Shown: in pieces, positions 1-64,000 of the stretch
Layout: each line of letters opens with the position of its first letter
How positions within the stretch are numbered: position 1 is the stretch's first letter
NCBI GenBank assembly: GCA_002841295.1
Contig: PHEU01000004.1
Coordinates: 1 to 64,000, forward strand
Length of the DNA stretch: 64,000 bases
Direction of reading: 5' to 3'
DNA from: Actinobacteria bacterium HGW-Actinobacteria-6
Lineage (GTDB): Bacteria > Actinomycetota > Coriobacteriia > Anaerosomatales > Anaerosomataceae
Position numbers and translations under genes: made by a program
The notes under the pieces: model-generated
What the model was told of the DNA's origin: nothing
The model's input: the letters and a program-made list of their open reading frames with translations, nothing else
The model's database searches: none

Positions 1-18
1 GCTATACTTCGTACTCGC

Positions 19-95
19 GCCGACGTAGCTCAGCTGGCCAGAGCACCGCACTCGTAATGCGGGGGTCAGGGGTTCGAATCCCCTCGTCGGCTCCA
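19..95 (+). tRNA. tRNA-Thr (CGT anticodon)
   Basis: A complete cloverleaf can be folded. The 7-bp acceptor stem pairs 19-25 with 85-91, followed by a discriminator T and an encoded CCA at 93-95. The D arm has GCTCAG...GAGC, the anticodon stem is CCGCA/TGCGG with loop CTCGTAA, and the T arm has the GGTTCGAATC core. The anticodon CGT reads ACG, so this is a threonine tRNA. A hairpin terminator follows 12 nt downstream, so it is probably the last or only gene of its transcript. Confidence 0.95.
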
Positions 96-107
96 CAGTA
101 ATCAAAA

Positions 108-133
108 GAGGGAGCCCAGTGGGCTCCCTCTTC
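108..133. terminator. Bidirectional intrinsic terminator
   Basis: A perfect 10-bp stem (GAGGGAGCCC / GGGCTCCCTC) with a 3-nt loop is flanked by AAAA on the left and TTCTT on the right. It lies between the tRNA on the + strand and the stop codon of the minus-strand chemoreceptor gene, so it can serve both transcripts. Confidence 0.75.
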
Positions 134-153
134 TTGTGTCCGGTCGCGTCCGT

Positions 154-2133
154 CTAGATGCGGAACCCGCGCATGCCATCCTCAAGTGCGCGAGCCTGCT
201 CGTCGATCTCGCGGACGGATGTGGCTACCTGCCTGGCCGCAGCAGCCGTCTCTGAGGCTGCTGTGCTCACCTGGTGCATCGCCGAGAGAACCTGTTCGGA
301 TGCTACGCGCTGCTGCGCGGCGGCGCTGGCAATCTCACGCGCGGCGCCTGCCGTCGAAGACACCTGGTCAACGATACTTCCGAATGAGAACCCGGAGTGC
401 TCGGTCTGCTCGACACTCTCGGCTGCAAGGAGGGCCTGTTCGTCTGCGCCGCGAGCCAGCTCGGTAGCCGCGCGTTGGATGCCATCGATAAGCGTGCCGA
501 TTCGGGTGGTCGACGCCGAGACGCTTTCGGCAAGCTTCTTGATCTCAGTGGAGACCACGCTGAATCCCTTGCCGGCATCTCCTGCGCGCGCTGCCTCGAT
601 TGCGGCGTTGAACGAGAGGATCTTTGTCTGATTTGCGATGTTGTCGATGAAGGCGAGGACTTCGCCGATGTCGACCGTCGTTTGCTGCAAGTCACTGACA
701 CCGGCAGCCATCGACTCCGCGCTGGTGCGCAATCTGCCAACGCTCGCTATGGTGTCGCTGAGTCCGTCATGTCCGGACTGGGCGGCCTCGAGCGTGTCGT
801 CGGCCAGCCGCATAACGGTTGCGGCCGAGGCGGCCACCGAGCGGTACGACGCAGTCATCTCCTCAAGCGTGGCGGTTGTCTCGGCAACGGCTGAGGCCTG
901 CTGTCCGGCCATCTCGGCCTGGTGTTGTGACGCGTTGGCTATCTCGCCGGAGGCACCCTTCAAGTGGCTGAGCGAGTCACGGACACGCTGGATCAGACCA
1001 GCCAGGCCGTCGGACATCGCGTTGAACGCTGAGCCCAGAGCCGCGATCTCGCGGTCACCACTCGCGGGAACCCTCGTGCCCAGGTCTCCGGAGGCGACCC
1101 GCTCGGCGGCAAGCGCCACGACGCCGACCGGACCGGCGATCAGTCGTGAGGTGATGACAGCCGCAATTGCAGCAAGCAGCAGGCCAGCGGCGAGCGCAAT
1201 GCCGAGGCGAAGCTCGAAGGCAGTGAGGGCGTCGATGTAGCGATCCTGCGGCAGGCCGACGAAGAGCATGCCGATGGTGTGTCCGTTCGGGCCCCGGATG
1301 GGCTCGTACGCGGTGTAGAGGTCGCGGTTCACAACAAAAGCCTCACCGCGGTAGCCCACACCGGCTGCTAGCGTCTTGAGCCGTACTTCGTCGGAGACGA
1401 CGGTGCCCACGGCGCGCTTGCCGTCTGTACCCCGAACACTCGTGGATACGCGCACCTCGTCTTGAAAGACGGTGGCGGCTCCGCCAATGCGGTCCCCGAT
1501 CTGATCGACGAGTGCTGTGGAGTTGTTGACGATGTCGACCGCGACGAGTGCGCCTCGGCCCTTGTCTGCCCCGAACGGGATCGCTGCCTCAAGACCGAGC
1601 GCGCCAGCGACAGCCGTCTTCGTCGTTGTGCCCTGCGCGGTTTGCTTCACCGGGATGAGGTAGGTCTCAGCGAGGCCCGCCTGCTCGATCTCGGATTGCG
1701 GAATGACCACGCATGAGAATCCGATTTGGCCGCCGAACGCGTTTCGCACGACCGGGTCGGCAATCCTGTCCCCTGACAGCTTGCCGAGACTTGAGTTCAA
1801 GACCTTACCGCTGGCGTCCACTGAGTACACGTAGGTCACGCGCATGTCGGCGGCCAGTTGCTTCAGGTCAGCCGCGGTCATCGACTGCACGGTGTTCACG
1901 CGCGCGCCACCGGAGTACGTTTGGAGCGAGGCGACCATGCCGCCGAGGCGAGCAGCGACAACGTCCTGCGCGCTTTTCATGTGGACGTCGATGACGTTGC
2001 CTGCCTCACGCTGCATCGCCGCGTCGAAGCTGGCAATACCGACAATGGCCGCGACGACCATGGGGACGATAGCGACAGTCAGGAATGCGCCCGTCATCCG
2101 GGCAGCAATAGACAGGCGTTTCTTCTCGGTCAC
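154..2133 (-). CDS. Methyl-accepting chemotaxis protein (Cache-type sensor, HAMP, MCP signalling domain)
   Basis: A 659-aa transmembrane chemoreceptor that passes ligand occupancy to CheA/CheW. An N-terminal membrane helix (about residues 15-35) is followed by a roughly 270-residue extracellular region that looks like a Cache sensor; its end, with [19 protein letters not shown], is typical of that fold. A second membrane helix (about 310-332), a HAMP linker, and a long coiled coil follow, with the hairpin tip around [19 protein letters not shown]. The tip departs from consensus (QTKILSF rather than QTNLLAL). The C-terminus GMRGFRI carries no NWETF-like CheR/CheB tether. The start is GTG with GAGGGA upstream. 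No che genes lie in the window, so it must act on an array encoded elsewhere. The ligand is unknown. Confidence 0.93.
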
Positions 2134-2240
2134 AGGAGTTCCCTCGTTCGTTGTCGGCGGACGTTTGGGGGTATCTATGCGAAGGACGCCTCAGTGTAGC
2201 GCAGTTGTGGCGTTGGAATGCCGTACTCAAATCGGTGTCT

Positions 2241-2270
2241 GGTAGTAGTATTCCGGTGAACGGTAGTAGT
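2241..2270. repeat. Direct repeat GGTAGTAGT x2, 21-bp spacing
   Basis: Two identical 9-mers begin at 2241 and 2262, a period of 21 bp or about two helical turns, each followed by a CCGG tetramer within a few bases. The position between divergent genes and upstream of the candidate nuo promoter suits a regulator binding tandem sites on one DNA face, but the repeat is short and chance is not excluded. Confidence 0.4.
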
Positions 2271-2304
2271 GCCGGGTTGTGCCTGGTTGAATACCCCCGG
2301 GGGC

Positions 2305-2334
2305 TTGCAGCGCATTCGTAGCGCATGCTATGTT
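2305..2334 (+). promoter_or_regulatory. Candidate promoter of the nuo operon
   Basis: TTGCAG (2305-2310) and TATGTT (2329-2334) are separated by 18 bp, a reasonable sigma-70/SigA match. The predicted start near 2341 gives a leader of about 105 nt before nuoA. Confidence 0.4.
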
Positions 2335-2351
2335 GCTACGACTTCGCCCCG

Positions 2352-2414
2352 GACAGGTGCTCCCCGGTTACCTGTCATGTGGGCGTCGTCGCACCCGGGG
2401 ACGGAGCGACGACG
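2352..2414 (+). promoter_or_regulatory. Two stem-loops in the nuoA leader
   Basis: Hairpin 1 pairs GACAGGT (2352-2358) with ACCTGTC (2370-2376). Hairpin 2 pairs CGTCGTCGC (2384-2392) with GCGACGACG (2406-2414), 9 perfect base pairs. Neither is followed by a T-run, so they are not intrinsic terminators. They end 16 nt before the AGGAGG ribosome site. They could affect mRNA stability or translation. No known riboswitch family is recognised. Confidence 0.4.
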
Positions 2415-2445
2415 TGCATGAAACCGGGAGAGGAGGTCTGGCCGA

Positions 2446-2814
2446 ATGGTGCAGAGCGTGACTGCAGACCATATCGTGCTGGGCTTGTTCGTAGTCATCG
2501 GACTCATCTTCGTGCCGCTGACGGTCACTGCCTCCCACCTCTTGGCGCCATCCAAGCCGAATCCTCGCAAGCTCGACACCTACGAGTGTGGTAGTGAGCC
2601 CGTCGGTCCCCCCTGGGTACAGCTGCGAGTCGGCTACTACGTCTATGCGCTGCTCTTCGTCGTCTTCGACATCGAAACCGTCTTCTTGTATCCATGGGCC
2701 GTCGCCTTTGACCGCATGGGTGTATTCGTTCTGGTCGAGATGCTGGTCTTCATCACAATCCTCGCAGCCGGGCTCGCGTATGCCTGGAAGGAGGGCGCGC
2801 TGCGTTGGCGATAG
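2446..2814 (+). CDS. nuoA: NADH-quinone oxidoreductase subunit A
   Basis: A small membrane subunit (122 aa, family usual length about 120-145) of the proton-pumping complex I family. Three hydrophobic helices are visible, and the conserved loop [13 protein letters not shown] with the invariant YECG motif lies between helices 1 and 2. The segment [20 protein letters not shown] is the family signature. ATG at 2446 is preceded by AGGAGG at 2431-2436. It is the first gene of an 11-gene operon, and its end overlaps the TTG start of nuoB by 10 nt, which suggests translational coupling. Confidence 0.95.
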
Positions 2815-3302
2815 AGAAGCTCACCGGCGAGAACTCCATGATCTTCATCCGCAGCGAACAGCTCTTCGACTTCGCGCGCCGCAACTCGCTGTGGTATATC
2901 GCCTTCGGCATCGCATGCTGCGCCATCGAGGGCCTCATGAGCGCGAGCGGTCCCCGGTTCGACTTCGACCGGATGGGCGTGTTCTTCCGTAACTCCCCGC
3001 GCCAGGCCGACGTGATGATCGTCGCCGGCACGGTGAACAAGAAGATGGCCGAGACGGTCAAGCGCCTGTACGACCAGATGCCGGAACCCAAGTGGGTCGT
3101 TGCCATGGGCGCGTGCGCTAACACCGGCGGCCCGTTCCGCGAGTACCCCAACGTCGTCCTCGGCGTGGACAAGATCATCCCGGTCGACGTGTACATCCCC
3201 GGATGCCCGCCTCGGCCAGAATCTGTGCAGTACGCCTTCATCGAGCTGCAGAAGAAGATCGCGAAGCGGACGGAGGAGCGCCTTGCTGCCCGCAATAAGT
3301 GA
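2805..3302 (+). CDS. nuoB: NADH-quinone oxidoreductase subunit B (N2 Fe-S cluster subunit)
   Basis: A 165-aa peripheral subunit that carries the terminal [4Fe-4S] cluster N2, which passes electrons to quinone. The cluster ligands are visible as the tandem cysteines C38-C39 (ACCAIE), the cysteine of MGACANTGG and that of PGCPPRPE. The start is TTG at 2805, with GGAAGGAGGG about 9 nt upstream inside nuoA; the reading before Leu-6 has no better start. The end overlaps nuoC by 20 nt. Confidence 0.95.
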
Positions 3303-3732
3303 CATCGAGCGGCTGCTTGCCGCCCTTCCGGACGTGGCGGTCGCCGAGGAGCTCCTCGGCGTCGTCGCGCGCGTGTCGCTTGCAGATGCCGTCCCCGCGC
3401 TTGTTGCGATCAAGGCCGCTGGCTACGAGTCGCTCGTGGACTTCGATGGTATCGACACCGGCGAGCTCATCGAGCTCACGTACCGGCTGCGCTCCTACGC
3501 GCTTGATACCGAGCTCTACGTGAAGACGTCGGTTGCCTATGGCGGCACCATCGAGTCGGTGTGGTACGAGTACCCCTCGGCACTCATGCCCGAACGTGAG
3601 ACTGCCGAGCTCCTGGGGCTCCACCTCGCGGGCCACCCGAACCCGAAGCGCTTGCTCACGACCGATGGCGTGCCGCCGCTCCTACGCAAGGATGTTCTCA
3701 TCCGCAGCGTGGAGGAGGTGAAGGCCCGATGA
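3283..3732 (+). CDS. nuoC: NADH-quinone oxidoreductase subunit C (30 kDa subunit)
   Basis: A 149-aa peripheral-arm subunit that docks on NuoD. The C-terminal half, with [38 protein letters not shown] and LLRKD, is the 30-kDa-subunit signature (P-x-A-x-W-x-E-R-E-x-x-D-x-x-G-type region, here modified to [11 protein letters not shown]). The start is the TTG at 3283, with GGAGGAG at 3272-3278 and the correct spacing. A reading from further upstream would run through nuoB out of frame. The stop overlaps the nuoD start as ATGA. NuoC is separate from NuoD here, not fused as in enterobacteria. Confidence 0.9.
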
Positions 3733-4934
3733 CCGATACGTGCGAAGAAACGCTCGGCGTCGGGCTGCTGTGCGAAGGCCAGCATGACCCCGGCACGCCC
3801 CCGGCCGGACTCCGTCGCGCGCCGTCCGGCGTTGACGGGCTCACGACCGAGCACCTCATCATCAACATGGGTCCACAACACCCATCCACGCACGGCGTGC
3901 TCCGCATGCTCATCGAGGTCGACGGCGAGGAGATCGTCGCTGCAGAGGTCTCGGTCGGCTACCTTCATCGCGGCATCGAGAAGCTTGCCGAGCACCGCCG
4001 GTACGACGCCATCGGGACGCTCATGGACCGGGGCGATTACGTCTCGGGCATGATGGGCGAGCACGCCTTCGCGATGGCTGCCGAGAAGCTCATGGAGGTC
4101 GAGGTGCCGCGCAAGGCGCATTGGCTTCGCTCGCTTGCCTCGGAGCTCAATCGTCTCGCAAGTCACCTCGTGTGGTACGGGACGTTCGGCCTTGATACCG
4201 GTGGTATGGGCCAGTTCCTCTACGCGATGCGCGATCGCGAAGCGCTCCTCGACATCCTTGAGGCGCTCTCCGGTCAGCGCATGATGTTCAACTACATCCG
4301 TCCCGGTGGCGTGGTCGCTGACCTGCCGCTTGGACTGGAAGAGAAGATCCGCACATTCCTGAGCACGTTCGACATGTATCTGGAAGAGCATGATCAGCTT
4401 CTCGGCGGCAATGAGATATTCCAGAGTCGCGTGAAGGGTATCGGCGTCATCGATCGCGGAATCGCCCAGTGCTTCGGCCTCACGGGCGCGAACCTGCGCG
4501 CGGCGGGCGTGGACTTCGACGTTCGCAAGGCTCGCCCGTACGCTGCGTACCAGGAGCTCGACTTCGAGGTTCCTCTCGGCACCAAAGGTGACGCCTGGGA
4601 CCGCTACATGGTTCGCATGGAAGAGATGCGACAGTCTGCGCGGATGATCGCACAGCTCATCGATGGCATGCCTGAAGGCCCGCACACCGCCAAGGTGCCC
4701 AGAGTCATCCGCCCGAACGCTGGCGAGGTCTACGCGAGCGTTGAGTCATCGCGCGGCGAGACGGGAATCCATCTGGTCAGCGACGGGACCGAGCATCCGT
4801 ACCGAATGCACTATCGCGGCCCGTCACTCTACGCGGCGCAGGCGCTTGAAGAGATACTGCCGGGTCACCTCATCGCTGATGTGGTCATGATCATCGGGTC
4901 GACCGACATCATGCTCGGGGAGTTGGACCGATGA
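3729..4934 (+). CDS. nuoD: NADH-quinone oxidoreductase subunit D (49 kDa subunit)
   Basis: A 401-aa peripheral subunit which, with NuoB, forms the quinone site. It is related to [NiFe] hydrogenase large subunits. The conserved core starts at about residue 40 with LIINMGPQHPSTHGVLRM, followed by EVSVGYLHRGIEKLAE and the C-terminal SLYAAQALEEILPGHLIADVVMIIGSTDIMLGELDR. The hydrogenase Ni-binding cysteines are absent, as expected for complex I. About 38 N-terminal residues ahead of the core (with Cys-5 and Cys-15) are unlike most NuoD proteins. Its ATG overlaps the nuoC stop, and its stop overlaps nuoH as ATGA. Confidence 0.95.
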   Translation: MTDTCEETLGVGLLCEGQHDPGTPPAGLRRAPSGVDGLTTEHLIINMGPQHPSTHGVLRMLIEVDGEEIVAAEVSVGYLHRGIEKLAEHRRYDAIGTLMDRGDYVSGMMGEHAFAMAAEKLMEVEVPRKAHWLRSLASELNRLASHLVWYGTFGLDTGGMGQFLYAMRDREALLDILEALSGQRMMFNYIRPGGVVADLPLGLEEKIRTFLSTFDMYLEEHDQLLGGNEIFQSRVKGIGVIDRGIAQCFGLTGANLRAAGVDFDVRKARPYAAYQELDFEVPLGTKGDAWDRYMVRMEEMRQSARMIAQLIDGMPEGPHTAKVPRVIRPNAGEVYASVESSRGETGIHLVSDGTEHPYRMHYRGPSLYAAQALEEILPGHLIADVVMIIGSTDIMLGELDR

Positions 4935-5941
4935 GCCCCATTGCAGTCGGCGCCCTCAAGGTCTTCGCCGCCATCGGGCTCATGCTCGGCAACGGCGTCG
5001 TGCTCATCTACATGCTGCGCAAGGTGCTGGGTCGCCTCCACCTGCGCCATGGGCCGATGGAAATGGGTCCCGCGGGCATGTTCCAGACGCTCATGGACGT
5101 CGTGAAGCTGCTCACCAAAGAAGACATCACGCCGAGGGCCGTCGATAAGTGGCTCTTCCGACTAGCCCCGCTCATGGTGTTCGTCCCGTCGCTCATGGCA
5201 TATGCGGCGCTGCCATACTCGGACAGCTGGCGCATCACGAGCCTCGACTCCGGGCTGCTCTACACGTTCGCGGTCCTTTCGCTCGTGCCGATCGGCATCC
5301 TCATGGCTGGGTGGGCGAGTGCCAACAAGTGGTCGCTTCTCGGCGGCATGCGCGCGGCTGCCCAGCAGATCGCATACGAGGTGCCACTCCTGCTCTCCGT
5401 GCTACCGATCGTCATGCTCGTTGGCAGCGCGAATCTCGGCACGATCGTCGAGGCACAGCAGGGCACGTTCCTCGCGGTGCTGCCGAGGTGGTTCATCATG
5501 AACCCGCTCTTCTGGCCGACGTTCGTGCTTTACGTGATCGCCTCGCTCGTAGAGAGTAACCAGACGCCGTTCGATATGTCCGAAGGCGAGTCTGAGATCG
5601 TGGCCGGCTTCGCGACCGAGTACTCGGCGATGAAGTTCGGGCTGCTCTTCCTCTCGGAGTTCAGCAACGGGTTCATCGTTTCAGCGCTTGGTGTCGCGCT
5701 CTTCTTCGGCGGCTGGTCGCTGCCGTGGATTCCTGCGTCGTGGTATGCGGCTGCGCCGATAATCGGGCCGGCCATCTTCATCATCAAGACGTACATCGGC
5801 ATCTTCTTCATGATGTGGATCCGCGGGACGTTCCCGCGCGTGCGCATCGACCAGATGATGCAGCTCGGCTGGATGCGTCTTATTCCGATATCGCTCGCGT
5901 GGATCGTCTTCTCGGGCATCGTCATCAAGGTGTGGAGCTAG
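4931..5941 (+). CDS. nuoH: NADH-quinone oxidoreductase subunit H
   Basis: A 336-aa integral membrane subunit with about eight helices that links the quinone cavity to the proton-pumping arm. Family signatures are RHGPMEMGPAGMFQTLMDVVKLLTKED, the acidic loop after the fifth helix (ESNQTPFDMSEGESEIVAGFATEYS) and IRGTFPRVRIDQMMQLGW. It overlaps the nuoD stop by 4 nt. Two nucleotides separate its stop from the nuoI start. Confidence 0.95.
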   Translation: MSPIAVGALKVFAAIGLMLGNGVVLIYMLRKVLGRLHLRHGPMEMGPAGMFQTLMDVVKLLTKEDITPRAVDKWLFRLAPLMVFVPSLMAYAALPYSDSWRITSLDSGLLYTFAVLSLVPIGILMAGWASANKWSLLGGMRAAAQQIAYEVPLLLSVLPIVMLVGSANLGTIVEAQQGTFLAVLPRWFIMNPLFWPTFVLYVIASLVESNQTPFDMSEGESEIVAGFATEYSAMKFGLLFLSEFSNGFIVSALGVALFFGGWSLPWIPASWYAAAPIIGPAIFIIKTYIGIFFMMWIRGTFPRVRIDQMMQLGWMRLIPISLAWIVFSGIVIKVWS

Positions 5942-5943
5942 TC

Positions 5944-6408
5944 ATGTGGGGACTCGGATTGCTCAACGGTCTCAGGATCTCGATGCGCAACATGCTTCGG
6001 GGTCCCATCACCGTGAAGTATCCGCACGAGAAGCTCGTGCTCCCCGAGCGCGCGCGGTGGGCGGTGCGCCCCAAGTACTTCGACGACGGTTCGCCCAAGT
6101 GCACGGCGTGCATGACGTGCGTGCGTGTGTGTCCCGACCACATTCTGAGCCTGGATGTGACGACTGCCGAGGATAAGACGAAGCACATCGACGCCTTCGG
6201 CTACGAGATCGGTGCCTGCATGATGTGCGGGCTCTGCGTGGAGGCATGCCCGTTCGATGCCATCATGATGAGTCACGACTACGAGCTTGCCGTGACCGAT
6301 GCAGCGCTTCTGAACGAGACGCTGATCGAGAACGTGGATGCGGCGACCGCCGCGCATCACAAGGCAGAGAAGCAAGCGACAGCAGGGGAGGTGGAAAGCG
6401 GTGAGTGA
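5944..6408 (+). CDS. nuoI: NADH-quinone oxidoreductase subunit I (2x[4Fe-4S] ferredoxin-like)
   Basis: A 154-aa electron-transfer subunit with two ferredoxin motifs: CTACMTCVRVCP and CMMCGLCVEACP. These should bind clusters N6a and N6b. In an enzyme without NuoEFG, this subunit is the likely entry point for electrons from a soluble donor such as ferredoxin. ATG at 5944 follows the nuoH stop directly. The charged, alanine-rich C-terminal tail overlaps nuoJ by 8 nt. Confidence 0.93.
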   Translation: MWGLGLLNGLRISMRNMLRGPITVKYPHEKLVLPERARWAVRPKYFDDGSPKCTACMTCVRVCPDHILSLDVTTAEDKTKHIDAFGYEIGACMMCGLCVEACPFDAIMMSHDYELAVTDAALLNETLIENVDAATAAHHKAEKQATAGEVESGE

Positions 6409-6907
6409 AACGGTAAGCGGCGTAGTCTTTCTCGCGTTCGCGTTTGCGACCATCGGCGGAGCCGTCATGATGCTCGCGACCCGCAATGTCGTGCACGCCG
6501 CCTTCTGGCTGCTCGAGGTCATGCTGGCGACCGCCGGGCTCTATCTGCTGCTCTCCGCCGAGTTTCTTGCGCTCGTGCAGGTGCTCGTCTATGCCGGATC
6601 GGTCGCAGTGCTCGTGCTCTTCACTATCATGCTTACTTTGCGCCGCCGGGAGGACGCCATCCGGCCGTATGAGCCGGGCTGGGCCGCTGCGATACTCGCC
6701 ACGCTCTTCGGTGCTGCCGTGCTCTTCGCGGTCGAGCGCTTCGCTTCACAGCTGCCTCCAGGCACCATGCCCGCCTCGGTGCCTGACCTTGCGCTATTCG
6801 GCCAGACGCTCTTCACCGCGTGGGCCGTTCCCTTTGAGATCGCCTCGCTCGTCTTGCTCGTGGCCCTTGTGGGCGCCGTATGGTGGTCCGGGGGTGATGG
6901 GTCGTGA
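6401..6907 (+). CDS. nuoJ: NADH-quinone oxidoreductase subunit J
   Basis: A 168-aa membrane subunit with five predicted helices. The family pattern RNVVHAAFWLLEVMLATAGLYLLLSAEFLALVQVLVYAGSVAVLVLFTIML is clear. The GTG start at 6401 is chosen because AGGGGAGG lies 8 nt upstream and the protein then begins at the first helix. The stop overlaps the nuoK GTG (GTGA). Confidence 0.93.
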   Translation: MSETVSGVVFLAFAFATIGGAVMMLATRNVVHAAFWLLEVMLATAGLYLLLSAEFLALVQVLVYAGSVAVLVLFTIMLTLRRREDAIRPYEPGWAAAILATLFGAAVLFAVERFASQLPPGTMPASVPDLALFGQTLFTAWAVPFEIASLVLLVALVGAVWWSGGDGS

Positions 6908-7227
6908 CGCTGCTTCAGCCGGTCGGCCTACTCTCCTTCATGGCGCTCTCAGCGGTGCTCTTCTCACTGGGACTCTACGGCGCGCTGTCGCGCAAGAGTG
7001 CCGTTATGGTGCTCATGTCGCTTGAGCTCATGGCGAACGCCATCAATATCAACCTTGTAGCGATCTCACGCTTCTCGGCACCCGCCGAGCTGACCGGCCA
7101 GATCTTCGCGGTCTTCTCGATGGTAGTCTCGGCCGCCGAGATAGGACTCGGCCTGGCGCTCGTTATCGCACTCTACCGCCAGCGCAAGACGGTAGAGATC
7201 GATTCGATGCAAGAGCTGAAGGGGTAG
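6904..7227 (+). CDS. nuoK: NADH-quinone oxidoreductase subunit K
   Basis: A 107-aa membrane subunit with three helices, homologous to MrpC antiporter subunits. It has the two conserved glutamates within helices in MSLELMANAININLVA and VSAAEIGLGLALVIALYR. GTG start at 6904, overlapping nuoJ. Usual family length is about 100 aa. Confidence 0.94.
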   Translation: MTLLQPVGLLSFMALSAVLFSLGLYGALSRKSAVMVLMSLELMANAININLVAISRFSAPAELTGQIFAVFSMVVSAAEIGLGLALVIALYRQRKTVEIDSMQELKG

Positions 7228-7230
7228 GCC

Positions 7231-9135
7231 GTGGGCTACGTTGCTGCCATAGCGCTTCTGCCCGCCATCGCATTCGCGATTCTTGTGCCGATGTCGAACC
7301 GTGTCCGCAACAAGGCCGTTCCGGTCTCGGTGGCTGCGGTGGTCATTTCTCTCGCACTTTCACTGCTCGCATTCGCTCAGGTTTGGCCGGGTGGTCACGG
7401 GGGTGAGGCGGTGTATCACGCGTCGGTCACCTTCGCGACTCTCGGATCCGTTGACCTTGGAGTTGGCGTACTGCTTGATCCCATCTCGGCAGTGATGCTG
7501 GTGGTCGTCACGCTCGTCGGCACGGCCGTGCAGGTCTACTCGCTCGGTTACATGCACCGGGATGCACGCATCGGCTGGTACTACGCCGTTCTCTCGCTCT
7601 TCACCGCAGCGATGCTGATGCTGGTACTCTCGGACAACTTCTTGCAGCTCTACATGGCCTGGGAGGTCATGGGGCTGTGTTCGTACCTCCTCATCGGCTT
7701 CTGGCATGAGCAAGTCGCGCCGAGGAAGGCGAGCCTCAAGGCGTTTTTGACGACCCGCGTCGGCGATGTTGGCTTCGCACTCGGCCTGGCGGTCATGTAC
7801 AAGACGGCGGGATCATTCGACTTCCAGGTCGTGCTGCACGACTTCGCGTGGGCGCCTGCTGCGGCGACCACGGTCTCGCTCTTGCTGCTCTTCGGCGCGA
7901 TGGGCAAGTCGGCACAGGTGCCGCTACATGTATGGCTGCCTGACGCGATGGCCGGCCCCACACCCGCCTCGGCACTCATCCACGCCGCGACGATGGTGGC
8001 TGCAGGCGTCTTCCTCGTGGCCCGCGCGCTCCCGATCTTTGAGGTGAGCGGTGTCGCTCTCACGGTCACGATGATCGTCGGCGTTACGACCGCGCTTGTC
8101 GGCGGACTGCTCGCAGCGGTGCAGCACGACATCAAGAAGGTGCTTGCGTACTCGACGATCAGCCAGCTCGGCTACATGTTCGTCGCGCTTGGCGCCGGCG
8201 GTCTTGTCGCTGGCATGTATCATCTGGTCACCCATGCGTTCTTCAAGTCGCTGCTCTTCCTCGGCGCCGGCGTCATCATCCATGCGGCGCACACGCAGGA
8301 CATGCGCGAAATGGGTGGCCTTGCTAAGAAGATGCCGGTCACGACCGTGACGTTCACGATCGGCTCTCTGGCACTCGCCGGAGTGTTCCCGTTCTCGGGC
8401 TTCTGGAGCAAGGATGAGATCCTGACTATCCTGTGGCACGAAGGACACTACGTCGTCTTTGCGCTGGCGCTGGCTGCCGCGTTCGTGACCGCAGTCTACG
8501 TGGCCAGGCTCTGGTTCCGGGTCTTCACCGGCCCGACGCAATCCGCCGAGCTCAAAGAGGCTCATGTCGAGATGCTCATCCCGATGGGCGTGCTCGCTGC
8601 GATATCGGCGTTCATCGGGTTCGGATCACCGTACTTCGCGCAGTTCCTCGGCCATGAAGGGGAGTGGCCGGCAGCCGCCATCGCGCTCACGTCTATGTCC
8701 GTGGCCGGCATCGGGCTTGCGCTCGGGTGGTGGGTGTACGGTCGCCGCACGAAAGTCATCAATACCCGGCCGTTCAAGCAACGTGCCGGGTTCGTCTATG
8801 ACGCGCTAACCCTCAAGCTCTACTTCGACCTTACATACGATTACTTCATCGTCAGAGGGTACGGTCGTCTTGCCGAGATGCTCTCCGGCTTTGACCGGGT
8901 CGTCGTGGATGGCATCGTCAATGGCGCTGGTGCGGTCTGGCGTTCGGGAACCGAAGTCGGTTCGCTGATTGACACGTACGTGATCGACGGCGCAGTCAAC
9001 GGCACCGCATCGCTCATCAAGGCCGCCGGCGCCAAGGTTCGGCGTATCGAGACCGGCCACATTCAGGCGTACCAGGGACTCATGGTCGCCGCGCTCGTCC
9101 TGCTCATGCTGTGGTTCGTCGTGAAAGGGGCCTGA
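7231..9135 (+). CDS. nuoL: NADH-quinone oxidoreductase subunit L (antiporter-like)
   Basis: A 634-aa distal proton-pumping subunit with about 16 helices. Mrp-antiporter signatures are present: YMAWEVMGLCSYLLIGFW, GAMGKSAQVPLHVWLPDAMAGPTPASALIHAATMVAAGVFLVAR, and VTHAFFKSLLFLGAG. The C-terminal amphipathic lateral helix region is present. The GTG start at 7231 has AAGGGG 6 nt upstream and lies 3 nt after the nuoK stop. Confidence 0.95.
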   Translation: MGYVAAIALLPAIAFAILVPMSNRVRNKAVPVSVAAVVISLALSLLAFAQVWPGGHGGEAVYHASVTFATLGSVDLGVGVLLDPISAVMLVVVTLVGTAVQVYSLGYMHRDARIGWYYAVLSLFTAAMLMLVLSDNFLQLYMAWEVMGLCSYLLIGFWHEQVAPRKASLKAFLTTRVGDVGFALGLAVMYKTAGSFDFQVVLHDFAWAPAAATTVSLLLLFGAMGKSAQVPLHVWLPDAMAGPTPASALIHAATMVAAGVFLVARALPIFEVSGVALTVTMIVGVTTALVGGLLAAVQHDIKKVLAYSTISQLGYMFVALGAGGLVAGMYHLVTHAFFKSLLFLGAGVIIHAAHTQDMREMGGLAKKMPVTTVTFTIGSLALAGVFPFSGFWSKDEILTILWHEGHYVVFALALAAAFVTAVYVARLWFRVFTGPTQSAELKEAHVEMLIPMGVLAAISAFIGFGSPYFAQFLGHEGEWPAAAIALTSMSVAGIGLALGWWVYGRRTKVINTRPFKQRAGFVYDALTLKLYFDLTYDYFIVRGYGRLAEMLSGFDRVVVDGIVNGAGAVWRSGTEVGSLIDTYVIDGAVNGTASLIKAAGAKVRRIETGHIQAYQGLMVAALVLLMLWFVVKGA

Positions 9136-9140
9136 CGCCC

Positions 9141-10595
9141 ATGTTGCTATCCGCCATCGTCCTCCTCCCGCTTGCGGGTGCCGTTGTCTCGGCGCTCGTG
9201 CCAAAGGATCGCGGCGACATCGCCCGTTGGATCGCGGCAGTCGTGACCGCTGTCGACCTGGCACTCGTCGTATTCGTGGCGTTGCGTTTCGACGTCGGAG
9301 CCGGGATGCAGTTCGTCGAGAACGTTGCGTGGGTGCCGCAGTTCGGTATCTCGTATCACCTCGGCGTGGACGGTATCTCGATCACGATGCTTGCCCTCTC
9401 GGCGCTGCTGTCACTCGTCGCGGTCGTCGCGTCGTGGAACATGAAGACCAAGCCAGCTGCGTACTTTGCGATGCTCCTGCTGCTCGAAGTCGGCATGAAC
9501 GGCGTATTCCTGGCCCTCGACTTCGTGCTCTTCTACGTGTTCTGGGAGCTCGTTCTCGTTCCGATGTACTTCCTCATTGGAACATGGGGTGGGCCGCGAA
9601 AAGAGTACGCATCCATCAAGTTCTTCTTGTACACGCTCTTCGGTAGTGTGTTCATGCTCATTGGCATCATTGCGCTCTACCTGCAGACCGGAACCTTCGA
9701 CATGACGGCGATGGTCGGGGCAGGACTTTCCGAGTCATTCCAGTGGTGGGTATTCGCGGCGTTCTTCCTCGGCTTTGCCGTGAAGGTGCCGATCTTCCCG
9801 CTGCACACGTGGTTGCCGGATGCGCATGTTGAGGCGCCGACCGCTGCCTCCGTGCTGCTCGCCGGCATCCTGCTTAAGATGGGCACCTACGGCTTCATCC
9901 GCATCGCGCTGCCGATTCTCCCGCATGCCGCCAACCAGTGGGCACCGTTCATCACGGCGCTTGCCGCGATCTCGATCGTCTATGGAGCGGCCCTTGCGTT
10001 CGCACAGACGGACCTTAAGAAGCTCGTGGCGTACTCATCGGTGTCGCACATGGGCTTCGTCATGCTCGGCATCGCTTCTGGCACGGTGGAGGGGCTCAAT
10101 GGCGCGATCGCAGTCATGTTCTCGCACGGCGTCGTGACCGGCCTGCTCTTTCTCATCGTCGGCATGGTGTACGAGCGCACGCACACCCGAATGATCCAGG
10201 ACGTCTCCGGACTCTCGAATCAGGTGCCGGTCGCCGGTGGGCTGCTCGCGTTCGCGTCGTTCGCATCGCTCGGCCTGCCGGGACTCTCGGGCTTCGTTGG
10301 TGAGTTCCTGACGCTTCTCGGCGCGTGGAAGTCCGACGTACCCGCAGTCTGGGTCGTCATCGCAGCGATTGGCGTACTCCTTGCGGCCGCGTACACGCTC
10401 TCGATGGTGCAGCGCGTCATACTCGGCACGCCGTCACCGATCGTCTCCAAGATCACCGACCTTACCGTTCGCGAAGTCAGCCTCCTCGTACCGCTCGTGG
10501 TGCTCACGCTCGTCGTCGGCCTCTATTGGAACTCGCTTCTGCGCTTCACCGACCCGGCCGTGGCACGCATCGTCGAGCTTCTGGCGGGTGCATAG
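9141..10595 (+). CDS. nuoM: NADH-quinone oxidoreductase subunit M (antiporter-like)
   Basis: A 484-aa membrane subunit, one of three antiporter-like proton channels. Signatures: FYVFWELVLVPMYFLIGTWGGPRKEYASIKFFLYT with the key Glu, FAVKVPIFPLHTWLPDAHVEAPTAASVLLAGILLKMGTYGFIRI, and HGVVTGLLFLIVGMVYERTHTR. ATG at 9141 is preferred over upstream in-frame starts because it begins at the first helix and AAGGGG lies 10 nt before it. Five nucleotides separate it from nuoL. Confidence 0.95.
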   Translation: MLLSAIVLLPLAGAVVSALVPKDRGDIARWIAAVVTAVDLALVVFVALRFDVGAGMQFVENVAWVPQFGISYHLGVDGISITMLALSALLSLVAVVASWNMKTKPAAYFAMLLLLEVGMNGVFLALDFVLFYVFWELVLVPMYFLIGTWGGPRKEYASIKFFLYTLFGSVFMLIGIIALYLQTGTFDMTAMVGAGLSESFQWWVFAAFFLGFAVKVPIFPLHTWLPDAHVEAPTAASVLLAGILLKMGTYGFIRIALPILPHAANQWAPFITALAAISIVYGAALAFAQTDLKKLVAYSSVSHMGFVMLGIASGTVEGLNGAIAVMFSHGVVTGLLFLIVGMVYERTHTRMIQDVSGLSNQVPVAGGLLAFASFASLGLPGLSGFVGEFLTLLGAWKSDVPAVWVVIAAIGVLLAAAYTLSMVQRVILGTPSPIVSKITDLTVREVSLLVPLVVLTLVVGLYWNSLLRFTDPAVARIVELLAGA

Positions 10596-10596
10596 C

Positions 10597-11973
10597 ATGA
10601 TCGGCGTGGGCTGGTTCATACCCGAGTATCTCCTGCTGGCAGGCGCCTTCGTCGCGCTCTTTGCCGAGTGGCTATTCGGTCGTGACAACGCTGGCGCAGC
10701 TGTCGGGGCGGTCACCGCAACGCTCGCCGCTCTCGCCGCGGTGCTCATCGGCGTGCGAGAGCCCGCGTTCTCCGGAGGCCTGCTCGAGCTCGATCAGGTC
10801 GCCGTCACCGTTCGAGTCGCAATCGCGGTCCTCTCGGCGGTCTACTTGCTCTGGCTGGCTGCTCGCGGCACTGCGCCCGAGCGCTCGCGAGAAGCCGCCG
10901 CGCTCGTTATGCTCGCCGCGCTCGGCGGAATGCTGATGGTCTCGGCACGCGACCTCATGGTGCTTTTCATCAGCATCGAGCTCGCTACGATGCCCGCCTA
11001 CGTGCTCATGGGATACCGACGCGACGATGCTCGTTCGCTCGAGGGTGCGCTCAAGTACTTCCTGCTCTCGATGACCACGAGTCTCGTGATGCTGTATGGG
11101 TTCTCGTTCCTCTTCGCTATCGCCGGTTCAACGTCGTTCGCGCGGATCGCCACGGCGCCTGATGCCGGTCTGCTCGGTGGATTTGCGGCACTCTTCGTTT
11201 TTGTCGGGCTGTTCGCCAAGATGTCGGCGGCGCCGTTCCACTTCTGGGCTCCCGACGCATACGCCGGTGCCCCGGCCGCCTCCGTCGCGTTCGTTTCGAC
11301 GGTGCCCAAGCTCGCCGGTGCAGCCGTGATGGTCCGACTCGCAGCCGTACTCGTGCCGGGCGCTCCGTCGCTGCTTGCTATGTTTGTAATCGCGTCGCTC
11401 GCGTCGATGGTGCTTGGCAACCTCGCGGCGTTTCCGCAAAGCGACATCCGACGCCTCATGGCGTACTCGGGCGTCGCTCACACCGGCTACATGCTTCTGG
11501 CTCTCTCGGCAGGCACCGCTTCTGGCAATGCCGCTGCGGTCTTCTACACGATCGCGTACGCCGTGCCCTCGATGGCGATCATGCTGATCGCTGCCGAGGA
11601 GGGGAGTGAGCTCGACGATTTCGCCGGTCTTGCCGCTCGCCGACCCGCCATCGCCTGGGTCTCGGTCGTCTTCTTGCTCTCGCTCGTGGGCGTGCCGCCG
11701 ATGATCGGCATGTTCGGCAAGCTCATGCTCTTCACGGCCGCGCTTGAGGCCGGGCGCCTCGCGCTCGTGATCGTCGCGGTCATCATGAGTGTTGTCTCGG
11801 CGGGTTACTACTTCCGCATTCTGCGTGCCGCGTTCTTCGCCGACGGATCTTCCGAGCCAAGCGTGCCGCTCTCGCTTTCCTCGACGGTCGCTATCGGCAT
11901 CCTTGCAATCGCCACTCTCGGCATCGGAGTCTTCACCGGTCCGCTGTTCCGGCTGCTGACGGCTGGATTCTAG
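10597..11973 (+). CDS. nuoN: NADH-quinone oxidoreductase subunit N (antiporter-like)
   Basis: A 458-aa membrane subunit that closes the operon. It has SARDLMVLFISIELATMPAYVLMGYRRDDARSLEGALKYFLL, FVGLFAKMSAAPFHFWAPDAYAGAPAASVAFVSTVPKLA and IGMFGKLMLFTAALEAG, the NuoN/proton_antipo_M pattern. ATG at 10597 is 1 nt after the nuoM stop, so the pair is probably translationally coupled. No clear terminator follows in the 109-nt gap to the protease gene. Confidence 0.94.
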   Translation: MIGVGWFIPEYLLLAGAFVALFAEWLFGRDNAGAAVGAVTATLAALAAVLIGVREPAFSGGLLELDQVAVTVRVAIAVLSAVYLLWLAARGTAPERSREAAALVMLAALGGMLMVSARDLMVLFISIELATMPAYVLMGYRRDDARSLEGALKYFLLSMTTSLVMLYGFSFLFAIAGSTSFARIATAPDAGLLGGFAALFVFVGLFAKMSAAPFHFWAPDAYAGAPAASVAFVSTVPKLAGAAVMVRLAAVLVPGAPSLLAMFVIASLASMVLGNLAAFPQSDIRRLMAYSGVAHTGYMLLALSAGTASGNAAAVFYTIAYAVPSMAIMLIAAEEGSELDDFAGLAARRPAIAWVSVVFLLSLVGVPPMIGMFGKLMLFTAALEAGRLALVIVAVIMSVVSAGYYFRILRAAFFADGSSEPSVPLSLSSTVAIGILAIATLGIGVFTGPLFRLLTAGF

Positions 11974-12082
11974 AGAAGAAGCTGTGAAGAGCTTGTGCTG
12001 TGGTTGTGCCGCGCCCGCGCGCATGAGCATCCTCGGGTATAGTCGCTTGTTGTGATGCGTCTTCTTCTAAGCGAGGTGCACG

Positions 12083-13336
12083 ATGACCGACGAGTTCACG
12101 CCACAAGACCTTCCCGCCGATGGCGGGCAGTACCCTCCGGCGTACGTGCCGTCGCCGGTTAGTCCGCTTGCACCGCCCTTGGCACCACAGCCTGTGACCG
12201 CGCGCCCGAAGCGTAGCGGAGTAGCGCTCGTCATCGCGGGCATCTTTGGCGGCCTGGTCGGCGCGGCGATAGTCATTGCCGCGTTCGTGTTCATTCTTGG
12301 CTATCCGATGCAGGATGCATCCGTGCAGCCGACGGGAGCCTCCGCGCCGGTGACGACCGCGGTACCCACTCCGGTCGCATTCGGCGAAGCCGCGTTTGCT
12401 GAGTCGGTTGCGGCCAAGCTGACGCCTTCTGTTGTGAATATCGAGATCGAGCAGACCGGGATCGATCGTTTCACGGGCAGGACCGTCACGCAGTCGGCCG
12501 GTAACGGCAGCGGTGTGATCATCCGGGAAGACGGCTACATCCTCACAAACAACCACGTCGTTGATGGAGCCGACGCGATTATCGTCACCATCGGCGTTGA
12601 TGAACTTCCGGCGACTGTTGTTGGCACCGACCCATCGACCGACCTTGCTGTGATCAAGGTCGACAAGACGGGGCTCCTGGCCGCGGAGTTCGGGTCGTCG
12701 GCAGCGCTCAGGGTTGGCGAACCTGTGGTTGCCATCGGCAGCCCGTTCGGCCTCGAGAAGACCGTGACGTCGGGCATCGTCTCCGCCCTCGGCCGATCGA
12801 CGGTTGCGCAGGGAACCTCAGGTATCACTACATACATCAGCCTTATCCAAACCGATGCAGCGATCAATCCGGGCAACTCGGGCGGCGCGCTCGCCGATGC
12901 GAAGGGTCGCCTCATCGGCATCAACACGCTCATCCAGTCGACGTCGGGTCAATCCGCCGGTATCGGCTTTGCGATTCCTGTCGACTTCGCCAAGAGCATT
13001 GCCGAGGAACTCATCTCAACTGGCCGCGCATCGCATCCGTTCATGGGTGTCGGCACGGCGACGATCGACGGGAACGCAGCGGCGCAGTACGGGCTCTCCG
13101 TGAGCGCGGGAGCATTCGTACAGAGCGTCACGGCGGGTTCTCCTGCTGAGACTTCTGGCATCAAACAAGGTGACATCATCGTGAAGATCGCCGACGCGCA
13201 AGTAGCCAGCGTGGAGGACGTCTTCACGGCCATCCGTTCCCAGAAGGTCGGCGATACTGTATCCGTTGAGATCGTGCGCGGCGAAGATCGTATGACTCTC
13301 AAAGTGACGCTTGCTTCAGATACGGCGGCACAGTAG
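12083..13336 (+). CDS. HtrA/DegP-like membrane-anchored serine protease with PDZ domain
   Basis: A 417-aa quality-control protease. A proline-rich cytoplasmic N-terminus (about 1-42) precedes one membrane helix (about 46-73), then a trypsin-like domain outside the membrane. The catalytic triad is visible as His158 (TNNHVVD), Asp187 (STDLAV) and Ser266 (GNSGGAL). One C-terminal PDZ domain (about 310-410) includes the usual SPAETSGIKQGDIIVKI segment. GAGG lies about 6 nt before the ATG. A TATAGT hexamer at 12038-12043 could be its -10 box, but no -35 is evident. The 1-nt overlap with rlmH suggests cotranscription. Confidence 0.93.
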   Translation: MTDEFTPQDLPADGGQYPPAYVPSPVSPLAPPLAPQPVTARPKRSGVALVIAGIFGGLVGAAIVIAAFVFILGYPMQDASVQPTGASAPVTTAVPTPVAFGEAAFAESVAAKLTPSVVNIEIEQTGIDRFTGRTVTQSAGNGSGVIIREDGYILTNNHVVDGADAIIVTIGVDELPATVVGTDPSTDLAVIKVDKTGLLAAEFGSSAALRVGEPVVAIGSPFGLEKTVTSGIVSALGRSTVAQGTSGITTYISLIQTDAAINPGNSGGALADAKGRLIGINTLIQSTSGQSAGIGFAIPVDFAKSIAEELISTGRASHPFMGVGTATIDGNAAAQYGLSVSAGAFVQSVTAGSPAETSGIKQGDIIVKIADAQVASVEDVFTAIRSQKVGDTVSVEIVRGEDRMTLKVTLASDTAAQ

Positions 13337-13800
13337 TGCGCATCACTATCGTTGCAGTCGGACGCCTCAAGGAGTCGTATTGGCGCGATGCAGCTGCCGA
13401 GTACCTGAAGCGCCTGCGTCCCTACGCCACGGTCGAAGTGATCGAGGTGCAGGACCGGGACGTGACCGCAGACGAGCGCGGTGCGCTGAAGGCCGAAGCC
13501 GATGGTGTGCTCCGGGCGATCCCAGATGGCGCGCACGTCGTGGTGATGGCCATCGGGGGCAAGCAGCTCTCGTCCGAGGGTATGGCGTCTTGGCTTGGGC
13601 TGGCCGGTATCGAGGGGCGTAGTTCTGTCGCCATTATCATCGGTGGTGCGGCGGGACTTGATGCGACCGTGATGGCGCGAGCTGATGAGCTGTTGTCGCT
13701 CGGCGCGATGACGCTGCCGCATCAGCTGGCGCGCGTGGTTCTGCTGGAGCAGATCTACCGGAGTTTTCGTATCATGCGTGGTGAGCCGTATCATCGATAG
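13336..13800 (+). CDS. rlmH: 23S rRNA (pseudouridine-1915-N3)-methyltransferase RlmH
   Basis: A 154-aa SPOUT methyltransferase that modifies helix 69 of 23S rRNA. The start MRITIVAVGRLKE, the SAM-knot segment IIIGGAAGLD and the C-terminal LPHQLARVVLLEQIYRSFRIMRGEPYH are diagnostic. The length matches the family (about 155-160). The GTG start at 13336 overlaps the last base of the protease stop codon. Confidence 0.95.
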   Translation: MRITIVAVGRLKESYWRDAAAEYLKRLRPYATVEVIEVQDRDVTADERGALKAEADGVLRAIPDGAHVVVMAIGGKQLSSEGMASWLGLAGIEGRSSVAIIIGGAAGLDATVMARADELLSLGAMTLPHQLARVVLLEQIYRSFRIMRGEPYHR

Positions 13801-13833
13801 CGCGTAGCCGCCGCCGATTGTCAGGGTCTTGCC

Positions 13834-14238
13834 ATGGGTCCGCTCGTGCACTTCGAACTCACACGTGATTGGGCGCGGGAGACCGGGCTTGATGCGGTCG
13901 CAGAACGAATCGCTCTCGCGGACGCTTCGGTCGATGTCGAGTTTCCGGCCCGGGGTTCGCTCCTCAACCTGACCCGTCACTTCGCGCCGTGGGCGTACGG
14001 CTGGGTGTGGTATTACCGACGCCGGGCGCTGCGTATGCGGTCCCCGGAGGCGCTCGGGCGGGCGCTGCATGCGGCGCAGGATGCTGTGGCACACGGGGTG
14101 TTCGGGCTCGCACACGTACGGTTCGATCTCAAGATCGGGCGCAATCCTGATGACTGGGAGGCGGCACCAAGTCGCGTTCGTGATCGCATCCAGGAGCGTA
14201 CACTGAGGATTCTGAGAGCGTACCGGTCGAGCCTCTAG
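13834..14238 (+). CDS. Small histidine-rich protein, possibly zinc-dependent phospholipase C-like fold
   Basis: A 134-aa protein of uncertain role. Regularly spaced histidines are visible: VHFELTRDW near the start, NLTRHFAPW in the middle, and ALHAAQDAVAHG towards the end. This last pattern resembles the metal-binding helix of zinc-dependent phospholipase C and S1/P1-type proteins, where one finds LH-x-x-QD-x-x-x-HG. It is shorter than those enzymes, so it may be a minimal or non-enzymatic member. No signal peptide is seen. Its stop codon overlaps the stop of the convergent minus-strand gene (shared CTAG). The start is an ATG with only a weak AGGG upstream. Confidence 0.65.
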   Translation: MGPLVHFELTRDWARETGLDAVAERIALADASVDVEFPARGSLLNLTRHFAPWAYGWVWYYRRRALRMRSPEALGRALHAAQDAVAHGVFGLAHVRFDLKIGRNPDDWEAAPSRVRDRIQERTLRILRAYRSSL

Positions 14239-14468
14239 CTGGCGGCGTCGGCCATGGCGACCTTGACGCCCCATGCGGCGGCGAGTTCTCCGGCTAACTT
14301 CAGTGCCTGCGTTCGGTCGGTGAACATGCCCTCTGGCTTGGTGCTTTCATCCCGGAAGGAGAGCGCGACCCACCAGAGTTCCCGCTCGCCTGCTGAGCCG
14401 ATTCGGTCAACGCGTACTCGGATGACCTCGCGTCCTTCCGTGGAGATGTTGTCGCTGTCGATTCGCAT
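14235..14468 (-). CDS. Conserved hypothetical 77-aa protein
   Basis: Function not recognised. From the ATG at 14468, which has GGGAG 6 nt upstream, it encodes a 77-aa soluble protein. A beta-rich first half (VIRVRVDRIGSAGERELWWVALSFRDE) is followed by a predicted helix (RTQALKLAGELAAAWGV). A longer in-frame reading to 14540 exists, but its extra N-terminus is arginine-rich and lacks a ribosome site. It converges with the upstream gene, with a 4-nt tail-to-tail overlap. Confidence 0.6.
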   Translation of the reverse strand: MRIDSDNISTEGREVIRVRVDRIGSAGERELWWVALSFRDESTKPEGMFTDRTQALKLAGELAAAWGVKVAMADAAS

Positions 14469-14593
14469 GTGAGCTCCCTTGCGTGATGTCGTACCTCGTA
14501 CCGTTCGTCGTTCGCTTGCTGTCCTAGGTCGTGATGGCACACTGTTTGCCTGAAGGAAGTATCGGCAAAAGGAGTATTAAGGTTGAGTAATCT

Positions 14594-17140
14594 GTGATGA
14601 CTCTCGGCATCAGGTCTATGAGAATGCGGTTGCTCTGGGGTTTTGCGGCGGGGCTCGCAATCTTCACATCCACACACGTCCTCTTTCCGGTAGTCCTGGG
14701 TACCTCAGGCGCCGTCCCTGTTTGGATTCCGGGTGGCATCGCCATGGCTGCTATCATGGCGTCCGGCCTGGTAGCAGTTCCATTCATAGTGCTTGGTATA
14801 TTCGCTGGCGGACTTGGAGTCGTGTCCCCGGCTGTAGCGCTTGCGACTGCGGCGATTGGAATCACCGGACCGATCACATTCAGAATCCTGCTGCGCCGAC
14901 TGCGCGGCAGGCAGTTCTCTTTGGATAGTGTCTCGGATGCGCTTGTCTTTACATTCGCCGCTAGCGTCGGGTCGGCTGTTCCATCTGCGATCGGCATCGC
15001 AGCGGCAGGACTTCTCGGCCAGACCCTGACATCACATATGGGGAGCGTACTGTTCTGGTGGCTGGCGATAGCGGCCGCGACGCTCGCAATCGCGCCAGCG
15101 GCGCTGGTATGGCATAAGTCAGAACGAGTCGGGCGAATGTTCCCGGATGCGATTGTCACGACCGCCGTCATGGTTGGATTGTCATGGTGGACGTTCTCAA
15201 CGCACCTGCCAGTTCCTGTGGAGCGTGTCGTACCCTTCCTCTATATGCCGTTCTTCACGTTTATCGCCTATCGCGGCGGGCGCCGCCTCATGTCAGTGGC
15301 AGTAGCCGCTCAGGCCATCATCGCGACAATCGGCACCCTCAACGGGTATGGCCCGTTCGCGAGCCCCGTCATGCATGAATCGATGCTCGCCCTCAACCTT
15401 GTTATCGCAGTCTTCGCCTTCTCGTCTCTTGTGCTGGTGCTGTTGTTCGAGGAGCGCGCGCGGTTGACGAGAATCGCGGAAGAGTCCCGGGTGGACCTTG
15501 AGAAGCGGGTGACCGAGCGTACTGCGGCATTGACTCTTGCGAACGAGTCACTGATGCAACAGGTCACGGAACGCCGACGCGCCGAAGCGGAACTTGCCGA
15601 GCGTGAGCTGTCCTTCCGCCTGCTGTACGAGCGCGCGCCGCTGGCCTACCAATCGCTCGATGAGTCGGGGAACCTGCTCGACGTGAACGACGCGTGGCTG
15701 GAGCTTCTCGGCTACTCGCGCGGCGAAGTGCTGGGCGTCTACTTCGGCGACTTCCTTGACGCGATCGAGGCTGACTTGTTCCGTGCGCGGTTCGCCGGGT
15801 TCAAGAAGTCCGGGTCGGTTGAAGGAGCTCAGTTCGGGCTGCGGGCGAAGGACGACACGGTTCGTCAGGTTGCGGTGTACGGTCGAATCGCTCAGACGGA
15901 AGACGGCCGGATTCAGCGCACTCATTGCATCCTCCAGGACGTGACCGCGCTCAACCAGGAAGTCGATGCGCTTCGGGCAAGCGAGGAGCACTTCGCCGGC
16001 CTTTTCGAGAACAGTCATACGATCATGACGCTCATGGACCCGACCACAGGACGTTTCGTCGATGTCAACGCAGCAGCGTGCGACTTCTATGGCATGACGC
16101 ATGACGAGTTCATTACTCATGACCTCATGTACCTGAACGGGGTGGATCCCGAGGAGATGGTCGCGCGTCTCGTTGAGATAGCCGCCGGGCAGGGCGGCAT
16201 CCGTATTGACAGACAGACTCTCCCAAACGGGCAGAAGAGAGTACTTGAGATCCACTCAGGTCCGGTCGGTGGTCGCGACAGGCCTCTGTTGTTTTCGACT
16301 ATCCAGGACGTGAGCGATAGGGTGGCAGCGGAGCAGGAGCTGGTGGAGCATCGCGAGCGGCTGTCGGAACTGGTCTACGAGCGCACCGCGCAGCTTGAAC
16401 GCACGTATGCGGAACTTGAGACCGCAGGTGCCGCGAAGGACCGCTTCCTGGCCAACATGAGCCATGAGCTGCGGACACCGCTCAACTCGATCATCGGCTT
16501 CAGCGACATGCTTCTCTCCGGCCTCGTCGGCGAGCTGGATGCTGAACATGACAAACAAATCAGCATGATCAACAACTCAGGCAAGCATTTGCTTGAGCTC
16601 GTCAATGACGTGCTCGACGTTTCGCGCATCGATTCCGGTCACGCGCGCGTTGAGCCTGAGGAGTTTGAACTTGCACCTCTCTTGGAGTCGGTGCTGGAGA
16701 GCGTTCGACCTGAGGCCGAGGGAAAGGGTCTTGCACTGCGTCTTGAGAACGCGACGCCTATCGAACTCGTGAGCAGCGACCGCCGGAAGGTGCGGCAGGT
16801 CCTGCTCAATCTCGTCGGGAACGCCATCAAGTTCACTGATCGTGGCGATGTCACGCTCCGTGTCGGGTGCGATGGCCGCGACACCATCGCGTTTGTCGTC
16901 TCGGACACTGGGCTGGGCATCTCACCTGAAGAGATCGATCGTGTCTTCGAGGAATTCCATCAGGTGGCCCCTCCGGAAGAGACGAAGCCGAGCGGCACCG
17001 GGCTTGGCTTGCCGATCTCACTCAGGCTCGCTCGCATCCTCGGCGGCGACCTGGTCGTATCGAGCACGGTCGGCGTCGGTTCAACGTTCACATTCTCCCT
17101 GCCAGCCGTAGTTTGTTATGCGGAGGCATTGGAGCGCTAG
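14594..17140 (+). CDS. Hybrid-sensor-type histidine kinase: MASE1-PAS-PAS-HisKA-HATPase
   Basis: An 848-aa membrane histidine kinase. The first 300 residues form about eight helices with the MASE1-like signature VPVWIPGGIAMAA. A coiled linker (about 300-335), two PAS domains (about 335-455 and 465-585) and a second coiled linker follow. HisKA has the phospho-acceptor His624 in SHELRTPL. The HATPase_c domain shows NLVGNAIKF (N box), DTGLGIS (G1) and GTGLGLPIS (G2). There is no receiver domain, and no response regulator gene nearby, so it is an orphan. Tandem GTG-ATG starts lie at 14594/14597 with only AAGG 11 nt before; ATG at 14618 is an alternative. The C-terminus ends without an output domain. 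Confidence 0.9.
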   Translation: MMTLGIRSMRMRLLWGFAAGLAIFTSTHVLFPVVLGTSGAVPVWIPGGIAMAAIMASGLVAVPFIVLGIFAGGLGVVSPAVALATAAIGITGPITFRILLRRLRGRQFSLDSVSDALVFTFAASVGSAVPSAIGIAAAGLLGQTLTSHMGSVLFWWLAIAAATLAIAPAALVWHKSERVGRMFPDAIVTTAVMVGLSWWTFSTHLPVPVERVVPFLYMPFFTFIAYRGGRRLMSVAVAAQAIIATIGTLNGYGPFASPVMHESMLALNLVIAVFAFSSLVLVLLFEERARLTRIAEESRVDLEKRVTERTAALTLANESLMQQVTERRRAEAELAERELSFRLLYERAPLAYQSLDESGNLLDVNDAWLELLGYSRGEVLGVYFGDFLDAIEADLFRARFAGFKKSGSVEGAQFGLRAKDDTVRQVAVYGRIAQTEDGRIQRTHCILQDVTALNQEVDALRASEEHFAGLFENSHTIMTLMDPTTGRFVDVNAAACDFYGMTHDEFITHDLMYLNGVDPEEMVARLVEIAAGQGGIRIDRQTLPNGQKRVLEIHSGPVGGRDRPLLFSTIQDVSDRVAAEQELVEHRERLSELVYERTAQLERTYAELETAGAAKDRFLANMSHELRTPLNSIIGFSDMLLSGLVGELDAEHDKQISMINNSGKHLLELVNDVLDVSRIDSGHARVEPEEFELAPLLESVLESVRPEAEGKGLALRLENATPIELVSSDRRKVRQVLLNLVGNAIKFTDRGDVTLRVGCDGRDTIAFVVSDTGLGISPEEIDRVFEEFHQVAPPEETKPSGTGLGLPISLRLARILGGDLVVSSTVGVGSTFTFSLPAVVCYAEALER

Positions 17141-17209
17141 CACCCTGGTCGCTCGGGCGCGGTAGGGGTATCCTGAACACTCACATCTGAGCCCCAAGGA
17201 GTGTTCGCC

Positions 17210-18916
17210 GTGCAGCACCTGATCGAGACCCTCGTTCGCGATGCGCTGACCGCAGCCGTGGATTCCGGAGAGCTCACCCTGTCCGAGATGCCCGAGGTGA
17301 CCGTTGAGCGCCCGCGTGACGTCTCGCACGGTGACTGGGCGACCAATGTTGCCATGCGCGCCGCGAAGGCCGCAGGCATGCCACCACGGAAGGTCGCCGA
17401 GATCGTCTCGGCACGCATGTCGGGTCATCCCGATGTCGCCGCCGTTGAGATCGCAGGTCCCGGCTTCATCAACATCAGGCTCTCTAATGCCGCGCTTCAG
17501 CGCGTTGTCGTCGATGCGCGCGCCAAGGGCCTCGACTTCGGGCGTTCCGATGTCGGCGCCGGCCGCAGGGTGCAAGTCGAGTTCGTCTCGGCAAACCCGG
17601 TCGGTCCGATGCACGTCGGACACGGCCGCTGGGCCGCGCTCGGTGACTCGCTCGCACGCCTCCTCGGCCACGTCGGCTACTCGGTGGAGCGCGAGTTCTA
17701 CATCAACGATCAGGGCGTCCAGATGGACATCTTCGCCGAGTCCGTTGCGGCGCGCTATCTGGAGCTTGCCGGTCGCGACGTCGTCTTCCCTGAGGAGGGA
17801 TACCGCGGCGCGTACATCACCGACATCGCCCGCGAGATCCTGGCCGAGGAGGGCGAGCGTTGGGCCGACACATCGGCCACCGAGCGCGAATCGCACTTCA
17901 AGGAGAAGGCATATGCGCAGGTTCTTGCGCACCTCAAGAACGTGCTGTCGGGCATGGGCGTGACCTTCGACGTGTGGTTCTCCGAGCGGACACTGCACGC
18001 TCCAGGCGCCAACGGTGCCCCGAGCGCGATCGAGCGCTCGATGACGCGGCTGCGAGAGGCTGGCTATATCTACGAGGAGGAGGGGGCCACGTGGTTTCGC
18101 TCCACCGACTTCGGTGATGACAAGGACCGCGTCCTCAAGAAGGCCGACGGCAGCTACACATACTTCGCGGCTGACGTCGCGTATCACTGGAACAAGCTTG
18201 ACGAGCGTGGCTTCGACCTCGTCATCGACATCTGGGGCGCGGATCATCACGGCTACGTGAAGCGCATGGAAGCCGGTGTCGCGGCGCTCGGGCACCCGGG
18301 GCAGCTGCATCTCATCATCGGCCAGCTCGTGAACCTTTTCAGCAACGGTGAGGTCGTGCGCATGTCCAAGCGCACCGGCGAGATGGTCACTTTCGAAGAT
18401 TTGCTCGACGAGGTCGGTCCTGACGCCGCGCGCTACTTCTTCTTGCGCCGCTCAACCGACCAGGCGCTCGACTTCGACATCGCGCTTGCCAAAGAGCAGT
18501 CGAGCGACAACCCGGTCTTCTACGTACAGTACGCACACGCGCGCATCTGCTCGATCCTACGCAAGGCGGCCAGTAGCCCCGACGCGGAGGATGTCGCCGC
18601 TCTGGTTTCCGGTCTTATTCCGGCCAACGCGGACCTCTCGATCCTCACCGCCGAGGCTGAGCTCGCGCTCTTCCGTAAACTTGCCGAGTTCAGCGAGATC
18701 GTTGAGCTCGCCGCTGCCGGGTACGCCCCGAACAAGCTGACCCGCTATGCCGAGGAACTCGCGGCAACGTTCCATCAGTTCTACACGGTGTGCAAGGTCG
18801 TCGATCCCGATGCTCCTGAGCTCACCGTCGCGCGCCTGGCGGTGGTGGACGCCACTCGTACCGTACTTGAGGTCGTGCTCGGACTTCTCGGCGTGAGTGC
18901 GCCGCAGCGAATGTAG
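17210..18916 (+). CDS. argS: Arginyl-tRNA synthetase
   Basis: A 568-aa class I aminoacyl-tRNA synthetase that charges tRNA-Arg. It has the N-terminal Add-1 domain, the HIGH motif as HVGH in NPVGPMHVGHGRW, the KMSKS-like motif RMSKRTGEMV, and the DALR anticodon-binding domain starting near YVQYAHARICSIL. The GTG at 17210 is preferred over the GTG at 17201 because AAGGAG (17196-17201) is then 8 nt upstream. A short leader with TATCCT at 17169-17174 precedes it. It heads the aspartate-family block with lysA, hom and thrB. Confidence 0.95.
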   Translation: MQHLIETLVRDALTAAVDSGELTLSEMPEVTVERPRDVSHGDWATNVAMRAAKAAGMPPRKVAEIVSARMSGHPDVAAVEIAGPGFINIRLSNAALQRVVVDARAKGLDFGRSDVGAGRRVQVEFVSANPVGPMHVGHGRWAALGDSLARLLGHVGYSVEREFYINDQGVQMDIFAESVAARYLELAGRDVVFPEEGYRGAYITDIAREILAEEGERWADTSATERESHFKEKAYAQVLAHLKNVLSGMGVTFDVWFSERTLHAPGANGAPSAIERSMTRLREAGYIYEEEGATWFRSTDFGDDKDRVLKKADGSYTYFAADVAYHWNKLDERGFDLVIDIWGADHHGYVKRMEAGVAALGHPGQLHLIIGQLVNLFSNGEVVRMSKRTGEMVTFEDLLDEVGPDAARYFFLRRSTDQALDFDIALAKEQSSDNPVFYVQYAHARICSILRKAASSPDAEDVAALVSGLIPANADLSILTAEAELALFRKLAEFSEIVELAAAGYAPNKLTRYAEELAATFHQFYTVCKVVDPDAPELTVARLAVVDATRTVLEVVLGLLGVSAPQRM

Positions 18917-18924
18917 GATGTCTG

Positions 18925-18948
18925 CGGCGCCTCACCGGGGCGCCGTTT
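18925..18948 (+). terminator. Weak hairpin between argS and lysA
   Basis: CGGCGCC (18925-18931) pairs with GGCGCCG (18939-18945), followed by only three T residues. It may attenuate rather than fully stop transcription between argS and lysA. Confidence 0.35.
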
Positions 18949-18969
18949 GCGTAAGAGAGGATGAACGAC

Positions 18970-20331
18970 ATGGGCAAGCCAACCGCACCTCGACCTCCGG
19001 CGGTCCCGGACCTCAAGACCGGCGCCGATCTGCTGTCTGTACTGCCGATGACCGCCGAGATCAAAGGCGGCCATCTCTTCATCGGCGGTGTAGACACCGT
19101 CGAGCTCGCTCGTGAGCAGGGGACGGCGCTCTACGTCATGGACGAGGCGACGATCCGCGAACAGCTCCGCGAGTACATCAAGTGGACGCGATTCCACTGG
19201 AAGGACGTTGACGTCGTATTCGCCGGCAAGGCGTTCATGTCTGTCGCGATGTGCAAGATCGTGGCCGAGGAAGACTGCTGTCTGGATGTCTCCAGCGGCG
19301 GTGAGTTGGCGTTCGCGCTTCGGGCAGGCTTCCCGATGGATCGCATCTACGTCCACGGCAACAACAAGACGCCGCTCGAGCTTGCCGAGTGCCTGGATGC
19401 CGGTGTCGGTCGCATCGTGGTCGACAGCTTCGAGGAGATGGATCGTCTCTCAACGCTGGCCTCGGAGCGCGGTGCTACGCAGAAGGTGCTCGTGCGTGTG
19501 ACCCCGGGTGTGGAAGCGGATACGCATGACTTCATAATGACCGGCGCCGAGGACTCCAAGTTCGGCTTCGGCCGCAATCAGGGTCTCGCGATGCAGGCGG
19601 TCGAGCGTGCGATCGCGCTTCCGGGCATCGAGTTCGATGGGCTGCACATGCACATCGGCAGCCAGATATTCGCGCTCAACAGCTTCGCGAAGGCGATCGA
19701 GGTCATCGTTGAGTTCATCGCGGAGATCAAGGAGCGCACGGGAGTCGAGGTGCGGATGCTCGACACCGGCGGTGGCCTCGGCATCGCATACGGCCTACCG
19801 GATGAGCCTTCTACCATCAAGGATTATGGGAAGGTCGTCGTCGACGGCATCAAGGAGGAGTGCGAGAAGCACGGCCTCACGGTGCCTGCGATGGCGGTCG
19901 AGCCGGGCCGCAGCATTGTCGCAAATGCAGGCGTCACGCTGTATACCGTGGGCTCCATCAAGGAGATCCCGGGTATCCGCACGTACGTCGCGGTCGACGG
20001 CGGCATGTCCGACAACATCCGGACGTCGCTCTATGACGCGCACTACGAGGCGCTCATCGCCAACAAGGCGGACAAGCCACGCGAGATGGTAGCGACAGTC
20101 GCTGGCAAGCACTGCGAGAGCGGCGACATCGTCGTGAACGACGCCCCGCTACAGGTCCCGGAAGTCGACGACGTGCTGTGCGTATGTGCAACCGGCGCCT
20201 ACTGCCAGTCGATGAGCAGCAACTACAACAAGCAGGTGCGCCCCGGCGTCGTGATGGTGAACGACGGTGTCGCCCGCGTGATCATTCGCCGAGAGACGTA
20301 CGACGACCTCATGAAGTGCGAGCTCGGGTAG
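18970..20331 (+). CDS. lysA: Diaminopimelate decarboxylase
   Basis: A 453-aa PLP enzyme of the alanine-racemase fold that converts meso-diaminopimelate to lysine. The PLP lysine is K87 in VFAGKAFMS. Other family blocks are DVSSGGELAFAL, the glycine-rich LDTGGGLGI, EPGRSIVANAG, and the C-terminal CESGDI and VCATGAYCQSMSSNYN, which supplies the active-site cysteine and tyrosine. ATG at 18970 has GAGAGG 9 nt upstream. An in-frame ATG at 18961 would leave no spacing to that site. Confidence 0.94.
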   Translation: MGKPTAPRPPAVPDLKTGADLLSVLPMTAEIKGGHLFIGGVDTVELAREQGTALYVMDEATIREQLREYIKWTRFHWKDVDVVFAGKAFMSVAMCKIVAEEDCCLDVSSGGELAFALRAGFPMDRIYVHGNNKTPLELAECLDAGVGRIVVDSFEEMDRLSTLASERGATQKVLVRVTPGVEADTHDFIMTGAEDSKFGFGRNQGLAMQAVERAIALPGIEFDGLHMHIGSQIFALNSFAKAIEVIVEFIAEIKERTGVEVRMLDTGGGLGIAYGLPDEPSTIKDYGKVVVDGIKEECEKHGLTVPAMAVEPGRSIVANAGVTLYTVGSIKEIPGIRTYVAVDGGMSDNIRTSLYDAHYEALIANKADKPREMVATVAGKHCESGDIVVNDAPLQVPEVDDVLCVCATGAYCQSMSSNYNKQVRPGVVMVNDGVARVIIRRETYDDLMKCELG

Positions 20332-20363
20332 AGGACAGAGCTGGCTCACTGATATCGCTCGGC

Positions 20364-20369
20364 TACAAT
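20364..20369 (+). promoter_or_regulatory. Candidate -10 box upstream of hom
   Basis: TACAAT lies 53 nt before the hom start codon. The hexamer 17 bp further upstream is CTGGCT, a poor -35, so the assignment rests on the -10 alone. Confidence 0.3.
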
Positions 20370-20421
20370 GGACAGACCGCGCGCTAACCCTGCGTGGCGG
20401 TTCGGATTCCAGGAGGACTTC

Positions 20422-21708
20422 ATGCGTACAGTTCGTGTCGGACTCATCGGCCTAGGTACTGTCGGTTCTGGCGTCGTCGATATCCTTCGTCGGCATCGGG
20501 CGGACTTCGTCACGCGCGCCGGTGTCGATATCGAGCTCACGCGTTTTGCGGATCGCAACGAGGCACGCTTCAAGGAGCTTGGTCTCCCCGCCGAGGCATG
20601 CACGACTGATGCGGCGGACGTGCTCGGCGACCCGGACGTCGATGTTGTCATCGAGCTCATCGGTGGAACGGGGATCGCCCGCGACGTCGTTCTCGGCGCG
20701 CTGTCGGCCGGCAAGAGCGTTGTCACCGCGAACAAGGCGCTCATGGCCACGCATGGCCGAGAGGTGATGGACGCGGCTGATACGCACGGCGTCGACATCC
20801 TGTTCGAGGCGGCGGTCGGCGGCGGAATCCCGATCATCGGGCCGCTCAAGCACTCTCTTGTAAGCAACGAGATCACGGCCGTCTACGGTATCGTCAACGG
20901 CACAACCAACTACATGCTCACTCGTATGGCCGAGGACGGCCTCGACTACGACGCCGCACTTGCAGAGGCGCAGGAGCGTGGATTCGCCGAGGCTGACCCT
21001 ACAGCTGACGTTGATGGTCTAGACGCCGCTGCAAAGATCGCGATTCTCTCGTCGATCGCGTTCAACTCGCGTGTGACGTTCGCCCAGGTGCCGGTTGAAG
21101 GCATCCGGTCACTCTCTCCTGAGGACATTTCCTACGCCGCCGAGATGGGCTACACCATCAAGCTCATCGCCATCGCACGCCGTGCCGAGGGCGGGATCGA
21201 CGTTCGCGTTCACCCGACCATGATTCGCGAGGAGCATCCACTCGCGAAGGTCTCCGGCGTCTACAACGCGATCTACGTCGTCGGCGATTCAGTCGGCGAG
21301 ACTATGTTCTTCGGCGAAGGTGCGGGATCGCTTCCTGCCGCCTCGGCGGTCGTTGGTGACGTGATCGAGGTGGCGCGACATATCCAGCGGGGCTGCCTGG
21401 CGCTCGTCGGCTGCACGTGCCACGAAGAGCTGGCAGTGCGCGACCTCGGTGAGCTTGAGACCGAGTACTACGTTCGTTTGCTTGTTCGTGACGAGCCCGG
21501 TGTGCTTGCCGCAGTTGCGAGCATCTTCGGTGAGCACGGCGTCTCGATTGCATCCGTCATCCAGAAACGTGCGCTGGTCGCGGGCGCGGAGATCGTGTAC
21601 GCGACTCACCGCGCGTCCGAGCGGGCTGTTCGCGAGGCGCTAGCTGAAATCGATTCGCTAGCAGTCGTCGATGTGGTTGAGTCGGTTATCCGCGTAGAGG
21701 AGCTGTGA
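20422..21708 (+). CDS. hom: Homoserine dehydrogenase
   Basis: A 428-aa NAD(P)-dependent enzyme that reduces aspartate semialdehyde to homoserine. It has the Rossmann GLGTVGSG at the N-terminus, the segment FEAAVGGGIPIIGPLK with the catalytic region, and a C-terminal ACT domain (about 350-428) typical of threonine-feedback-inhibited enzymes. ATG at 20422 follows AGGAGG with 5-nt spacing. Upstream in-frame ATG codons lack ribosome sites. The last base pairs overlap the thrB GTG. Confidence 0.96.
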   Translation: MRTVRVGLIGLGTVGSGVVDILRRHRADFVTRAGVDIELTRFADRNEARFKELGLPAEACTTDAADVLGDPDVDVVIELIGGTGIARDVVLGALSAGKSVVTANKALMATHGREVMDAADTHGVDILFEAAVGGGIPIIGPLKHSLVSNEITAVYGIVNGTTNYMLTRMAEDGLDYDAALAEAQERGFAEADPTADVDGLDAAAKIAILSSIAFNSRVTFAQVPVEGIRSLSPEDISYAAEMGYTIKLIAIARRAEGGIDVRVHPTMIREEHPLAKVSGVYNAIYVVGDSVGETMFFGEGAGSLPAASAVVGDVIEVARHIQRGCLALVGCTCHEELAVRDLGELETEYYVRLLVRDEPGVLAAVASIFGEHGVSIASVIQKRALVAGAEIVYATHRASERAVREALAEIDSLAVVDVVESVIRVEEL

Positions 21709-22616
21709 CGCTTACCGTGGCCGCGCGCGTTCGTGTTCCCGCAACATCTGCCAATCTCGGCCCCGGATACGACTCATTCGGCCTGGCGCTTGCGCTCTAC
21801 GACGTCTTTGACGCCGAGCCCGCCGAGACCTGGCGCGTTGAGCTCGTCGGCGAAGGGGAGGGCATCCTGTCGACCGGCGAGGACAATCTGGTCGTCCGTG
21901 CCATGAGGCGCGTGTTCGCCGAGGTTGGTTACTCTGGTGCCGCGATCGTGCGCTGCGACAACGGCATCCCGGTCGGACGTGGGCTGGGCTCCTCGGCAGC
22001 AGCTATCGTCGGGGGACTGTTGCTGGGTGACATCATCGCCGGTGTGGGGCTAGCTCCCGAGCGAATCTTCGAACTAGCGTCGGAGCTGGAGGGCCATCCC
22101 GACAACGTTGCCGCCGCGATCTTCGGCGGCTTCACGATGTGCTGGCGCGACGGCGGCGTGCCGCGTATGGTGCGCATTGAGCCTGGTGGTGGTCTTGCCG
22201 CTGTCGTTGCCGTGAGTGAGGCAAGCCTGTCCACCGTTGAAGCCCGAGAGGCGTTGCCGGACTCCGTCCCGCATGCAGACGCAGCTTTCAGCGCCGGGCG
22301 CGCAGGGCTTCTCTCGGCAGGCATCACGCTTGGTAGGGGCGACCTCATCACGACTGGCCTTTCCGATCGACTTCATGAGCCGTATCGGGAGCACCTCATG
22401 CCGGACATCGCGGCAACGCGCAGTGCGCTCATTTCGGCAGGTGCAACGGGGGCGGTGCTCTCCGGCGCAGGCCCCACCGTGCTCGGCTTGCTCGCTGCCG
22501 AGAGTGACGAGGCTGCACTTCGACTCGCAGGCGAGGTCGTCGACCGCGTCGGGGCATTGCCCGGGCGCCAGACCTTCGCATTCAGCGTCGATCGTGACGG
22601 AGCCGAAGTACACTGA
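21705..22616 (+). CDS. thrB: Homoserine kinase
   Basis: A 303-aa GHMP-family kinase that phosphorylates homoserine for threonine synthesis. The substrate loop VPATSANLGPGYDSFGLAL and the ATP-binding GHMP motif PVGRGLGSSAAA are clear; a third motif SGAGPTVLGL lies near the C-terminus. The GTG start overlaps the hom stop (GTGA). Threonine synthase is not adjacent. Confidence 0.96.
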   Translation: MTLTVAARVRVPATSANLGPGYDSFGLALALYDVFDAEPAETWRVELVGEGEGILSTGEDNLVVRAMRRVFAEVGYSGAAIVRCDNGIPVGRGLGSSAAAIVGGLLLGDIIAGVGLAPERIFELASELEGHPDNVAAAIFGGFTMCWRDGGVPRMVRIEPGGGLAAVVAVSEASLSTVEAREALPDSVPHADAAFSAGRAGLLSAGITLGRGDLITTGLSDRLHEPYREHLMPDIAATRSALISAGATGAVLSGAGPTVLGLLAAESDEAALRLAGEVVDRVGALPGRQTFAFSVDRDGAEVH

Positions 22617-22633
22617 TGCCCGGGAGGTGTGAG

Positions 22634-24040
22634 GTGCCGGCTGCGATAACGGGGGACGCGAACAGCACGCGACTGCCTTCGCTTCACACTGTGATTCTTG
22701 CGCTGTGTATCGTGGCGGCAGCCGTCACTGGCGCGTATCTTTCCCAGTCGGGCCTTCAGTGGCCAAGTGGATACGTGTTGCTGCCGGCGACGATCGCGGT
22801 CGTGCTCGCTGCTCTTGCGCTCACAAAGCCCGATGTGGGGCTTATCTTGCTGCTCGTCGCGATTCCGCTCTTCGATTTTGCCACCCTAGGGCCGGCTGCA
22901 GCTCCCTTCACCGCCGCTCACGTGTTGCTCGTCGCGACGATTCTCGGCTGGCTTGCCCGCGTCGTACGCGACCGGGGCGAGACGCTTCCGGCACCGACGT
23001 GGCTTCTTGGCGGCCTCTCGCTCCTGGTTGTTGCAGGACTTGGCTCGATGATCGCCTCGCTTGCCCCCGCCACAACCGCCTTCAACACCTTCCGCTTGTT
23101 GACGCTCCTGCTGCTATCGGCGGTCGTGATGTGGCGCGCATCAACTCCCAAACGCGCACATGAACTCGTCGTTTGGCTCGTCTGGATAGCAGTGGCGCTC
23201 GTCGGTGTGGAAGTGCTGCAGTATCTCGTACCGGGCATCGGAATCGGTCGTATCGCTACCCAAGGTCTTGAGTCATCCGCACTGCTCGTGCGACCCGCAG
23301 TCTTCTTCCTTGACCCGAACTTCCTTGCTGGTTATCTATCAGCGGCCGCATTGGTGTGCTTCGCAATGCTCGTGCGGAGCCGCAGGTGGATGGAGGTCGT
23401 GGGTTGGGGAGTACCCGGCGCGGTCACTGCTGGCGGCATGCTCCTCACCTTCTCGCGCTCGGCGTGGGTCGGTTTCGCCGTCGGTGCGGTGCTCGTGTTG
23501 CTGACCGCGCCCGCCAAGCGGCGCAAGTGGCTCATCATCGTTACGGTTGCACTCGCGTTCGCAGCGATACCGTTCCTGCCCTCCACGGTCACCGATCGGG
23601 TCGCCACGCTGTTCAATCCGCAGTCTGTGAACTCGCTCTCAACGCGCTACCTGATGATCGTCTCAAGCGTCGCGATGCTCGGACGCTACTGGCTCACGGG
23701 CACCGGACTTGGTGCCTTCGAGCTCGCCTACCCATCATACCGACAGCCCGGGGCGCTCGCCCGTATCCTGCATCCGCATCAGCTATTCCTTTCGCTGTGG
23801 GTTGAGATGGGGTTGCTCGGCCTGCTTGCTGAGTTGGTCATATTCGCCGGCATAGGCGTTGCATGGTTCAAGATCCATCGCCGAGGCTACCCTGGCCTGA
23901 GCGTCGCCGTGCTCGTTGCGGCGGTCGCGTTGGTCGTTGAGTCGTTCTTCCAGTACTATCTGTTCTTCGAGTACCTCTGGCTGTTCTTGGCACTTCTGGC
24001 AGCAGTATCGGTCCATCGCGAGGAGGTCTCCGGTGCCTGA
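22634..24040 (+). CDS. O-antigen ligase/polymerase-like membrane protein (copy 1)
   Basis: A 468-aa polytopic protein with about ten helices and the Wzy_C/RfaL-type conserved loop SLSTRYLMIVSSVAMLGRYWLTGTGLGAFELAYPSY, where R and H residues bind lipid-linked glycans. Its role would be joining or polymerising repeat units outside the membrane. The GTG at 22634 has GGGAGG 6 nt upstream; an ATG at 22616 that overlaps the thrB stop (TGATG) is an alternative. It is followed by a coupled Wzz-like gene. A clear paralogue is encoded at 59375-60763, with the same downstream partner. Confidence 0.85.
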   Translation: MPAAITGDANSTRLPSLHTVILALCIVAAAVTGAYLSQSGLQWPSGYVLLPATIAVVLAALALTKPDVGLILLLVAIPLFDFATLGPAAAPFTAAHVLLVATILGWLARVVRDRGETLPAPTWLLGGLSLLVVAGLGSMIASLAPATTAFNTFRLLTLLLLSAVVMWRASTPKRAHELVVWLVWIAVALVGVEVLQYLVPGIGIGRIATQGLESSALLVRPAVFFLDPNFLAGYLSAAALVCFAMLVRSRRWMEVVGWGVPGAVTAGGMLLTFSRSAWVGFAVGAVLVLLTAPAKRRKWLIIVTVALAFAAIPFLPSTVTDRVATLFNPQSVNSLSTRYLMIVSSVAMLGRYWLTGTGLGAFELAYPSYRQPGALARILHPHQLFLSLWVEMGLLGLLAELVIFAGIGVAWFKIHRRGYPGLSVAVLVAAVALVVESFFQYYLFFEYLWLFLALLAAVSVHREEVSGA

Positions 24041-24806
24041 GCATCACCACCCCACGTTTCTGGAAGCGGTCCGCCGAGAGTGGTGGATTCCGCTCACAGT
24101 CATGCTGCTGGCGGGCCTGATCTCCGCTGCGGTATCCTCAGCAAACCCTGAACCACTCTACGAAGGCACGGCGCTTCTGAGCGTCGACTCGCCGACGCTG
24201 TCAAAATTCCCTGACCTGCCGAGAGTCGACTACATGCTTCGCGAGATCACAGGGGATGAGTTCGCCTCGGTCATTGCCAGCAGGACGCTGGTCGCGAGCG
24301 ATACGATTCTGGCCGAGCTGCGTGCGTCCACTCGCGACGATCCGCCGCGCCAGCTCGTCATCACGTTCCGCTCGTCTGATAAGGCCGAGGCCTCGACCGT
24401 GACATCGGCTGCAGCCGGATACGCCGCCGTCAGAGCCGCAGAGCTTGGTGGCAAGGAGATCTATGAGCTTCAGCGGCGTGTGACCGAGACCCAGCGCGCC
24501 CTCAAAGAAGTGCAGGGAATCCGCTCAGAAGCAGGCCGAAATGCCGACGAGACGTTCAGGTTGTCGTCAGCGGGTACGCAGTGGGAGATGCGTATGCGTC
24601 TGTATGAGGACTCGCTCGCGCTGCGAACACTCCGAAATGCCTACTACTACAACGGGAATCTTGACGTGCAAGACGTCGCGCCGGTGCGACGCAGGGGAGC
24701 AACCATCTTAGGTGCGCTCATCTTCGGATTGGTGCTCGGGCTCGTGATAGCCGTGTTCCGGGAAGCGCTGCTTTCGAGGCCGCCGAGGCGCTCTGTAGCC
24801 GAATAG
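24033..24806 (+). CDS. Wzz-like chain-length determinant protein (copy 1)
   Basis: A 257-aa protein with an N-terminal helix (about 20-38), a periplasm-like coiled middle and a C-terminal helix (about 226-247). This is the Wzz/PCP arrangement. No BY-kinase domain is attached. It should set the length of the glycan made with the preceding ligase or polymerase. The GTG start at 24033 has AGGAGG 6 nt upstream and overlaps the previous stop (GTGCCTGA). The primary sequence is divergent, so the assignment rests on topology and context. Confidence 0.7.
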   Translation: MPEHHHPTFLEAVRREWWIPLTVMLLAGLISAAVSSANPEPLYEGTALLSVDSPTLSKFPDLPRVDYMLREITGDEFASVIASRTLVASDTILAELRASTRDDPPRQLVITFRSSDKAEASTVTSAAAGYAAVRAAELGGKEIYELQRRVTETQRALKEVQGIRSEAGRNADETFRLSSAGTQWEMRMRLYEDSLALRTLRNAYYYNGNLDVQDVAPVRRRGATILGALIFGLVLGLVIAVFREALLSRPPRRSVAE

Positions 24807-24831
24807 CCACTGCGAGTCGTTCAGGCATACT

Positions 24832-24862
24832 TGACGAGAACGCCTGTTATCTGGGAACAATA
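24832..24862 (+). promoter_or_regulatory. Candidate promoter of the cyclic diphosphoglycerate operon
   Basis: TTGACG (24832-24837) and AACAAT (24857-24862) are 19 bp apart. This is the best -35 match in the 119-nt gap before the metallophosphoesterase gene and would give a leader of about 55 nt. Confidence 0.4.
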
Positions 24863-24925
24863 GGAATGTCCCCTCAGTACTCCTCGCTTCTTCCACGGTT
24901 GTAGCCACCGGTCGGAGGACCCCCC

Positions 24926-25717
24926 ATGAGCGACGCCAAGCCATTCGTCATCGCGCAGATATCCGATCTGCACTGCGGCTCGCAGTATCACATCCCGAGC
25001 CTGGCCACTCGCGTCATCGATGAAATCAACGACTTGCAGCCTGACGTGCTGGTTGTGACCGGCGACCTTACGGACATGGGGTTTCGGCAGGAATTCAAGG
25101 CGGCGAAGAATCTCATCACTCGCATGAACGTCGAGCACAAGATGGTTCTTCTCGGCAACCACGACGCCCGCAACGTTGGAGACATGCACTTCGAGGAGCT
25201 GTTCGGGGCGCGCTCGACCGAGCTCAGGTTGCCTGGCGTGCGTATCCTCGGGCTTGACTCATCTGAGCCAGACCTTGATGGCGGGCGCGTAGGTCGCGAG
25301 CGGTACAGGTGGATCGAGGAACGCTTCTCCGATCCCGATGAGTTCAAGATCGTGTGCGTGCATCACCACCTACTTCCGGTTCCGGGCACCGGTCGTGAGC
25401 GAAACATCGTCTTTGACGCTGGCGACTTGCTGCGCGTGCTCACGACGAGCGGCTGCAACATGGTTCTCTGCGGTCACAAGCATGTTCCGCATGTGTGGCG
25501 GCTGGAGAGCATGGTTGTCGTCAACGCAGGTACTGCGTGCTCGTACCGGCTCCGCGGCAAGACACAGGCTTCCTACAACATCATCGAGGTCTACCCTGAT
25601 CGCGTTCGGATCGTGCTCAAGCACCCGTTCGGCGACCCGGAGCCGGTCGCTGACTTCGAGCGGACACCGGCTCGGGAGTGTCTGTGGCATCCAGCTTCGG
25701 GAGGTGAAGCGCTGTGA
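24926..25717 (+). CDS. Calcineurin-like metallophosphoesterase (CpdA/ICC-type)
   Basis: A 263-aa binuclear-metal phosphoesterase. All metal-ligand blocks are present: D14-x-H16 (SDLH), GDLTD with D47, GNHD with H79, the histidine run HHH at 146-148 and GHKH at 183-186. The order and spacing resemble class III cyclic-nucleotide phosphodiesterases. It is the first gene of a coupled series: its stop overlaps the start of the cyclic 2,3-diphosphoglycerate synthetase gene (GTGA). From that context its substrate could be cyclic 2,3-diphosphoglycerate, but cAMP, other phosphodiesters or lipid phosphates cannot be excluded. GGAGGA precedes the ATG. Confidence 0.9.
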   Translation: MSDAKPFVIAQISDLHCGSQYHIPSLATRVIDEINDLQPDVLVVTGDLTDMGFRQEFKAAKNLITRMNVEHKMVLLGNHDARNVGDMHFEELFGARSTELRLPGVRILGLDSSEPDLDGGRVGRERYRWIEERFSDPDEFKIVCVHHHLLPVPGTGRERNIVFDAGDLLRVLTTSGCNMVLCGHKHVPHVWRLESMVVVNAGTACSYRLRGKTQASYNIIEVYPDRVRIVLKHPFGDPEPVADFERTPARECLWHPASGGEAL

Positions 25718-27054
25718 GTACCGTTGTTGCGCTGATTGACGGAGAGCACTACCCGCCGGTCGTTCGTGCCGCACTCGCGGCGCTCGGCGCCGAATTTGAC
25801 ATCGTGACCGCCGCATTCATCGGCGGCACTGAAAAGGTGGACGCCTCGGCGGAAGATGCATACGGTGTCCCGGTCGTCTTTGCTGCCACCGCCGAGGAGG
25901 CCCTGAAGATCGCAATCGAGCGCTACGGCCCGCGTGCGGTCGTGGATCTCTCGGATGAGCCTGTGGTGAGCTCTGCCGCGCGCTTCCGACTCGCATCGAT
26001 AGCGCTTGGTGCGGGCGTCTCTTATCGCGGTTCGGATTTTCTGTTCACGCCGCCTTGCCCCAAGCTTGAGCTGCGTACGCCGACACTTGCTGTCATCGGA
26101 ACAGGCAAGCGCGTGGGCAAGACGGGTTTCTCGGCATACATGGCCCGGTACCTGAAGGCGAGCGGTCGCAACGTCGTCGTCGTGGCAATGGGCCGGGGCG
26201 GACCCTCCGATCCTGAGCTCATCAGGGGCGACGAGGTCGCACTGTCGACCGAGGACCTACTCGCACTTGCGGCGCAAGGCAAGCATGCTTCCTCAGACAA
26301 CTACGAAGATGCGGTAATGAGCCGCGTGGCGACGGTAGGGTGTCGGCGCTGCGGCGGTGGTATGGCGGGCGATACGTTCTTCAGCAACGTCCCCGAAGGC
26401 GCACGTCTCGCAGACGGCCTCGGGATGGACATCGTCATGCTTGAGGGCTCGGGAGCAGCGATTCCGCCGGTGAAGGCCAATGCGACCGTTCTCGTCATCG
26501 GGGCGGCGCAGGGCCCCGGCTACGTGCACGATTACTTTGGTCCCTTCAGGTTGGCGCGCGCGGATGCCGTCATTCTTGCGGGTGCCGAGGAGCCCGTGGC
26601 TTCTCTTGTTGAAGTCGAGGCAATGCTCGCGGCGATTGCAATTCAGCGCCCCGACCTTCCCATCGCGTGCATCGGGTTTCGACCACTCCCACTGGAATCG
26701 GTAGAGGGGAAGCGTGTGTTCTTCGCCACGACGGCGCCGCCAGCCCTGTTGCCCAAATTGGTCGCATACCTTGAGGCCGAGCAGGGCTGCACGGTCGTGG
26801 CTGCGAGCGCACATCTGTCTAATCGGTCCTTGTTGCGTGCCGATCTTGATGCCGCAGCCGGCACCTTCGACGTGCTCTTGAGTGAACTCAAGGCGGCAGC
26901 GATCGATGTGGTCGCAGCTGCAGGCGTGCAGGCGGGCGTCCCAACGGTTCTGTGTGACAACGTACCGATCTCACTCGGCGGCATGCCGGTTGATGAAGTC
27001 ATCGAGATGTCCGTTGACCTCGCGCTCAAGCGCGGAAGCACGAGGAGCGAATGA
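25714..27054 (+). CDS. Cyclic 2,3-diphosphoglycerate synthetase
   Basis: A 446-aa cytoplasmic enzyme that matches the archaeal enzyme making the intramolecular pyrophosphate of 2,3-diphosphoglycerate at the cost of ATP. Recognisable blocks are the N-terminal ALIDGEHYPPVVRAAL, FIGGTEKVD, and an ATP-binding loop G129-TGKRVGKT-137 followed by MGRGGPSDPE. A CRRCGGG cysteine pair (C210, C213) and DIVMLEGSGAAIPP follow. Length agrees with the archaeal proteins (about 460 aa). The GTG start at 25714 overlaps the phosphoesterase stop. The next gene encodes the kinase that makes its substrate, which strongly supports the assignment. The identification is from remembered family sequence, not a search. 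Confidence 0.82.
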   Translation: MSTVVALIDGEHYPPVVRAALAALGAEFDIVTAAFIGGTEKVDASAEDAYGVPVVFAATAEEALKIAIERYGPRAVVDLSDEPVVSSAARFRLASIALGAGVSYRGSDFLFTPPCPKLELRTPTLAVIGTGKRVGKTGFSAYMARYLKASGRNVVVVAMGRGGPSDPELIRGDEVALSTEDLLALAAQGKHASSDNYEDAVMSRVATVGCRRCGGGMAGDTFFSNVPEGARLADGLGMDIVMLEGSGAAIPPVKANATVLVIGAAQGPGYVHDYFGPFRLARADAVILAGAEEPVASLVEVEAMLAAIAIQRPDLPIACIGFRPLPLESVEGKRVFFATTAPPALLPKLVAYLEAEQGCTVVAASAHLSNRSLLRADLDAAAGTFDVLLSELKAAAIDVVAAAGVQAGVPTVLCDNVPISLGGMPVDEVIEMSVDLALKRGSTRSE

Positions 27055-28004
27055 TGCCGGAACAGAACTCGCCGATTCTCATCAAGGACGAGAAGCACGG
27101 CCTGCCCTACAGCAAAGGACTGATGGCACAGTCCTTCACAGCGACCGGTCTGTCGCCTGCGCGGGCATACCTCGCGGCACAGCGGATCCAAGATGAGATG
27201 CGTCAGCGCGCCTTGCGCGAGGTTTCGCTTGAAGAGCTGCAAGACATGGCAGTTGCCGTCCTCGAGGAGCAGGCCGGGCCAGAATATGCCCGTCGCTACA
27301 TGAAGCTCCGGGAGCTCGCGAACCTCGATCGGCCGCTCGTGATCCTCATCGGCGGTACCACTGGTGTTGGCAAGTCGACCATCGCAACGGAGATTGCGCA
27401 CCGGCTTGGGGTCACCCGTATTGTATCTACGGATTCCATTCGTGAGGTAATGCGTGGTATCTTTACGCGGGACCTCATGCCAGCGATCTACGAAAGCTCC
27501 TTTAACGCGTGGCGCGGACTGAGGGTTCCCGTCCCCCACGGTGCAAATCCTGTCATCGTCGGTTTCCGCGAGCAGACCGCAGCCGTCATCACCGGCATCA
27601 GGTCTCTCATCGAGCGGGCTTCTGTCGAGGGCGAGAGTCTTGTCATCGAGGGCGTTCACATGGTTCCGGGTTACATCGAGCCTTCCCAGTTCAAGAATGC
27701 GTCGGTCGTGCAGCTGCTTGTTGCGGTCGACGATGAAGAGGCCCACCGGAGTCACTTCTACATCAGGGAAGTCCAAACGGACGGCACTCGCCCGTTTGAG
27801 AAATATAGGGCCAATTTTGGGAACATCCGGCTGCTCGGCAGGTATATCGAAGACCTTGCTGTCGAGCACGGTATCCCGATCGTTCACAGCCACCAACTCG
27901 ACCGAACGGTTGCCGAGGTGCTTGAACTCGTTGTCAACGTGGCGATTCGCGGAGACGAGCGCATGTCGTCTACGCAGTCGGGCACAGCGACAGAAGGAGA
28001 GTAA
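27054..28004 (+). CDS. 2-phosphoglycerate kinase with N-terminal ATP-cone
   Basis: A 316-aa kinase expected to phosphorylate 2-phosphoglycerate to 2,3-diphosphoglycerate. Residues about 7-90 look like an ATP-cone (ILIKDEKHGLPYSKGLMAQSFTATGLSPARAY), a nucleotide-sensing module also found in ribonucleotide reductases. The kinase domain has a P-loop at about 100-109 (GGTTGVGKST) and a following IVSTDSIREVMR segment. The ATG at 27054 has AGGAG 6 nt upstream; the adjacent ATG at 27051 overlaps the synthetase stop as ATGA. Immediately downstream are transaldolase and rho. The ATP-cone suggests the pathway senses cellular energy charge, which is an inference. Confidence 0.82.
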   Translation: MPEQNSPILIKDEKHGLPYSKGLMAQSFTATGLSPARAYLAAQRIQDEMRQRALREVSLEELQDMAVAVLEEQAGPEYARRYMKLRELANLDRPLVILIGGTTGVGKSTIATEIAHRLGVTRIVSTDSIREVMRGIFTRDLMPAIYESSFNAWRGLRVPVPHGANPVIVGFREQTAAVITGIRSLIERASVEGESLVIEGVHMVPGYIEPSQFKNASVVQLLVAVDDEEAHRSHFYIREVQTDGTRPFEKYRANFGNIRLLGRYIEDLAVEHGIPIVHSHQLDRTVAEVLELVVNVAIRGDERMSSTQSGTATEGE

Positions 28005-28008
28005 TCAC

Positions 28009-28671
28009 ATGAAGTTCTTTCTAGACACGGCGAATATCGCCGAGATCGAAGAGGCTGCCAGTTGGGGCGTTCTCGCTGGCGTCACCACCAACCCCACGCT
28101 CTATGCTCGTGAAGGCGGCAAGCTTGCCGACTTCCACAAGCACCTCAAGCGGATTTGCGACATCGTCGACGGACCCGTGAGCGGCGAGACCGTATGCCTC
28201 AAGCGCGACGAGATCGTGCGCGAGGGCGAAGAGTTGGCAGCACTTGCTCCCAACCTCGTCGTGAAGGTTCCGACCATGCCCGAGGGGCTCGCAGCCACCA
28301 AGGCGCTTGCCGACAAGGGCATCAAGGTCAACATGACACTCTGCTTCACGGTGCCGCAGGCGATTCTTGCCGCCCGCTCCGGTGCTGCGTACGTATCGCC
28401 GTTCGTAGGTCGGTTCGACGACATCTCCGAAGATGGCATCGACCAGCTCGAGCAAGTTGTCGTCGCGCTCAATAACTACGACTTCGGCCATCAGGTCGAA
28501 GTAATCGCTGCCTCCATCCGCAGTGCGAATCACGTGACGAAAGCGGCGCTCATGGGCGCCGACATCGCCACGGTGCCGTTCGGCGTTCTGGAGAAGCTCG
28601 TAAAGCACCCCCTGACCGATAGGGGCCTGGAGTCATTCCTGGCCGACTGGGAGAAAGTGAAGAACGCATGA
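28009..28671 (+). CDS. Transaldolase (small TalC/FSA-type)
   Basis: A 220-aa class I aldolase of the small transaldolase / fructose-6-phosphate aldolase group. The start MKFFLDTANIAEIEEA, the segment GVTTNPTLYAREG and the Schiff-base lysine K86 in NLVVKVPTM are diagnostic, and the length matches the group (about 215-220). It interconverts sedoheptulose-7-P and glyceraldehyde-3-P with erythrose-4-P and fructose-6-P. AAGGAGAG precedes the ATG, 4 nt after the kinase stop. Its stop overlaps the rho start (ATGA). FSA and transaldolase activities cannot be separated from sequence alone. Confidence 0.93.
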   Translation: MKFFLDTANIAEIEEAASWGVLAGVTTNPTLYAREGGKLADFHKHLKRICDIVDGPVSGETVCLKRDEIVREGEELAALAPNLVVKVPTMPEGLAATKALADKGIKVNMTLCFTVPQAILAARSGAAYVSPFVGRFDDISEDGIDQLEQVVVALNNYDFGHQVEVIAASIRSANHVTKAALMGADIATVPFGVLEKLVKHPLTDRGLESFLADWEKVKNA

Positions 28672-30017
28672 GTGCTCGTCCACGCAAGCGCGGCCGTCGC
28701 GGGGGTCCATCACAGGCCGAGGTAGCACCTTCGGTGACGCGAGAGGAACTCGCTACAAAGACCGTCCCGGAACTCCGGCAGATGGCCGCCGAGCTCGAGC
28801 TCGACGTCAAGGCTCTCAAGAAGAAGGACGAGATCATCTCGGCCGTCTACGAGGCCAAGGTGAAGGCCGAGGGATTCATCGACATCGTCGGCATCCTAGA
28901 CGTGCTCCCTGAAGGCTACGGCTTCATCCGCACATCGGGCTACCTGCCCGGCGACCACGACGTGTACTGCTCGATGTCGCAGGTTCGCAGGTTCGAGTTG
29001 CGCCGTGGTGATCTCATCAAGGGCCAGGTCCGTCCGCCCAAGGAGTCCGAGAAGTACCCGGCGCTCCTCAAGGTCGGCGCGATCAACGGCCTCGATCCTG
29101 AGGCAGCCAAGCAGCGCAAGAACTTCAAGGATCTCACGCCGGTCTATCCTGATGACCGCTTGCGCCTTGAGCATGGTCCGCAGTTCATGACGGTGCGCGT
29201 CATCGACCTTGTGGCCCCGATCGGTAAGGGTCAGCGCGGTCTGATCGTCTCGCCGCCGAAGGCAGGCAAGACGACCGTCCTCAAGGACGTTGCGGCGGCC
29301 ATCACCGAGAACAACCCCGAGGTTTATCTGATGTGCCTCCTCGTGGATGAGCGCCCGGAAGAAGTTACCGACATGGAACGCTCGATCCATGGCGAAGTCG
29401 TTTCTTCAACGTTCGATATGCCTTCCGAGAACCACATCGCAGTCGCCGAGCTCGTCATGGAGCGCGCCAAGCGTCTCGTCGAGAGCGGCTACGACGTCGT
29501 GATCTTGCTCGACTCGATTACCCGTCTCGCCCGTGCATACAACCTTGCAACTCCCGCAAGCGGGCGTATCCTCTCCGGTGGTGTTGACTCGACGGCGCTC
29601 TATCCGCCGAAGAAGTTCTTCGGTGCCGCCCGCAACATCGAGTTCGGAGGGTCGCTCACGATTCTCGCGACCGCGCTCGTGGACACCGGCTCCAAAATGG
29701 ACGAGGTCATCTTTGAGGAGTTCAAGGGTACCGGCAACATGGAGCTCAGGCTCGATCGTGGCATGGCAGATCGCCGCATCTTCCCGGCCATCGACGTTGT
29801 CACCTCGGGCACTCGCAAAGAGGAGCTCATCCTCGATCCGATGGAGGCTCCGTTCGTCTGGGGCCTGCGTCGCGTACTACACGGCGTCGACTCGCCGGAG
29901 CGCGCGCTCGACATGCTGATCAAGGGCCTGAAGCAGACGCAGTCCAACCAGGAGTTCCTTACCAAAATGGCAAAGCGTGCCGAGGACAAGCGCGGCACGA
30001 ATGGCATAGACCTGTAG
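28668..30017 (+). CDS. rho: Transcription termination factor Rho
   Basis: A 449-aa hexameric RNA helicase that ends transcription. A short basic N-terminus ([10 protein letters not shown]) precedes the Rho_N helical domain (about 25-65), the RNA-binding CSD with [18 protein letters not shown], and the RecA-like motor with Walker A PPKAGKTT, Walker [11 protein letters not shown] and the Q/R-loop region. It lacks the long glycine/arginine-rich N-terminal insertion of many Actinobacteria such as Mycobacterium. It is translationally coupled to the transaldolase (ATGA), so rho expression is tied to the carbon-metabolism operon. Confidence 0.96.
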
Positions 30018-30032
30018 AACAGATAATCCTGA

Positions 30033-30061
30033 TTGCCCACGGGGCGGCGAGGTGTTATCCT
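30033..30061 (+). promoter_or_regulatory. Candidate promoter of rpmE
   Basis: TTGCCC (30033-30038) and TATCCT (30056-30061) are 17 bp apart in the 103-nt gap between rho and rpmE. The predicted transcript would have a leader of about 53 nt. Confidence 0.45.
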
Positions 30062-30120
30062 TGCTCGGCTGTCCCGGCGCCTGCTCGGAAACCAGGTGCA
30101 TACTCGGAGGTGAACCGGAA

Positions 30121-30528
30121 GTGCGTGAAGATATCCACCCGGACTACGTTGAGTCCAAGGTCGTGTGCTCTTGTGGCAACACGTTCATGACTCGCTCGAC
30201 GAAGCCGGAACTGCGTGTTGAACTCTGCAACATGTGCCACCCGTTCTACACTGGCCAGCAGAAGTTCGTCGACACCGGTGGCCGCGTTCAGCGGTTCTCG
30301 GACAAGTTCGGCAACGCTGCCGCCGCCGTCATGGAGCGCGAAGCGGCCGAGAAAGAAACGCGCCGCAAGGCTGCCGAAGAAGCTGCCGTCAAGCTCAAGG
30401 CTGAGCGCGACGCACATGCAGCCACCAAGGCATCCAAGGCCGCCAAGTTCGAGGTCACTGAGGCCGTCAAGAGCGGCGACGCCTCTGCTGACGTAGCTGA
30501 GGTACCTGCCGAGGAGTCGGCGGAGTAG
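30121..30528 (+). CDS. rpmE: Ribosomal protein L31 with long C-terminal extension
   Basis: A 135-aa protein. Residues 1-70 are a canonical zinc-binding (C+) L31: C16, C18, C36 and C39 are the metal ligands, in VVCSCGNTF and [12 protein letters not shown]. Residues 71-135 form an Ala/Glu/Lys-rich tail not found in ordinary L31 proteins (about 65-80 aa), predicted to be helical and then acidic (ending EVPAEESAE). The GTG at 30121 has GGAGG 10 nt upstream; earlier in-frame codons are within the leader. A strong terminator follows. Presence of the zinc form suggests it is the zinc-replete paralogue. Confidence 0.93.
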
Positions 30529-30553
30529 TCACGGCTGAGCGACTGATATGATG

Positions 30554-30578
30554 GGAGGCGAGCTTGCTCGCCTCCTTT
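30554..30578 (+). terminator. Intrinsic terminator after rpmE
   Basis: A perfect stem GGAGGCGAGC / GCTCGCCTCC (30554-30575) with a tight loop is followed by TTT. It lies 25 nt after the rpmE stop and 46 nt before thyX. Confidence 0.7.
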
Positions 30579-30623
30579 GTCGTAAAGTCGAAGTTCTTCT
30601 GGCACCACTACGGAAGGCGCACG

Positions 30624-31307
30624 ATGGATGTAGTGCTGCTCTACCATACGCCGGACCCCGAGCGTGCCGTCGCGGCATCAGCCCGTCTATGCTACGCGCC
30701 GGTGGGCGCGGCTGAACTCCTGGAGAGCATGTCCGACGAGGCTGTTCGAAGGGTGCTCAAGACGGTCATTGAGTCCGGACACACTTCAACGCTGGAACAT
30801 GCGAGCTACACGTTCGCAATCGACGGTGTATCTCGGACGCTGACGCACCAGCTGGTGCGTCACCGTCTCGCGAGCTACAACCAGCAGTCGCAGCGCTACG
30901 TTCGCTACGACGCAGAGCCTGTATTCATTGAACCCCCATCGGTAGCTGCGGATCCCGCCGCCCACGAGCTCTTCGCATCCGCCTCGGCAGCTGCGTTCGA
31001 AGCGTACGGGAAACTCCTTGATGCTGGCGTGCCTGCTGAGGACGCCCGGTATCTGCTCCCGAATGCCATGGAGACGAAGATCGTCGTGACCATGAACGTC
31101 CGCGAACTCCTGCACTTCTTCGAACTGCGCTGCTGCAAGCGGGCGCAGTGGGAGATCCGTGATCTTGCGCTCGCAATGCTGGAACTTGCCAAGCCAACCG
31201 CGCCGTACATCTTCTTGGATGCAGGAGCCGCGTGTCGTCGCGGACCGTGCTCTGAGGGCAAGATGACCTGCGGCGACCCCTACACTAAGGCGCCCAAACG
31301 TGACTGA
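30624..31307 (+). CDS. thyX: Flavin-dependent thymidylate synthase
   Basis: A 227-aa FAD- and NADPH-dependent enzyme that methylates dUMP to dTMP. The ThyX motif RHRLASYNQQSQRY (R-H-R-x7-S-x-R) is exact, and LRCCKRAQWEIRDLA and the C-terminal GAACRRGPC are also family features. ATG at 30624 has GGAAGG 6 nt upstream; an upstream in-frame ATG falls within the preceding terminator. The last 8 nt overlap the DUF1385 gene. No thyA is seen in the window. Confidence 0.96.
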   Translation: MDVVLLYHTPDPERAVAASARLCYAPVGAAELLESMSDEAVRRVLKTVIESGHTSTLEHASYTFAIDGVSRTLTHQLVRHRLASYNQQSQRYVRYDAEPVFIEPPSVAADPAAHELFASASAAAFEAYGKLLDAGVPAEDARYLLPNAMETKIVVTMNVRELLHFFELRCCKRAQWEIRDLALAMLELAKPTAPYIFLDAGAACRRGPCSEGKMTCGDPYTKAPKRD

Positions 31308-32283
31308 ATCCAAAACCACTGAGACGATCAAGTTCACCCACATCGGCGGACAGGCCGTGCTTGAGGGCATCATGATGCGCGGCAAGTACAACTGGGCCAT
31401 TGCCGTTCGTGAGGCCGATGGAGCGATCTACACCGAGGAGCACGATCTCATCTCGGCATCATCGCGGCATGCGTATCTCAAGTGGCCGATCATCCGGGGT
31501 ATGTGGGGCTTCTACGAGACGATGCAGCTCGCCATCAAGGCGTTCACCGTCTCGGCGGAGCACGCGGGCGAGACCGAGGAGGAGCAGCTCACCAGCAAGG
31601 AGATCGGTCTCACGATGGTCCTCGGCCTGGGGCTTGCGGTCGGACTCTTCATCGTTCTCCCGGCCGTCATCACCAACTTCATCGTTCCTTCCGCCACCGA
31701 GACGCCGCTCACCTGGAATATCGTCGATGGCATACTGCGTCTCGTGGCGTTCTTCGCGTACATCTGGGCGGTCAGCCGAATCAAGGATATCCACCGTGTC
31801 TTTCAGTATCACGGTGCCGAGCACAAGACCATCCACGCATACGAGCATGGACTTCCGCTGACGCCTGAGTACATCCAGAAGTACGAGACGCTGCACATCC
31901 GTTGCGGCACGTCATTCCTGTTCATGGTGATGGTCATCGCGATCCTCGTCTTCTCGCTTGTGCCGGGAAAGGCGATTCTCCTGGCCTGGGGCGTGAGCGC
32001 GAAGATCTATGTGCTGCTCTTCAATATCAGCATCCGCATCCTGCTTCTGCCGCTCATCGCCGGTCTCGCGTATGAGGTCTCGGTGAAATGGGCGGGACAG
32101 CACCCGAACAACTTCGCAGTGAAGATCCTTACGTGGCCGGGTATGCAGCTGCAGCGCATGACGACTGCAGCGCCTGATGACTCCATGGTCGAGATCGCTG
32201 TTGCCGCGATGGAGTTGGTCATCGCACGCGAAGAGCGAGAGACCGGTACGGAGGCCAGCTTCGAGCCTCCGGCAATCGACTGA
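31300..32283 (+). CDS. DUF1385/YqhQ-family membrane protein
   Basis: A 327-aa membrane protein with the DUF1385 signature GGQAVLEGIMMRGK at the N-terminus and RVFQYHGAEHKTIHAYE further on, plus about five hydrophobic helices. The biochemical role is not established. The family is commonly found next to rpmE and prfA in Gram-positive bacteria, as here. The GTG start overlaps the thyX stop (GTGACTGA), so coexpression is likely. Confidence 0.9.
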   Translation: MTESKTTETIKFTHIGGQAVLEGIMMRGKYNWAIAVREADGAIYTEEHDLISASSRHAYLKWPIIRGMWGFYETMQLAIKAFTVSAEHAGETEEEQLTSKEIGLTMVLGLGLAVGLFIVLPAVITNFIVPSATETPLTWNIVDGILRLVAFFAYIWAVSRIKDIHRVFQYHGAEHKTIHAYEHGLPLTPEYIQKYETLHIRCGTSFLFMVMVIAILVFSLVPGKAILLAWGVSAKIYVLLFNISIRILLLPLIAGLAYEVSVKWAGQHPNNFAVKILTWPGMQLQRMTTAAPDDSMVEIAVAAMELVIAREERETGTEASFEPPAID

Positions 32284-32320
32284 GCCCGGAATTGGCGCGG
32301 ACCTTGCTCACATCGGTCTC

Positions 32321-32752
32321 ATGAAGACTGACACTGCCATTAAGAGCAGCCGGGTCATGAAGATCCAGCTATTGCTCGCCGCGCTCATGTGGACCGCTGC
32401 GTCCGTCATGCTGGGTTCACGTTCCGTCGGCTGGTTGGGGCACCTGCATTTCGGTGCGGTGCTTGCCGGCGTGGCAGTCGTGCTTGGCTGGTTCAAGCAG
32501 CACTACATCATGAGGCGCGTGGCCGGTGAAGCGGTCGTCCGAATACGCGAGCGCGGTTCGGACGCGAACGTCCTCGGGTTCTTTTCGCTGAAGCAGTGGC
32601 TGCTTGTCGCCGTTATGATGGGTGGCGGGGTAGCGCTGCGTCTGTCAGGGCTGATCCCGGTGTCGGTGCTCGGCACGGTGTACGCGACCGTCGCAATCGG
32701 CCTTCTGCTTGGAAGCGGACGCTTCTGGCAGGCTCTTGCTCTCGGCGAGTAG
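32321..32752 (+). CDS. Hypothetical small membrane protein
   Basis: Not recognised. 143 aa from the ATG at 32321, with four predicted helices, a central basic stretch (MRRVAGEAVVRIRERG) and no catalytic motif. No ribosome site is seen before 32321 or before the in-frame ATG at 32357, so the start is uncertain. The topology resembles small ATP-synthase I-like or integral membrane accessory proteins, but nothing specific supports that. It sits between DUF1385 and prfA on the same strand. Confidence 0.55.
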   Translation: MKTDTAIKSSRVMKIQLLLAALMWTAASVMLGSRSVGWLGHLHFGAVLAGVAVVLGWFKQHYIMRRVAGEAVVRIRERGSDANVLGFFSLKQWLLVAVMMGGGVALRLSGLIPVSVLGTVYATVAIGLLLGSGRFWQALALGE

Positions 32753-32848
32753 CGCCCGCTCAGGCCCCGGGAGTGGTAAAGTACAGGTCTGGAGAGGTGC
32801 CTCTTTGCGCGCCCCAGATCGTCACCTACACGGAGGATTTCCCACCCT

Positions 32849-33916
32849 ATGCGTCAGAAACTTGAACAGATTCTCAGCTCCTTTGAAGAGCTGACCGCAC
32901 GTCTTATCGAGCCGGAAGTCCTGGCTGACCAGAAGGAATACGCACGTCTGGCCAAGGAACAGCACGCTCAGTCGTTCCTCGCTGAGGCTATCCGTACGTA
33001 TCTCGGCGTGCTCGACGGCATCGATGAGGCCGAGGAGATGATGCGCTCGGAGTCAGACCCCGAGATGCGGGACATGGCTCGCGATGAGCTGAGCGAACTC
33101 CGTGACCAGGCTGAGAAGCTCGATGCCGAACTGCAGGTCATGATGCTCCCGACCGACCCCAACGACGACAAGAACATCATCGTCGAGATTCGTGGCGGCG
33201 CCGGCGGCCAGGAGGCGGCGCTCTTCGCCTCCGAGCTGTACCGCATGTACACGCGCTACGCAGAGACCCAGCGCTGGAAGGTCGAGGAGATCGACATCAG
33301 CGAATCCGAGATCGGCGGCCTGAAGGAAGTCTCTTTCTCAATCAAGGGCAACAAGGTCTACTCGAAGATGAAGTTCGAGTCCGGTGTGCATCGTGTGCAG
33401 CGAATTCCTGTTACCGAGTCCGGCGGGCGCATCCACACATCTACCGCAACCGTCGCCGTACTGCCTGAGGTCGAGGAGGTAGCTGTCGAGCTGCGCCAGG
33501 AGGATCTGCGCATCGATGTCTACCGTTCTAGCGGCCCTGGCGGCCAGTCAGTCAACACGACCGACTCGGCAGTGCGCATCACGCACATTCCCTCAGGGCT
33601 CGTCGTGCAGTCACAGAACCAGAAATCGCAGCTCCAGAACCGTGAGGCGGCGATGCGCGTATTGCGTGCGCGGCTTTACGAGCAGGAGCTTGAGAAGCAG
33701 CTTGCCGAGCAGGGAGCAGAGCGTCGCTCTCAGATCGGCAGCGGGGAGCGCTCCGAGAAGATTCGCACGTACAACTTCCCGCAGGACCGCATCACCGATC
33801 ACAGAATCGGGCTCACGGTGCACAACCTGCCGGGGGTGTTGATGGGAGACCTCGGGGAGCTCATCGAGGGGTTGGTGGCCGCCGACCGCGCCGAGAAGCT
33901 GGCGGCGGTGGTCTAG
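32849..33916 (+). CDS. prfA: Peptide chain release factor 1
   Basis: A 355-aa factor that recognises UAA/UAG stop codons. The GGQ peptidyl-hydrolysis motif is in [15 protein letters not shown], and the RF1-specific PxT anticodon-like tripeptide is in [18 protein letters not shown] (PVT), separating it from RF2. GGAGG lies 12 nt before the ATG, a rather long spacing. Its stop is immediately followed by the ATG of prmC, the methyltransferase that modifies the GGQ glutamine. Confidence 0.96.
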
Positions 33917-34798
33917 ATGGCCGAGCGCGCCTGGACCTGCAAGGACGCGCTCGACTGGACCGCCGACTACCTCGCCCGAAAGGGCGACGACCACCCGCGC
34001 CGCTCGGCAGAATGGCTGCTCTCGGCCGCGACGGGACTCTCTCGTGTCCAGTTGTACGCCTTCCATGACCGTCCGCTCTCACCGGAGGAGCGCGTTTCGT
34101 TCCGCTCGGCCATCGAACGGCGTGCGTCCGGAGAGCCGCTCCAGTACGTCACGGGGGAGATGCCCTTCCGCCACCTGGTGCTTCGTGTCAAGCGCGGAGT
34201 CTTCATCCCGCGCCCCGAGACAGAAGTTCTCGTTGACGCTGCACTTGAGGCCATATCCTCGCTCGATCAGCCGCTGGTGATCGATCTTTGTACCGGCTCC
34301 GGCGCTGTAGCCGTCTCGCTGGCGTACGAGCATTCAAGCGCCCGTGTGCTTGCGACCGATGTCAGTGAGCATGCCGTAGAAGCCGCTCGTCAGAACTCCC
34401 TGTACGCTGGAGTCGACGAGAGGGTACAACTGTTTCATGGAAGTCTTTTCGAGCCGGTATCTCGTGAGTACCTCGGACGCATGGATGTGGTTGTTTCCAA
34501 CCCGCCATACATACCCACCGAGGACGTCCGGAGCCTTCCCGAGGAGGTTCTTGCGTACGAGCCGATGGCGGCTTTGGACGGCGGGGCTGATGGTCTCGAC
34601 GTTGCCAGGAAGATCGCCTCGGAGGCGCTTGAGTGGCTCAAGCCAGGAGGACTTCTGGCCATGGAGGTCGATGAGACCAGAGCACAGGCCATGGCCGAGG
34701 AGATGCAGGACAGCTATGAGGGCGTTGCGGTCCGAAAGGACCTGACAGGACGTGACCGGATCGTGGTTGGCAACAAACGGGAGGCGAGGCAATCATGA
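33917..34798 (+). CDS. prmC: Release factor glutamine methyltransferase
   Basis: A 293-aa SAM-dependent enzyme that methylates the GGQ glutamine of release factors. An N-terminal helical domain with EPLQYVTGEMPFRHL precedes the SAM-binding IDLCTGSGAVAVSLA and the catalytic NPPYIP motif that binds the glutamine side chain. It starts directly after the prfA stop with no spacer, and its own stop overlaps tsaC (ATGA). Confidence 0.95.
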   Translation: MAERAWTCKDALDWTADYLARKGDDHPRRSAEWLLSAATGLSRVQLYAFHDRPLSPEERVSFRSAIERRASGEPLQYVTGEMPFRHLVLRVKRGVFIPRPETEVLVDAALEAISSLDQPLVIDLCTGSGAVAVSLAYEHSSARVLATDVSEHAVEAARQNSLYAGVDERVQLFHGSLFEPVSREYLGRMDVVVSNPPYIPTEDVRSLPEEVLAYEPMAALDGGADGLDVARKIASEALEWLKPGGLLAMEVDETRAQAMAEEMQDSYEGVAVRKDLTGRDRIVVGNKREARQS

Positions 34799-35439
34799 GC
34801 AAGGTGATCCATATCGACCCCGACAATCCATCGGCGGAAGCGATCAATCTCGCGGCGACAGTTCTCCGAGAAGGCGGCATCGTGGTCTTCCCAACGGAGA
34901 CGGTCTACGGGATAGGCGCTTCCGCAAACTCATGTATCGGTCCGCAGGAAATCATCGACATCAAGATGCGTCCCGCGAACAAGCCACTTCCATGGCTTGT
35001 CGAGGATGAGAACGCGCTCGACGTCTATGGCGTAGAGGTTCCCGAGTATGCGCACAGGCTCGCGCGGGCCTTCTGGCCCGGCGCTCTGACGATCGTGGTC
35101 AAGGCAGCCTCGATGGTCGCTCCTGAGTTCCGCGATGACCGCGGTACGGTGGCGCTTCGCTGCCCCGACCATGAAGTCGTCCAGGAGCTCATTCGCGCGT
35201 CCGGACATGCGATCATCACGACCTCCGCCAATACTTCCGGTATGCCAGCGGTTGGCTCGTTTGCCGACCTTGAGGAGCGCATCATCGCCGCCGCCGACCT
35301 GACCCTTGATGGCGGAGAGACGCTGCACGGCATGGCATCGACCGTCGTCGACTGCACCGGTCCCGAGCCTGTCATAAGCCGAGAAGGCACGATTACAGCC
35401 ACCCAGATCATCGCCGCTGCGACAGGGCTCGACGCCTAG
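34795..35439 (+). CDS. L-threonylcarbamoyladenylate synthase (Sua5/YwlC/TsaC)
   Basis: A 214-aa YrdC-domain enzyme that makes threonylcarbamoyl-AMP for the t6A modification at tRNA position 37. The family blocks GGIVVFPTETVYGIGASA, IKMRPANKPLPWLVED, FWPGALTIVVKA, VALRCPDH and ITTSANTSGMPA are all there. There is no extended Sua5 C-terminal domain, so the TsaC-like short form applies. ATG overlaps the prmC stop. Confidence 0.94.
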   Translation: MSKVIHIDPDNPSAEAINLAATVLREGGIVVFPTETVYGIGASANSCIGPQEIIDIKMRPANKPLPWLVEDENALDVYGVEVPEYAHRLARAFWPGALTIVVKAASMVAPEFRDDRGTVALRCPDHEVVQELIRASGHAIITTSANTSGMPAVGSFADLEERIIAAADLTLDGGETLHGMASTVVDCTGPEPVISREGTITATQIIAAATGLDA

Positions 35440-35451
35440 TCGCTCCTGTCT

Positions 35452-35460
35452 TGCTACAAT
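35452..35460 (+). promoter_or_regulatory. Extended -10 promoter candidate upstream of rpiB
   Basis: TGCTACAAT is a TGn-extended -10 element with no recognisable -35 at 17-18 bp. It ends directly at the foot of the hairpin at 35461-35491. Confidence 0.35.
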
Positions 35461-35491
35461 GCGGGAGGCGACCTGAATGGGCGCCTCCCGC
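35461..35491 (+). promoter_or_regulatory. 5'-leader stem-loop of rpiB
   Basis: GCGGGAGGCG (35461-35470) pairs perfectly with CGCCTCCCGC (35482-35491) around an 11-nt loop. No T-run follows, and it ends 11 nt before the AAGGAG site of rpiB. It could end transcription from tsaC weakly, stabilise the rpiB mRNA or modulate translation. Confidence 0.45.
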
Positions 35492-35513
35492 ATGTGCGTC
35501 CGAAGGAGTTCTC

Positions 35514-35963
35514 ATGCGTCTGTACGTTGGTAGTGACCACGCCGGATTTGCACTCAAAGAGCAGGTTCGCGCACACCTGGAGCAGGCAGGTCACGATGTC
35601 GTGGATGTCGGGACGCATTCGGAGCAGTCCGTCGATTACCCGGACTTCGCCCGTCAGGTAGGGGAGGCTGTGGCCTCCGGCGATGCCGAGTATGGCATCC
35701 TGGTGTGCGGATCGGGCCTCGGCATGGCAATCGCGGCGAACAAGGTCGACGGCGTTCGCGCCGTTCAGATCATGGATACCGAGATGGCAAAGATGTCCCG
35801 TATGCACAATGACGCGAATATCGTCACGCTGCCAGGGCGTTACATCGAACCTGAAACCGCCGACGCCATCGTAGACACGTTTCTAGCGACCGCCTTTGAA
35901 GGAGGTCGTCATCAGGACCGAGTCGACAAGATCACGTCGATGGAGCACGGAACCCGCGACTAG
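35514..35963 (+). CDS. rpiB: Ribose-5-phosphate isomerase B
   Basis: A 149-aa pentose-phosphate isomerase of the RpiB/LacAB family. Signatures are [15 protein letters not shown] with the catalytic Asp-His region and [17 protein letters not shown] with the active-site cysteine, and the histidine/arginine block [21 protein letters not shown] at 35514 has AAGGAG 5 nt upstream. It is followed by glyA after 34 nt. Confidence 0.94.
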
Positions 35964-35997
35964 CCGTCTTTGTACAAGAGAGAAAGGTAACGCCAGC

Positions 35998-37245
35998 ATG
36001 TCACTGCGCTATATTCCCGGGCAGGACCCAGAACTCGCGGCAGCCATCGACGCTGAGCTCGTGCGTCAGCGCGGCACCATCGAGCTCATCGCCAGCGAGA
36101 ACTTCGTTTCCATGGCTGTACTTGAAGCCGCCGGCACCGTACTCACGAACAAGTATGCCGAGGGCCTTCCGGGCAAGCGGTATTACGGTGGCTGCGAGGT
36201 CGTTGACGTCGTCGAGGATCTCGCCCGCGAGCGCGCGAAGGAGCTCTTCGGCGCGGACCATGCGAATGTGCAGCCGCACGCGGGTGCACAGGCCAACCTC
36301 GCCGTCTACTACGCAGTGCTCAATCCGGGCGACACGGTCCTCGGTATGAACCTCGCCATGGGCGGGCACCTCACTCACGGCTCGCCCGTCAACTTCTCGG
36401 GCAAGTGGTTCAATGTCGTGCCGTACGGGCTGAACATGGAGACCGAGACGATCGACTATGACGAGGTCGAGCGCCTCGCCAAAGAGCACAAGCCGAAGAT
36501 GATCATCGCGGGTGCCTCGGCGTATCCGCGCACTATCGATTTCGAGCGGTTCTCGGCCATCGCCAAGAGCGTGGATGCTGTTCTCATGGTCGATATGGCG
36601 CACATCGCAGGTCTTGTGGCCACCGGTGCGCATCCCAGCCCGGTGCCATACGCGGACTTTGTCACCTCCACCTCGCATAAGACGCTGCGCGGCCCGCGTT
36701 CGGGTTTCGTGCTCTGCAAGGAAGAGTGGGCAAAGGCGCTCGACAAGGCGGTGTTCCCCGGTCTTCAGGGCGGTCCGCTCGAGCACGTTATCGCGGCAAA
36801 GGCGGTTGCGTTCCGCGAGGCCATGCAGCCTGAGTTCAAGACGTACATCGATCAGGTGGTCGTGAACGCACAGGCGATGGGTGCGGCGATGGTTGAGGCG
36901 GGCCTGCGGCTCGTCTCGGGCGGCACCGATAACCACCTGATGCTCGTCGACCTGCGTCCCGCCGGCATCACCGGTAAGGATGCCGAGAAGCTCGTCGAGG
37001 AAGTCGGCTTCACCGTCAACAAGAACGCTATCCCGAACGACCCCGAGAGCCCGTTCGTCACGAGCGGCATCCGGGTCGGTTCGGCTGCAATGACCACGCG
37101 CGGTTTCTCGGAGCAAGACGCGCACGATGTGGGCACCATGCTCGCCGATGCGATCTTCCATCGCGACGACGAGGCGCGACTTGCCGAGATATCCGCTGGC
37201 GTTCAGGCGCTCCTCGGCAAGCACCCGCTCTACCCCGAACTCTAA
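35998..37245 (+). CDS. glyA: Serine hydroxymethyltransferase
   Basis: A 415-aa PLP enzyme that interconverts serine and glycine and charges tetrahydrofolate with a one-carbon unit. The PLP lysine is K228 in [15 protein letters not shown]. The N-terminal [29 protein letters not shown], and the C-terminal [13 protein letters not shown] confirm the family. AGAAAGGTAA upstream serves as ribosome site. One-carbon units made here feed the ThyX route encoded 5 kb upstream. Confidence 0.96.
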
Positions 37246-37273
37246 GTTGCATCCGACGTCCGGAGGAGGAACG

Positions 37274-37918
37274 ATGTCCGATCGCCAGTGGGAGAACGTA
37301 GTGGTCATGGACCACCCGCTCATCCAGCACAAGCTCTCGATCCTGCGCGACGTCAAGACCGGCGCGAAGGAGTTCAGGGAGCTCGTCAAGGAGCTCGCGA
37401 TGCTCATGGCCTATGAGGCGACGCGCGGTTTTCAGCTTGCCGAGACAACCGTCACGACTCCTGTGGCCGAGACTACAACCTACGTGCTCGCGGGCAAGAA
37501 GGTCGCCGTCATCCCGATTCTTCGTGCCGGTCTCGGCATGGTCGACGGTATCCTCGAGCTGCTACCGGCGGCCAAGGTCGGTCACATCGGGCTCTATCGT
37601 GACCCGGAGACCCTCCAGCCGGTTGAGTACTATTGCAAGCTTCCCGAGGACATCGGCGAGCGCGATATCCTCATCGTCGACCCTATGCTCGCGACCGGTG
37701 GGTCGGCTGCCGCTGCGGTCGAGTTCCTGCGCGAGCGTGGCGCCAGAGAGATCAACTTGCTCTGTATCATCTCGGCCCCGGAGGGCATTCAGGCCGTCGT
37801 CGACAGCTGCAAGGACGTCTGCATCTACACCTGCGCGGTTGATAGCCATTTGAACGACCATGGCTACATCGTGCCCGGTCTGGGAGACGCCGGCGACCGC
37901 CTCTTCGGCACCAAGTAG
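37274..37918 (+). CDS. upp: Uracil phosphoribosyltransferase
   Basis: A 214-aa pyrimidine-salvage enzyme that makes UMP from uracil and PRPP. The PRPP-binding loop [17 protein letters not shown] and the uracil-binding C-terminus [20 protein letters not shown] are diagnostic. GGAGGAGG lies 4-5 nt before the ATG. The next gene starts 12 nt after the stop, so both pyrimidine genes are probably cotranscribed. Confidence 0.96.
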
Positions 37919-37929
37919 GCGGCCCCGGC

Positions 37930-38382
37930 ATGCCGCGCCCATCCTGGGACGAGTACTTCATGGCGATCGCCACACAGGTGGCCGGCCGCTCCACATGTAT
38001 GCGCCGCGCTACCGGAGCCGTGCTCGTCAAGGACAAGCGCATCCTGTCAACCGGCTACAACGGAGTTCCCTCCGGCCTGGAGCATTGCGAGGTAGTGGGC
38101 TGCCTGCGCGAACAGCGTGGCATCGCCTCGGGCTCGCATCATGAGCTCTGTCGCGGAATACATGCCGAGCAGAACGCGGTCATCCAGGCTGCCAGGCACG
38201 GTATCGCTATCGACGGCGCGACGGTTTACTGCACCCATCAGCCGTGCGTGCTCTGCGCGAAGATCCTGCTCAACTCCGGTGTGAGAGACATCATCTACCG
38301 CGAGGCGTACCCCGATCCGCTTTCTGCCGAGCTTCTTGCCGAAGCCGGCGTCGTGCCCCGCTGTGTCGGCGGCGACGACTGA
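37930..38382 (+). CDS. Deoxycytidylate deaminase (ComEB-like)
   Basis: A 150-aa zinc-dependent deaminase. The zinc/catalytic motif HAEQNAV and the PCVLC cysteine pair ([13 protein letters not shown]) are present, with the dCMP-deaminase-type insert [13 protein letters not shown]. It would supply dUMP to ThyX. Its stop shares one base with the next gene start (TGATG). Confidence 0.94.
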
Positions 38383-39455
38383 TGGGTCTTTTGCAGTATG
38401 GAATCGTCGCGCTCGTGGCCGGGCTCACGACACTCGCGCTCACACCAGTGGTGCGAGTGATCGGCATCCGGTGGGGAATCGTCTCGCGTCCCGGAGGGCG
38501 GCATGTCCACAAAGGTGTCATTCCGCGTATCGGCGGCGTCGCAATGTTCATCGGATTTGGAGTGGCGGTGCTCGTCGAGTACATAGGCGAGCATTATTGG
38601 GGATGGCAGCCTGCACTCACACGACTTGGCAAGCCGGCGGTGGGCGTTCTCCTTGGCATCGTGATCGTGTTCGTCATCGGCATGCTCGACGACATCCTGG
38701 ACCTCAAGCCGGGACAGAAGTTCCTCGGCCAATTGGCAGCAGCGGGTGTTGTGATCGCCTTCGGCGTCAAGATTGCGTTCATCAGCAATCCCTTTGGCGG
38801 CGGGCTCATACTGCTCGGGGTGCTCGCGTATCCGATAACCCTGTTCTGGATCGTCGGTTTCGCAAACGTCATCAATCTGATCGACGGACTCGACGGTCTT
38901 GCCGCCGGCGTTACCGCCATTGCGTCCATGAGCTTCTTGTTGCTCGCTGTGCAGAGCAACGTCTTCGCCGCTGGCGCACTTGCAGCAGCGCTCATCGGGG
39001 CCTGTCTGGGGTTCCTCCGCTACAACTTCCACCCGGCCTCCATCTTCATGGGGGACTCGGGTGCGTTGTTCCTCGGTTTCACGCTCGCGTGCATCTCGCT
39101 TCTGGGCGTGATGAAGTCCGTCGCCGCAATCACACTGGTGATACCGCTGCTGATCATCGGTGTGCCGATCTTCGACACATTCTCGGCGATCATCCGCCGC
39201 AGCCGCCACGGGCAGCCCATTCAGGTTGCCGACAAGGGCCACATCCATCACCGCCTCCTTGGGCGCGGATTCAATCAGCGGCAAACCGTGCTCATCATCT
39301 ACGTGTGGTCGATAGCCCTCGCGTTTGGTGGGTATTCGACCCGTTGGGCGCCGCCAGTGATTCGTCTGATCACTTTGGTTGCGTTGGCTGTTCTTTCGGG
39401 CCTTATGGCGTACTGGCTTGGCCTGTTTGAGGCCGCGCATCACGACGACGAGTAG
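38382..39455 (+). CDS. Undecaprenyl-phosphate N-acetylhexosamine-1-phosphate transferase (WecA/TagO-like)
   Basis: A 357-aa polytopic enzyme (about ten helices) of the MraY/WecA superfamily that starts glycan synthesis on undecaprenyl phosphate. Visible motifs: the Mg-binding GMLDDILDLKPGQKFLGQ, the catalytic NLIDGLDGLAAG, FMGDSGALFLG and the cytoplasmic HIHHRLL loop characteristic of WecA/TagO rather than MraY. The ATG overlaps the deaminase stop. The polysaccharide genes after 48 kb could use its product. The sugar donor (UDP-GlcNAc expected) cannot be fixed from sequence. Confidence 0.92.
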   Translation: MGLLQYGIVALVAGLTTLALTPVVRVIGIRWGIVSRPGGRHVHKGVIPRIGGVAMFIGFGVAVLVEYIGEHYWGWQPALTRLGKPAVGVLLGIVIVFVIGMLDDILDLKPGQKFLGQLAAAGVVIAFGVKIAFISNPFGGGLILLGVLAYPITLFWIVGFANVINLIDGLDGLAAGVTAIASMSFLLLAVQSNVFAAGALAAALIGACLGFLRYNFHPASIFMGDSGALFLGFTLACISLLGVMKSVAAITLVIPLLIIGVPIFDTFSAIIRRSRHGQPIQVADKGHIHHRLLGRGFNQRQTVLIIYVWSIALAFGGYSTRWAPPVIRLITLVALAVLSGLMAYWLGLFEAAHHDDE

Positions 39456-39481
39456 ACCCCTTCAGAGTGCTTCACGTGTGC

Positions 39482-39510
39482 TTGTGAAGCCATAGGGCTT
39501 GTTGTATAGT
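39482..39510 (+). promoter_or_regulatory. Promoter of the ATP synthase operon
   Basis: TTGTGA (39482-39487) and TATAGT (39505-39510) are 17 bp apart, one of the best promoter matches in the window. The predicted start near 39517 coincides with the foot of the first leader hairpin. Confidence 0.55.
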
Positions 39511-39515
39511 GAGCA

Positions 39516-39711
39516 CGCTTTCCGAGGACCCCCCGGTCGGAAAGCGAATCCGATAGTGATAAGTGGCCTGCGGCTGTGTGTTGCGCCGTGCGCCTCGTGT
39601 GACGTTTACCCGGGGGAGAGGCGCATAAGCGCCTTGGGTGAGGTCTACGCGAGGAAGTAAGGGGCACCGACACTGTCTGGGAACCTCGGTGATAGCGTGG
39701 CAGGGGCTTTC
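39516..39711 (+). promoter_or_regulatory. Structured leader of the ATP synthase operon
   Basis: About 195 nt separate the predicted transcription start from the first atp gene. The 5' end folds as CGCTTTCCGA (39516-39525) with TCGGAAAGCG (39537-39546), a 10-bp perfect stem. A second stem AGGCGC/GCGCCT lies at 39619-39634. Neither has a T-run. No gene is evident. No known riboswitch is recognised. Confidence 0.45.
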
Positions 39712-39996
39712 ATGAACCCCGCAGTATCAGCGCTGTTTGGCGCTGGTCTTGGCGTTGCCCTTCTCATCCTCGCCCGTTTCGCCTCACGCCTTGTTACGCC
39801 TTCCGATCCGGTTCTGGGTATGATGAAGGCGATCGCCCTTAACGGCGCCGGTATGCTCGCAGCGATTGCTGCGCTCGCCGGCGTCTTTCTTGTTGTAAGG
39901 GAAGCGCTCGTTCCGTTCGGTGCCGGCCTGGTTGCGGGTTTCTTGCTCGCGGCGGCCGGCATGATGGTCAGTCTGTCTGTCCCCGACAAGGCCTGA
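39712..39996 (+). CDS. atpI: ATP synthase subunit I-like membrane protein
   Basis: A 94-aa protein with about three hydrophobic helices, located just before atpB where AtpI, a c-ring assembly factor, is usually encoded. The sequence itself is weakly conserved, so the call is mostly positional. ATG at 39712 has AGGGG 5 nt upstream; a GTG at 39697 in the same frame would add five residues but has no good ribosome site. Confidence 0.7.
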   Translation: MNPAVSALFGAGLGVALLILARFASRLVTPSDPVLGMMKAIALNGAGMLAAIAALAGVFLVVREALVPFGAGLVAGFLLAAAGMMVSLSVPDKA

Positions 39997-40018
39997 GCAG
40001 AAGGAGGTCGGTCAGCCC

Positions 40019-40795
40019 GTGGAAAACATGGGTCACATGGTCGAAGAGCTCTTGCATGAGCTCTCAGTATTGCCGTTGTTCTCGGAGCATGTTGGTACGT
40101 TCACTCTGACGAACTACACGTTCTTCCTGCTCATCGCGTTCACGGTTACGGTGGTGTTCTTCGCAGTTGCGACGCGCCGGATCAGCTTGGTGCCCAAGGG
40201 CATCGGCAACGTGGTAGAAGCAGGCGTTTCGTTCGTGCGTGACGGCCTGTGCGTTGACATTCTCGGCTCCGAGAATGGCCGTAAGTACTTCCCGTTCATC
40301 GGCACGATCTTCTTCTTCGTGCTCTTCAACAACCTGATCGGACTCGTGCCTGGCGCGCTGCCGGGTACCGGCACCATCGGTGTCACCGTCACGTGGGGCG
40401 TCATCGTGTTCCTCGTGTACAACACCATCGGCATCAAGAAGAACGGTTTCTTCAGGTACATGAAGAGCTTCGTTCCGAGCGGTACCCCGATCTTCCTGAT
40501 GCCTCTCATCTTCTTGCTTGAGATCGTCAGCCACTTCCTGCGCCCGATTACGCTTGGCATCCGTCTCTACGCCAACATGTATGCGGGTCACATCATGCTC
40601 GGCATCTTCACCATCCTGGTGGCCATCTCCCTTGAGCACCTTTCGCCCGGTAGCGCGGTCACCGGCGGCCTTGCGTTCGCAATGCGAATCGTGATGCACG
40701 GCTTCGAGGTGTTCGTTGCGGTACTCCAGGCGTACATCTTCAGCATCCTGACGACGGTGTACATCAACGGCGCACTTCACGCGTCGGAGCACTAG
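40019..40795 (+). CDS. atpB: ATP synthase F0 subunit a
   Basis: A 258-aa membrane stator subunit that forms the two proton half-channels. The essential arginine is in ITLGIRLYANMYAGHIM, and the C-terminal helix pattern HGFEVFVAVLQAYIFSILTTVYINGAL matches the family. The GTG start has AAGGAGG 11 nt upstream. Five or six helices can be counted. Confidence 0.95.
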   Translation: MENMGHMVEELLHELSVLPLFSEHVGTFTLTNYTFFLLIAFTVTVVFFAVATRRISLVPKGIGNVVEAGVSFVRDGLCVDILGSENGRKYFPFIGTIFFFVLFNNLIGLVPGALPGTGTIGVTVTWGVIVFLVYNTIGIKKNGFFRYMKSFVPSGTPIFLMPLIFLLEIVSHFLRPITLGIRLYANMYAGHIMLGIFTILVAISLEHLSPGSAVTGGLAFAMRIVMHGFEVFVAVLQAYIFSILTTVYINGALHASEH

Positions 40796-40862
40796 GTATA
40801 ACCGCCGGATTCCGGCGTGAATCTGTAAGAACGAGAATGTTTGGACTCATAGAGGAGGAACA

Positions 40863-41087
40863 GTGGAAGGTTCTTTGAGCGTTCTTGGCGCCGGCCTCGC
40901 GTTCGGCATCGGTGCGATCGGGCCGGCCATCGGCATCGGCATGATTGGTGCGAAGACCATCGAGTCGATGGCTCGCCAGCCTGAGATGGCCGGTAAGCTG
41001 CAGGCCACCATGTTCATCGCGCTTGGTATGACCGAAGCCATCGCACTGCTTGGCTTCGTGCTCGCATTCGTCCTCATGGGCGCCTAA
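40863..41087 (+). CDS. atpE: ATP synthase F0 subunit c
   Basis: A 74-aa two-helix proteolipid forming the rotor ring. The first helix is glycine-rich (GAGLAFGIGAIGPAIGIGMIG), the polar loop is ARQPE and the ion-carrying carboxylate is E58 in MTEAIALLGF. The residues that mark Na+ rings (Gln in helix 1, and Ser/Thr directly after the Glu) are replaced by Ile-25 and Ala-Ile, so an H+ ring is expected. GTG start preceded by GAGGAGGAACA. Confidence 0.95.
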   Translation: MEGSLSVLGAGLAFGIGAIGPAIGIGMIGAKTIESMARQPEMAGKLQATMFIALGMTEAIALLGFVLAFVLMGA

Positions 41088-41120
41088 GCCCACGATTCGA
41101 TAGCCGAGGAGGAAGCGCGC

Positions 41121-41621
41121 GTGGAAGCAATCATCCCAAAGGTACCGGAAGTGCTCGTCGCGCTTGCGTCATTCGTCGTGTTGTTCGCTTTGCTCTCAAA
41201 GTTTGCGTTCCCCCCGGTCACTAAGATGCTCGATGAGCGCGCGGAGAAGATCCGCGAGTCTCTCGAGAAGGCCGAGGAGACACGTGTTGAGGCCGAGCGT
41301 TTGCTCGAGGAATACCGAGTGCAGATGGCCGAGGCCCGTACTGAGGCCGCGAAGGTCATCGACCAGGGCCGCACCGTGGCCGAGAACATGAAGAACGAGA
41401 TCATAGCGAAGGCACGCGAGGAGGCCGAGGCCGAGAAGGTGAAGGCCATCGAGGCCATTCAGGCCGAGAAGACCGCCGCGATGTCCGAGCTGCAGGCTTC
41501 TGTGGCTGATCTCTCGGTGGCAGTCGCAGGCAAGATCATCGGCCAGAAGCTTTCGGCCGCCGATCATGCGGCGCTCATCGAGCGCTCCATCGCAGAGGTG
41601 GGTAGCCTGAATGAGAAGTAG
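41121..41621 (+). CDS. atpF: ATP synthase F0 subunit b
   Basis: A 166-aa peripheral-stalk subunit: one N-terminal membrane helix (about 10-28) and a long charged coiled coil rich in Glu, Ala, Lys and Arg to the C-terminus. GTG start after GAGGAGGAAGC. The end overlaps atpH by 11 nt. Confidence 0.94.
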   Translation: MEAIIPKVPEVLVALASFVVLFALLSKFAFPPVTKMLDERAEKIRESLEKAEETRVEAERLLEEYRVQMAEARTEAAKVIDQGRTVAENMKNEIIAKAREEAEAEKVKAIEAIQAEKTAAMSELQASVADLSVAVAGKIIGQKLSAADHAALIERSIAEVGSLNEK

Positions 41622-42165
41622 CGAGCTCGTAGACACCTACGCACGCGTGCTGTTCGACCTCGCCGCGCTGGCGGAGTCGGTCGACGCGGCCGACGAGGGT
41701 CTGCAGAGCGTCGTGAACGTGCGAGGTAACATCGATCTTCGCGAGGCACTCACCGGGACGTCCGTTCCGTCCGAGAAGAAGCGCGATATCCTGCGCGACA
41801 TCTTTGGCGCCGACGTGGCTCCCGAAGTACTCGCGGTAGTCACGCTCCTGGTCGATCGCAACATGGTCGATCGTCTGGGCGAGGTGGCACATGCGTTCAC
41901 CGCCATCGCCGAGAAGGAGCGCGGCATCATCGTTGCCGAGGTCACGACTGCGGTACCTCTCACTGATGATCTCCGCTCCAAGTTGACCGACAAGCTGAGT
42001 TCCGCCCTGGGCCGCGCCGTCTCGCTTCGCGAGAGTGTCGATGAGTCCCTGCTTGGCGGCATCGTAATCCGAGTCGCCGGACGCGTTCTCGATGGCAGCG
42101 TTAATGCGCAGCTACGGGATCTGCGTCAGGCACTTCTGACCGCACGCCAGGGAGGTGAGGCATAA
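41611..42165 (+). CDS. atpH: ATP synthase F1 subunit delta
   Basis: A 184-aa stator subunit that ties the b dimer to the top of the alpha/beta hexamer. Its helical N-terminal domain (YARVLFDLA) and C-terminal LLGGIVIRVAGRVLDGSVNAQLRDLRQ are standard. It overlaps atpF, and the atpA GTG follows its stop directly. Confidence 0.94.
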   Translation: MRSSELVDTYARVLFDLAALAESVDAADEGLQSVVNVRGNIDLREALTGTSVPSEKKRDILRDIFGADVAPEVLAVVTLLVDRNMVDRLGEVAHAFTAIAEKERGIIVAEVTTAVPLTDDLRSKLTDKLSSALGRAVSLRESVDESLLGGIVIRVAGRVLDGSVNAQLRDLRQALLTARQGGEA

Positions 42166-43734
<1,569 letters not shown>

Positions 43735-43736
43735 CT

Positions 43737-46057
<2,321 letters not shown>

Positions 46058-46071
46058 GAGGCTGCTCGAAT

Positions 46072-46497
46072 ATGGCACGCACCCTACTGTGTGAGATCGT
46101 CACCCCGGAGCGGATCGTCTACACCAATGAGGTGGAGATGGTCATAGCGCCGACGGTCGAGGGCGAGATCGGCATTCTGCCGCTTCACGTCCCGCTCGTT
46201 ACCGTGCTCAAGGCTGGCGAACTGCGCGTGCGCTACAACGACAGCAAAGACGTTGAGTGGTTCGCCATTTCCGGCGGCTACCTGCAGGTGCACGAGGATA
46301 AGGTCATAGTTCTTGCCGAGAATGCCGCGCTCGCATCGCAAATCGATGTCGACCGCGCACGGCAAGCAAAGGACCGCCTCGAGCAGCGTATGGCACAGCT
46401 CAAGGACGAGTCTGCTGCGCAGGCAGACCGCGACGTGTGCGAAGTCGACCTCAACTGGTGTGAGGCGCAGATCAAGGTCGCCGAGAGGCGCGGCTGA
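46072..46497 (+). CDS. atpC: ATP synthase F1 subunit epsilon
   Basis: A 141-aa rotor subunit: an N-terminal beta sandwich (TPERIVYTNEVEMVIAPTVEGEIGILPLHVPLVTVL) and C-terminal helices (DVDRARQAKDRLEQRM) that can inhibit ATP hydrolysis. It ends the operon, and a strong terminator follows 22 nt later. Confidence 0.94.
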   Translation: MARTLLCEIVTPERIVYTNEVEMVIAPTVEGEIGILPLHVPLVTVLKAGELRVRYNDSKDVEWFAISGGYLQVHEDKVIVLAENAALASQIDVDRARQAKDRLEQRMAQLKDESAAQADRDVCEVDLNWCEAQIKVAERRG

Positions 46498-46519
46498 TCC
46501 TCACCCGGGCATGAAACGA

Positions 46520-46558
46520 AGCGGGGCGGCCCTTTCGGGGCTGCCCCGCTCTTGCTTT
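46520..46558 (+). terminator. Intrinsic terminator of the atp operon
   Basis: AGCGGGGCGGCCC (46520-46532) and GGGGCTGCCCCGCT (46537-46550) form a long GC-rich stem with a TTTC loop, followed by the pyrimidine-rich CTTGCTTTC. Confidence 0.7.
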
Positions 46559-46592
46559 CAGACCACGTTCCGGTGACGATACGTTCCTCGCG

Positions 46593-46621
46593 TTGCCGCA
46601 CGGTACTTCCTCGGCTACGCT
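46593..46621 (+). promoter_or_regulatory. Candidate promoter of murA
   Basis: TTGCCG (46593-46598) and TACGCT (46616-46621) are 17 bp apart, directly downstream of the atp terminator and about 42 nt before the murA ATG. Confidence 0.4.
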
Positions 46622-46662
46622 GTTTGCGACCCGGAACCTCGTTTAAGGGGAAACTCCTCTTC

Positions 46663-47925
46663 ATGCAGTCGATTCTAGTAACAGGCGGCAACTCACTGGC
46701 GGGTTCTGTGACGGTGAGCGGCGCAAAAAACTCAGGTCTCAAACTGATGGCCGCAGCGCTACTCGCGCCCGGCGTCACGACGATCAGCAACATGCCCGAT
46801 ATCGCAGACGTCGAGACGATGTCTGAGGTAATCGCAGGATTAGGCGCGATGGTCAGCCGCGACGGCGACAAGCTCTCAATCGATGCGACCAACATCGACT
46901 CTTTCGAAGCGCCCTATGAGATGGTCGCAAAGATGCGGGCGTCGATCATCGTCCTCGGCCCGTTGCTTGGCCGTCTCGGCCGTGCTCGCGTCGCGATGCC
47001 AGGCGGGTGCAACATCGGGTCCCGCAAGATCGACCTGCACCTTCGGGGTCTGGCTCAGCTCGGCGCTGAGATCACAAGCGGCCACGGATTCATCGAGGCC
47101 ACTGCGCCGTATGGCATGCGCGGAGCAACAATCATCCTTGACTTCCCAAGCGTTGGCGCCACAGAGAACTTACTGATGGCCGGCGCTGCAGCTCAGGGAA
47201 CGACCGTGATTGAAAATGCCGCGCGCGAGCCGGAGATTCAGGACCTTATCGCGATGCTGAACAGCATGGGTGCCAAGATTGAAGGCTCGGGCACCTCCAC
47301 GGTCATCATCGAAGGCGTGAGCTCGTTCAGTCCGACCAGGCATGCGGTCGTGGGTGACCGCATCGAAGCCGGCACGTTCCTCGCGGCGGGCGTCCTATGC
47401 GGCGGCCCGGTCACCGTGAACGGCGTGAATCCCGAGCATCTCGAACTCGTACTTGCCAAGCTTCGTGCAGCGGGCGCCGAGGTGACGACAGGTCCCGATT
47501 CCGTCACCGTCAGCCGCTCCGCTCCGCTTCGCGCCGTAGACGTGGCGACGCTGCCGTATCCGGGCTTCCCGACGGACATGCAGCCTCAGTTCATGACGCT
47601 CATGGCAGTAGCTGACGGCACATGCGTTATCACCGAGAATGTCTTCGAAAGTCGGTTCATGTTCGCTGACGAGGTCGGTCGCATGGGTGCCGACATAGCA
47701 ATCGAGGGCCATCGCGCGCTGGTGAAGGGCGTGCAGGGGCTCTCAGGTGCACCCGTCAAGAGCCCCGATCTCCGCGGCGGAGCTGCTCTCGTTCTGGCCG
47801 GTCTCATTGCCGAGGGGCAGACGACCGTTGGCGACATCCACCACATCCTGCGCGGCTATGAGGCATTCGTGCCGAAGCTTGCGGCCCTTGGTGCGAACGT
47901 TGAACTCATCGAGAGCGAAGAATAG
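46663..47925 (+). CDS. murA: UDP-N-acetylglucosamine 1-carboxyvinyltransferase
   Basis: A 420-aa enzyme of the first committed step of peptidoglycan synthesis, adding enolpyruvate to UDP-GlcNAc. It has the fold of EPSP synthase. The phosphoenolpyruvate-binding cysteine is C116 in [15 protein letters not shown], the site alkylated by fosfomycin, so no Cys-to-Asp resistance variant. [13 protein letters not shown] marks the N-terminus. ATG at 46663 is chosen from family length; AAGGGGAAA lies about 10 nt upstream. Confidence 0.95.
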
Positions 47926-47935
47926 GGGACAGCAC

Positions 47936-48367
47936 ATGCTGAACACCGAGCAAGTCAAAGCTATCATTCCGCACCGCGACCCCTTCTTGCTTGTGGATCG
48001 GGTGGATGAACTCGAGCCCGGGAAACGTGCGGTGGGGTTCCTCGATGTCACCAGTGCTGCTTTCTGGGTTCCCGGCCACTTTCCGGATTACGCTGTCATG
48101 CCGGGGGTTCTCATCGTTGAGGCGCTCGCGCAGGTCGGGGCCGTGGCGCTGCTGTCGGTTCCGGGCAACCAGGGCCGCATCGCGCTCTTCGCTGGCATCG
48201 ATAAGGTGCGCTTCAAGCGTCAGGTGCGTCCCGGTGAGACACTTCGCCTGGAATGCGAAATCACCAAGACCCGCGGTCCGATCGGATTCGGCACGGCCCG
48301 GGCAACCGTGGATGGCGAGCTGGCCTGCTCGGGTGAGCTCATGTTTGCGATACAATCACAAGGTTAA
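47936..48367 (+). CDS. fabZ: 3-hydroxyacyl-[ACP] dehydratase FabZ
   Basis: A 143-aa hot-dog-fold dehydratase of fatty-acid elongation. The catalytic His is in [20 protein letters not shown] together with the Glu in the same segment, and [13 protein letters not shown] is the N-terminal signature. It lies 10 nt after murA, so the pair is probably cotranscribed. That links cell-wall and membrane synthesis. Confidence 0.94.
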
Positions 48368-48421
48368 TCAGCCAAACACCGGTCGTACGCGTCCGGTCCA
48401 GCGGGGAGGATACACAGCGCG

Positions 48422-49717
48422 ATGGGACTTCTCGAACGCATTGAGGACGGCAGCGCGGTCTTTGGAGTGGTCGGTCTCGGCTATGTCGGTCTGCCGCTTG
48501 CCGTTGAGATGGCGAAGGCAGGTCACAAGGTCATCGGTCTCGACATCTCCGAGGGCAAGATCGCCGAGATTATCGCCGGTCGAAGCTACATCCCCGATGT
48601 CCCGTCTGCAGAGCTCGCTTCGCTCGTTGACGCGGGGCTTATCGTTGCGACTACCGATTTCTCTCAGTCAGCGCTCGCGGACGCTATCGCGATCTGCGTT
48701 CCGACGCCTCTTGACGACATGAAGGCGCCCGATACGTCGTACATGGAGAAGGCAGCCGCGGCGGTTACCCCGTATCTCCACCAGGACGTGCTCATCACGC
48801 TCGAGTCCACCACATACCCTGGCACCACCGAGGAGATCATCCAGCCGATCCTCGAAGCTGGTGGGCTCAAAGTCGGGCGTGACCTGTTCCTCGCGTTCTC
48901 GCCCGAGCGCGTCGACCCGGGCAACCCGGTCTACCAGACGAAGAACACGCCCAAGGTCGTCGGGGGAGTCACCCCCGAATGCACCAAGGCTGCCGTTGCG
49001 CTCTACAGCCGCTTCATCGATACCGTGGTCCCGGTCTCATCGACCCGTGCCGCCGAGATGACCAAGCTGCTTGAGAACATCTTCCGCTCGGTGAACATCG
49101 CGCTCATGAACGAGCTTCTGCAGCTGTGTGAGCGCATGGACATCAATCTCTGGGACGTCGTAGACGCTGCCAAGACAAAGCCCTTCGGCTACATGCCGTT
49201 TTATCCCGGACCGGGTCTCGGTGGGCATTGCATCCCGATCGATCCGTTCTACCTGTCATGGAAGGCCCGTGAGTACGACTTCCACACCGAGTTCATCGAG
49301 CTCTCGGGCAAGGTCAATGAAGCAATGCCCTACTACGTTGTGAAGCGCATGATGGAAGCACTCAACCAGCAGCGCAAGCCGCTCAGTGGGAGCAAGGTCA
49401 TCGTCCTCGGAGTGGCATACAAGGCCAACATCGACGATATGCGCGAGTCCCCGGCAATCAAGGTCGCGGCTCTGCTGCGCGAGAACGGTGCGGATATTGC
49501 GTACCACGACCCATACGTGCCAACGTTTGTCGTTGACGGCGTCCCCGTGCCTCAGACGGAGTTCACCGCCGAGACGGTCGCTAGCGCCGATGCGGTCCTG
49601 GTCGTGACCGATCACAGCGGAGTTGACTATCAAATGGTCGCCGAGAAGGCGCAGTGCGTGCTAGATACGCGCAATGCACTCAAGGCGTTCTCCGGGGAGA
49701 ACATCTTCAGGCTCTAG
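48422..49717 (+). CDS. UDP-N-acetyl-sugar 6-dehydrogenase (WbpA/WecC-type nucleotide sugar dehydrogenase)
   Basis: A 431-aa enzyme that oxidises C6 of a UDP-sugar in two NAD-dependent steps. It has the Rossmann motif GVVGLGYVGLPLAVEMAKAGHKVIG, the catalytic C270 in LGGHCIPIDPFYLSWK, and ANIDDMRESPA. HCIPIDPFYL and the sequence around it are typical of UDP-GlcNAc or UDP-ManNAc dehydrogenases rather than of UDP-glucose dehydrogenase (see the separate gene at 52498-53811). GGGAGG lies 12 nt before the ATG. The product would be an N-acetylated hexosaminuronic acid for the surface glycan. Confidence 0.9.
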   Translation: MGLLERIEDGSAVFGVVGLGYVGLPLAVEMAKAGHKVIGLDISEGKIAEIIAGRSYIPDVPSAELASLVDAGLIVATTDFSQSALADAIAICVPTPLDDMKAPDTSYMEKAAAAVTPYLHQDVLITLESTTYPGTTEEIIQPILEAGGLKVGRDLFLAFSPERVDPGNPVYQTKNTPKVVGGVTPECTKAAVALYSRFIDTVVPVSSTRAAEMTKLLENIFRSVNIALMNELLQLCERMDINLWDVVDAAKTKPFGYMPFYPGPGLGGHCIPIDPFYLSWKAREYDFHTEFIELSGKVNEAMPYYVVKRMMEALNQQRKPLSGSKVIVLGVAYKANIDDMRESPAIKVAALLRENGADIAYHDPYVPTFVVDGVPVPQTEFTAETVASADAVLVVTDHSGVDYQMVAEKAQCVLDTRNALKAFSGENIFRL

Positions 49718-49862
49718 CCGCAGGCGCGTGCGCTTACGGCCAAGCAGGAAACGGACACGTTACGGTCAGGGCACCCGCAGTCCAGCCGTGCAATAATCGC
49801 CTGCATCGTTTCACACATAGGCACAATCTGCGGCTTCGTCGCATGCGACTTTGGTGGAGGAC

Positions 49863-51263
49863 ATGGAAGAGCGCTCGTCAGGCCGCAGGCAGGCCGCCCG
49901 AAAGACCCGTCCGGCAGCACGATCAACGCGTCACTCGCGTGGAATCGTCGAGCCGGCACCTCGTATGCGCATCCATCAGCAGCGTCGCAGGCGCGCAGCT
50001 AAGCGGTGGGCGATAGGCATTTCCGTCGCCTTGCTCGTGATGATTGCAGTGGGTGCGGCATGGGGCTACTTCTGGCTCCGCTCGGTCAATTCAACCATGA
50101 GCAAAGTCGCTCTCGCGGACTCAGGTCTGGGCGATGCGCTCACCAAGCGCAGTACCAAACCCGAGGAACCATTCACGATTCTACTGACTGGTACCGATCG
50201 CCGACCGGGCGAGACCGTGGCCCGCGCGGATACGATCATCATTGCCAAGGTCGATCCGAAGCAGAAGAAGATATGGATGCTCTCCATCCCGCGTGATACC
50301 CGCGTGAACATTCCGGGCCACGGCTACGGCAAGATCAATGCTGCTATGTTCTACGGCGGCGCGGATGGCGGAAACGCGCTGCTCGTGAAGACGGTCACCG
50401 AGTTCACGGGTATTCCGATCAACTACTACATGGACGTTAGCTTCACCGGCTTTAAGAAGGCGATTGATACGCTTGGCGGTATCTGGATCGACGTGGACGT
50501 TGAAATCGACGACTGGAAGGCTGCCAGCGGAACCCCGGACCACCGCTCGAAGTATATCGCTCCCGGATACCAGCTCCTTGATGGCGAGCACGCGCTCACG
50601 TACGTTCGCAGTCGGGACTTCCCTGATGCTGACTTCACCCGCATGAAGCATCAGCAGACGTTCTTCAAGGCGCTCGCCAAACAGATGACCAAGCCCGAGA
50701 GCTTCTTCAAGATTCCCAGCCTGGTCAATAGCGTCTCAAAGTACGTGACGACGACGATGCCGATTGGAGATATCGTCGCTACTGCGCAGGCGCTTCAAGG
50801 TATCGAAGGCGACAACATTCAGACAGCAACAGTGATCGGCGAGTGGCGCTCACCGTACGTGTGGACCGACGAGGAGCGTAAGGCGGAGCTCGTCAAAGCG
50901 CTCACCGAGGGTGGCAGCTTCGATGGCACAGCGACCCCGGCGGCTGAGATTGTGCCGTCCTCGGTCACAGTCACGATCCGAAACGGCGCAGGCGAGGAGG
51001 GCGTTGCCTCGGCGGCATCCTCGATACTTACCGCTGCCGGATTCAAGATCGGTGAAGTAGGCAATGCGAACCAGTTCGTCTATGACAAGACACTGGTCGT
51101 GTACAAAGATGACACCATGAAGGCGGCGGCCCAGCTCGTTGCCTCGAAGTTGCCCACGGGCAGTGCCATAGCGAGCCGTGGGATGTACGAGTTCACCACG
51201 GACGTGTTGGTGGTTGTCGGTAAGGACTGGAAGGCGGCCACAGCCGCAACGACGACCAGGTAA
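49863..51263 (+). CDS. LytR-CpsA-Psr (LCP) family glycan ligase with LytR_C domain
   Basis: A 466-aa membrane-anchored protein. An arginine-rich cytoplasmic N-terminus (about 1-48), one helix (about 49-72), an LCP catalytic domain (about 100-260, with ILLTGTDRR, RADTIIIAKVD and SIPRDTRVNIPGHGYGKINAA), and a C-terminal LytR_C domain (about 350-450) are seen. LCP enzymes move undecaprenyl-linked glycans onto peptidoglycan. It sits amid sugar-nucleotide and glycosyltransferase genes. ATG at 49863 is very close to GGAGG; GTG 49854 and TTG 49851 are alternatives. It converges on the next gene. Confidence 0.92.
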   Translation: MEERSSGRRQAARKTRPAARSTRHSRGIVEPAPRMRIHQQRRRRAAKRWAIGISVALLVMIAVGAAWGYFWLRSVNSTMSKVALADSGLGDALTKRSTKPEEPFTILLTGTDRRPGETVARADTIIIAKVDPKQKKIWMLSIPRDTRVNIPGHGYGKINAAMFYGGADGGNALLVKTVTEFTGIPINYYMDVSFTGFKKAIDTLGGIWIDVDVEIDDWKAASGTPDHRSKYIAPGYQLLDGEHALTYVRSRDFPDADFTRMKHQQTFFKALAKQMTKPESFFKIPSLVNSVSKYVTTTMPIGDIVATAQALQGIEGDNIQTATVIGEWRSPYVWTDEERKAELVKALTEGGSFDGTATPAAEIVPSSVTVTIRNGAGEEGVASAASSILTAAGFKIGEVGNANQFVYDKTLVVYKDDTMKAAAQLVASKLPTGSAIASRGMYEFTTDVLVVVGKDWKAATAATTTR

Positions 51264-51266
51264 CCG

Positions 51267-52487
51267 CTAAGAGCGGGAGGCCTGCTCCAGCACGTCGAGC
51301 AGGCGGCTTGCCTGTAGCGTGCGGTCAAACCGCTCCTCGGCAAGGCGGCGTGCATTCAATCCCATGCGCATGAGGGCTTCTTCGTCGGCAGCCAGGCGCT
51401 CGATGGTGTTCGCGAGCGCGATTCCATCGTCAGCGGGCACATACGCCCCGCAGTCGGCCTCTTCTACAATATCCTTGGTCCAGCCGGCTGAGTTGACGAT
51501 CATCGGTCGCCCGGAGGCAAGACCATCGAAGAACTTGTTCGGCGAGTTGGTCGCAAGGATCGGCACGTCAGCGAAGAGCGTCATGAGGATATCCGCTGAG
51601 CGTGTCAGCACCGGAACATCCTTCTTCGGGAGTGAACCCACGAGGCGTACGTTCGGAAGGTCGCCGACTGCAGCTGTGAGTGCTGGCATCGACTTTCCGT
51701 CGCCCGCTATGAGGAAGACGATGTCGTCTCGGCCGCGCTCGCGGAGCGTGCGGGCTGCCTCAGGCACCATTCCTTCGACGTCGTTCGAGGGACCGATGGC
51801 CCCCGCGTAGCCGACGACGAACATATCGGGGCCGATATCGTGACTCTCAAGAAAGTCGGTGTCTTTCTCGCCGGGATGGAACAGATCCAGATCCGAGCAG
51901 TTTGGGATCATGTGGACATGCTCGGGAGAGACACCCTCGGCGACGACACCCTCGGCCATGCCGGGGGAGAGCGCGACTACGTCGGCTGACTGGCTGTACA
52001 AGAAACGCTCGAGCCGCTTGGCCACTCGTGAGAGGATGCCGGTGCGCTCAAGGGCACCCATCTGGATCGCTGCTTCGGGCCACAAGTCGCGAACCTCGAA
52101 GACGAAAGGCGTGCGGCGCATCGTAGCGGCCGCCCAGCCGGGGATTCCGACAGTGAGTGGGGTGGACGTGGCAAATACAACGTCGTGCTTGCCCGCCGTT
52201 GCTGCAAGCCACGTGGCACCGAGAGTGAACAGGATGAACGACCACATCCGGCGTCCGTAGCCCATGTAGTTGGAGTACTTGACGCGTACCGAGCGGATGC
52301 GGATGCCCTCGATGTCGCCATCGGTGAATAGGTGGTCCTCGTAGCCATCAGGCAGTCGCGAGGAGCTTGTGATGATGGTGACCTCGTGGCCCTCGGCAAC
52401 CCAGCGCCGTGCGAACTCGTACGACCGAATCAGGCCGAGCGATGATTCGCGCGTAGCGAAGAACTGATGGACGTACAGGATTCGCAC
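51267..52487 (-). CDS. Family-4-like glycosyltransferase
   Basis: A 406-aa GT-B fold glycosyltransferase. The N-terminal MRILYVHQFFATRE...SYEFARRWVAEGHEVTIITS and the EVRDLWPEAA motif resemble WbuB/colanic-type transferases that act on N-acetylated sugars. The acceptor/donor C-terminal part shows GYAGAIGPSND and SPNKFFDGLASGRPMIV with the usual glutamate position replaced by Asp. The GTG at 52487 is chosen because GGGAG lies 5 nt upstream, overlapping the ugd stop; a TTG at 52535 would extend it but has no ribosome site. Specificity is unknown. Confidence 0.88.
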   Translation of the reverse strand: MRILYVHQFFATRESSLGLIRSYEFARRWVAEGHEVTIITSSSRLPDGYEDHLFTDGDIEGIRIRSVRVKYSNYMGYGRRMWSFILFTLGATWLAATAGKHDVVFATSTPLTVGIPGWAAATMRRTPFVFEVRDLWPEAAIQMGALERTGILSRVAKRLERFLYSQSADVVALSPGMAEGVVAEGVSPEHVHMIPNCSDLDLFHPGEKDTDFLESHDIGPDMFVVGYAGAIGPSNDVEGMVPEAARTLRERGRDDIVFLIAGDGKSMPALTAAVGDLPNVRLVGSLPKKDVPVLTRSADILMTLFADVPILATNSPNKFFDGLASGRPMIVNSAGWTKDIVEEADCGAYVPADDGIALANTIERLAADEEALMRMGLNARRLAEERFDRTLQASRLLDVLEQASRS

Positions 52488-52497
52488 GGGGCTCCCA

Positions 52498-53811
52498 TCA
52501 GGCGAGATCGTCGCGGTGCTGACCTTCTCGGCCAACGGCCATGTAGGTCAGGCCAGCCGAGCGAACCGCTTCAGGATCCAGACAGTTGCGTCCGTCGAAG
52601 ATGATGCCCGGCCCGGTCATGACGGAGCGCACGCGCGCCCAGTCAAGCTCAGTGAACTCAACCCAATCAGTCACAACGACAGCTGCCGAGGCACCCTCAA
52701 GCGCTCGCCAGACGTCGGTGACGCGAGCCGCACCGGGAATCGCTATATCGGCGGCGATTGGATCGTAGATGCGAATCGCGGCACCCTGCTCGGCGAGAAG
52801 GGGCACGATATCGAGTGCCGGGGACTCGCGAACGTCGTCGGTGTCGGGCTTGAATGCCAGGCCGAGGATGGCGACCGAGCGCTCGTGGAGGTCGGGCAGT
52901 GCGCGCATCACGTGCACGACCGGCAGCAGACGCTGGCGATTATTCACCTCGATGACCGACTTGAGAAGCGTGAACTGGTAGCCGTTCAGAGTCGCGATGA
53001 AGTCGAGCGCGCGGGTGTCCTTCGGGAAGCAGGACCCGCCGTAGCCGATACCGGCATTGAGGAACTGTGAGCCGATACGCTTGTCGAGGCCGATGCCGCG
53101 CGACACCGAATCGATGTCAGCGCCGATGCAGTCGCAGAGGTTCGCAATCTCGTTGATGAACGAGATCTTGGTTGAAAGGAATGCATTGCTCGCGTACTTG
53201 ATGGTCTCGGCGCTGGCAACGTCGGTTTCAACGAGCGGTGCCTCGATGTCGTCGTAGAGTTCACGCATGAGTACCAGATCAGCCTCATCGCTCGCGCCGA
53301 GAACGATGCGGTCTGTCTTGAACCAGTCCTCAAGCGCCTTGCCCTCGCGCAGGAACTCCGGATTGGAGATGTAGCCGATACGCACGTCCGCCTGGTCCAG
53401 GTAGCGCTCACGGAGCGAGGCTCCGGTGCCCATCGGGACCGTGGACTTCATCACGAGGGTGAAGGGGCGATCAGCTGCGGCGGCAAGCGCCTCGACGACC
53501 GTGCGTACTTGCGAGAGGTCCGCGGCACCGTTGGGCGCCATCGGGGTTCCGACGGCGACGACGGTGACATCGCCGATAAGATCGCGCCAGCCGCTTTCGG
53601 GCGTCTTGAATGCGAGCGTGCCTTTGTCGCGTCCCGCGATGAGCAGATCCTCGATACCGGGCTCATAAATGGTGCTCTTGCCCGAGATGAGCATGTCTAC
53701 CTTCGCCTGGTCGATATCCACGCATGTGACCTGGTGGCCCGAGTGGGCAAGACAGACGCCGGTGACGAGACCAACATAGCCGGTGCCGACGACCGTGACT
53801 GAGAGTGGCAT
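52498..53811 (-). CDS. UDP-glucose 6-dehydrogenase
   Basis: A 437-aa NAD-dependent enzyme that makes UDP-glucuronate. N-terminal VTVVGTGYVGLVTGVCLAHSGHQVTCVDID, YISNPEFLREG and the catalytic C261 in GYGGSCFPKDTRAL are diagnostic of the UDP-glucose enzyme. GGAGG lies 7 nt before the ATG at 53811. It is the upstream gene of a two-gene minus-strand operon with the glycosyltransferase at 51267. Confidence 0.94.
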   Translation of the reverse strand: MPLSVTVVGTGYVGLVTGVCLAHSGHQVTCVDIDQAKVDMLISGKSTIYEPGIEDLLIAGRDKGTLAFKTPESGWRDLIGDVTVVAVGTPMAPNGAADLSQVRTVVEALAAAADRPFTLVMKSTVPMGTGASLRERYLDQADVRIGYISNPEFLREGKALEDWFKTDRIVLGASDEADLVLMRELYDDIEAPLVETDVASAETIKYASNAFLSTKISFINEIANLCDCIGADIDSVSRGIGLDKRIGSQFLNAGIGYGGSCFPKDTRALDFIATLNGYQFTLLKSVIEVNNRQRLLPVVHVMRALPDLHERSVAILGLAFKPDTDDVRESPALDIVPLLAEQGAAIRIYDPIAADIAIPGAARVTDVWRALEGASAAVVVTDWVEFTELDWARVRSVMTGPGIIFDGRNCLDPEAVRSAGLTYMAVGREGQHRDDLA

Positions 53812-53939
53812 CAGGGAACCTCCGATGAACGATATCGATGTAGAAAAAGCTTGCCACAGGGTATCACAGCAGCGGGTTTGTCGGTGGACCGCGGTCAGTC
53901 GTCGTTGCCGGGCGGCAACTCTCGGCGGATGCATTGTTG

Positions 53940-53968
53940 TTGCCACTATGTACCCTCGCTGCTAAGGT
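53940..53968 (+). promoter_or_regulatory. Candidate promoter for a leaderless transcript
   Basis: TTGCCA (53940-53945) and TAAGGT (53963-53968) are 17 bp apart, and the -10 box ends only 7 nt before the ATG at 53976. Transcription would start at or within one or two bases of the start codon. Confidence 0.45.
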
Positions 53969-53975
53969 TGGCGGC

Positions 53976-55196
53976 ATGAGAATCCTCCAGATCGCTCCAG
54001 TCCCCCGTGAGTTCGGTGGCGTTGACACCGGCGGTATCGCTACTCACGCATGGGGACTCGCAACAAGTCTTTCCGCGCTCGGTCATGAAGTCGCTGTGCT
54101 TGCGCACAATCGCGACCATGGGGAGCCGTGGCCGGAGACGTACAACGGCGTCAAGGTGTATGGAGGACGAAGCTTCGGCGGGTCCGTGCGCGCACGCCGT
54201 CTCATGCACCCGTCTACAGTGAAGGCCGTTCTCGAGGCGCGGCGCACGCTTGGGCCGTCGTGGAAGCTCCGCTGGGTCGCAAGCGCTGTCGCAGCGTGCT
54301 GCGAGACGATCGAGGCATTCAGGCCGGATATCATCCACGTGCATGCCGTCGAGGGGCGCTTCACCGTCGCGCATGCCGCGAACCTGTACGGCGTGCCGAT
54401 CGTAGCGACGGCTCATTCAACGCACTATGTCGAGTTCGTCGAAGACGGCGTCAAGGACGACAACCGTGCTCTCGTCGAGCGCAATCTGCATGACGCGACC
54501 GATGTCATCTTCGTGAGCAAGTGGGTCGCCGAGAGGCACGAGCAGGTCTTCCCTGGTGCGCTCGATCACGCGCACACGGTGATCCTGCCGAATCCGATCG
54601 ACGCATCGGTGTATGCGCCGGTTCCCAGAGCCGCAGCCCGAGAGCGTCTCGGCATGGCTGATGGCGACATCTTCTTGCTGACCCTGGGGAACCTGATTCC
54701 CCGCAAAGACCCGCTCACCTTCATCCGCGCCGTAGGCATCCTGCGCTCGCGAGGCTTGCCCGTGCGCGTCGTCATGGTCGGCTCAGGCCCGCTCAAGGCT
54801 GAGATGGAAGCGTTGATCGCTGAGCTTGCTCTTGGCGACGTCATCCGACTTGAAGGGCACGCTCCGCAAGAGGCGATCAACGACTACTACAGCGCGGCTG
54901 ACGTCTACGTGTTCCCGAGCCTGATGGAGACGTGGGGTCTCGCGGCGGTCGAGGCGATGCTCTGCGGATGCCCCGTCGTAGGTACGTTCGATGTCATGCC
55001 CGAGGTCGTCCCAGAGTATGCGGGCGTCTTCGTGCCCTCGCATGAGCCGGTCGACGTTGCGGCAGGACTCACCGAAGCCATCGAGCGTGATTGGGACAGG
55101 GACGCAATCAGAAGCTTCGCCCTCGGCTATGACTGGAAGACGCAGGTCGGCGGATTCGAGTCGCTGTACCGAGACATCCTGGCGCGTCACCAGTAG
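53976..55196 (+). CDS. Family-4 glycosyltransferase
   Basis: A 406-aa GT-B enzyme. N-terminal MRILQIAPVPREFGGVDTGGIATHAWGLATSLSALGHEV and HVHAVEGRFTVAHA are characteristic, and the C-terminal Glycos_transf_1 domain has FLLTLGNLIPRKDP, FPSLMETWGLAAVEAMLCGCPVVG with the E-x7-E pattern. It uses an activated sugar to extend the lipid-linked glycan. It is divergent from ugd and convergent with the flippase gene, with its stop abutting the flippase stop. No Shine-Dalgarno is apparent. Confidence 0.9.
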   Translation: MRILQIAPVPREFGGVDTGGIATHAWGLATSLSALGHEVAVLAHNRDHGEPWPETYNGVKVYGGRSFGGSVRARRLMHPSTVKAVLEARRTLGPSWKLRWVASAVAACCETIEAFRPDIIHVHAVEGRFTVAHAANLYGVPIVATAHSTHYVEFVEDGVKDDNRALVERNLHDATDVIFVSKWVAERHEQVFPGALDHAHTVILPNPIDASVYAPVPRAAARERLGMADGDIFLLTLGNLIPRKDPLTFIRAVGILRSRGLPVRVVMVGSGPLKAEMEALIAELALGDVIRLEGHAPQEAINDYYSAADVYVFPSLMETWGLAAVEAMLCGCPVVGTFDVMPEVVPEYAGVFVPSHEPVDVAAGLTEAIERDWDRDAIRSFALGYDWKTQVGGFESLYRDILARHQ

Positions 55197-56702
55197 TTAC
55201 GCCGCGCGACCGCCGAGGTGGAGCTTGCGGCGTATCGCCGTCCACATCTCGCCGATGAACTCCATCTCGTCAGGACGCAAACCGCGCAGCGCCCAGAGCG
55301 CCAGGAAATAAGCTGCGATGCCGACGATGACTTCGGCGCCGAGCAACCACAGCGCCGCATCAAACCGGCGAAACGCTGCGGAGAGCACGCCCGCCATGAT
55401 GGCGCCAGCTCCGAAGATGCGAGCCATGTCGGCCCACGGCACCGTCCACTCCATGTACGGACGGCTGCGGAACCACATCAGCACGAGCAGCAGCAGGTAG
55501 GCCCCGAACGTGTTCCATGCGGCTGCCGCGTACCCGAAACGCGGAACGAGCAGCAGGTTCATTGCCACCTGGAAGACCGCTGCGATGAACGTGTTCTGCA
55601 TCATAATCACGGTCTTCTTGTGCATGGCGAGGCCGTTGCTCGCAATCTGCGAGACGCCGTAGAGCATCACGCCTGCCGCAACGACCGGCAGCACCGCATA
55701 GGCCGAGCGGTACTCGGGACCCGTGAACACGGTCATGAACGGCTTTGAGACGACCGCAAGGCCAAAGACGAGCGGCACCGTCGCCATCGCGAAGTAGCGC
55801 GTCAGCTGGGTCTGTACCTTCTCGGCGAGCTTCTGGCCCTCTTTCTCAAAGGTGTGGACCATCACGGGTCCGATAGCGATGAGCAGCGGAAGCGTCACAA
55901 GGTTCATGATCTTGTCGCCGAGGTTGTATGCGGTGCCGTACAGGCCGACCTGATCGGCGCTCTGGCTGAGTCCGATGATGTAGCGGTCGGAGAGAATGAG
56001 GACCCACGACGATATCGCCGCCGGAATCATCGGGATGCCATACGCAGCGAACTGCTTGGTGATGCTCGGAGAGAAGTTCTTGGGCGAGATGCTGCCTTCC
56101 ATGCGCGCGTTCTTGAGAGCCAAGGGGAGCAAGATCAGGTTGCCGGCAACGACGCCTGCGAGGATGCCGTAGGAGCCCCAGTGAGACACTGCGACGAAGT
56201 AGACCGAGAAGACCGTCGAGAGGATCGCAGAGGCGACTGAGAGAATCGCGTAGTCGTTCGCGCGGTTTGCCGCACGCATGAGCTGCTGCATCACCTGGAT
56301 GAACTGGTTGAAGATCAGGCTCGCGAGAGCGATAGGAATCAGATGGCGAACGCCTTCGCTGAGGCCTCCCCCGAAGAGCAGCAGGATTCCGCCGAGAACT
56401 GCAGCGCCGACGATAAGCGATGCGAGCGATGCCCAAACCACCGTGGCGATGTACTGGTTGAGGCGTCCTTCGCGCTCCTCGGCCCAGTAGAAGCGGACGA
56501 TCGAGGCGGTGAGCCACGCCGTCAGAAGCATGGACGCGAGTGAGATCGTCGAGCTCACCAGGTAGAAGTCACCGTAATCCGCGCGGTCGATGATGCGGGT
56601 GAAGACCGGGACGGTGATAAACGACGTCAGCGCCGGAACCAGCCGCACAGGAAAGTACTTGATGGCGTCGGTGCCTGCGCCGCGCAGGATCTTCTTCAGC
56701 AC
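55197..56702 (-). CDS. Polysaccharide flippase (Wzx/MATE-like, MOP superfamily)
   Basis: A 501-aa membrane protein with about 14 helices, typical of Wzx translocases that move undecaprenyl-PP-linked repeat units across the membrane. Segments such as VPVFTRIIDRADYGDFYLVSS and WVLILSDRYIIGLSQSADQVGLYGTAYNLGDKIMNL are typical of the polysaccharide biosynthesis family. The GTG at 56702 has AGAGAGG 6 nt upstream; an ATG at 56753 would add 17 residues but lacks a ribosome site. It is downstream of the glycosyltransferase at 56797. Confidence 0.9.
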   Translation of the reverse strand: MLKKILRGAGTDAIKYFPVRLVPALTSFITVPVFTRIIDRADYGDFYLVSSTISLASMLLTAWLTASIVRFYWAEEREGRLNQYIATVVWASLASLIVGAAVLGGILLLFGGGLSEGVRHLIPIALASLIFNQFIQVMQQLMRAANRANDYAILSVASAILSTVFSVYFVAVSHWGSYGILAGVVAGNLILLPLALKNARMEGSISPKNFSPSITKQFAAYGIPMIPAAISSWVLILSDRYIIGLSQSADQVGLYGTAYNLGDKIMNLVTLPLLIAIGPVMVHTFEKEGQKLAEKVQTQLTRYFAMATVPLVFGLAVVSKPFMTVFTGPEYRSAYAVLPVVAAGVMLYGVSQIASNGLAMHKKTVIMMQNTFIAAVFQVAMNLLLVPRFGYAAAAWNTFGAYLLLLVLMWFRSRPYMEWTVPWADMARIFGAGAIMAGVLSAAFRRFDAALWLLGAEVIVGIAAYFLALWALRGLRPDEMEFIGEMWTAIRRKLHLGGRAA

Positions 56703-56796
56703 GCTGTGCCTCTCTGTCTGTCGTTCAGCAATTCGCGGCTGATTCTCGCGCATAAGGTGCGCGCGCCGCGAGGTCGAAAGCGAAGCGTAACCAGCA

Positions 56797-57885
56797 TCAC
56801 CGGGTGAGTCCGTCGTACAAGTCGACCAAGCCCTGCTTCTCTCGCTCCCAATTGAGCGTGAGCGCGGCTGTTTGCGCCGCTTCTCGGTACTCATCGCGCC
56901 GGTCGTTTGCTGCGATGATAGCGCGCGCGATGTCGTGTGGATCGCCTACGTCGCACACCTCGCCGGTACCCGTTTCGTTCACGAACCGGGCGATGGTAGG
57001 CATGTCCGAGGCAACCATCGGCGTTCGAGCCATGATGCTGTCGAATACCTTGTTGGGGGCCGTCAGCTGGTAGCTCTGTGAAAGCGGCTCGATGAGCACG
57101 GTCGAGATGTGGGCAGCAGCCATTCTCGGCACGACCTGTTCGGCGGGAATTCGGCCCACGAACTCGACGCGGTCACCGAACGGTGCGGCAGCAGCGTGCA
57201 TAGCGGCCTCGTACTCGGGCTGCGCGATGGGGCCGACGAGTTCGATGATGTACTCGGCGGGGAGGAACTCGAGCGCGGCAATGAGCGGAAGCGCCCCGCG
57301 GCCGTGCTGGAAGACGCCAACGGACGTCACGCGGATCTTCGGGTCGGCGTCGCGGGCGGCCCATGCGGGCGTCAGCTCCTCCTCGGTGAAGAAGCGCGGC
57401 ACGTTCAGGAGCGTGAGCGACGGGCCGCGATATCCGTACTTGCCGAGGATGACCTCAGTGAAGGCGGGGGAGGCTGTGATGAGTGCATCTGCCGAGCGAA
57501 GCATGAGTCCCTCGGCGCGAACGAGCATGGCGCGCTTCGCATGGACCTTGTCGGCAGCGTGGCCGCTCCAGAGCTCGTGCGAGTCGTAGACGACCTTGGC
57601 GCGTCCGCCGGAGAGCCGGGCAGCGATGAGGCAGGGGAGCAGCGAGTCTATGTCGTGCGCGTGGTAGATATCGGCGCGCTCGTCGCGGAGTGGGCGGGCG
57701 ATGCTCCAGTACGGGATGCGGCTCGTCTTGGAGATGCGGCGCACCTCGATGTCGCCGACACGCTCGCTGCGCGGAAGCTCCGGGCGTGCATCGGCGAAGA
57801 CCGTGACGTCGTAGCCAGCCTCGGCCAGGGCATCGGCCTCGCGACGCACGCGCGCGTCATGTGTGAATGCGTTATTCACTCGCAT
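56797..57885 (-). CDS. Family-4 glycosyltransferase
   Basis: A 362-aa GT-B enzyme that begins MRVNNAFTHDARVRREADALAEAGYDVTVFA, a signature shared with the protein at 62732-63868 (NDAVSDPRVEKEARALVEAGFEATVLA), so the two are likely paralogues. Further motifs are YHAHDIDSLLPCL and DSHELWSG. The ATG at 57885 has GAGGG 7 nt upstream; GTG at 57906 is an alternative start. It forms a two-gene minus-strand unit with the flippase. Confidence 0.88.
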   Translation of the reverse strand: MRVNNAFTHDARVRREADALAEAGYDVTVFADARPELPRSERVGDIEVRRISKTSRIPYWSIARPLRDERADIYHAHDIDSLLPCLIAARLSGGRAKVVYDSHELWSGHAADKVHAKRAMLVRAEGLMLRSADALITASPAFTEVILGKYGYRGPSLTLLNVPRFFTEEELTPAWAARDADPKIRVTSVGVFQHGRGALPLIAALEFLPAEYIIELVGPIAQPEYEAAMHAAAAPFGDRVEFVGRIPAEQVVPRMAAAHISTVLIEPLSQSYQLTAPNKVFDSIMARTPMVASDMPTIARFVNETGTGEVCDVGDPHDIARAIIAANDRRDEYREAAQTAALTLNWEREKQGLVDLYDGLTR

Positions 57886-58011
57886 GCAGACCCTCGTTCG
57901 CGCCACAGCGCTCTCGCTTTCTCATCGACGTATGCAGGTACTCCGCGAACAACGCATGACTGTAGCACAGGGCGGGTCATCTGACGTGCAGGTGACGGCT
58001 GCGCATCTTCG

Positions 58012-58041
58012 TTGGCGACGGTTCCGGCGTCCAGGTATAGT
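58012..58041 (+). promoter_or_regulatory. Candidate promoter for a leaderless transcript
   Basis: TTGGCG (58012-58017) and TATAGT (58036-58041) are 18 bp apart, and the -10 box ends 9 nt before the ATG at 58051. The bases between are pyrimidine-rich (ATCTCCTTC) with no Shine-Dalgarno. Confidence 0.5.
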
Positions 58042-58050
58042 ATCTCCTTC

Positions 58051-59382
58051 ATGGGCGACTTGCGGGAACGACATCTACTCATCGTGGCGTACGAGCTCCC
58101 GCCGTCAGCAGGCGGAGGCGTACAGCGCGTCACCAAGTTCACGCGCTACCTCCACCAGGAGGGTTGGCGCGTGAGCGTTGTTTGCGCGCACCCGATTCCC
58201 GGCAAGCCACGCGACGAGAGTCTTCTTCCGCAGGTTGCCTCGGCGAACATCGTTCGCGTGCCCGCGAGAAACATCGCGATTGCGATCGCCCGGGTGCTCT
58301 CAGTGTTCAAGCGTTCGCCGAGAGGTGAAGGTGCGGGATCGTCGACTTCCGGTGCAATCGCCGTCGGCGCGCGTTCTCCGCTCTCAACGCGCATTGCCCG
58401 CTGGGTATCGATGCCCGATGAGACCGCTCTGTGGATCGGCCCGGCCGTGCGCGCAGGACTTGCCATCGCCAAGGAGTCGCCGGTCGATGTGGTCTTGGCG
58501 ACGGCGCCGCCGTTCTCGGCATTCGTAGCCGGTAAGAGGATCGCGGACGCGCTTGGTGTGCCGCTTGCAGCCGACATGCGCGACTCATGGCGCGACAACA
58601 GCTCGATCGTGTGGCCGACCGCGTGGCATCGCAGCAGGATGCTTCGGCTTGAGCGTACGGTGCTTGCCTCGGCCGCTCTCGTGACCGCAGCATCCGATGG
58701 CATTGCAGCCGAGGCCGCCGAGATGGGCGCTCGCACTGTCGCCTCCATCCCGAACGGGTTCGATCCGGCGGAGATCCCTGTGTGGTCGGCACATGACACG
58801 CCAGGGCTGAGCATCGTGTTCATCGGCCGCCTGTACGCGAACGTCTCGGACCCGAGCACATTTCTCGACGCCCTCACACTTATGCGTTCTCGCGGCACGC
58901 TTCCTGACGGCCTGCGGGTGAAGTTCATCGGCGCGAACACGCCGTGGAGCGTTAGTCTTGCTGAGGCTCGCGGCCTCTCGGACGTCGTGACGTTTTCCGA
59001 CTTCATGCCGTACGCGGACGCGATGGCCGAGGTTGCCGCCGCTGATGTGGGCCTCATAATGACCGCCGAGGGACCCGGCGCGCGCGCCATGTATCCTGGC
59101 AAGCTCTTCGACTACATCGGAGTTGGCGTCCCCGTGCTCATGATCGGCGCCGCCGACGGCGTCTCGGCGGACCTGGTGCGCGAGGCCGGGGCTGGTGTGG
59201 TCGCCGCTTACAGCGACATCGAGGCAATCGCCGCCGGTGTGAGTGAGCTTGCCTCGCGCAAGAGTTCTCGCTCGCTGAGCGGTCCGACGAACCCCGATGT
59301 GGTCGCTCGTTATAATCGCGAGAAGCAAGTCATCGAACTCTCGCGGCTGCTGACTGATGTTGCGGGGGTCCCCCGTGGCTGA
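58051..59382 (+). CDS. Glycosyltransferase (GT4-like)
   Basis: A 443-aa GT-B enzyme. The N-terminal HLLIVAYELPPSAGGGVQRVTKFTRYLHQEGWRVSVVCAHP is a common start of glycosyltransferases acting on lipid-linked sugars, and ADMRDSWRDN and PGKLFDYIGVGVPVLMIG occur further on. It starts a five-gene + strand operon (glycosyltransferase, ligase, Wzz-like, two more glycosyltransferases), all with overlaps of 3-8 nt. Its promoter appears leaderless. Confidence 0.88.
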   Translation: MGDLRERHLLIVAYELPPSAGGGVQRVTKFTRYLHQEGWRVSVVCAHPIPGKPRDESLLPQVASANIVRVPARNIAIAIARVLSVFKRSPRGEGAGSSTSGAIAVGARSPLSTRIARWVSMPDETALWIGPAVRAGLAIAKESPVDVVLATAPPFSAFVAGKRIADALGVPLAADMRDSWRDNSSIVWPTAWHRSRMLRLERTVLASAALVTAASDGIAAEAAEMGARTVASIPNGFDPAEIPVWSAHDTPGLSIVFIGRLYANVSDPSTFLDALTLMRSRGTLPDGLRVKFIGANTPWSVSLAEARGLSDVVTFSDFMPYADAMAEVAAADVGLIMTAEGPGARAMYPGKLFDYIGVGVPVLMIGAADGVSADLVREAGAGVVAAYSDIEAIAAGVSELASRKSSRSLSGPTNPDVVARYNREKQVIELSRLLTDVAGVPRG

Positions 59383-60763
59383 ACTGACTAAGATGCTACG
59401 TCGCGACTCTCTGGGCTGGGCGTTCGCCGCTGTTGCAGCGGGTGGAGCTGCTGCCCTCGTTTCTGGCGGAGTGCTCGGGAACCTGCCCGCGCTGATCTTC
59501 GGCCTTGCGGCGCTCGTCGGGCTAATGGTCGCGATCGCTGGCGACATCCGCGTCGGCCTAGTAGCGATGATTATCGCGCTCTCGCTCGATACCGCCGGCA
59601 GGCTCATAACCTCTCCGGTGACGGTTACCGTCTACCACATGACGCTTCTGGCCACCCTCGCCATCTGGGCGCTGAGACTGCTGTCGGGCGACAAGCGAGT
59701 GCGGCCGAGGCTCTCGGTGGTCACGCTCGGCTTCGCGGCGCTTGTGTTGGCGGCGGTATTCTCGCTACCTCTCTCCATGAACCAAGGCGCAACGATCACG
59801 GCCATCATCAGGCTGTCGTTCTTGCTGCTGTTCTACCTCGCCTTCGAGACGTTCATCACGGATCGCGGCGTGGCGCGGACGGTCATGATCGCATTGGTCG
59901 GTTCCGCCGCGTTCTCCTCGACGTTGGCGTTCGTGCAATATCGCTTCCCGGGACTCGTACTCGGCGTGATTCACACACAGACATCCAGGTTGGGTGCCGT
60001 GCTCGTTCGGCCGGGCGGATTCTTCAGCGACCCGAACTATCTCGGGACTTTCTTGTCTGTAGCCATCCTTGCCGCGATGGCCGAGGCGATGCATGCGAAG
60101 CGCTTTCGCAGCATGATCCTGTGGTTCGCCGCCGCAGGCGTCTGCTCGGTGGGGCTCGTCGTGACCTTCTCTCGTACCGCGTGGGTTGGAGTCGCGGCAG
60201 GGTTCATCGTTCTCGTGCTCTCATCGCCTAAGCGTCGCGTGCCCTGGCTTCTTGGCGCGTCCGCTGCGGCTGTTGCCGTCGTGCTCATCGTGTCACCCGC
60301 GAGCGTTGTCTCGCGGTTTGAGTCCATCACGAACGTGTCGAGCGACAAGTCCATCGCTACCAGGTATCTCATGCTTGGCTCGACCGTGGATATGATCGAG
60401 GACCACTGGGCTCTCGGCACAGGTCTTGGCGCATTCGATGTCGCGTACGAGCCGTATCGTCGCGCCGGGTCGCATACGTATATCTTCAAGCCGCATGAGG
60501 TTCCACTCGCGATGTGGGCCGAAATGGGGATACCGGGCCTAATCGCAGAGGTCCTGCTGGTCGTCGGCGTCTTCATCGAGATACGCCGACGCCGGCACAA
60601 GGGTTGGAACAGATATGAGGCGGCCGGCGTCGCAGGACTGATCGCGCTGCTCGTACAATCGCTCTTCCAGTACTATCTTTACTTCGAGTACCTGTGGCTG
60701 TTCTTCGCGCTGACCGTTGCGGCAACGCGGTTCCAGGCATCTCCCGAGGAGGTTTCTTCATGA
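59375..60763 (+). CDS. O-antigen ligase/polymerase-like membrane protein (copy 2)
   Basis: A 462-aa polytopic protein similar throughout to the one at 22634-24040: shared blocks include RPGGFFSDPNYLGTFLS versus RPAVFFLDPNFLAGYLS, FSRTAWVG versus FSRSAWVG, ATRYLMLGSTVDMIEDHWALGTGLGAFDVAYEPY, and FQYYLYFEYLWLFFAL. GTG at 59375 overlaps the preceding stop; ATG at 59357 is an alternative. It would polymerise or ligate the glycan made by the surrounding transferases. Confidence 0.85.
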   Translation: MAELTKMLRRDSLGWAFAAVAAGGAAALVSGGVLGNLPALIFGLAALVGLMVAIAGDIRVGLVAMIIALSLDTAGRLITSPVTVTVYHMTLLATLAIWALRLLSGDKRVRPRLSVVTLGFAALVLAAVFSLPLSMNQGATITAIIRLSFLLLFYLAFETFITDRGVARTVMIALVGSAAFSSTLAFVQYRFPGLVLGVIHTQTSRLGAVLVRPGGFFSDPNYLGTFLSVAILAAMAEAMHAKRFRSMILWFAAAGVCSVGLVVTFSRTAWVGVAAGFIVLVLSSPKRRVPWLLGASAAAVAVVLIVSPASVVSRFESITNVSSDKSIATRYLMLGSTVDMIEDHWALGTGLGAFDVAYEPYRRAGSHTYIFKPHEVPLAMWAEMGIPGLIAEVLLVVGVFIEIRRRRHKGWNRYEAAGVAGLIALLVQSLFQYYLYFEYLWLFFALTVAATRFQASPEEVSS

Positions 60764-61509
60764 AGGTCGAAAACCTGTGGTCGTTTCTCGTTGGCGCTAT
60801 CGTGCGGCAATGGTGGCTGATCGCGCTGACCGTCGTCGTGGCAGCCGGCGTTGGATTCTTCGCCACTTCTGGCGCTCAGACCGAGTTCACCGGTCGCGCC
60901 ACCGTCGTGATTGACTCGGCGGTCGTCTCCAAAGGCAGCGGCATCCCCGAAGCGGAGCCGCTGCTCAAGAACCTGCAGTCTGACCGCTTCTTCGAGAGCG
61001 CGGCGGCTGCGGCGGGGATGACTCCGTCCGAGCTCTCATCGGGTTCCAGGGTGTACACCACCGGCACCCCGCAGGACCGCCTCATCACCGAGTACACATC
61101 GCCCGACCAGGACTTGGCCGAGAAGACAGCGGCTATCCTGGCACAGGCCGCCGTCGATGAGGCCCGGGCGATGGGCAAGGTCGAGTTGGACAAGCAGGCA
61201 GCGATCGTCGAGAACACTCGTGCGGCTATCGCTGATTTGGAGCAGTTCAAGGGCAGCAGCGAGTGGGAGCGCACGGACGTCGTGTTCAAGGTCTGGCAGC
61301 TCAAGAAGGACCTGGCATCTGGCGAGGCCGCACTGACGCTTGCCGAGCGCGCCTACGTCTATGACGGGAATACGAAGGTCTCTCAGACGGTCACCGCATC
61401 CAGGGATCGCATGTCATCCGCAGTGGCTGCCGCGTTCGCCGGCCTCATCGCCGGACTCGCGCTTGCGTTGATTCGTGAGCGTCGTCGCATGCAGGCCGCA
61501 GGCGCGTGA
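60760..61509 (+). CDS. Wzz-like chain-length determinant protein (copy 2)
   Basis: A 249-aa protein with an N-terminal helix (about 17-35), a coiled extracellular-side region with many Glu, Ala and Lys residues, and a C-terminal helix (about 218-238) followed by RERRRM. The topology equals the copy at 24033-24806, and the pair has the same order and coupling to a ligase-like gene. GAGGAGG lies 7 nt before the ATG. Confidence 0.72.
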   Translation: MKVENLWSFLVGAIVRQWWLIALTVVVAAGVGFFATSGAQTEFTGRATVVIDSAVVSKGSGIPEAEPLLKNLQSDRFFESAAAAAGMTPSELSSGSRVYTTGTPQDRLITEYTSPDQDLAEKTAAILAQAAVDEARAMGKVELDKQAAIVENTRAAIADLEQFKGSSEWERTDVVFKVWQLKKDLASGEAALTLAERAYVYDGNTKVSQTVTASRDRMSSAVAAAFAGLIAGLALALIRERRRMQAAGA

Positions 61510-62735
61510 CAGACGTGACTTCGGGCACAGGGGCAGCGATTCCGCTTCGCGGTGTCACGTTCGCGAAGCAGTTCCCCAGTCCCGTCGAGCCACTGCGCGG
61601 TCTCTTCGTTGCCGAGCAGGTCCTGGCCACTCGCGATGCTGTCGACTGGCGCGTCATCGCGCCGGTCCCGTTTGTGCCGCGAGTTCTCGCAGGGCTGCTG
61701 CGCAAGCCGTATGTACGCGGCGACGATGACCTCGACGGCGTTCCTGTCTCGCGCCCACGGTATCCCGTGCTCCCTCGCAGGCTGCTGTACACGACTGTCG
61801 CACCGGCGATGGCGCGCTGCGCGCGTGGGGCGTGGCGCGAGATCCTCAGCAGCCATCGGCCCGCTTTCGTGCACGCACACGCGCTCTACCCGAGTGGTGC
61901 TGCGGCCCGCAGGCTCGCTCGTGGAGTTCTGCCGTATATCGTCTCAATCCACGGTTCAGACCTCTATACCAACATGGCCCGACCTGCTTGGGCTGCCGAG
62001 GTTCGCGCAACGCTTGCGGACGCCGCTGCGGTCGTGTGCGTGAGCGCTTCGCTCGCTCGTGACGCGGTCGCTCTGGGCGGGGCCGATCCTGCGCGCACGG
62101 TCGTCATCCCGGACACGTTCGACTCGGCTCGTTTTCGCTTTGTGGAGCGGCCGGTTTACGCGGGTCCGCTCCGGCTCGTCACGGTCGGACGCCTCGTGGA
62201 GGTCAAGGGTTTCGATCTTCTCGTACGTGCGCTTGGCGGCGCGGTGCACGACGGATTGGACGCCACGCTCACGATCGTCGGCGCAGGCCCCGAGCGCTCG
62301 CGACTCGAGGCGCTCGTTGCCGAGAACAACCTCGGTGCCCGCATCACGTTCGCAGGAGCGCTTGGCGAAGAGGCGCTTCTCGGCAAGCTGGCCGAGGCAG
62401 ATGCGTTCGTTTCTGCGTCGCGCAAGGAAGGCTTTGGTGTTGCGATCGTCGAGGCGCTTGCAACGGGACTCCCGGTGCTCGCAACGCTCTCTGGCGGACC
62501 CGACGAGATCGTGACCGAAGATGACGGCATGCTCGTGGCACCTGATGACATCGCTGCACTCTCGGCCGCGCTCCTTGGTCTTGCGAGCGGGATTGCGCGC
62601 TATGACCGGGCCGCCATCGCTGCGCGCGCACTCGAGCGCTACGGGCCCGGCCGTGTGGGTGCGAAGCTCATGGACGTGTACCGCTCCGTTGCCGCCGGCG
62701 AGCCTTTGCCGACGACCATGGAGGCAACCCGATGA
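61506..62735 (+). CDS. Family-4 glycosyltransferase
   Basis: A 409-aa GT-B enzyme. FAKQFPSPVEPLRGLFVAEQV, FVHAHALYPSGAAA and ISIHGSDLYTN-type segments are in the N-terminal domain; GRLVEVKGFDLLVRAL and SRKEGFGVAIVEALATGLPVLAT (E-x7-E) lie in the C-terminal domain. It looks like the WcaL/capsule transferase type. The GTG start overlaps the Wzz-like stop (GTGA), and the end overlaps the next gene by 4 nt. Confidence 0.9.
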   Translation: MTDVTSGTGAAIPLRGVTFAKQFPSPVEPLRGLFVAEQVLATRDAVDWRVIAPVPFVPRVLAGLLRKPYVRGDDDLDGVPVSRPRYPVLPRRLLYTTVAPAMARCARGAWREILSSHRPAFVHAHALYPSGAAARRLARGVLPYIVSIHGSDLYTNMARPAWAAEVRATLADAAAVVCVSASLARDAVALGGADPARTVVIPDTFDSARFRFVERPVYAGPLRLVTVGRLVEVKGFDLLVRALGGAVHDGLDATLTIVGAGPERSRLEALVAENNLGARITFAGALGEEALLGKLAEADAFVSASRKEGFGVAIVEALATGLPVLATLSGGPDEIVTEDDGMLVAPDDIAALSAALLGLASGIARYDRAAIAARALERYGPGRVGAKLMDVYRSVAAGEPLPTTMEATR

Positions 62736-63868
62736 GCAAGCGTGTCGTCATGTTCCTCACGAACGATGCGGTGTCAGACCCGCGGGTGGAGAAGGAGGCG
62801 CGGGCTCTCGTTGAGGCCGGCTTTGAGGCCACCGTGCTCGCATGGGATCGCGCTGGCAAGGCCGCGCCGATCGAGGAGCGCGACGGCTTCACTATCGAGC
62901 GCCTCGGCCCAAGGGCTCCATACGGTGGCGGCGTGAAGAGCCTGCCGCTCTTCCGGGAGTTCTGGCGCACAGCCGCAGATCGTGCCGCCGAGATAGGCCC
63001 CGACATCGTGCACTGCCACGACATGGATACGGCGCCGGCAGGCATGAGGGTCGTCAAACACGCCACAGGCGGGCGCCCCAAGCTCGTTCTTGACATGCAC
63101 GAGCTCTATCGCGACAGCAAGATGGTTCCGCAGCGCGGCGCAATCGGCGTGGTTGCTCGTGCGATCGTGCGCATGCTCGAGCGTCGCGCTTTCCCTGCCG
63201 CCGATGTGATACTGGTGGCCAACCCCGGCACGCTCGGCTACTACGATGCGCTTGGTGCGGGTGACAAGGTGGTTCTTGTCGAGAACGCCCCCGATACGCG
63301 CCTCTTCGCTCCGTCGGCGCAGCGACCCGAGCGCCCGTTCACGGTCGGGTACTTCGGGCAGAAGCGCTACCTGGAAGGCCTGCTCGCACTCATCGAAGCG
63401 ATTCGCGTGCACTCTGACATGGCCGCGATCTTGGCCGGTGGCGGGACGGCTGCCGAGGAGATCGCTTGCGCCTCGGCGGATGTCGATCGCGTCGAAGTCT
63501 CAGGACGCTTTGATTACGCGGATCTGCCGGCGCTCTACACGCGCTGCGACGCTGTGTATGCGGTGTACGGCGCGGTTCTCGGCAATGTACGAACACTCTT
63601 CCCGGTCAAGGTGATGGAAGCGATGGCGTGTGCGCTGCCGGTCGTGGTGAGCGCCGGGACATGGATAGGGGAGTACGTTGAGCGCGAGGGCATTGGCCTG
63701 GCAATCGATGGCGACGACCCGGTCGCCCTCTCGGCGGCGCTCATTCGACTCAAGGACGAACCCTCGACTGCCGAGGAGATGGGCAGGCGTGGTTTGGCTA
63801 TCGTGGAGGCCGGGCTGTCATGGCAGGCCGCGTCCGCTCGACTGGTGGAGGCCTACCGCGCTCTCTAG
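62732..63868 (+). CDS. Family-4 glycosyltransferase
   Basis: A 378-aa GT-B enzyme starting with MSKRVVMFLTNDAVSDPRVEKEARALVEAG, with HCHDMDTAPAGM and DMHELYRDSKM, and a C-terminal half with VGYFGQKRYLEGLLALIEA and FPVKVMEAMACALPVVVSAG. It is the likely paralogue of the minus-strand protein at 56797-57885. ATG overlaps the previous stop. It closes the operon, and no clear terminator is seen after it. Confidence 0.9.
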   Translation: MSKRVVMFLTNDAVSDPRVEKEARALVEAGFEATVLAWDRAGKAAPIEERDGFTIERLGPRAPYGGGVKSLPLFREFWRTAADRAAEIGPDIVHCHDMDTAPAGMRVVKHATGGRPKLVLDMHELYRDSKMVPQRGAIGVVARAIVRMLERRAFPAADVILVANPGTLGYYDALGAGDKVVLVENAPDTRLFAPSAQRPERPFTVGYFGQKRYLEGLLALIEAIRVHSDMAAILAGGGTAAEEIACASADVDRVEVSGRFDYADLPALYTRCDAVYAVYGAVLGNVRTLFPVKVMEAMACALPVVVSAGTWIGEYVEREGIGLAIDGDDPVALSAALIRLKDEPSTAEEMGRRGLAIVEAGLSWQAASARLVEAYRAL

Positions 63869-63921
63869 TGTTGCCGTTTGATGTCATTGTGGGCGGCGAC
63901 ACCAGGGCTTTCAGTGCCTGA

Positions 63922-63930
63922 TGGTATACT
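63922..63930 (+). promoter_or_regulatory. Extended -10 promoter candidate
   Basis: TGGTATACT is a TGn-extended -10 (TATACT at 63925-63930) in the gap after the last full glycosyltransferase. No -35 is recognised. A small GTTGTA/TACAAC hairpin (63943-63961) lies in the leader just before the ribosome site. Confidence 0.4.
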
Positions 63931-63973
63931 TATCGCTTGGATGTTGTAGCCGAAATACAACGGAGGTTCTTCC

Positions 63974-64000
63974 GTGCGCCGTAGCCCTTACATCCGAATA
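63974..64000 (+). CDS. Start of a further gene, cut by the window edge
   Basis: GTG at 63974 has GGAGG at 63962-63966, 7 nt upstream, and opens a reading frame MRRSPYIRI that runs off the window. Only nine codons are visible, so no function can be given. Confidence 0.5.

Follow-up and report, generated by a model that had tools for sequence, protein, structure and literature searches.

Two old paralogous Wzy/Wzz-like cassettes, one beside thrB and one in a glycan locus, in an actinobacterial genome

Introduction

In the Wzx/Wzy-dependent pathway, as described for WzyE and WzzE of the enterobacterial common antigen (PMC10030265; Foldseek 8c0e), a Wzy-type transferase is accompanied by a partner with the polysaccharide co-polymerase (PCP) fold. 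Two variations are already known from the portions of the literature drawn on here. Second polymerase genes can lie off the main glycan locus, as do the phage-acquired Wzy-beta of Pseudomonas aeruginosa (PMC4815439) and a phage-encoded Wzy for the Acinetobacter baumannii capsule (PMC9241936), and one cell can hold two Wzz proteins, as with WzzB and WzzpHS-2 of Shigella flexneri, which are described as competing over the polymerisation of one O-antigen (PMC12004945). Gram-positive capsule assembly, as outlined in part in PMC7831098, uses Wzx, Wzy and Wzz together with attachment by LCP proteins.

Here we analyse two gene pairs in a 64 kb stretch of actinobacterial DNA (the window), each encoding a Wzy_C membrane protein (LigA, LigB) followed by a small Wzz/PCP-like protein (WzzA, WzzB). 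Like WzyE/WzzE, each pair combines a Wzy-type transferase with a PCP-like partner, and cassette B sits with a flippase and glycosyltransferases, as expected of the Wzx/Wzy-dependent pathway. Unlike the enterobacterial system, the organism has no lipid A marker, the Wzz proteins are only about 250 aa long and score below the Pfam cut-off, and there are two paralogous cassettes, one of which abuts thrB. In contrast to the phage-borne polymerases of P. aeruginosa and A. baumannii, as far as those accounts go, the extra copy here is old and mostly vertical and has its own wzz, and it is the main-locus copy that was exchanged. Likewise, each Wzz is paired with a polymerase-like gene of its own, whereas the S. 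flexneri Wzz proteins share one polymerisation. In the literature searched, mostly open-access and consulted in part, we found no description of an old, paralogous cassette of Wzy and Wzz beside thrB, in an organism with no lipid A marker, together with an exchanged sister.

Results

Cassette A comprises ligA (22616..24040, + strand) and wzzA (24033..24806, +), which starts with GTG and overlaps ligA by 8 nt; an alternative, longer wzzA ORF would start at a TTG at 23916, inside ligA. Upstream lie hom, encoding homoserine dehydrogenase (20368..21708, +; Pfam Homoserine_dh and ACT), and thrB, encoding a GHMP kinase (21705..22616, +; Pfam GHMP kinase domains), and the thrB stop overlaps the ligA ATG by one base. 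No flippase or glycosyltransferase gene lies beside the cassette, the sole adjacent pathway gene being wzz. A scan of cassette A gave no promoters (0.7 expected) and three terminator-like sites against 1.7 expected (sd 1.3), none of them at the cassette end. The original prediction had this pair standing alone next to thrB, which is right as to thrB, but a run of metallophosphoesterase, cyclic-2,3-diphosphoglycerate-synthetase-like and 2-phosphoglycerate-kinase-like genes (24926..28004, +), outside the cassette, follows after only 119 nt. Both pairs are present as predicted, with the proposed boundaries (22634-24806 and 59375-61509) shifting slightly to 22616-24806 and 59357-61509.

Cassette B, comprising ligB (59357..60763, +) and wzzB (60760..61509, +) joined by an ATGA overlap, does lie inside a glycosyltransferase locus, as had been proposed. 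The locus starts with a UDP-sugar dehydrogenase and an LCP (LytR-CpsA-Psr) protein (48422..51263, +) and continues with a glycosyltransferase and a second UDP-sugar dehydrogenase (51267..53946, - strand), a glycosyltransferase (53934..55196, +), a Wzx-like flippase (55197..56894, -; Pfam Polysacc_synt), a further glycosyltransferase (56797..57906, -) and another immediately 5' of cassette B (58012..59382, +). Two more follow 3' of the cassette (61506..63868, +), so that the locus holds two UDP-sugar dehydrogenases, the LCP protein, six glycosyltransferases and the flippase; no glycosyltransferase was found in ten further downstream ORFs scanned past 64 kb (L133). LigB is the only polymerase candidate within this locus. 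A WecA/GT4-like lipid-carrier sugar-phosphate transferase encoded further upstream (38244..39455, +; Pfam Glycos_transf_4) is a possible initiating enzyme. Cassette B therefore has the flippase, glycosyltransferases and Wzz by which a Wzx/Wzy locus is recognised, whereas cassette A shows the adjacent wzz only.

The two ligase-like proteins align over 402 aa with 35% identity (E 3e-70), nearly their full length and including a C-terminal FQYYL-FEYLW block, in agreement with the shared blocks noted earlier; WzzA and WzzB align over 248 aa with 29% identity (E 5e-22), and wzzB was annotated by this homology and by its place in the Wzz tree. Against Pfam Wzy_C, LigA and LigB score 70.4 and 90.7 bits (cut-off 31.7), whereas WzzA and WzzB, at 18.8 and 20.5 bits, both remain below the Wzz cut-off of 25.5. 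The conserved Arg, Arg and His of Wzy_C proteins, which we take to be catalytic, correspond to R226, R281 and H388 in LigA and to R219, R274 and H381 in LigB. In the alignment of relatives described below, these three residues are invariant in thrB-site rows with wzz (10/10) and without it (9/9), in 24/24 rows from glycosyltransferase (GT) sites that have letters at these positions, and in 11 or 12 of 12 distant rows. An AF2 model of WzzA (mean pLDDT 76) begins with a helix, followed by an alpha/beta domain and a long helical hairpin, and ends in a further helix, and its best Foldseek matches in the PDB are Wzc, WzzE, KpsE and the Wzz of a Wzy-Wzz complex, with E values below 0.001 and down to 3e-7, at TM-scores of only about 0.3-0.5. 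WzzA is thus modelled as having a PCP fold. A profile search of PDB sequences with the Wzz family gave five matches, the best being phycocyanin (E 0.12) and one being Wzc (E 0.82), and the ligase profiles found no relative there; the ligase model (mean pLDDT 48) was used for no structure search.

When the window's genome was searched with LigB at E 0.001, only the two cassette ligases were returned, and three further Wzy_C proteins exceed the Pfam cut-off. One of these (C58) has TPR repeats and adjoins a Bac_transf sugar transferase, another (C36) lies near a polysaccharide-synthesis gene and cytochromes, and the third (C35) belongs to a locus with a Wzz-kinase-type ATPase fusion, a flippase and glycosyltransferases. 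Within the window there is no tyrosine kinase, fused or adjacent, in or beside either cassette. The presence of an LCP gene in the cassette B locus recalls Gram-positive capsule assembly as sketched in PMC7831098, from which the cassettes differ in this lack of a neighbouring kinase gene, the genome's Wzz-kinase-type fusion being at C35. None of the 17 genomes searched yielded LpxC, against 4 of 14 named genomes in the positive control, and the organism seems to be without LPS. For this reason neither LigA nor LigB can literally be an LPS ligase, and "O-antigen ligase" is a family label only. The same LpxC result, with the NCBIfam RfaL model left unreached (LigB 21.9 bits against a cut-off of 277; no match for LigA), rules out identity with WaaL/RfaL and advises caution with that label in organisms lacking the lipid A marker.

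Searching 119 related genomes with a profile of the two ligases gave matches in 40 at E 1e-20 or better; 51 loci were retrieved for these matches and their neighbours mapped by tblastn. The ligase family has two recurring addresses, beside hom-thrB and inside glycosyltransferase loci. In the ligase tree (55 rows), all 19 thrB-site rows, LigA among them, form one clade with 100/100 support; thrB is on the contig for 17 of the 19, and L078 and L083, where it lies past the contig end, were assigned by their downstream genes. A long-branch warning for this tree includes L080, L082 and L083 of the thrB clade. The Wzz tree (35 rows) also groups its 10 thrB-site rows, less firmly (89/77). Identity between ligA- and ligB-type proteins is 30-41% within each of the 11 genomes compared, so that nothing points to recent copying or conversion, and sisterhood of the window's WzzA and WzzB is rejected (p-AU 4e-34). 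Monophyly of the GT-site rows is compatible with both trees (p-AU 0.37 for the ligase and 0.33 for Wzz, neither rejected), and copying may have gone from the GT locus to thrB or the reverse. The trees show the cassettes as old paralogues, with a split that predates the divergence of the sampled families, and so the two-cassette state is an ancient trait of the family and does not stem from recent duplication. Homology of both ligase and Wzz, and both trees, uphold the original proposal that the cassettes are related as whole pairs. The proposal of a duplicated module stands in so far as the pairs are paralogous; a duplication within this lineage is not supported, as the split is older than the sampled families. 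The outcome named beforehand as contradicting common origin, pairs grouping with different distant families, was looked for in the trees and did not occur: both pairs belong to one subfamily of the ligase tree, which rules out separate recruitment from distant families.

The spacing of about 35 kb in the window reflects two chromosomal sites. The A and B sites are about 37-46 kb apart in G000, G003, G004 and G008, 765 kb apart in G006 and on separate contigs in others. In G010, G012, G057 and G030, where no cassette A was found, the phosphoesterase gene is still 36-48 kb from the GT-site ligase.

The two cassettes have behaved very differently within the genus. Compared with same-genus G001, G003 and G004, the window shows 74% identity for ligA and 68-72% for wzzA, close to the 73-74% of thrB (G002, where the stretch runs past the contig end, was left out of the ligA comparison), whereas identity to G001-G004 is 39-42% for ligB and 27-36% for wzzB. 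Grouping the window's cassette B with its same-genus counterparts is rejected for the ligase (p-AU 2.9e-14) and for Wzz (p-AU 1.5e-5). Instead, it groups with the other genera G008, G006, G010 and G013 (and G018, for the ligase only) and with G057 of another family, with support of 89/91 for the ligase and 90/88 for Wzz, neither of them starred. Relatives of the two glycosyltransferases that follow cassette B also come after the cassette in many GT-site loci, among them those of G008, G006 and G010 and others with ligases of other branches, and none was seen in the retrieved stretches of the four same-genus loci. These placements show a cassette B that has been exchanged between lineages, the window's own included. 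It is not always exchanged, since between G003 and G004 ligase B is about as similar as ligase A (89% versus 92%). Cassette A, on the other hand, is shown to track its neighbours within the genus and has stayed in the hom-thrB operon from a time before the family diversified. Its inheritance is not purely vertical, because the wzz-less thrB-site ligases of G014 and G023 are placed in the tree differently from their housekeeping genes, by which their nearest lineages carry wzz; this suggests occasional replacement at the thrB site too. Values of dN/dS are 0.04-0.15 in four cassette A comparisons, two of which have dS over 1, and 0.21 in one ligase-only pair, values that point to genes under constraint.

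To judge from the gap between thrB and the phosphoesterase gene, measured in the 51 loci (a set that includes L043, a duplicate of L045, and excludes the window), the thrB site is variably occupied. A gap of about 2.3 kb with ligase and wzz is found in 9 loci (one a duplicate record), 1.4-3.9 kb with ligase and no wzz in 7, 68-140 nt, an empty site, in 13, and 1.1-1.8 kb with a different insert in 22. Two of these 22 inserts, at L105 and L117, are SppA-type peptidases by profile, the remainder having been judged by length and eye only. Where cassette A is complete its position is constant: it lies between thrB and the phosphoesterase gene in the window and in all 9 retrieved ligase-plus-wzz loci that reach both genes. 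hom is beside thrB in 50 of the 51 loci, and the remaining one, L108, begins within thrB. With so many empty or differently filled sites, the thrB-phosphoesterase junction looks like a tolerant insertion point. In total, nine retrieved loci have a thrB-site ligase without wzz, seven of them, including those of G014 and G023, on one branch and two from family f11, of which one, L073, also carries an SppA gene. Cassette A can hence do without wzz and, given the 13 empty sites, is itself dispensable.

Among the 119 genomes, 32 of the 34 Wzz matches of at least 145 bits adjoin a ligase of this family and the other two are at contig ends, a count that is partly by construction because the Wzz profile was built from ligase-adjacent genes and that leaves 17 weaker matches aside. 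No orphan Wzz of at least 145 bits was found in ligase-only genomes. On this count, the Wzz family keeps with this ligase family. The scoring of 27 genomes (25 of family f1, one of f11 and one of f13) found 11 with wzz at the thrB site (G002 by virtue of a wzz at a contig end), 8 with the ligase only and 8 with neither. Cassette B is present in 10 of the 11 genomes with thrB-site wzz versus 5 of the 16 without (Fisher p 0.005), absence meaning no match at E 1e-20, and none of the 27 family genomes searched lacks a Wzy_C protein. By independent pairs, of which there are only 4, the association is not significant in a sign test. G009 has cassette A with wzz and no second family ligase at E 1e-20; about 0.3 kb from a further Wzy_C match it contains a Wzz match that is weak, at 48.9 bits. 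In G018, each of the two sites carries a ligase and wzz is absent from both.

Discussion

What do the two cassettes do? We read both as Wzy polymerase/co-polymerase modules, B because its locus encodes no other polymerase candidate and A because it shares length, sequence blocks and partner with B. In the reading we prefer, to which we give an even chance, B serves the variable glycan of its locus and A a different, conserved lipid-linked unit. The Wzy-type membrane transferase would join undecaprenyl-linked sugar repeat units outside the membrane and the small, kinase-less Wzz would set chain length; cassette B would polymerise the variable repeat unit of its locus, and cassette A a second, more conserved unit whose glycosyltransferases would be encoded elsewhere. 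The products may end up in the cell wall or on the outside of an envelope that lacks lipid A, for instance by way of LCP proteins. The constancy of A within the genus, where B and the glycosyltransferases near it differ, makes another conserved lipid-linked unit the more likely substrate of A. As to the outcomes originally proposed (two glycans, or two chain lengths), the balance tips towards separate lipid-linked substrates rather than a single glycan made in two lengths. Tentatively, and with rather less confidence, A could serve as polymerase and length regulator solely for an envelope glycan that is conserved across the family, its sister serving a variable, exchangeable surface glycan. 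If true, A would be held in a housekeeping operon with a role like that of the enterobacterial common antigen beside variable O-antigens.

It is possible, if unlikely, that A is instead a second polymerase and length regulator for B's own repeat unit, giving a second linkage or a second modal length. Wzy enzymes are described as highly substrate-specific in the part of PMC12004945 used here, which weighs against such sharing, although other bacteria are known to have second polymerases that act on a main locus, and pairs of Wzz proteins that produce two lengths. That cassette A with wzz is nearly always found with B, and that G018 has both ligases and neither wzz, would fit such a shared substrate. 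However, the co-occurrence loses significance by independent pairs, G009 has A with wzz and no second family ligase at the threshold used (its weak Wzz match notwithstanding), and A is conserved within the genus while B and the nearby glycosyltransferases differ.

The Wzy_C family spans both ligases and polymerases, and A might be a true ligase, moving the glycan of the locus or another glycan to a final acceptor, for instance peptidoglycan or an S-layer protein, while WzzA assists. A conserved A beside a variable locus would fit a ligase, as such enzymes accept polymers that change, and the nine thrB-site ligases without wzz point the same way, as does the statement, in the section of PMC7831098 consulted, that the first lipid-linked sugar unit carries the recognition information for WaaL. 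We nevertheless regard a ligase as decidedly unlikely, since A aligns over nearly its full length with B, which is alone as polymerase candidate in its locus, and has the FQYYL-FEYLW block and a Wzz partner in common with it, while the RfaL cut-off is not reached and LpxC is missing from all genomes searched for it.

That A is tied not to glycans but to its operon neighbours, in threonine synthesis or with the cyclic-2,3-diphosphoglycerate-type genes, could be argued from its constant place between thrB and the phosphoesterase gene, but is very improbable with a junction so often empty or otherwise filled and with protein families that are glycan families. A recent or tandem duplication in this genome, which the matching order, orientation and overlaps of the two pairs within one 64 kb window might suggest, is ruled out by the trees, where A and B belong to separate clades and each has counterparts in relatives, by the A-B ligase identities and by the rejected sisterhood of the Wzz proteins.

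The cassettes amount to a natural experiment on Wzy and Wzz, since the same cells have one stable and one exchanged old paralogue pair, and relatives provide a third state, a polymerase-like protein without Wzz. A comparison across these states could reveal how a polymerase manages without its co-polymerase. As a weak lead in this direction, W112, R302, R376 and Y453 of LigA stay the same in rows that have wzz and have mostly been replaced in the nine ligase-only thrB rows, and could be positions that depend on the Wzz partner. Those nine rows are mainly one clade, and G009, which has wzz, also differs at R302 and Y453, while L053, a GT-site ligase without wzz, keeps W112, R376 and Y453.

A probable insertion point at the thrB-phosphoesterase junction

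In the window, the junction between thrB and the phosphoesterase gene is filled by cassette A, a Wzy_C ligase-like gene followed by wzz (22616-24806). Profile tests show that in two loci from other families the same site is occupied by an SppA-type signal peptide peptidase (L105, 3807-4790; L117, 4803-5948), and 13 of the 51 loci measured carry no insert; the junction therefore looks like a recurrent insertion point. Four genomes of genus g4 (L085, L088, L089 and L090) have an empty junction, and a search for Wzz proteins of the cassette family found none in them. The same g4 loci encode a closely spaced pair of distantly related Wzy_C proteins in opposite orientations. At L082 (genome G023), the thrB-site ligase gene is separated from the phosphoesterase gene by one for an additional protein that, judged by eye, is large and secreted-looking and has repeats resembling cell-wall-binding domains.

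A cyclic-2,3-diphosphoglycerate-type gene run

The phosphoesterase gene (window 24926-25717) lies upstream of a cyclic-2,3-diphosphoglycerate-synthetase-like gene and then a 2-phosphoglycerate-kinase-like gene (together 25714-28004). With phmmer, the synthetase-like protein hits cyclic-2,3-diphosphoglycerate synthetases of solved structure at E-values of 5e-121 and 2e-100, and the kinase-like protein scores 318 and 307 bits (NCBIfam), under both cut-offs. All three genes are present together in 38/38 relatives' loci, which were themselves retrieved via the phosphoesterase. Because this solute is described as exclusive to hyperthermophilic methanogens (PMC10690619), such a pathway in a bacterium would, if true, be notable.

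Other polysaccharide genes in the same genome

The window's own genome has a further polysaccharide locus at C35 (L135, 5178-14007), with an amidase adjoining it. Besides a Wzy_C protein, a flippase and glycosyltransferases, this locus encodes a pyruvyl transferase and a Wzz that carries a kinase-type ATPase as a fusion. At C36 of this genome, two multihaem cytochrome-like ORFs adjoin another Wzy_C protein (L137, 6538-10549).
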